A stretch of 23,430 bases of DNA from a virus, in IMG/VR virus record IMGVR_UViG_3300027262_000072, positions 1 to 23,430 of that record, one strand, 5' to 3'. Positions 1 through 23,430 of this stretch are shown one piece after another (position 1 is the stretch's first letter; each line of letters starts with the position of its first letter). The notes below the pieces were generated by a model that saw only the letters and a program-made list of their open reading frames with translations, did no database searches and was not told where the DNA came from. Position numbers and translations under genes: made by a program.

Positions 1-264
1 TCAATCCTCGACAGCGCCCATGTAGAGATCCAGCAAAGCTTCCTGCTCGGCGCGTTCGTTCTCGTCCTGTTTGCGTAGGGAGACAATCTTGCGCATGACC
101 TTCGTGTCGAAACCAAAGGCTTTCACCTCGGCATAGACTTCTCTGATGTCGGCAGAGAGTTCCGCTTTCTCACCCTCCAGCCGCTCGATGCGGGCAACAA
201 ATTGGCGCAGTTTTTCACGGGTGGCACCACCCATCTCTTCGGCGCGGTCGCTATCGCTAATCAT
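1..264 (-). CDS. gapR: GapR-family (DUF2312) DNA-binding protein
   Basis: 87 aa, complete; its stop codon is the first three bases of the window. GapR is a small alphaproteobacterial nucleoid-associated protein that binds overtwisted AT-rich DNA ahead of polymerases and assists topoisomerases. Seen here: a helical, charged N-terminal coiled coil (about residues 15-48) and the family's signature GFDTKVMRKI (51-60) followed by SLRKQDE, with the usual length of about 85-90 aa. It is the last visible gene of the late operon and its ATG overlaps the stop of the upstream DUF1353 gene (ATGA), so it is translated as part of the phage transcript. Family assignment is firm; the role in the phage (copying the host GapR function, or interfering with it) is inference. 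GapR is also the best clue that the host is an alphaproteobacterium. Confidence 0.9.
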   Translation of the reverse strand: MISDSDRAEEMGGATREKLRQFVARIERLEGEKAELSADIREVYAEVKAFGFDTKVMRKIVSLRKQDENERAEQEALLDLYMGAVED

Positions 265-665
265 GCTTTCTTCTCCGGTGGTAAGGGGTTGAGGCGTTCG
301 AGGATGGGCTTCACTACGCCCAGCCAGACGAGCGTCGCGGCATAAAGCGAGAAAGCAAAAACACGGGACTTGCCGCGCGCGCGGAGCGCTCGGCGGAACT
401 CGGCCGAGGCAAACGCAATGTCAAAGTCCTCCGCGACCAGCTGGTCGTGGACGGCAGCAGCAGCAGCGATATCGCGATCGCGTGGATCCACGAGCCATTC
501 GAGGGCTCTTGGTACCGAGACGTCAAAGATTTGGCCTTGGGGAATGACAAGTTCGAGCCCACTTCCTTCGCGCCCAATTTCCCAGATAACCTTCTCGACA
601 ACGACGAAGTCCTTCGGAGATTTCGGCGCAGGCTCGAACCATACGATATCGGTGAACTTGCTCAT
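261..665 (-). CDS. DUF1353 family phage protein with C-terminal hydrophobic segment
   Basis: 134 aa. The family-typical motif VPRALEWLVDP (residues 51-61) and the AAAVHDQL segment (69-76, with the conserved HD pair at 73-74) identify DUF1353, a family widespread in phage genomes near tail or lysis genes and without an established biochemical role. The C-terminus contains one likely membrane helix (about 103-118) followed by a basic/proline-rich tail, so the protein is probably membrane-anchored. The ATG overlaps the stop of gene D (ATGA) and its own stop overlaps gapR. The position right after the tail genes is where lysis genes often start, but nothing in the sequence shows a holin or endolysin activity; a lysis role would be speculation. 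Confidence 0.75.
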   Translation of the reverse strand: MSKFTDIVWFEPAPKSPKDFVVVEKVIWEIGREGSGLELVIPQGQIFDVSVPRALEWLVDPRDRDIAAAAAVHDQLVAEDFDIAFASAEFRRALRARGKSRVFAFSLYAATLVWLGVVKPILERLNPLPPEKKA

Positions 666-1648
666 TTAGGGGCCTCCAGATTTAGACGAGTGGTGAGGGA
701 TTCGCGCAGGGTGTGAACGGCGCGGGTGACGACCCAGCTGCCGGCAGCGAGCACGTCGGCGGTGTCGAACACGACCTTGGTCTCGGCCATGATTGCGGGG
801 TGTCCAGGCATTGAAATATCGAGCGTCTGTGTGCCTCGTGCGAGGGAGTTGAGCTTGCCTTGAGCGGCCTCCTGTGCGGCCGAGGCATCGCTATAGAGCG
901 TCTTGATCGCGAAGATGGGGCTGCCACCCCCTGCGGTCACCGTTTGGCGCTCTTGCGTGGCGGCATCGAGGTAGGTGGCGGTCGCAGCCGCATATCGGTC
1001 GCGGTCAGGCGCAAGCGCCGACCAATTGGAAACGTCCTGTTCGCTCAACACGAAAGCCGGTCGTGGCGTGCCGTCCGCTTGACGGGCAGCACCGGCCGGG
1101 CCGAAGATCAGTTGGCCGTCGACAGGCTTGGTCACTGCGTCATGCTGAAGGGCGAGGCGGCGCAGGAAGTGCATATCGGACTCGTTGGTCTGATCGACTT
1201 GACGATAGGGGATTGCGCCGAGCTCGATACCTACGAAGGCCGCGTCTACTTTTGGCTCCAATGCGTGACGCGCCGCGATCTCGGAGACGACGTCGCCGAT
1301 AGTGACGCCCGACCAGGCCTTGGTGCGCTTTTCCTTCAACTGTTTCGTCACGTCGGCGGCTTTTGCCTTCACGGTCAGCTGCTGCGCGCGGCCGCCCTGG
1401 CTGCCTACCTCGTCGACGGTGTACCGGCCCATGTCGAACAGGCTCTCGCCGTCATAGCCGAGCTGCACCGTGATGATCTCGCCCTTGGCAGGCGGGGTGA
1501 TGACTTGATCGCGGTTGTCGAAGGCGACTGAGACGGAGTCGCTCTCGAAACCCGCCTCGTCGGTCACGGTAAGGGACACAAGACGCTCGGTCGCCAAGGC
1601 AGACGGAGTTTGGCCGAGACGACCGATCAGGGCGACGGGGCGGCTCAC
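662..1648 (-). CDS. D: P2 gpD-like tail protein / baseplate hub (late control D family)
   Basis: 328 aa, close to the family size. P2 gpD (Phage_GPD family, related to VgrG and gp27-type hubs) forms the hub at the centre of the baseplate below the tail tube. The stretch QTNESDMHFLRRLA (about 153-166) is the typical hub signature, and the first half is rich in beta strands as expected. The start is a GTG that overlaps the stop of gene X (GTGA), preceded by GAGGG seven bases upstream. The order U-X-D at the end of the tail operon is exactly that of P2. No truncation or frameshift is seen. Confidence 0.9.
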   Translation of the reverse strand: MSRPVALIGRLGQTPSALATERLVSLTVTDEAGFESDSVSVAFDNRDQVITPPAKGEIITVQLGYDGESLFDMGRYTVDEVGSQGGRAQQLTVKAKAADVTKQLKEKRTKAWSGVTIGDVVSEIAARHALEPKVDAAFVGIELGAIPYRQVDQTNESDMHFLRRLALQHDAVTKPVDGQLIFGPAGAARQADGTPRPAFVLSEQDVSNWSALAPDRDRYAAATATYLDAATQERQTVTAGGGSPIFAIKTLYSDASAAQEAAQGKLNSLARGTQTLDISMPGHPAIMAETKVVFDTADVLAAGSWVVTRAVHTLRESLTTRLNLEAPK

Positions 1649-1890
1649 CAGAGAACCCTCTTGACGGTTGGCACGGTCACATGATCAAGCCGAGGAAGAT
1701 TGATGCGAGTGCCTGCTGCGAGCTTTGGCCCGCTTCGGGAAATATGGGGATTGGCGCGAAGAACCGTGTCGAGGGCGGCGTTGGGATCCGGATAGGCTTT
1801 CCAGCAGACAAGGTCGACTGTGTCGCCTTCCTCGGTAAGCACGAAGCGCCCGCCATCGTCATCGAGCTGGATATCGATATCGCGGCTCAC
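1645..1890 (-). CDS. X: P2 gpX-like tail protein (LysM-like)
   Basis: 81 aa. Tail protein X family: a small LysM-like protein of P2-type tails thought to act at the baseplate hub. The sequence shows the LysM-like pattern EGDTVDLVCWKAY (about 21-33), a run of helices, and the closing GTRINLP motif (about 60-66) that is typical of the family. The GTG start overlaps the stop of U (GTGA) and the stop overlaps the GTG of D, so U-X-D are translationally coupled. P2 X is slightly shorter (67 aa). Confidence 0.88.
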   Translation of the reverse strand: MSRDIDIQLDDDGGRFVLTEEGDTVDLVCWKAYPDPNAALDTVLRANPHISRSGPKLAAGTRINLPRLDHVTVPTVKRVLW

Positions 1891-2276
1891 AGCCCGTCTC
1901 CGTAAGCCTTCAGGCCCAGCTCGAAGTCGATGCGGGACGCGACTCCCTCGCCATCGATATGAGTCTGCGTTTCAGAAACGCGCTCGATGACGAACAGCCC
2001 GTGCTGGATGCCGAGGCCGTCGACGAGCAGGAGGGGCTCTCCCTGTTCGGCCGTGACGCGCAATGCGGGCAGCTGAGCGAGACCCCCGCGATAGTGAGGA
2101 TAGATGGTGCCGGACACCCTAATCGTGTCCGCACCGTGCCCGGCAAATTGTAGAGCCTGCTTGCCCGCATGACGATCTATAGCTTCCCAACGGTACTCGG
2201 TCGCGCGGGTGAGCTCGCCATAGGCGGCCGTGGCGGTGGAGAAGCGGTACTCTCCAAGTGCGAGCATCACATCCAC
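1887..2276 (-). CDS. U: P2 gpU-like tail protein
   Basis: 129 aa. GpU family: a P2 tail protein involved in tail completion, located after the tape measure gene. Seen: the N-terminal LALGEYRFS segment and a middle part with GTIYPHYRGG, both typical of GpU, and beta-rich composition. The chosen start is GTG at 2276 with GGAG six bases upstream, four bases after the tape-measure stop; an ATG three codons later (2267) is an alternative. It is shorter than P2 U (159 aa), lacking part of the C-terminus, as in many alphaproteobacterial relatives. Confidence 0.85.
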   Translation of the reverse strand: MDVMLALGEYRFSTATAAYGELTRATEYRWEAIDRHAGKQALQFAGHGADTIRVSGTIYPHYRGGLAQLPALRVTAEQGEPLLLVDGLGIQHGLFVIERVSETQTHIDGEGVASRIDFELGLKAYGDGL

Positions 2277-2279
2277 GGT

Positions 2280-4766
2280 CTACTCCACGTCGAACTGGGC
2301 GGCGCGCTTCTGCGCGGCGACCATTTCGTCCATTACCGGCATCACCTCGCGCACGAAGCTGTCGCGGTCGGTGACGCCGTAGAAGTTGAGCGTGGGCGCG
2401 GGGAATGTTTGAGTGACCGGCGCGGCACTCGAACCGCCGCGAGCGGAGCGCGCCACATAGGCTTCCGGAGAGGTAAAGCCGGCGATATCGTTTGCAGAAT
2501 CGTTTGCAGCACTCGGAGAGTTGTCATTGGCCTGGAACATCGCGCGCGCCACGGCCGACATGCCAACCGGGTTCATGCCCAGCATTCCGATGGGCACACC
2601 CCGCATGCCAGTCTTGGCTTTGGCCCTCACCGCCGAGCCCGCCACCTTGACGGCGGTTCCGGGCGACTGTGCGATGCTGCCCGCAAAGGTGATGAAGTCC
2701 TTAAACTCGGCAAGCTTTCCGACTATCTTGGCGACGAAGTCGTGCAGGGTCTTGAACAGCCCTATAGCGCCGCGCACGCCCTTCACCACAGCGTTGTTGT
2801 TGAACGCGTAGACCAGGGCATGCCCCACACGCTGACCTGCACTCTCTGCGCCCTCAAGGCCGGTTTCGACAGGCTTGAGAAACTCACCCACTTTCTTGAT
2901 GGCGGTTCCCGCCCATCGGAATGGCGCGAATATCCAAGACACTCCGGGTAGCTTCGCAAACGCCTCGAACGTGTCGAGCGTGCCTTCGAGTGGCGGGCCG
3001 ATGACTGACCAAAGCCCACCGAAGAAGGCCTTGATCGGCTTCCAGTATTTGTAGATGAGCAGACCCGCTCCCGCGAACACTGCCAAGCCGATCCCGACAG
3101 GCCCCAGCAATACTGCGCCGACTCCCGCCATGGTCGCGCCCGCCGAACTGGCGAACATCATTGATACACCGACCGCGCGAGCGCCTTTTGCGACTCTAGG
3201 AAGGGTTTTGCCGAGGCCCATCATTTTCGGGGCGATGCCTTTCATGCGGCCCCACAAGCCCGAAGCCATGCTCTGGTTCATGGCAGCGTTCCACGCCCAC
3301 TGTCCGGCAGCCAAGCTGAAGAGCACACCGACGAGAACAGTGCCCGCGCCGATAAGGCCACCAATAGCCGTCTGCGCGCCCGGTACAGTATCGATGATCG
3401 TGCCGACGCCGTTGATGGCCCGCGCCGCGAGATCCGACAGCGCACCGACAGCTGGTGCCGCACCGCGACCGACACCCTTGGCGAGTTCGGCTATGGCGAT
3501 CCTCAACTTTTCGACCTTCGCCGCTTCGTCATCGTCTAGGATCTGCAGACGCTCGCGCAGGATGCCGTCGCGCACGTCTTTATCGATCTCGCCGAGTGCG
3601 ACTTTGACCTGATCGATATCCTTGAGCAGGGGGAGCAGGCCCACCATGCCTTCGTCGCCGAATGTCGTGAGGAGCTTGGCCTGCGTCTGGTCGTCGAGGT
3701 CGCCGACGCTGTCACGCAAGCGCGATATCGTTTCCAGCATGTCGAGCTCACCGGTTTCGCTCCGGGCCATCTCGAAACCGTATTCTTCCGACGCCTTATA
3801 GAGCGATCGGGCCACAGCTATAAATGCGGTACCTGCCCGCTCGCGTGAGACGGCGTTCTGATTGAGCGTCCCGATGATCGCGGCAGTCTGCTCAAGGGAA
3901 ACATCCATGCTTGCAGCACGTGGAAGCGCCTTCTCGAACCCTGACTGCAAATCTGAAAAGTTGCTGAACTGGTATTTCAGCTGCGTGGCCGTGAGCACAT
4001 TGCCGATGCGCGTCATCTTCTGATCGGTGTCGCCCGCAAGCTTTTCGCCGATGATGTTATAGGTCGAGCCGATGGTCTTCGCGACGTCCTCCCCAACACC
4101 GCGCGTCACCCGCGCCACGTCGTGCGAGATGCGCGCGCCAAAGCGGGCTGCGTCCTCGCTCAAGCCTGCCGAGTTCATATCGTATTCGATCTTGAGAAGC
4201 TCGCCGGTACCGACCGTCGTATCACGACGGCGCGAATAGGCGCGGGCCGACAGTCTCGACCGTTCGGCTGCCGCCAGACGGTCACCGTCGGCGGCGTTGA
4301 TGACGGTCGCCAGATAGCGCTTCTCGGTCTCCTCCAGCATCGATGCGCGGGTAGACATGGTCAGGGCAGCCGCGCCTGCAAGCGCACCGGCGCGCGCGAC
4401 GTCCCCGCGCGTGATGCCGCCGAACATGGACTGGCCGAGCGAGCGGGAGCTGCGTGTAGCCATGTCGGTGTTGCGGGAGTAGGTTCGCGCCTCGCGGCTC
4501 GCGCGGCTATATCCCCGCGCGACCTTCGACATATAAGAGCTGAGTTGGTTGCTCTCCATGCCGAGCTTGCCGGACTTCCGGCGAAGGCCATCCATCATCC
4601 GGCCGTATCGGCTGCCCGCCCGCTTGTCGCCGAGACGGCGCTGGACGCTTTTTACCGACTTGCCGAGCTTCTGGTTGTCGTCTGCGGCTGAACGTGTGGC
4701 ACGACCGAGAGAGCGATCCTTGCGACCGCTGAAAACGAGCTCAACTCCGAGATTGCGGCTGGACAT
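2280..4766 (-). CDS. T: Tail tape measure protein (P2 gpT-like, TP901 core type)
   Basis: 828 aa, the longest gene here. The tape measure fixes tail length and is packed inside the tube by the E/E' chaperones. It begins with a basic, helical region (1-115) and continues with a TP901-type core (about 140-400) containing the repeated patterns of phage tape measures (for example MTRIGNVLTAT and the IIGTLNQNAVSRERAGTAF stretch near 297-315). Two hydrophobic blocks follow (about 466-490 and 545-572), consistent with membrane insertion during DNA entry. It lies directly downstream of E/E' and upstream of U, as in P2. The ATG starts nine bases after the E' stop; AGG eight bases upstream serves as a weak ribosome site. 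Confidence 0.93.
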   Translation of the reverse strand: MSSRNLGVELVFSGRKDRSLGRATRSAADDNQKLGKSVKSVQRRLGDKRAGSRYGRMMDGLRRKSGKLGMESNQLSSYMSKVARGYSRASREARTYSRNTDMATRSSRSLGQSMFGGITRGDVARAGALAGAAALTMSTRASMLEETEKRYLATVINAADGDRLAAAERSRLSARAYSRRRDTTVGTGELLKIEYDMNSAGLSEDAARFGARISHDVARVTRGVGEDVAKTIGSTYNIIGEKLAGDTDQKMTRIGNVLTATQLKYQFSNFSDLQSGFEKALPRAASMDVSLEQTAAIIGTLNQNAVSRERAGTAFIAVARSLYKASEEYGFEMARSETGELDMLETISRLRDSVGDLDDQTQAKLLTTFGDEGMVGLLPLLKDIDQVKVALGEIDKDVRDGILRERLQILDDDEAAKVEKLRIAIAELAKGVGRGAAPAVGALSDLAARAINGVGTIIDTVPGAQTAIGGLIGAGTVLVGVLFSLAAGQWAWNAAMNQSMASGLWGRMKGIAPKMMGLGKTLPRVAKGARAVGVSMMFASSAGATMAGVGAVLLGPVGIGLAVFAGAGLLIYKYWKPIKAFFGGLWSVIGPPLEGTLDTFEAFAKLPGVSWIFAPFRWAGTAIKKVGEFLKPVETGLEGAESAGQRVGHALVYAFNNNAVVKGVRGAIGLFKTLHDFVAKIVGKLAEFKDFITFAGSIAQSPGTAVKVAGSAVRAKAKTGMRGVPIGMLGMNPVGMSAVARAMFQANDNSPSAANDSANDIAGFTSPEAYVARSARGGSSAAPVTQTFPAPTLNFYGVTDRDSFVREVMPVMDEMVAAQKRAAQFDVE

Positions 4767-4775
4767 GGCGTTTGC

Positions 4776-4907
4776 CTACTTCCTCTTGCCCGGTCTGCGC
4801 CTGTAGAGCCTGACGAGATCGTCCCACCATCCCGCCAACTCGGCTATCTCCATTTCGAGCCAGGGGGCCGGACCACCCCCAAGCTCCTTAGCGAGGACGA
4901 TAACCAT
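4776..4907 (-). CDS. P2 gpE'-like (GpE family) small tail protein, read mainly by -1 frameshift from E
   Basis: 43 codons from the ATG at 4907 to TAG at 4776. The conserved core is MEIAELAGWWDDLVRLYRR, the W-W-D pattern of the GpE/E' family. It sits between E and the tape measure, exactly where P2 E' lies. The frame is -1 relative to E and stays open backwards into the end of E past the slippery heptamer CCCAAAG (4925-4931), so it is probably made mostly as an E-E' fusion. The ATG itself has a poorly placed ribosome site (GAGG only three bases away), which also argues for frameshift expression. Confidence 0.75.
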   Translation of the reverse strand: MVIVLAKELGGGPAPWLEMEIAELAGWWDDLVRLYRRRPGKRK

Positions 4908-5203
4908 CTTCCTCAGGTCTTGGGCTTTGGGCGGTGCGCCCCTTTCTCGAACATCTCATAGGCTGAACGTAGCTGGCGCAAATCATAGAGTTCGAGGTTT
5001 TCGATCACGCTGGAAGACACTGCGCACACATTTGCGAGGATGAGCATCTCGACCTCGCCTTGGTGCTTGGCGAGGTTTACGGCGCTGATCTCGTCCTTGG
5101 CGCGCGGCTTGCGCATGCGCAGGCTGGTCACGCCTTTCCCGATCAGCTCTTCGTCGGGGAAGGCGAGAGGAACGTCGATATATTTGTTGTCGATGATGTC
5201 CAT
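4776..5203 (-). CDS. Predicted E-E' frameshift fusion (tail assembly chaperone, long form)
   Basis: Predicted 142-aa product: the first 93 residues of E (to the Lys of ...HRPK), then a -1 shift at C-CCA-AAG (4931-4925) into the frame reading AQDLRK followed by the 43-residue E' sequence. In P2 and many other tailed phages the two overlapping genes before the tape measure are expressed by such a shift and the two forms chaperone the tape measure. The heptamer fits the X-XXY-YYZ rule in the E reading frame and both frames are open across it. The shift itself is not proven by sequence alone; no strong stem is seen at the usual 5-9 base distance, though a GGGGG/CCCCC dyad lies about 44 bases downstream (4863-4880). 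Confidence 0.65.
4913..5203 (-). CDS. E: Tail assembly chaperone (P2 gpE-like)
   Basis: 96 aa, same size class as P2 E (91 aa). Phage tail assembly chaperone family; it binds the tape measure with its frameshifted long form during tail assembly. Seen: an N-terminal beta segment, the charged LRMRKPRAKDEIS stretch (about 28-40) typical of P2 E relatives, and a helical C-terminal half. A strong ribosome site (AAAGGAG, five bases before ATG) suggests high expression. It follows the tube gene by 30 bases and precedes E' and the tape measure. Confidence 0.88.
   Translation of the reverse strand: MDIIDNKYIDVPLAFPDEELIGKGVTSLRMRKPRAKDEISAVNLAKHQGEVEMLILANVCAVSSSVIENLELYDLRQLRSAYEMFEKGAHRPKPKT
4925..4931 (-). 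promoter_or_regulatory. Programmed -1 ribosomal frameshift site (slippery heptamer)
   Basis: CCCAAAG on the minus strand, read as C-CCA-AAG in frame E, i.e. the canonical X-XXY-YYZ arrangement. It lies three codons before the E stop codon. Slipping one base back leads into the open E' frame. P2 uses a T-TTT-TTG heptamer at the corresponding place. Confidence 0.65.
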
Positions 5204-5233
5204 GGGGGCTCCTTTGGGGCTGGAGGGTGAGGG

Positions 5234-5740
5234 CTAGACGCCAAGGTTGGCGTTGACGTCGGCCCAGAGGTCTTCGCCGTGGATGCGGCAGATCCGGGCC
5301 TCGATATCGACCTCGCAAAGTTCTTCGCCTGCGACGACGCACCGGTAATAGGTAAGCTGGGACACATATTCGGGAGAGCCGGTGGCATTGTCGCCGCCGA
5401 GCGAGCCCATGCCGAACTTGGTGAAAAGACCGCGCGTGAAGATCTCGACCGGAATGTTCGCCGCACCGTCGGTCGCATTCGCCCGAAGGGTGAACGGCGT
5501 ACCGGGCTTGCCGAGCGTGCGCGTCATGTCGTTGGTCACGCCGTCCGAGCTGAGCGTCATCTCCATGTCCTCGATCTTGTGCATGGAGATGGGGACGCCG
5601 CCGCCAAGACCGCCGCCTCGGGCGCGCTCGGTCACGAATTCGAGGTCGGGCAAGGTCGCCTCGCCGAAGCGACCGGCCATGCCGACGCCGTCGATGAACC
5701 CGACTGCATCAGTGACTTTTTTGGGAAGCTGGATAGCCAT
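5234..5740 (-). CDS. FII: Major tail tube protein (P2 gpFII-like)
   Basis: 168 aa (P2 FII: 172). Phage major tail tube protein family; polymerises into the inner tube through which DNA passes. Seen: the N-terminal IQLPKKVTDAVGFIDGVGM segment (about 3-21), the glycine-rich loop around 42-48 and the beta-rich body ending in a short acidic strand. The ribosome site AAGGAG is seven bases before the ATG. It is directly downstream of the sheath gene, 22 bases apart, the universal arrangement in contractile tails. Confidence 0.92.
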   Translation of the reverse strand: MAIQLPKKVTDAVGFIDGVGMAGRFGEATLPDLEFVTERARGGGLGGGVPISMHKIEDMEMTLSSDGVTNDMTRTLGKPGTPFTLRANATDGAANIPVEIFTRGLFTKFGMGSLGGDNATGSPEYVSQLTYYRCVVAGEELCEVDIEARICRIHGEDLWADVNANLGV

Positions 5741-5762
5741 GGTCTATCTCCTTGAGGAAAGC

Positions 5763-6926
5763 TTAAGCGGCCTCGGCAATGCGATCGGCGAGCTCTTTGT
5801 AGTAGTCGTTGTTGATGAATGACGTGAAGGTGAGCCGCTCCAGCGGAGTGGATGCAGCGAAGTCGTAATTGATGTAGATCCTGCCCGCAGCGATCGAGGC
5901 CGGTGTATTGAGCTCGGGGTCGAGCCAGGCGCGGCCATTGATGATCGCCCCGATTTGGATGAGGTGGCGGATGAAGGCATTGACGCCCTCGACGACGTCC
6001 TGGCCGAGCGTCTTGCTGATGTTGCGGTCGATGGCCCAACGATGGCCGAGCACGATGGCGTCTCCGATCGCATCCCGGATCCGTCGCACGGATATGAAAG
6101 CCGTTTGCGGATCAGTGCCCGTTCCCCGGTTACCCCAAAGGCGAACCCCGCCATCATTGATGATTGTCGCGACGTTGGCGGCATTAAGGCGGTTGGTCTG
6201 ACTGTCCGGGTCATTGGGGATATGCACGATCGGCCGAGCTGGACCGAGCAGACCTGGAATGAGCTTGTTGGATGGGCTGTGCCAGTAAGGGTTCGAGACC
6301 ATGACGCCCGCGATGCGAGCGCAAGGGTCGGCGGGAACCGAACCGAGAGAGGGATTGGAGACGAGCCCATAAGGATCGACGAAGAGCACGCGGTCGGATC
6401 CGATCAGTGCGGCTGCAGTGATCGCATCGGCGTCCGTGGTGTTTGGACCGGCGACGACGGCGACGGCGCGCAGCGCACTCGCGACACCTGAGAGAGCAGC
6501 CGTGACGGCATTGACCTGCGCAAGCGCGTTCGCCGAAGTCAGGCCGGGCGCAACCAGGACACGCGGGGTTATACCGAGAACACTTTGCGAGGCCATGAGC
6601 GCGTGCACGCCGGTCATGGCCGTGGCGTCGCCCGCAGCGGCCGTTATGCTATCGGCAAGGCTTGCACCCTCGGCTACGGCAACGACAACGGCGTCACGCC
6701 CACCGGCTTCGAAGAAACCGCTGAGCGCCTCCGCCAACGTGCCGGACGTACCGAAGAGCGCGGCCTCGGCGCGGCTGCTCACACGGATCGGTGTGTCGAG
6801 CGCAAGATCGGCGTCTATATCTGGCGCAGTGCCGACGATGCCAGCAATGGAGAGGCGCTGGCTCCGGATCGTGCGGACACCGTCCGTGTTCTCGATGTGC
6901 TCAACGCCGTGAATAAAGTCGGTCAT
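5763..6926 (-). CDS. FI: Tail sheath protein (P2 gpFI-like)
   Basis: 387 aa (P2 FI: 396). Contractile sheath subunit. The N-terminus HGVEHIENTDGVRTIRS (about 6-22) with the following GIVGTAPDID is the typical P2-type sheath start that forms the inter-subunit mesh; later RLWGNRGTGTDP (about 264-275) and the C-terminal TPLERLTFTSFINNDYY (about 359-375) are the conserved core and C-terminal arm. AGGAG lies seven bases upstream of the ATG. The 130-base gap before it (6927-7056) may hold its own promoter, since this is the start of the sheath-to-GapR block. Confidence 0.95.
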   Translation of the reverse strand: MTDFIHGVEHIENTDGVRTIRSQRLSIAGIVGTAPDIDADLALDTPIRVSSRAEAALFGTSGTLAEALSGFFEAGGRDAVVVAVAEGASLADSITAAAGDATAMTGVHALMASQSVLGITPRVLVAPGLTSANALAQVNAVTAALSGVASALRAVAVVAGPNTTDADAITAAALIGSDRVLFVDPYGLVSNPSLGSVPADPCARIAGVMVSNPYWHSPSNKLIPGLLGPARPIVHIPNDPDSQTNRLNAANVATIINDGGVRLWGNRGTGTDPQTAFISVRRIRDAIGDAIVLGHRWAIDRNISKTLGQDVVEGVNAFIRHLIQIGAIINGRAWLDPELNTPASIAAGRIYINYDFAASTPLERLTFTSFINNDYYKELADRIAEAA

Positions 6927-7056
6927 GTGTTGGCTCCTGAAATAGTCGGTGTGAGGCTTGGCGGCATTGCCTCGCCGAAGGGATGTGGCAGGGCCACCAT
7001 TGCGAATGAGCCGTGGCGGTTATACCCTGACAGTTTGTCGAGCTTGCAGGCGACGG
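6927..7056. other. Intergenic spacer upstream of the sheath gene
   Basis: 130 bases without a credible gene, one of the few gaps in the operon. It contains the imperfect dyad CTGACAGTTTGTCGAG (7028-7043), which resembles the perfect palindrome CTGACAGTTGTCAG at 17395-17408 in front of the protease gene. It may carry a late promoter or activator site for the sheath block; no convincing -35/-10 pair was identified. Confidence 0.35.
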
Positions 7057-7767
7057 TCACTTGGTGTCGCCGTTATTGACTTCGGTGGTTTCTGTGGCTT
7101 TCGGCTTCTGGCTTTCGATGAAGGCGAGGATGGCGGCTTGGAGCTCGACGCGCAGATCATCGAGCAAGCCGATCAATCCAAGATAGGCGGTCTCCGCAGC
7201 TATCCGAGCCGCAGCTTTCCCGCGAAAATCACCGGCAGTGAAGAGCAGTGCGCGCTTGAGGGTTGCCGCTTCCATGATGTCCTCGGCAATGATGACATGA
7301 GGCTCGACGCCTTTGCCAGCGGCCCTCGAATTGACGTCGTCCCGATTGGAGTCGGTGATCATCACATTGATGGCCTGAATGGCAGCGACCCGAATGGGCG
7401 GTGCGACTGTCGTGTCGAGCACCTCGTAGGCCGCCATCCGCTTCTCGGCATATTCGAGCTTTCGTGTCTCCGATGGGTTGGTGTCCATCAGATTAGTGGC
7501 GCGCTCGTATTCGGCTTCGACGACATCTCCAAAAGCCTGGCGGATGGATTCCATGTCCCAGAGGTGATCCTTGACCACCGTGCCGGAAAGCCAGGCGTCG
7601 CCGACCGCCGGGTCGTTCACCTCGAACGTCCGGGCCGCGCTCACAAATCTCGACTTCGTTTCGAGGTCGATATCGTCGTAAGAGGATCCGACAGCGATGA
7701 TAATACCGTCGCCGTTGTTGGGATCCCGATTGATATCGAAGACGGCCAGATGGACTACGTTGCTCAT
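7057..7767 (-). CDS. Unknown protein at the end of the tail-fibre cassette
   Basis: 236 aa from the ATG at 7767, chosen because GGGAG lies seven bases upstream and the ATG overlaps the stop of the preceding gene (TGATG); a longer in-frame extension to 7857 lacks such support. I do not recognise a family. The N-terminal third reads like a beta-sheet domain (HLAVFDINRD, DGIIIAVGSS), the rest is helical with alanine-rich amphipathic segments (AAYEVL, RVAAIQAIN, AARIAAETAYLGLIGLLDDL) and a charged, disordered tail. In P2 the place between fibre H and sheath holds the fibre-assembly gene G; a fibre chaperone or structural role is inferred from position only. Confidence 0.6.
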   Translation of the reverse strand: MSNVVHLAVFDINRDPNNGDGIIIAVGSSYDDIDLETKSRFVSAARTFEVNDPAVGDAWLSGTVVKDHLWDMESIRQAFGDVVEAEYERATNLMDTNPSETRKLEYAEKRMAAYEVLDTTVAPPIRVAAIQAINVMITDSNRDDVNSRAAGKGVEPHVIIAEDIMEAATLKRALLFTAGDFRGKAAARIAAETAYLGLIGLLDDLRVELQAAILAFIESQKPKATETTEVNNGDTK

Positions 7768-8387
7768 CAAAGTGCTCCCACGCGGATACCCGCCGTTAGA
7801 TAGACCGTCTGGGCGTCCCAGCCGCTCATGCTTGATGTCGGATAGCTCGTCGGCCAACTCGTGAAGCCGCTCCCGTCACGCGCCAGGCAGGTATCCGACC
7901 GGTATTGGGACAGTGTCTTGAAGGCGTCGTTGTGCTGCGGTCGCGCTATCCAGTCCGGTCTGTTGGTGTAGACAACGATTTGCGCCGTCTGACGCAGGGC
8001 GAGATAGTAAGTCTCATAGGCCGTGAGGGTTACGCTGTTGCCGAGCGGCTCGACATGGCCGTGTTCAAAATCGGCAGTGCCGGTCTTTCTGTTCGCTTCG
8101 GCGATGCGGCTAAAGCCGAAGTCGTAGAGCGCCATGTCGACCGTGCCGGTCGCGCCATTGCCCCGGTCATGCCACAGGCCGTCGACAGGCAAATCGACAT
8201 CCACCACCAGTGGCATGAACAAGACTGTGTTGACCGCACTGGAATTATCAGTGCCGCGCCCTTGAGAGGGCTCGCCCTCGGAATCGAGGAGCTCGCCGGT
8301 GCGGTAAACTTTACCGTGCTCGCTCACGACCAGTCCGGGTCGACTGAATTCCCGGCCGTCACCGCCTGGAAGCCGAAGGCGGCTCAC
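7767..8387 (-). CDS. Unknown protein, probable tail-fibre-associated structural protein
   Basis: 206 aa. No family recognised. The sequence is beta-rich and aromatic (FMPLVVDVDLPVDGLW, VTLTAYETYYLALR, a tryptophan/tyrosine/serine-rich C-terminus around 175-190), which is common in phage fibre or receptor-contact domains. It overlaps its neighbours at both ends (ATGA with the upstream gene, TGATG with the downstream gene), so the three genes between H and the sheath form one coupled cassette. A structural role at the tail tip is an inference from position and composition. Confidence 0.6.
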   Translation of the reverse strand: MSRLRLPGGDGREFSRPGLVVSEHGKVYRTGELLDSEGEPSQGRGTDNSSAVNTVLFMPLVVDVDLPVDGLWHDRGNGATGTVDMALYDFGFSRIAEANRKTGTADFEHGHVEPLGNSVTLTAYETYYLALRQTAQIVVYTNRPDWIARPQHNDAFKTLSQYRSDTCLARDGSGFTSWPTSYPTSSMSGWDAQTVYLTAGIRVGAL

Positions 8388-9169
8388 GAGTCTTCTCTAA
8401 GGTAGGTCATGGAAAAATAGATCTGGAAGCTGGACGAGAGATCCGCTTGCGACATCGAGAAGAGGCCACCCGAGTTTCCGGCGCTCGACTCATAAAGAAG
8501 AATGCCATCCGTACCCGCCAAGCCGTAGCCGAAGATGGACACGGAGTCCGAATTGGAGGCCAGCCCTGAGAAGAAGGCGACCGACATGCCGGTCGCGTGA
8601 GCCCCACCGGAACGTATAGGAAAAGGGAGGCCCCCAACGCGGAGAGGGCCGGTTGCTCCAGTGAGGTTGACGCGCAGGCGCCCAAACACGGTCACGAGAT
8701 TTCCGACCCGCCCCCATGAACCCGACTGAATATTATAGGATGCGGCACCTGCAGCGTTCGAGCCTTCCAGCGAAGGGAACCAGACACCCTCCTCGTATTT
8801 AAGGTCGGGTAGATCCTTGCCCGCGAACTCCAGGGTGGCTCCTATATGCACGGTGGCGGGCACCTGCGACGAGCGCATATAGAGCTTGTCGCCCTCCTTC
8901 AGCAGGATGGCTGGATCTGCCCCGACGGAAACGGACTCGTTTGGCCGCACGCCGATGATCGGTGCATCCCGGTTGAGATTGCGCTGCGCGGTCGTGTTGG
9001 AGTTCGCGCCGACCACCGTGAGCTCGATCGTCGCCGATGCCGCGCCTTGGTGCCAGACTGTTCCGCGAAGGTGCTCGATGACGCCGGGGCGCTCGCTCGC
9101 GTCCTCGATCAGAGTCCAGGTATCTGCCTGCGTGATTTGAGTGGTGATGCGATCAATGGTCGAGCTCAT
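8384..9169 (-). CDS. Tail fibre-like protein (probable receptor-binding part)
   Basis: 261 aa from the ATG at 9169, which overlaps the stop of H (ATGA) and has GGAA about eight bases upstream. The N-terminal half (about 20-115) is a beta domain with ILLKEGDKLYMRSS, the C-terminal half contains GSWGRVGNLVTVFGRLRV (about 148-165) and LRVGGLPFPIRSG, a pattern seen in the C-terminal domains of many phage tail fibre proteins. It directly follows the short H-like fibre protein, so it probably completes or extends the fibre. Receptor recognition is inferred, not shown. Confidence 0.65.
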   Translation of the reverse strand: MSSTIDRITTQITQADTWTLIEDASERPGVIEHLRGTVWHQGAASATIELTVVGANSNTTAQRNLNRDAPIIGVRPNESVSVGADPAILLKEGDKLYMRSSQVPATVHIGATLEFAGKDLPDLKYEEGVWFPSLEGSNAAGAASYNIQSGSWGRVGNLVTVFGRLRVNLTGATGPLRVGGLPFPIRSGGAHATGMSVAFFSGLASNSDSVSIFGYGLAGTDGILLYESSAGNSGGLFSMSQADLSSSFQIYFSMTYLREDS

Positions 9170-9690
9170 GAGAATTTCCACAGGTCTTGGATGGGATGAA
9201 CAAGTCGGGCGAGATCCGCTTGGGTCGCGAAGTTTGCGGTTTCGCGGTCGACATATTCGCGCGTTGCGAACGCTCGTGACGGATCGACAAGCACCTGCAC
9301 GGAGTCGGCGTCGGAGAATTGCAGGAGCACCGAGCCGAGAACGTCGTAAACCAGGCCGTCACCGGCGACCGGCAGTTCGATAGGCCGGATATCCCCGTAG
9401 ACGATAAGGTCGCCGTCCTGGTCGAGGATTGCGATCTGGCGGTAGGTGAAGCCGGACGCTTGTGCCGGCATATTGTATTCGACACGGATGGTATTCGGGC
9501 GGGCCGGGTCGCGCGCCTCGCCATCGATCGTCGTGCGGTAGCGCTCGCTCGGGAGGGCTGTGATGCCCGGCGTGAGCTCCGACGTGCCATCCCCGATGAC
9601 GACGGTCGACAGCGCCAGCGGCCCGGATGCAGAGGCGGCGGCAAGTTTCTGCTCGCCAATGGTCGAAAGGTGAAGAAAGAAGTCAGACAC
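9166..9690 (-). CDS. H: Tail fibre protein, P2 gpH N-terminal-domain type
   Basis: 174 aa from GTG at 9690 (GGAG seven bases upstream, GTGTCTGA overlap with gene I); TTG at 9696 is an alternative. The sequence matches the N-terminal baseplate-attachment domain of P2-type fibres: FFLHLSTIGEQKLAAA (about 4-19), VVIGDG, ASGFTYRQIAILDQDGDLIVYG (about 79-100) and the closing ATREYVDRETANFA. P2 H is about 670 aa; here the protein ends just after this domain, with no distal shaft or tip. The distal functions are presumably supplied by the next gene or genes, so the fibre is split or minimal. Confidence 0.85.
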   Translation of the reverse strand: MSDFFLHLSTIGEQKLAAASASGPLALSTVVIGDGTSELTPGITALPSERYRTTIDGEARDPARPNTIRVEYNMPAQASGFTYRQIAILDQDGDLIVYGDIRPIELPVAGDGLVYDVLGSVLLQFSDADSVQVLVDPSRAFATREYVDRETANFATQADLARLVHPIQDLWKFS

Positions 9691-10228
9691 CAGCAAGCTC
9701 CATCTTCTGGTGGATGTGCACGGTCTGCTGCAGCCCTATCCCGACAAAGGACGTGGCGTTGCCGGTGACGGCGAGCCTCAGCGACTCCAGCAGGGAATGA
9801 GCGGCTTTCGTGCGCTCGACCGACTCCGTCACGGCCAGCAGGTCTTGCCGGGTGACGCCCGTCTCGCTGGCGTCCAGGACAACCCGTAGCGTGTGCGGAT
9901 CTCCACCATACTCGAACCAGCGCTCGACCGTGGCTTCAAGACCAAACGCATTGAGGGCAAGCCTAACCGCCCCGATCGTTCCCTTGACGCGGTGAACGGC
10001 GGGGGCCGCCCCGATCACGGATCGCTTGCGCTCGACCGGCCAGTCATCGTCCCACACGTCGACCGAGCGCTCCCATGCGAGATAGGGCAAAAGGTCTTCC
10101 GGGCAGGTGCGGTAGTCCTGCAGCTCGGCAAGCGTGGCCGGCAGGGTGAAGGTACCTGCGATCGTCGCACCAAGCGCGCGCTCCAGCTCGGTCGCATTCG
10201 CCGGGAGAAGATGGTCGAGGGCCGCCAT
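9683..10228 (-). CDS. I: Baseplate protein I (P2 gpI-like, tail protein I)
   Basis: 181 aa from the ATG at 10228 (GTG at 10231 is one codon longer); P2 I has 176 aa. Phage tail protein I family, a wedge protein linking J to the fibre H. Typical features: LLPANATELERALG (about 7-20), LLPYLAWERSVDVWDDDWP (about 46-64) and HRVKGTIGAVRLAL (about 78-91). The start overlaps the J stop and the end overlaps the H start. Neighbours W-J-I-H are in P2 order. Confidence 0.9.
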   Translation of the reverse strand: MAALDHLLPANATELERALGATIAGTFTLPATLAELQDYRTCPEDLLPYLAWERSVDVWDDDWPVERKRSVIGAAPAVHRVKGTIGAVRLALNAFGLEATVERWFEYGGDPHTLRVVLDASETGVTRQDLLAVTESVERTKAAHSLLESLRLAVTGNATSFVGIGLQQTVHIHQKMELAGV

Positions 10229-11106
10229 CACGTTTCCGCAGCTAAGAGAGAGACAACGCCCGCGACCGGCACGGCATATGGATTGCTCGTCGGGCTCTGC
10301 GCAGGAGCCTGGAGCTCGACCTCGACCACACCCTCGACGTTGAGCGCAGTGATGATGTCGGTGCGCGTGATGCGTCCTCCGAAGTCCAGAGATCCTGACA
10401 GATAGCTCTCAAGTGCGGCTTGAGCGGCGGCCGTGATGAGCTGTGGTGACAAATCCACATCGATGGTGAGCGTTGCGGTCACGTCGAAAGCGACGATCTC
10501 CGGATCCTTGACCTGCACATCGGCGGAGGTCGGGATGACAAACTCGTCGTTGAGTGCAACCTCTACGGCGTCGCGGACAGTTATGGGAAGCGTGCCGTCC
10601 GCCGCGCCGATGACGTAGACAAAGACCTGCCCGGCTTCCGGTGCATCGGAACCGGTGTCCGACACGCGCGGTGAGCGCACCACGACCGAGCGCACGTCGA
10701 CATGAGCATTCTCGGCATGGAACCGGTAGGCGCCGCGCGGACCGGCTGACGAGAACCCATCGAATGCAAACCGGATGCGCTTGCGGAACTCGTCGTCAGA
10801 CTCGCCCGACAGACGGGTCAGCGGGATTTGCGCGGCGCGTTGGTCAAGCCCGTTTCCGGATGCCGTCGCCACCAAGCCGATAGCCGCGTCCTTGCGGAAG
10901 TCGTCGCGCTGGAGTGCAGCGCGATAGGCGACCAGCTGGAGCACTTTGCGCATTGGATCGCTGTTGAGCATGATGGTCTCGGCGGAGGGAGGGTGCAGTG
11001 CAGCAAATGTGTCTGCCAGATCTTGCTCCAGCGACTTCGCATCGATCGGAGCGAAGATCTCCGGCACTGGCAGAAGGGAAAGGTCTATGTCCGGAAACGC
11101 ACTCAC
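10228..11106 (-). CDS. J: Baseplate assembly protein J (P2 gpJ-like)
   Basis: 292 aa (P2 J: 302). Baseplate J family, the main wedge protein at the outer edge of the baseplate. Seen: the N-terminal helical region with YRAALQRDDF (about 61-70), the GNGLDQRAAQIPLTR stretch (about 84-98), ESDDEFRKRIRFAFD, and a repeated beta-domain half ending with the DIITALNVEGVVEVELQAP segment typical of J. GTG start overlapping the W stop (GTGA). Confidence 0.92.
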   Translation of the reverse strand: MSAFPDIDLSLLPVPEIFAPIDAKSLEQDLADTFAALHPPSAETIMLNSDPMRKVLQLVAYRAALQRDDFRKDAAIGLVATASGNGLDQRAAQIPLTRLSGESDDEFRKRIRFAFDGFSSAGPRGAYRFHAENAHVDVRSVVVRSPRVSDTGSDAPEAGQVFVYVIGAADGTLPITVRDAVEVALNDEFVIPTSADVQVKDPEIVAFDVTATLTIDVDLSPQLITAAAQAALESYLSGSLDFGGRITRTDIITALNVEGVVEVELQAPAQSPTSNPYAVPVAGVVSLLAAET

Positions 11107-11450
11107 CCGACCGCCTCCGGACGGATGGCAATATCCGATATGGTGATCGGACGGCCGTCGAGGTCAGCGGCATCGATGGAGATGCGCGCCTGACCGGCTG
11201 AACTGTTATCCAGTCGAACACGGCGGACGCGGATCCGTGGTTCGTGCTTTCGAAGTGCGCCGACCGTTGCTGCGAAGATGTCCATCTTTAGTGCCGCATT
11301 CATGGGACGGTCGATGAGGTCGGGCAGATCCGAACCATATCCACGCGCGAGCACCCGTGTACCATGCCGTGTCGTGAGGATATCCGTCACGCTCTGGGCG
11401 ATGTGTTCGCGGGTGTTGATCGGCTCACCGGTATGGCGGGACAGACTCAT
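11103..11450 (-). CDS. W: Baseplate protein W (GPW/gp25 family)
   Basis: 115 aa, identical in length to P2 W. Gp25-like wedge/sheath initiator that connects baseplate and sheath. Seen: SVTDILTTRHGTRVLARGYGSDLPDLID (about 20-47 region), which is the family signature with the G-R-Y/G-S pattern, followed by a beta-rich C-terminal half around EPRIRVRRVRL. It lies four bases after the 70-aa unknown gene and overlaps J. Confidence 0.9.
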   Translation of the reverse strand: MSLSRHTGEPINTREHIAQSVTDILTTRHGTRVLARGYGSDLPDLIDRPMNAALKMDIFAATVGALRKHEPRIRVRRVRLDNSSAGQARISIDAADLDGRPITISDIAIRPEAVG

Positions 11451-11453
11451 CGG

Positions 11454-11669
11454 TCAGGCTTTGGCCGTCTTGGTCGTAGCGCCGGGCTTGACGACCGGCG
11501 CGGGTTGGGACTTCGCCTTCTTGACGGCTTCACCAAGTGCGGCAGCGTCCTCATCGGTCAGATACAGCTCGTCGCCGTTGCGCAGGAGGAGACCGCCGAT
11601 AACGTCGGGCCCCGTCTTCTGGTAGGTATAGGCATTTCGCTCTGGGGTCTTATTTGGCTTTAACGACAT
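11454..11669 (-). CDS. Unknown 70-aa protein between V and W
   Basis: Starts at ATG 11669, six bases after a good GGAGG site that lies inside the end of gene V; the two genes overlap by 20 bases. Residues 1-50 form a compact, possibly folded part (AYTYQKTGPDVIGGLLLRNGDELYLTDEDAAALGEA), residues 50-70 are a lysine/alanine/proline-rich tail. No family recognised. In P2, V and W are adjacent, so this is an insertion into the conserved order. It could be a small baseplate component or an assembly factor; function is not known. Confidence 0.6.
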   Translation of the reverse strand: MSLKPNKTPERNAYTYQKTGPDVIGGLLLRNGDELYLTDEDAAALGEAVKKAKSQPAPVVKPGATTKTAKA

Positions 11670-12297
11670 TGCTGCCCTCCATGATGATTCCGGTGTTGAG
11701 ATTGACCTTGTCGCCGACGCGGGCGACTTTCTGTCCGCCCGTCCCGCCGAGATCGACGGATCCGGCGTTGAGCAGGACATCGCTGGCGGTCACGGTGACC
11801 TTTCCGTCTCGGATGAGGATTTGGGCTGTGCCTTGGGCTACGACGATTTGCTGTGGCGTGCCGGTCACGCGTGTGGAGTCGACCGACAATCCAAACGACC
11901 CGTCTTCGCGCACATCGATGAAGCGGTGGCCGAGTTCGGAGTCGTATCCCTCGACCGAGCCATCGCCGTGCTGGCGGAATGTGTCGCCTGGTGCATTAGA
12001 TGGCGGTGGGAAGGCGTCACAATAAAGCCCCGGCAAAGCGACCGCGTTGCCGGGGTCGCCGCTTGGGCTCACGACCAGGCAGCGTTCGCCGAGGCGAGGT
12101 GGATCCCAATCCGCCGCCGCACCGGCAGCGCGATGGGAGAGCCAGGGGACGGGCGCACTCTCGAAGTCACCGTCGCGGACGCGGACACGCGCGGCGTCGT
12201 GATCGACCTCAAAAATGGTGGCCACACGCAGGAGGTTTTCCTGACGGCGTTCGAGCTCGGCAAGGCGGTACTCTGTGCTGAGGGGTTGGCGGCTCAT
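11650..12297 (-). CDS. V: Baseplate spike protein V (P2 gpV / Mu gp45-like)
   Basis: 215 aa (P2 V: 211). Central membrane-piercing spike. The N-terminus RLAELERRQENLLRVATIFEVD (first 32 residues) and the following OB-fold part with WLSHRAAG and RLGERCLVVSPSGDP (about 70-85) are typical of V; the C-terminal half has the short repeats of a beta-helix (VVAQGTAQILIRDGKVTVTAS, VLLNAGSVDLGG). The end (ARVGDKVN...TG.I..GSNVV) lacks the HxH iron-binding motif of the P2 spike apex and looks like the end of a PAAR-like or truncated tip. ATGA overlap with the upstream DUF1834 gene. This is the first P2-type gene after the Mu-type head block. Confidence 0.88.
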   Translation of the reverse strand: MSRQPLSTEYRLAELERRQENLLRVATIFEVDHDAARVRVRDGDFESAPVPWLSHRAAGAAADWDPPRLGERCLVVSPSGDPGNAVALPGLYCDAFPPPSNAPGDTFRQHGDGSVEGYDSELGHRFIDVREDGSFGLSVDSTRVTGTPQQIVVAQGTAQILIRDGKVTVTASDVLLNAGSVDLGGTGGQKVARVGDKVNLNTGIIMEGSNVVKAK

Positions 12298-12863
12298 AGG
12301 CCCGCTCCCTGAACCGCGCCATCGATGACGATCTCCGTATAGTCGTTAATGTGCTCTTCGCCGATATTGGGTGCGATACCGAAGTAAAGCGCGCTCGGTA
12401 AAATGCCGTCATCGGTATCTGCCAACCATTGGACGGTCGAGGTCCAGTGGATTGCCCACATGGCGACACCCTTGCTGCGGTCGCCGGAGTCATAGAGGTT
12501 ATCGCAGCGAAGATCCGAGGGCGCAGAGATACCGAGTCCGAATGTCCCGCGCGGCAGCTCGGCGATGAGTGCAGTGATCATGTTGACGACCGCCTCGTCA
12601 CGCGAAAGCCCAACGCTCTCGACGACCGTATCCCTCGCCGTAACCACGCCCACGAATTTTACCTCGACCATTATGGCGTCGCCCTGCCTGCGGATGGAGC
12701 GGACATTGGGCATGGCGACATGGGCGGACGGTGCCTTGGCCGCAAACGCCTTAAGCTCCTCAAGGGTGAAGCGGCCGGGATGGGCCTCGCAGGTCTTGAG
12801 CGCGGGCAGCACACGCTTGATGGCGGCAACGACCGCACTCTGCGCATCGATGAGGCGGCTCAT
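12294..12863 (-). CDS. DUF1834 family protein (Mu gp37-like)
   Basis: 189 aa. Mu gp37/DUF1834 family, a small protein at the head-tail junction or tail terminus of Mu-like phages. Seen: helical N-terminus followed by a beta-rich body with VMVEVKFVGVV-like strands (residues around 64-75), RDEAVVNMITALIAELP (about 88-104) and the late HWTSTVQWLADTDDG segment. The order DUF1320, gpG, DUF1834 places it among connector and tail-terminator proteins. ATGA overlap with gpG upstream and with V downstream. Confidence 0.75.
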   Translation of the reverse strand: MSRLIDAQSAVVAAIKRVLPALKTCEAHPGRFTLEELKAFAAKAPSAHVAMPNVRSIRRQGDAIMVEVKFVGVVTARDTVVESVGLSRDEAVVNMITALIAELPRGTFGLGISAPSDLRCDNLYDSGDRSKGVAMWAIHWTSTVQWLADTDDGILPSALYFGIAPNIGEEHINDYTEIVIDGAVQGAGL

Positions 12864-13303
12864 AGCGACAGACTTTCGAGATGGGCGACAACGAGATCGA
12901 GGACGTCATCCGCGTCTTCGCCCTCCAGTCCGAGATAGGGTCGTGCCGGAACGGTCTCGTCCTCGGACCCAAACTGATGAATTGCTGCATAAACGCGGTT
13001 AGATCCGATGATGGCCTCGTCGCCTCGCTTTTCGCCGAAGATGCTGTCAAGAAGATACCCTCCGCTTTCCAGCAGCGACTTCCCTTTGCCGCGCGTCTTT
13101 GCATAGGCTGGCGACCAGTCGGCCCAGGGTGTTCCGTCCGGCGCGGTTTTGTCTTCCGAGATACGTCGGCGCGTCTGGCTCTCAATGATGGCCGCGACCG
13201 GGCCCATGATGTCGGCAGGTCGAATACCGTCCACGAACGCTTCAAGCCGCTGGCGCGCTTGAGCGAGGCTTGTGACATCGATACGGATCGCGACACCGGC
13301 CAT
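12860..13303 (-). CDS. Phage virion morphogenesis protein (Mu gpG / P2 gpS family)
   Basis: 147 aa, near the family size of about 150. The family includes P2 S (tail completion) and Mu G. Seen: RIDVTSLAQARQRLEAF (about 7-23), DGTPWADWSPAYAKTRGKGKSLLESGGYLLDSI (middle, the signature W..L...Y...K-x-L-x-x-S-G pattern) and YAAIHQFGSEDETVPARPYLGL (about 105-126), the hallmark H-Q-F-G and P-A-R-P-Y-L-G motifs. Start after GAGGGA eight bases upstream, two bases after the DUF1320 stop. In Mu, gene G follows F before the protease; here it has moved to the connector region. Confidence 0.88.
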   Translation of the reverse strand: MAGVAIRIDVTSLAQARQRLEAFVDGIRPADIMGPVAAIIESQTRRRISEDKTAPDGTPWADWSPAYAKTRGKGKSLLESGGYLLDSIFGEKRGDEAIIGSNRVYAAIHQFGSEDETVPARPYLGLEGEDADDVLDLVVAHLESLSL

Positions 13304-13304
13304 G

Positions 13305-13730
13305 TCAGAGATCCCTCATCGCACGACGGGAAAACTGGCGAGGAGTGCCGGTGGTGACCACGGGGCGAGGCCCGGAACGCTGCGAGCCGTCACGACCACT
13401 GGTCTTCAGTCCAAGTTGCGCGCGGCCTGCGCCGACATCCTTCAGCCAGGCGAGCCCGTCTTTATATCGCGTCCGCATCTCGTCGGTGAGGGCATCCGCT
13501 CCCATGTTGATATGGTAGATGGCGAGATCCACGCTCACGTCCCGCAGACGGGAAGGCACTTCTGGCAGCGGCAAGGCATGACGCACCGAAATATAGCTGT
13601 CGATCTCGTCCTTGGCTTTTTCCAGGGCGCGCACAATGCGAGCACCGTCAACGAGTCCGTCGTCGCCGACCGCACCGAACAGCACGTCCTCGCCATAGGC
13701 GGTCTCGATATCGGCGCGGGAGGCGTACAC
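13305..13730 (-). CDS. DUF1320 family protein (Mu gp36-like)
   Basis: 141 aa from a GTG at 13730 that gives the N-terminus (M)YASRADIETAYGED, matching the MYA-x-x-x-D-L start of the family; an ATG 8 codons upstream (13754) would add an extension overlapping the preceding gene. DUF1320 proteins are connector or head-completion proteins of Mu-like phages. Seen: helical protein with ALEKAKDEIDSYISVRHALPLP (about 34-55), then RDVSVDLAIYHINMG and RYKDGLAWLKDVGAG, all typical. The stop lies one base before the gpG start. Confidence 0.82.
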   Translation of the reverse strand: MYASRADIETAYGEDVLFGAVGDDGLVDGARIVRALEKAKDEIDSYISVRHALPLPEVPSRLRDVSVDLAIYHINMGADALTDEMRTRYKDGLAWLKDVGAGRAQLGLKTSGRDGSQRSGPRPVVTTGTPRQFSRRAMRDL

Positions 13731-13731
13731 C

Positions 13732-14022
13732 CTATGCGCGCTCGGAGACGGCATGGCCGGTGCGGCGCAGCTCGGCCGTGCCGGACGTGATGTCGTACTC
13801 GACGAAGAAGGAGTCGTCGGTCTTGGCGATCGCCTCGTCGGCAACCACGACCAGGCGGATGCCGGAGATGTAGGGATTGACCTCGGCTTCGGGATAGTTG
13901 TCACGCAGCTGCTTGGTCAGGCTGTCGCGAAGGTTCACGAGAAACGCGCCGTGATCGTCGCCGACAGGCTGGTCTGCGATATCGACCGCGCAAAAGGTCA
14001 GGAAGTCGTGCTGAAAGCTCAT
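13732..14022 (-). CDS. Unknown 96-aa protein between the capsid and connector genes
   Basis: Starts at the ATG at 14022 (MSFQHDF); an upstream in-frame ATG at 14067 would add a proline-rich, unlikely extension. The ribosome site is weak. The sequence is a mixed alpha/beta small protein (FLVNLRDSLTKQLRDNYPEAEV, IRLVVVADEAIAK, FFVEYDITSGTAELRRTGH). No family recognised. It lies right before DUF1320, sharing its end with the DUF1320 start, so a head-tail joining role is plausible from position only. Confidence 0.6.
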   Translation of the reverse strand: MSFQHDFLTFCAVDIADQPVGDDHGAFLVNLRDSLTKQLRDNYPEAEVNPYISGIRLVVVADEAIAKTDDSFFVEYDITSGTAELRRTGHAVSERA

Positions 14023-14091
14023 GTCATTACTCGTCGGCCAGGTCACGGGCCGGGGCGTGGGCAGCATGGGGGCGCTGCGAGGGGGCGGGAT

Positions 14092-14123
14092 GCGGGCTGG
14101 CCGTTACTGGGCGGCCAGCCCGC
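14092..14123. terminator. Perfect 12-bp inverted repeat (possible terminator or attenuator)
   Basis: GCGGGCTGGCCG pairs perfectly with CGGCCAGCCCGC across an 8-base loop, in the 144-base gap between the gp35-like gene (ends 14167) and the 96-aa gene. Such a GC-rich stem could end or weaken transcription after the capsid block, or protect the 3' end of the capsid mRNA. There is no T-run on either side, so it is not a textbook intrinsic terminator. Confidence 0.5.
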
Positions 14124-14166
14124 GAACACCCGGATCCCCCAAGAGCCGAGTGACGGTGGACGCGTC

Positions 14167-14586
14167 CTAAGCGGGGACGTCCTTTTCTGCTGCGGCGAGA
14201 GCGAACTTGGCGGTTTCGACCTCGGCTTCGGCGCTGGAGATGGCGGCGGCTTGCTCGTCGGTCGAAGCCTCGCCAGCGTCTTCGGTCAGAAGGGTGACAT
14301 TGGCTTCGGCATCGTCGAGAGCGGTCTTCGCCGCTGCGATCGCTTTCTTCTGCTTGGCTGTCGGCCCCTTGACCTTCTTGCCTTTGGAGCCGCTCGCCTT
14401 CTTGGTTTTTGCGGGCGGCGCAGGTTCGGCCTCCAGAACGGTGACGCGAGGATCCGCTTCAAGGGAAGCGATAGCCTCTTCGCTCAGATCGCTTTCGTCG
14501 ATCTCGACGACACGACCTCCGGAGAGGTCAAGCCCGCCGCGCGTGTAGCGCGTGCGGACGTTGGCCTTGATGGTCAGGGCGGTCAT
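14167..14586 (-). CDS. Mu gp35-like protein (FluMu gp35/HI1506 type N-terminus) with coiled-coil tail
   Basis: 139 aa. The N-terminal half (KANVRTRYTRGGLDLSGG, then a DESDLSEEAIASLEADPRVTVLE helix-strand pattern, about 7-53) resembles the small domain found in proteins next to the major capsid gene of Mu-like phages. A lysine-rich linker (about 58-85) and an alanine/glutamate-rich helix (85-139) follow. It starts 10 bases after the capsid stop and shares that transcript. Function not known; a minor head or capsid-associated role is inferred from position. Confidence 0.6.
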   Translation of the reverse strand: MTALTIKANVRTRYTRGGLDLSGGRVVEIDESDLSEEAIASLEADPRVTVLEAEPAPPAKTKKASGSKGKKVKGPTAKQKKAIAAAKTALDDAEANVTLLTEDAGEASTDEQAAAISSAEAEVETAKFALAAAEKDVPA

Positions 14587-14596
14587 CCGGCCCTAC

Positions 14597-15490
14597 CTAT
14601 GCCGCGAGGCGCGGAGCGACGATGAGGTCGAATGCGCCCTTGAGCGTATTGTAGTCGGTGCCGAGCTTGTCCGCGTTCATGAGCTCTTCGCCCTTCGAAC
14701 GGTTGGACGGATCGACCAGGAGAACACCCGGCTGGACGCCGAGGACTTCGCCGCTGTGGTCCTTGAAGGACTCCATGGCCTCGCGCGCCGCTTTGACATT
14801 GGCGGCGGTGAGCGGAGCCTTGGAGCCGAAGGCGAGCTGCCAGAAACCGAAACCGGCATTGCCGCGATGGCGCGTGCCGTAGATGTATTCGTCGCGCATG
14901 AAGCCCGCCTCGGAAGTCGCGGCATCATTCATGGCCGTGAATTCCACAGGGGTGCGGCGCTGGTAGATGAAGGGGCGCAGCGGGGCCGAGGTGTCGAGCA
15001 GGTACCAGGCTGCATCCGTTCCGGCCTGCATGTTCGATACTGACTCTTCCTTGCCGTCCGGGCCGACCGGATGCTCGGCATCGAAGAAGTTCTGGCCGTC
15101 AAAGCACTGCGAGGACCAGCCGAGAGGGATGAGGTCGAAGATGCGCTTGTCGGGATCCTTCGCGGCCTTGTCCGCGAGCTGGCGGGCCATCGTGGTGTAA
15201 TGGCCGAGCTTGTCGTCCTCGATGTCCGTGCGCTTAACGCCGATCGTGCCTTCAAACATTTTGTTCTCGATACGGTAGCCGGTGTCGGCCAGGCGATTGA
15301 TCTGGCGATCGCCGATCCATTCGCGGATGCCGGGCATGTCGCGCAGCCAGGCATAGTTTTCGCCCGAGCTCGTCGAAGGCACGATCGTCGCGATGCGCTC
15401 GAAAAGCGGATCGACGCCGTCGAAGACGCCTTGGAACTCGGAGCGCAAGCCAGCGCCGATAAGCTCGATATTCTGGGGAGTGACGTCCAT
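14597..15490 (-). CDS. T: Major capsid protein (Mu gpT-like)
   Basis: 297 aa (Mu T: 296). Mu-like gpT family, the main shell protein. Start ATG at 15490 is preceded by AAGGAG seven bases upstream; the reading frame is open further upstream but without a ribosome site. Seen: the N-terminal helix (TPQNIELIGAGLRSEFQGVF, about 4-23, given in part), YAWLRDMPGIREWIGDRQI (about 46-64), the NKMFEGTIGVKRTDIEDD region (about 75-92), HPVGPDG, and GVLLVDPSNRSKGEELMNA near the end, all conserved in T. Preceded by the decoration-like gene and the protease/scaffold, followed by gp35. The symbol follows Mu and is distinct from P2 T, the tape measure, elsewhere in this window. Confidence 0.95.
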   Translation of the reverse strand: MDVTPQNIELIGAGLRSEFQGVFDGVDPLFERIATIVPSTSSGENYAWLRDMPGIREWIGDRQINRLADTGYRIENKMFEGTIGVKRTDIEDDKLGHYTTMARQLADKAAKDPDKRIFDLIPLGWSSQCFDGQNFFDAEHPVGPDGKEESVSNMQAGTDAAWYLLDTSAPLRPFIYQRRTPVEFTAMNDAATSEAGFMRDEYIYGTRHRGNAGFGFWQLAFGSKAPLTAANVKAAREAMESFKDHSGEVLGVQPGVLLVDPSNRSKGEELMNADKLGTDYNTLKGAFDLIVAPRLAA

Positions 15491-15531
15491 GTGTGGACTC
15501 CTTGGTCTTGGCGCGGCTGCGCGTGTTTGGG

Positions 15532-15945
15532 TTAGGTTCCGGTGACAGGGGTGAAGGCGATCCACACACCATCTTCGTCGAGATCCACGACCGTGCCCGC
15601 GCGGGAGCGGTCGGTGGCATCGGCGGAGACCGTATGGTCATCGAGGATGAAGGCGTCCGAGCCGATGTCGCCGCGATCGAGCGGGGCGACCGCATCGTTG
15701 TCGTAGCGGAAGGCCCGGCTGACGGTGACGGTGACGGAGATGTCGCCGCTATCGCCGGTCGCATTGTTCACACCGGCATCGGCGTGACCGGCAACGGTCA
15801 GGCCAGCGGCAGCGGTGCCGGGTCGCGCGAACCCATCGGTATCGAGCACGACGATCGCGCCTTTGTGAATAGTCGCGCCCGCGAGAACGGGGTGCGCGAC
15901 GAGGGACAGCTCACGGGATGTGATGCGGCGGTCAGCACTAAGCAT
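15532..15945 (-). CDS. Capsid decoration/cement-like protein (DUF2190-like)
   Basis: 137 aa from ATG 15945, chosen because GGAG lies eight bases upstream and the ATG overlaps the stop of the preceding small gene (ATGCTTAG); an ATG seven codons upstream (15966) is the longer alternative. The protein is beta-rich with the pattern HPVLAGATIHKGAIVVLDTDGFARPG (first third), GLTVAGHADAGVNN, VSRAFRYDNDA and a closing GTVVDLDEDGVWIAF. This layout matches small proteins located before the major capsid gene in many phages and thought to be capsid cement proteins. No enzyme motif is seen. The decoration role is inferred from family resemblance and position. Confidence 0.7.
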   Translation of the reverse strand: MLSADRRITSRELSLVAHPVLAGATIHKGAIVVLDTDGFARPGTAAAGLTVAGHADAGVNNATGDSGDISVTVTVSRAFRYDNDAVAPLDRGDIGSDAFILDDHTVSADATDRSRAGTVVDLDEDGVWIAFTPVTGT

Positions 15946-16180
15946 ATCCACGGCTCCAGCGGTCATTGAGTTGGATCCAGAACGGGCGGGAAGGGATGTC
16001 GACGATTTCGTGGAAGCCCATTTGGAATGCCGTCACGCCCGGACTGAGTCCGAACATGCTCGAATTCACCCCAGTACCGTTGCTTGGTTTAAAGCTCACC
16101 GCCGCGACGGCGAAAGCCGCGCATGCGCAGAGGGCAAACAATGACGAGTTGATGAAATAGCCGCGCGATGAATTACGCAT
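15938..16180 (-). CDS. Small membrane protein of unknown function inside the capsid operon
   Basis: 80 aa. The start is well supported: AAAGGAG lies seven bases before the ATG, and the gene overlaps the protease stop by 8 bases and the decoration gene start by 8. The sequence has a short N-terminus (MRNSSRGYF), one hydrophobic helix (about 10-30, LFALCACAAFAVAAVSF) that could be a signal anchor, then a 50-residue outside or inside part with several aromatic residues. No family recognised, and a membrane protein is unexpected between protease/scaffold and decoration genes. It may be a moron (for example superinfection exclusion or lysis-related) or a capsid factor; there is no evidence to choose. 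Confidence 0.65.
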   Translation of the reverse strand: MRNSSRGYFINSSLFALCACAAFAVAAVSFKPSNGTGVNSSMFGLSPGVTAFQMGFHEIVDIPSRPFWIQLNDRWSRGYA

Positions 16181-16712
16181 TGGACTTCTCCTTTGTGGTG
16201 AGGGCTTCGGGCTTCAGACCCATGGCGGTTGCGACCTTGACCTGCTCGGCAGTCGGGCCGTCGCCTTGGCGGGCGGCCGTGGCGATGCGCTTGTCGGGAG
16301 ACGTCGCGACGACCTTCGGGGCGATGCGCGCCATCTCCTTGAAGTTTTCGAGGCCCTTCGTGGTCGAGCACATTGCGATGTACTGCTTGCGCGAATTGGG
16401 TGCGATGCGCGCGGCAGCGATCGCCTGGTCGACAATAGCCTCGACCTCGACCGTGTCGGTCGCGGCGTTGTCCCCGCCCTCGACCTCTTCGAGCTTGTCC
16501 ACGACCGCGTCGTAGTCGGCGCGCGGGACATACTTCGAGAGATCCACGACGACGTCGTCCTGCTCGTTGTCAGGATCGTCAACGGACGGCGTGTCCTCAT
16601 CTTCTACGGGATCCGCTTTGGCTGCGGAGGCAGCGGCAAGCACGTCCTCGATGGGCGCGTCTTCGGCGAGCCCGAGCGATGCGCGTAGGGCTTTGAGTTG
16701 TTCCTCGTTCAT
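16173..16712 (-). CDS. Z: Nested in-frame scaffold protein (Mu gpZ-like)
   Basis: 179 aa, the C-terminal part of the protease frame, starting at ATG 16712 (MNEEQLKALRASLG). An excellent ribosome site, ACGGAG with GGAG six bases before the ATG, sits at this internal position, which would be wasteful unless it is used. In Mu the scaffold Z is made from an internal start in gene I, and lambda Nu3 is nested in C. The product is acidic and helical (DVLAAASAAKADPVEDEDTP, about 21-40), as scaffolds usually are, and ends with a basic region that could contact the capsid protein. Separate expression is predicted, not shown. Confidence 0.7.
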   Translation of the reverse strand: MNEEQLKALRASLGLAEDAPIEDVLAAASAAKADPVEDEDTPSVDDPDNEQDDVVVDLSKYVPRADYDAVVDKLEEVEGGDNAATDTVEVEAIVDQAIAAARIAPNSRKQYIAMCSTTKGLENFKEMARIAPKVVATSPDKRIATAARQGDGPTAEQVKVATAMGLKPEALTTKEKSNA

Positions 16713-17357
16713 GAGGCTCTCCGTTTCTGTGGTGGGGTTGGGGTCGTCGGATGATTTGGATTTGGCGGTCGCGGTCGCTGGGACGGCCGGGACGCGCGAG
16801 GCGACGGCAGGCATGGTCATTGCGGGCTGGTTGACGAGGGCGACGGACGCGAAGCCGAGGATCTCCATGGTCTCCTCGTCGAACTGGAAAGCGGGCGAGA
16901 GATAACGGTAGTGGCGACGCGAGAGCAGCTCCTGGCCGATATCGGTCCACTCGATGCGGCCCCAGATCGCGCCTTCACGCACTTCCATCTCCTCGACCCA
17001 GCCATTCGAAGGTGGATCGAAGTCGAAGAGGACGCTGTCGTGATTGATGTCGACGGCGATCTTGATCTCGTCGGCATTGTATTCGGTGGCGAGCATTTCG
17101 GGGTTCGAGTTCTTGTACTCGCGGTCGTCACGCAGAGAGAGGACTTTGCCTGCGGGCAGGATCATGTTCCAGCTCGTGGAGTCGTCGCCGACTGGTGCCA
17201 CCGCCTCGCCAGCGGGGATGCCGCGAGCGAGGGCGAGATTGGAGGGAAGCTCGGCGCGCGGCTTTGCATTCGCGACGACGCGGCGTGGCTCTCTCGATGC
17301 GAGGGCGATTGCGATGGCGGATGCGCCGCGACGCATGGTTTGGGGGAGCGATGTCAT
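16173..17357 (-). CDS. I: Prohead protease/scaffold (Mu gpI-like)
   Basis: 394 aa from ATG 17357 (Mu I: 361); a GTG at 17381 with GAGG five bases upstream is a plausible longer start, while the frame remains open to 17618 without support. Mu-like I protease family: cleaves scaffold and itself during prohead maturation. Seen, numbered from the ATG: VDINHDSVLFDF (about 102-113, candidate catalytic H106), the GAIWGRIEWTDIGQELL segment (about 129-145) and RYLSPAFQF (151-159, candidate serine S154), then a helical, acidic C-terminal half (about 200-394) that serves as scaffold. That half has its own internal start, as in Mu I/Z. The upstream spacer contains several dyads. Confidence 0.88.
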   Translation of the reverse strand: MTSLPQTMRRGASAIAIALASREPRRVVANAKPRAELPSNLALARGIPAGEAVAPVGDDSTSWNMILPAGKVLSLRDDREYKNSNPEMLATEYNADEIKIAVDINHDSVLFDFDPPSNGWVEEMEVREGAIWGRIEWTDIGQELLSRRHYRYLSPAFQFDEETMEILGFASVALVNQPAMTMPAVASRVPAVPATATAKSKSSDDPNPTTETESLMNEEQLKALRASLGLAEDAPIEDVLAAASAAKADPVEDEDTPSVDDPDNEQDDVVVDLSKYVPRADYDAVVDKLEEVEGGDNAATDTVEVEAIVDQAIAAARIAPNSRKQYIAMCSTTKGLENFKEMARIAPKVVATSPDKRIATAARQGDGPTAEQVKVATAMGLKPEALTTKEKSNA

Positions 17358-17673
17358 GGGCCGGGTGTGGCAGGGGGCCACCCCCGCCTCACCACTGACA
17401 GTTGTCAGCACCCAAACCGGAAAAAATCCGGGGGATGCATGGGCACTATGACAGCCGTACAGCGCCGTTAGCGACAAAAGTGGGGCCCTGATAGCGAAAA
17501 TTCTGTCAGGGCCACGTATGGCGCTCAAATGATGCTTGAGTGCGGCGTTAGAGGACGGTCGCGGATGGATTTGAGCAAAGTCTGCCGTTCGCAGGTGGAA
17601 TTCCGTGCAAATGGCCACCAGATCGCAGCACAGGACGGCTGACGACGCACTAGGTGCATGTCAAGGTCTGCCC
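17358..17673. other. Dyad-rich regulatory spacer between the protease gene and the divergent plus-strand gene
   Basis: 316 bases with no credible gene. It holds a palindrome CTGACAGTTGTCAG (17395-17408), an AT-looped CCGGA/TCCGG hairpin (17417-17431), an 8-bp stem GGCCCTGA/TCAGGGCC with a 14-base loop (17484-17513) and CTCAA/TTGAG (17524-17540), plus a GGGGG/CCCCC pair just before the protease start. This is the only place where transcription diverges, so promoters for both directions are expected here; I could not define -10/-35 elements with confidence. Confidence 0.5.
17484..17513. repeat. Inverted repeat with 8-bp arms
   Basis: GGCCCTGA (17484-17491) and TCAGGGCC (17506-17513) flank an A/T-rich loop. 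On the minus strand the stem is followed four bases later by TTTT, so it could be a weak terminator for transcription arriving from the MuF side, or an operator. Confidence 0.45.
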
Positions 17674-17928
17674 ATGGCCAGACAACCTCGATCCAAAATT
17701 CCGATGCCGGACCTCGGCAATGCTTCCGAGGTGCTCCAGAGGGCAAGCGCGGTCTGTGATTCCATCCGCCAAGCCCAGGGGTGGCCCGCAGGAAGTCTTG
17801 CGGGCGATGTTCGGGATGGCATCAACAGGCTGATGCGGGAACTCAGGTCCGACCCGACGCATCCCGAGCATCAGAACTGGATCGAAGAAAACCGGAAATC
17901 GATGGATCCAACGTCGTGGCACCGGTGA
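17674..17928 (+). CDS. Unknown 84-aa protein, the only plus-strand gene
   Basis: Start ATG 17674, with AAGG seven bases upstream; the longer open frame to 17605 lacks a ribosome site. The sequence is a plausible soluble helical protein: a basic N-terminus (MARQPRSK), the helix LGNASEVLQRASAVCDSIRQ (about 13-32), RDGINRLMRELRSD (about 46-59) and a tryptophan-containing C-terminus (HQNWIEENRKSMDPTSWH). No family recognised. It is convergent with the MuF gene (113 bases apart) and divergent from the protease gene, so it has its own promoter and is a typical moron. Because the neighbouring MuF protein ends in a nuclease-like domain, an immunity or regulatory role is a testable guess only. Confidence 0.55.
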   Translation: MARQPRSKIPMPDLGNASEVLQRASAVCDSIRQAQGWPAGSLAGDVRDGINRLMRELRSDPTHPEHQNWIEENRKSMDPTSWHR

Positions 17929-18024
17929 TAATCGACAGAGGTTGAATGTGGTCGGCTTTTCGCCTATATCGACTAGGAGGCCGGAGTCATTACGGTGAGC
18001 TGGACATTGCGTTCCACCCGGGAG

Positions 18025-18041
18025 GGCCGTCCCGGACGGCC
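18025..18041. terminator. GC-rich hairpin between convergent genes
   Basis: GGCCGTCCCGGACGGCC: a 6-bp stem GGCCGT/ACGGCC with a 5-base loop, starting directly after the MuF stop codon and 97 bases after the plus-strand gene. The plus-strand side is followed by a pyrimidine-rich stretch (TCATTTCACTCTCTTTCCC), so it may end the plus-strand transcript and possibly also the MuF transcript. Confidence 0.5.
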
Positions 18042-19253
18042 TCATTTCACTCTCTTTCCCTTGATCTTGCGCCGGTTGCGTTCCGTTGTCTTGTAGTAGC
18101 TCGACTGCCAGATCTCATTGCGTTCGAGCAGCACCTTCAGGACAAGCCGATACCAGCTTCCCTCGACGTTCTTGAGCACATCGAGCGTCCGGTCGCCGTC
18201 CCAATAGATTTCGGAGTCATCGAAGATATCCGGAAGATAGCTGTAGGCGACATTCGGCGGATATGAACCGGGCGCTTTGAAGCTGGGGTTGTGACGCGAG
18301 ATCGTATCGGCCGAGACCATGACGACTCTCTGCGTGCTCCCGATCCTGTCGCCAAGATCCTTGGGCAGGACGGTTGTCGCTACGACCGCCGAGCCCCTGT
18401 AGAGACCAGTGCGGCCTTCGAGAAACTCCTGAAACGCATCGTCTGCCAGCTGGTCGCGAAGCACGGCGCGGACAAGACCTATGTTTTCCGGCGTCGCGAT
18501 CGCCTGGATCCTTTCGGCAAACTGCCCAGCCGTCCGCCTGATGGCGTTGCGCCCGACATTGCCAGACCAGCCAGGGTCGATGCCAGCGGGCACCCGTCGT
18601 TCTTCGCCGGTGCGAGGATTGACGTACCGCTTTGTCGGGATGTCCGGTGCGGGTGCGCCGGTATAGCCGCGTCGTGTAGCTTCCCTTTCCGAGATCTGGC
18701 GCACTCCGCATTTGCAGCCCCACCCGTTAGGAAAATACCATTCGTCCCAGAAGGGGTCGTCGGCCCGCAAGATCAGTCCTTCCTTATCCAGATGCAGCGG
18801 CCGGTGCTCTTCCGAAGGCCCGAGGGTGTAGATGAGATAAGGCAGGAGCTGCTTGTTGGCCTGGATGCGCTCCCATTGCCCGACCGCGTAGGACGTCCGG
18901 ACATTGGCGTTGTAAATCGTCCGCAGCCTACGCGGCGAGCCAAGCCGTGCCTGGACGATCTCGCCCGTCCGCGGGTCGGTGACCTCCTTGACTCCCCACC
19001 ACCCGCGCTTGCGCAGCATCGGTTCGATGTCGGCCTTCCACTGTTCGAACGGCACACCGTCGCTAACGGCCCGTCTCAAGCTGTCGCGCATGTCCCGCAG
19101 CAGGTCGACCTGCGTCATCTTGGCGATGACAAATTTATGGGCGTGCTCTTCGGGGGCGATCTCCTCGAACGCGAAGCTCGGCACCAGGCTCTTGCGAGCG
19201 AGATACTCCCGCACGGTGAGCGGAGCTTCCGGCGTGAAGGTGTAGTCGTCCAC
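18042..19253 (-). CDS. F: MuF minor head protein with C-terminal nuclease-like (PBECR2-type) domain
   Basis: 403 aa. Residues 1-240 are the Mu gpF/SPP1 gp7 head morphogenesis domain: LRTIYNANVRTSYAVGQWERI (about 110-130), RPLHLDKEG (151-159), then DEWYFPNGWGCKCGV (170-184) with the Cys pair C180/C182. MuF proteins sit on the portal inside the head and may be ejected with DNA. Residues about 285-400 form an extra domain: VVMVSADTISRH (310-321), YLPDIFDDSEIY (339-350), WYRLVLKVLLE (367-377) and SSYYKTTERN (384-393). This matches the phage Barnase-EndoU-ColicinE5-RelE-like nuclease type 2 pattern found at the end of many phage head proteins, with H321 and S385 as candidate active residues. Family of the C-terminal domain is recognised from motif pattern only. 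It starts two bases after the portal stop. Confidence 0.85.
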   Translation of the reverse strand: MDDYTFTPEAPLTVREYLARKSLVPSFAFEEIAPEEHAHKFVIAKMTQVDLLRDMRDSLRRAVSDGVPFEQWKADIEPMLRKRGWWGVKEVTDPRTGEIVQARLGSPRRLRTIYNANVRTSYAVGQWERIQANKQLLPYLIYTLGPSEEHRPLHLDKEGLILRADDPFWDEWYFPNGWGCKCGVRQISEREATRRGYTGAPAPDIPTKRYVNPRTGEERRVPAGIDPGWSGNVGRNAIRRTAGQFAERIQAIATPENIGLVRAVLRDQLADDAFQEFLEGRTGLYRGSAVVATTVLPKDLGDRIGSTQRVVMVSADTISRHNPSFKAPGSYPPNVAYSYLPDIFDDSEIYWDGDRTLDVLKNVEGSWYRLVLKVLLERNEIWQSSYYKTTERNRRKIKGKRVK

Positions 19254-19255
19254 GA

Positions 19256-20785
19256 CTAGTTCCGGGTGTTGCCGGCAGCACGCCCCATCATGGCCGTGTC
19301 GCGCAGGCGGGTGGCCAATGCCCCGGCTTCCATGTCCTCGATCGCGCCCTCAAGATTGGCTTGAGCCTCGTCATAGGAGGATGCGGTATCGATCGCGCGG
19401 CGCACGGGATCGACGATAGGCCCCATGACCTCTTCCCAATCATCGAGCACGTCATCGATGATGCCCTCCACGAGCTCTTCGCCGCTTTCCTTACGCGCGC
19501 GTGCCGTGTCGAGGCGAGGCGCGGGTCCACTACCTGTCGCCGGTGAGGGCAGTTCGAGTACCTCCTCGCCTTCCGCCGCTTGCGGCAAACCCCAGCGTTC
19601 GTGAACAAACGACCTCGGGACGCGCACTCCCATGGACGTGAAGTCCTTGATCGCGGCGCGGAGCTCTTCGAGGTCTTCCTTGTCGAGCACCGGCGCGACG
19701 AGTTTTGGATATATCAGGCGCGGGCCGAAGTTCAGATCCACGACTGGACGAATGAGGTACATGTTGATGGACGTGCAGATCTTGCGCACATCCGCACGCT
19801 TGATGTCAGTCCGCACATCGTCGTGCACTTCGGCCTGCGACTTCGAAGAGCCGTCGTCTGCCGTCATCGTCTGCCCGAGGACAGCTTTGCTGATGCGTTT
19901 GTCGCAATAGGCCGCGAGACGCTCATATGCCGTGCCATCCGATGTGCCTGCCGAGTTGACAAACTCCAGCTTCATGGAGTCGGGGATGGCGGCGGCCGCA
20001 TCCGTGCCGATATTCTTGAGGGCGCGCACGAGCTCGTTGATCTGCTCTTCCGTCGCGGACGGACCATAGCGGCCGACGCGGACCGGCTGGCCGTAGGTTT
20101 CGACGTATCCAACCCAGTCCTTGAGGGTGAAGTTCTGGAACAAATACGTCCAGGCGACGAACCGGGCGAGAGCCGAGCGGTGCGGATCCCCGCTCTTGAG
20201 TTTCGACCAGTGGACGAGAAACTTGTATGGCGCGAGCTCGTGGCCATCCGGCTCCTCGCTATCGCGCAGGCGCAGCAGACGCCGGTCGTCGGCGTCCAGC
20301 TGGAAGGCGCGGGGAGTGATGTGCCTGAACTCGACGGGAAACCACTTGCCGCTCGTAGTGTGCCAGATAATCTCCTGGACGGAATAGCCTTTGCCGAGCG
20401 CATCGAGCATGTCTTCGACGAGGGTCGGGAAGTGCGGGCTGTCCACCATGCCGGAGATGAACTTCGCGATCTCCTTGTCTTCATCGGAGTCGCCGCCCGG
20501 CTTGATCGAATAGGCGCATCCCTCGACGGCGCGCTTGCGGGTGCCGAGCACGGATCCGTAGTGCTCGTTCTTCTCCTCGGCCTCTTCGGCAAAGACCATG
20601 AAGCGGTCGAGCCGCCCTTCGCTATGCTCGCGCAGCATCTTCGCCAGAGAGTGAGGGGTAAGTGGCCCGGCCGAGCTCGACCAGAGCTGGCGAATGCTGC
20701 CCGTTGATTTCGCGACCAGAGCGGAGGGGCCTTCTTTCGGAGCCGCGAGCTTGTTGCCGTAGATGTCGATGAGATCTGCCATCAT
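19256..20785 (-). CDS. Portal protein (Mu gp29-like, DUF935)
   Basis: 509 aa (Mu gp29: 512). DUF935 portal family: dodecameric ring at the head vertex through which DNA enters and leaves. Seen: the N-terminal YGNKL segment, the EEKNEHYGSVLGTRKRAVEGC stretch (about 70-90), the DALGKGYSVQEIIWHT segment (about 128-143), AYERLAAYCDKRISKAVLGQTMT (about 285-307) and a proline-rich C-terminal part ending in a helical tail. GGAG lies shortly before the start; the double ATG at 20785/20782 leaves one codon of uncertainty. It lies ten bases after the large terminase. Confidence 0.93.
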   Translation of the reverse strand: MMADLIDIYGNKLAAPKEGPSALVAKSTGSIRQLWSSSAGPLTPHSLAKMLREHSEGRLDRFMVFAEEAEEKNEHYGSVLGTRKRAVEGCAYSIKPGGDSDEDKEIAKFISGMVDSPHFPTLVEDMLDALGKGYSVQEIIWHTTSGKWFPVEFRHITPRAFQLDADDRRLLRLRDSEEPDGHELAPYKFLVHWSKLKSGDPHRSALARFVAWTYLFQNFTLKDWVGYVETYGQPVRVGRYGPSATEEQINELVRALKNIGTDAAAAIPDSMKLEFVNSAGTSDGTAYERLAAYCDKRISKAVLGQTMTADDGSSKSQAEVHDDVRTDIKRADVRKICTSINMYLIRPVVDLNFGPRLIYPKLVAPVLDKEDLEELRAAIKDFTSMGVRVPRSFVHERWGLPQAAEGEEVLELPSPATGSGPAPRLDTARARKESGEELVEGIIDDVLDDWEEVMGPIVDPVRRAIDTASSYDEAQANLEGAIEDMEAGALATRLRDTAMMGRAAGNTRN

Positions 20786-20795
20786 GCGCTCCGTG

Positions 20796-22271
20796 TCAGT
20801 ATGCGCCGCGCATGCTTTTCAGACCGGAGGTCGTCCGCACGCGGGGTTTGGAATAATCGGGATCGGGGTCGTGGGTGTTACGGCCCGCCGGGTGGTAGGC
20901 GTATTCGACCTCGCCGCCCTCGGCCGCATAGATCGCCAGTCCCAGCGCCCAGAAGCGGTCAGCGTGCGACTCCGCGCCGGTCGGAGCGATATAGCGGGGC
21001 AGGCCTCCGTTCTTGGAAACCACCTTCTTGACCGAGTGCAGATCCGCGCGGAGCTTCACATCCCCCGGGCGGATTGCGAGGCGACGGTCCTGGAAGGCTT
21101 TCTGCATGCACTGCACGATGTTGTGCTTGCTGGACTGAGTGAATACGATCCCCTGAACGCGGCTCGCGCCGTAGCGGCCTTCCGCATCCTCGACCGGTTT
21201 CGCGCCGATCGACGTCTCGTCCATGGCTATGCGCCGCATCCGGTACCGCTCCACACAGGCATCGAGCAGGCGGTCCTGCTCGGCGAAGGAAGCCTTGCGC
21301 CGGTCGATGGACTCGCGTTCCCAGAGACGACCGCCGACATCTTCGAGGACAGTGAGCACCCACAAGTCATTACCCTTGCCTGCGATATCGTTGCCGCCAT
21401 AGGTCGCGCCGCCCCGGAAACCTGCAGGGTCGCCCGCCCCGTCTTCTTCGCAGGAGATGATATCGTCCCAAGGCAGAGCGGGGCTATCGCCGTCCGCCCA
21501 TTCGAGCTCGTATTCTTGTGCCCACGCGTCTTCGTCGCCGAGACCGGCACGCAGCTCGTGGGGGTCGATGTCCAGACCCTGCTCGACGGCGTCCCATATC
21601 GTCACCGAGTGTTTGGACCAAGTGTCGTCATCGGCCGTCATGAGCTCGTGGAACTTGTTGCTCTTGCCGTTCGGCGTTGAGATCACCCGGATCTTGTAGC
21701 CGCGCGTGATGCACGGATAGAGCGCTTTCCAGATATCGCGCGAGTCCGCATGGAAGGCGAACTCGTCGAGAAGCACATTTGCCGAGAAGCCGCGCGCGGT
21801 GTCGGGGTTTGCGGGAAGGGCAGTGATGCGGGCTCCGCAAGGAAGTTCCACTTCGTAGGATTTATAGCTCACCTTCTCGGTCGAGCCGTCGTCATTGGGG
21901 CGGTCGAAGGCGTAGTCGACTTCGACCAGCTCGGGCGGCTTCGCGTTCTTCAGGATCGAGCGGTAGAGGATGTAGTACGCCTTGAGCATCGGAATGACGT
22001 TCTTGCGCATGTACTCGACAGCCTGGCGCTCGCCCCGCGAGAGCACGACCCAATGGGTCTTCGTGCCCGCGATCTCGTGGTCGATGACGTCCTCGACAAT
22101 CTCGGCGGCCGTCCCAAACGACTTGCCTGCCTGTCGGGACATGTTGCCGATCTTGAACCGCGACTTATCCTCTAGCCATGCCTTCTGGTACGGTAGGAAG
22201 TCGATGAGCTGCTCGGTGAATTCCGGGCGCTCGCTGGCCTTCATAGTGGGATGATTGGGGCGGAGAACCAT
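20796..22271 (-). CDS. Terminase large subunit (Mu gp28-like)
   Basis: 491 aa from ATG 22271, directly after the small terminase stop (TGACATG); a GTG at 22292 would overlap that gene and a later ATG at 22244 is also possible. ATP-driven DNA packaging motor with headful nuclease. Numbered from the chosen start: adenine-type motif YQKAW (28-32), Walker A SRQAGKS (45-51), Walker B VLLDEF (166-171), coupling motif STPNGK (198-203) and, in the nuclease half, GGNDIAGKGND (about 292-302) and MDETSIG (about 350-356) with the conserved acidic residues. All ATPase and nuclease motifs are intact. Confidence 0.95.
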   Translation of the reverse strand: MVLRPNHPTMKASERPEFTEQLIDFLPYQKAWLEDKSRFKIGNMSRQAGKSFGTAAEIVEDVIDHEIAGTKTHWVVLSRGERQAVEYMRKNVIPMLKAYYILYRSILKNAKPPELVEVDYAFDRPNDDGSTEKVSYKSYEVELPCGARITALPANPDTARGFSANVLLDEFAFHADSRDIWKALYPCITRGYKIRVISTPNGKSNKFHELMTADDDTWSKHSVTIWDAVEQGLDIDPHELRAGLGDEDAWAQEYELEWADGDSPALPWDDIISCEEDGAGDPAGFRGGATYGGNDIAGKGNDLWVLTVLEDVGGRLWERESIDRRKASFAEQDRLLDACVERYRMRRIAMDETSIGAKPVEDAEGRYGASRVQGIVFTQSSKHNIVQCMQKAFQDRRLAIRPGDVKLRADLHSVKKVVSKNGGLPRYIAPTGAESHADRFWALGLAIYAAEGGEVEYAYHPAGRNTHDPDPDYSKPRVRTTSGLKSMRGAY

Positions 22272-22272
22272 G

Positions 22273-22782
22273 TCAGCCGAAGCCCATGACACGCTTGGCC
22301 TCTTCCATTGCGTCTTTCGTCCAGTCCCCTTTTTCGACAGCCGCCTCGGCGTTCTTGAGCATCTCCTCGCGGATCTCTTTCTGGAGCCGTTTCTGCGAGA
22401 TCGATGCGGTCGCGATATCCTTGATGACGCGACCGAGCTTCACCGGGTCGACCGTGTTGGGGTCGATCTCGAAGTCCTGCATGTATTCGTAGAGGGTCGC
22501 CTGATAGGTGCGCAGGATCCCGTCGGTCATGGCTCCGTCATCGTCCGGGAACATCGTGCGCAGATACTCGGCCTGCGCCGTTGCCGCGCGGATCTTCTCG
22601 ACCTGCGCCTGCAGCTTCTTGCCGTGCGAGTGAACCGCCGACTTCGAAATCTCGAAACCCTGCTCGCCAAGCCATTTGGACAGGGCACGGTAGCCACCGA
22701 ACCCATTGTCCTTGATGCGGCGGTTCAGCTCCGCCTGCTGCACGGCGTCCAGCTCGGACTCGATCTTCGACGGAGCGGGCAA
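22273..22782 (-). CDS. DUF3486 protein, small terminase subunit (Mu gp27-like)
   Basis: 169 aa with a TTG start at 22782, the first start codon in the open frame, 10 bases after GGGAA. Mu gp27/DUF3486 family, the DNA-recognising small terminase. Seen: a helix-turn-helix-like part GYRALSKWLGEQGFEISKSAVHSHGKKL (about 30-57; family pattern L..WL...G..iS.SAv), then a long helical region (60-165) for oligomerisation. The gene lies directly upstream of the large terminase, as in Mu. Confidence 0.88.
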   Translation of the reverse strand: MPAPSKIESELDAVQQAELNRRIKDNGFGGYRALSKWLGEQGFEISKSAVHSHGKKLQAQVEKIRAATAQAEYLRTMFPDDDGAMTDGILRTYQATLYEYMQDFEIDPNTVDPVKLGRVIKDIATASISQKRLQKEIREEMLKNAEAAVEKGDWTKDAMEEAKRVMGFG

Positions 22783-22786
22783 CGGG

Positions 22787-23107
22787 CTAGTCTTCCCAGT
22801 ATTTGACGGGACGCCCGATGGAGCGAGGAAGCTTCACGTCCGGCTCGTATTCGACCAGATCGGTGCCTTCGCTGGTAATCCGGTAGGCGTGGATGCCCTG
22901 CTCCTCGGAGATGGTGATATAGTCTTTTTGTTCGAGATAACTCGCGGCCTCGCGAACTTCGTGAAGCGTGGCCGCGATTTTCACGTCGCTGACCACCTGC
23001 AGCAGCAGCCCTTCGTTGATGCCTGCGCGTCCCGACTCCTTGACGAATTTCAGGATGGCCCAGTTGAGGTGACGGCGGCGCGAAGCCGAAAGGTGGGGAC
23101 TGCTCAT
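22787..23107 (-). CDS. Winged-helix-like phage protein (VpaChn25_0724 family type)
   Basis: 106 aa. The pattern RRHLNWAILKFVKESGRAGINEGLL (about 10-34) followed by LHEVREAASYLEQKDYITI (about 53-71) is that of a winged helix domain: helix, turn with Gly, recognition helix and wing (HAYRITSEGTDLVE). Proteins of this type (VpaChn25_0724 family) regularly sit between the DUF2730 and DUF3486 genes of Mu-like phages. It may bind DNA, perhaps in packaging or late gene control, but no function is known. TAATG overlap with the upstream gene. Confidence 0.7.
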   Translation of the reverse strand: MSSPHLSASRRRHLNWAILKFVKESGRAGINEGLLLQVVSDVKIAATLHEVREAASYLEQKDYITISEEQGIHAYRITSEGTDLVEYEPDVKLPRSIGRPVKYWED

Positions 23108-23430
23108 TACTTTTGCTCCTTGGCCATCTGGAAGATCCGGTTGCCGATGTTGTCGACCTTGAACTCAAGGACGGTGAGAGATTTTAGGTGGTCTTCCCGG
23201 CTGACATAGTCGCGAGAGAGGTTGCGGGTGACCGTCCGAAGTTCGCGCTCAAGAGCGGTTGCCTTCTTTTCGAGTGCGGCCTGACGGGCGGCGGCCGCTT
23301 TTTCCTTCTCGCTCGCGACCGCTTTTACGTGCGCGAGTTTGTTGGCAAAACTGTGCTCAACGCCCGCGACCTTGTCCTCGTACATGCTGACGGTCTGCTG
23401 CAGATGCGAGACGAGAAGACGCACGATCGC
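23107..23430 (-). CDS. Coiled-coil phage protein, DUF2730-like, 5' end outside the window
   Basis: At least 105 residues, open to the window edge, so the true start is probably outside; a GTG at 23424 is the first in-window start. The product is nearly all helix and highly charged (about 10-75, AEKEKAAAARQAALEKKATALEREL-like heptads), ending with LEFKVDNIGNRIFQMAKEQ. Position just upstream of the winged-helix and small terminase genes fits DUF2730, which in other phages carries an N-terminal membrane helix, here missing or off-window. The family call is therefore tentative. Confidence 0.5.
   Translation of the reverse strand, partial: AIVRLLVSHLQQTVSMYEDKVAGVEHSFANKLAHVKAVASEKEKAAAARQAALEKKATALERELRTVTRNLSRDYVSREDHLKSLTVLEFKVDNIGNRIFQMAKEQK

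What the first reader, a model, noticed from the sequence alone, without database searches (positions are those of the whole stretch)
18042..18395. MuF head protein fused to a toxin-type RNase-like domain
Beyond the normal MuF core, about 115 C-terminal residues show the pattern of the PBECR2-type (Barnase/EndoU/ColicinE5/RelE-like) nuclease: SADTISRH, YLPDIFDDSEIY, WYRLVLK and SSYYKTT. Since MuF proteins lie inside the head and can be ejected with the DNA, this could be an effector delivered into the host or aimed at competing phages. The domain call rests on motif pattern, the effector role on knowledge of similar polyvalent head proteins.
Basis: partly seen in the sequence, partly recalled or inferred. 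Interest (0 to 1): 0.65.

Follow-up and report, generated by a model that had tools for sequence, protein, structure and literature searches.

The report
Exchangeable RNase-like tail on phage MuF
A Mu-like phage's internal head protein carries a C-terminal domain built like bacterial RNA-cutting toxins; this fusion was already described for phage Mu's relatives, but close relatives of this phage have swapped only this domain again and again, with no neighbouring immunity gene.

Summary
The MuF gene (18042-19253, minus strand, 403 aa) has a MuF core plus a separate C-terminal domain (residues ~266-403, 18045-18458, slightly longer than stated). AlphaFold2 models it well (pLDDT 89.5), and its best solved-structure neighbours are nearly all BECR/RelE-type RNase toxins (BrnT, RelE, YafQ, YoeB, HigB, CdiA-CT), at middling Z. 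H321 and S385 exist, and K373 and S/T385 are among the best-conserved tail positions. The family label needs correcting: PBECR2 is not matched; PBECR3/MuF-C is nearer, below its curated cut-off. The architecture is known: Iyer et al. 2017 reported a C-terminal PBECR (MuF-C) domain in Mu gp30 itself, inactive there, and predicted active RNases in orthologues. The domain is not obligatory: 25 related MuF proteins end within 70 residues of the core. What I add is population evidence: MuF cores up to 99-100% identical carry tails only 26-38% identical, with breakpoints near codon 272 and identity resuming 29-158 bp after the stop. So the cassette is this domain alone, without an immunity ORF of normal size. 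This fits a packaged effector better than an immunity-paired toxin. RNase activity and ejection remain inferred.

The parts
18042..19253 (-). MuF-type minor head protein gene, 403 aa, GTG start
   Evidence: Pfam PF04233 E 3.3e-14; PHROG_220 E 1.3e-76
18702..19091 (-). conserved MuF core domain (residues 55-184)
   Evidence: Pfam match; invariant columns across relatives
18045..18458 (-). C-terminal BECR/PBECR-like (MuF-C type) domain, residues 266-403
   Evidence: AF2 pLDDT 89.5, pTM 0.85; VIA-align neighbours BrnT, RelE, YafQ, YoeB, HigB, CdiA-CT; weak PBECR3 match
18291..18311 (-). helix ADTISRH ending in H321, candidate catalytic His (residues 315-321)
   Evidence: DSSP on model; alignment
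18135..18137 (-). K373, conserved basic residue (K/R in 62 of 68 tails)
18099..18101 (-). S385, conserved Ser/Thr of the late core strand (61 of 68 tails)
17358..18041 (-). gap between MuF stop and the likely protease start; no convincing downstream immunity gene
   Evidence: codon statistics of the ORFs here differ from the phage genes; no family or convincing relative found; no terminator or promoter match
19256..20785 (-). Mu-type portal protein (context)
   Evidence: PF06074 E 9.5e-103
16173..17357 (-). Mu-like protease I (context; start inferred)
   Evidence: PF10123 E 1.8e-41

Best explanation
The C-terminal ~135 residues of this MuF protein are a MuF-C/PBECR-type domain with the BECR fold, most likely a metal-independent endoRNase using H321, K373 and S385. 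The MuF core targets a few copies into the procapsid near the portal, and the domain enters the host with the phage DNA to act on host RNA or on an RNA-based defence at the start of infection. Among close relatives it is a replaceable cassette exchanged by recombination at about codon 272, without a partner immunity gene. Steps: fold supported by prediction; cassette exchange and purifying selection shown by sequence in relatives; RNase activity, packaging, ejection and target inferred.
For: AF2 pLDDT 89.5. VIA-align: 14 of the top 15 PDB rows are BECR/RelE-superfamily RNases, led by BrnT Z 6.1 (74 aligned of 77 residues, 3.0 A). BFVD matches include phage minor capsid and polyvalent proteins. 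Weak PBECR3 match covering H321 to S385; profile-profile to PBECR3 E 3.5e-5; MuF relative L182 at 27.4 bits to PBECR3. Conserved K373 and S/T385. Tail dN/dS about 0.04-0.36 in nearly all pairs, so maintained, not decaying. Exchange: L006/L007 core 100%, tail 26%; L024/L041 core 99%, tail 29%; L044/L006 core 83%, tail 97%; core/tail dS 0.028/0.37 for L044-L109 and 0.50/0.019 for L044-L006; DNA breakpoints. Swap partners are the same superfamily (hhalign E 5e-19). Literature: SPP1 gp7 is targeted inside the procapsid by the portal and aids infection (PMC6316719); Mu gp30 has a PBECR domain (PMC5512222).
Against: Structural Z scores are middling (best 6.1) and Foldseek alone gave no PDB hit below E 0.2. 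The window tail is below the PBECR3 cut-off (14-15 against 30 bits). 14 of 68 tails lack a helix His, and Mu's own domain is reported inactive, so the domain need not be catalytic. H321 is not at the majority His position. No virion proteomics or ejection data for this phage or its close relatives.
Confidence: 0.55

Rival explanations
1. The domain keeps the BECR fold but is non-catalytic in this lineage: an RNA- or DNA-binding module that helps hold or pilot the packaged DNA, in the way RNA binding was proposed for Mu gp30.
For: Iyer et al. call Mu's domain inactive and suggest RNA binding; 14 of 68 tails lack a helix His; no immunity gene is needed.
Against: K373 and S/T385 are strongly conserved across tails of very low overall identity, and the window retains His, Lys and Ser.
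Confidence: 0.25
2. Classical MuF polymorphic toxin: a lethal C-terminal nuclease protected by a small downstream immunity protein, used against competitors or superinfecting phages.
For: MuF toxins with immunity proteins are established (PMC5576092; Apk2, PMC12226406); tails are exchangeable under a conserved N-terminus.
Against: Exchange cassettes end 29-158 bp after the MuF stop in the closest pairs, too short for an immunity gene of normal size; the window's downstream ORFs have codon statistics unlike the phage genes and no convincing relatives.
Confidence: 0.12
3. A purely structural extension of the head protein with no effector role.
For: MuF proteins are head components; Mu gp30 has a version reported inactive.
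Against: 25 related MuF proteins lack it and no separate copy is found nearby; some carry other domains, including HExxH-bearing ones; it is exchanged and diverges much faster than the core.
Confidence: 0.08

Closest known systems
Phage Mu gp30 (gpF) MuF-C domain (Iyer et al. 2017, PMC5512222; Pfam PF18819)
   Same: Same MuF core plus C-terminal PBECR architecture and the same gene neighbourhood; the tail profile built here matches Mu gp30 (E 1.8e-5 in a 26-sequence set)
   Different: Mu's copy is reported inactive; the window keeps His, Lys and Ser. The window's own tail does not match PF18819.
PBECR3 (Pfam PF18812)
   Same: BECR fold; PBECR3 members have a helix 'RH' like the window's 'SRH' and end in a comparable late strand
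   Different: Window scores 14-15 bits against a cut-off of 30; classical members retrieved here mostly lie in longer reading frames.
MuF polymorphic toxins (Jamet et al. 2017, PMC5576092; Apk2, PMC12226406)
   Same: MuF N-terminus with variable C-terminal domains
   Different: Those usually have a downstream immunity ORF; none travels with this domain in the closest pairs.
Ct_MAD, C-terminal MuF-associated domain of proteobacterial phages (PMC5576092)
   Same: Same position and phage group; probably overlaps this family (inference)
   Different: Left without function there; its profile was not available to test.
RelE/BrnT/YoeB/HigB toxins
   Same: Predicted fold
   Different: Stand-alone toxin-antitoxin proteins, with no detectable sequence similarity here.

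Membership tests
Phage_Mu_F (MuF) head protein | PF04233 match above cut-off | tested here: met
   54 bits against 29.6
Phage_Mu_F (MuF) head protein | Position between portal and protease/capsid genes | tested here: met
PBECR2 (PF18810) | Profile match | tested here: not met
   no match at E 10 in the record; hhalign E 0.24
PBECR3 (PF18812) | Profile match above cut-off of 30 bits | tested here: not met
   14-15 bits for the window; relative L182 27.4 bits
BECR / phage-BECR superfamily | BECR fold: helix followed by a four- or five-strand sheet | tested here: met
   AF2 model and VIA-align neighbours; best Z only 6.1, but 14 of 15 top rows are BECR/RelE toxins
[quoted passage not shown]
   H321 and S385 in the window; the His is at a minority position in the family
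BECR / phage-BECR superfamily | Metal-independent endoRNase activity | not testable with these tools
   needs biochemistry
MuF-C (PF18819) | Profile match | tested here: not met
   not listed for the window tail up to E 10; a few relatives match, best 1.7e-6
MuF polymorphic toxin | Exchangeable C-terminal domain under a conserved N-terminus | tested here: met
   shown in close relatives, not for the window itself
MuF polymorphic toxin | Cognate immunity gene directly downstream | tested here: inconclusive
   none travels with the exchanged cassette; the window's 684-bp gap holds no convincing gene, but short or distant immunity genes cannot be excluded
MuF polymorphic toxin | Toxicity | not testable with these tools
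   needs expression experiments

The most novel reading that the evidence does not exclude
The MuF tail of Mu-like phages is a hypervariable, packaged anti-defence RNase: repeated exchange of the domain alone, without immunity genes, reflects an arms race with variable host RNA targets (for example crRNA or other defence RNAs) rather than killing of competitors.
Probability: 0.2. Interest if true: 0.7.

Novelty: new member of a known kind. Interest (0 to 1): 0.4.

Why it matters
The architecture was predicted in 2017, including for phage Mu, but I found no report that tests the function of this MuF tail. Natural phage pairs with nearly identical DNA around the gene and different tails (L006/L007, L024/L041) are ready-made comparisons. 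The lack of a travelling immunity gene argues that not every exchangeable MuF tail is an immunity-paired toxin.

Tried and rejected
PBECR2 assignment: rejected. Sequence search of PDB: nothing meaningful. Search for the tail alone in viral contigs: no confirmed relative, because tails diverge faster than the core. Downstream ORFs 17605-17928 (+) and 17650-18045 (-) as immunity genes: no family, no convincing relatives, codon use unlike the phage genes. Short MuF proteins being split genes: no separate tail ORF in 25 loci. The second AF2 model, of the L007 tail (pLDDT 84), gave no clear PDB neighbour (best Z 4.2, CdiA-CT at 3.7, RelE at 2.8); its relation to the window family rests on hhalign. 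No PADLOC match.

Full report
What is there. The window is a 23,430-base viral record with a Mu-type head module and a contractile tail module, its recognised phage genes on the minus strand. The gene at 18042-19253 encodes a 403-residue MuF protein between a Mu-type portal (19256-20785) and a Mu-type protease (16173-17357, start inferred). The MuF core is residues 55-184.

The tail domain. Tails of 67 relatives (alignment A2) gave a confident AlphaFold2 model for window residues 266-403: pLDDT 89.5, pTM 0.85, with helices followed by four late strands. Foldseek against PDB was weak (best E 0.21), but its top rows already include RelE and HigB toxins. VIA-align ranks BrnT first (Z 6.1), then RelE, YafQ, YoeB, HigB and CdiA-CT toxins, 14 of the top 15 rows. 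Such Z values are middling; the consistency of the list is what carries the argument. The best viral matches include phage minor capsid and polyvalent proteins. Helix ADTISRH ends at H321; K373 lies near the end of a strand; S385 lies in the late strand.

Residue conservation. Across 68 tails with low identity, K373 is K/R in 62, position 385 is S/T in 61, position 320 is K in 51, and a His is in the helix segment in 54; 46 have all of His, K/R373 and S/T385. The window's H321 is three to four residues upstream of the majority His. PBECR3 members retrieved here have His at both places, so H321 can be an equivalent catalytic residue, but this is inference.

Which family. PBECR3 is the nearest Pfam family: window E 0.02-0.035, below cut-off; profile-profile E 3.5e-5, probability 72%; relative L182, a MuF protein, 27.4 bits. 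Iyer et al. [quoted passage not shown] The tail profile reaches Mu gp30 (E 1.8e-5 in a small set). So the finding is a member of an already described architecture.

Not a universal element. Of 165 complete related MuF ORFs, 109 match the tail profiles. Twenty-five stop within 70 residues of the core, and no separate tail ORF exists at those loci. Others carry different, longer tails, some with an HExxH motif.

Cassette exchange. Identity of core and tail is uncoupled: L006/L007 100% and 26%, L024/L041 99% and 29%, L004/L006 99% and 38%, but L044/L006 83% and 97%. In DNA, L006 and L072 (the L007 contig) are 98.8% identical up to the breakpoint near codon 272 and 97.5% identical again from 99-126 bp after the stop; other close pairs resume 29-158 bp after it. 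Synonymous divergence agrees: core 0.028 and tail 0.37 for L044-L109; core 0.50 and tail 0.019 for L044-L006. Tail dN/dS is about 0.04-0.36 in nearly all pairs, so tails are under purifying selection. The swapped tails remain one superfamily (hhalign E 5e-19). The window's own tail is lower in GC (0.57) than its core (0.63), in keeping with, but not proof of, a similar origin.

No immunity gene. Jamet et al. [quoted passage not shown] Here the exchanged unit leaves no room for one of normal size, and the window's 684-bp gap has no convincing coding sequence. Very short or distant immunity genes cannot be excluded.

How it most likely works. By analogy with SPP1 gp7, which the portal targets inside the procapsid and which improves infectivity (PMC6316719), a few MuF copies would be packaged and could enter the host with DNA, where the domain cuts or binds RNA. 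Fold and exchange are supported here; packaging, ejection and catalysis are inferred.

Verdict. Observation confirmed, interpretation partly supported, known kind. The clean exchange without immunity is the part worth pursuing.

Noticed in passing
window 17358-18041: 684-bp gap between MuF and the protease; Mu has its annotated gyrase cut site just upstream of its protease gene (L015). Relatives also keep a gap here (median 338 bp with a long tail, 219 bp with a short one). No sequence match to the relatives was found.
   Followed up: partly
window 17605-17928 (+): 107-aa ORF opposite to the head operon with no family and no convincing relative; codon use unlike the phage genes.
   Followed up: partly
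L123, L125, L010 (MuF C-termini): Related MuF proteins carry longer unrelated tails with HExxH motifs, probably metallopeptidase-like.
   Followed up: no
window 662-11106 and 13305-22782: Mu-type head genes (gp27, terminase, portal, MuF, protease, gpT, gp36) joined to a contractile tail module with sheath, baseplate J and P2 I-type proteins.
   Followed up: no
L140 and L141: A 525-aa ORF lies between a short MuF gene and the protease in this BD1-7 clade genome.
   Followed up: no
L002, L006, L028, L041, L070, L117: Tails with 'YGxKF' or 'EGDKF' in place of the helix His keep K373 and S/T385: a probable His-less subfamily, possibly non-catalytic.
   Followed up: partly
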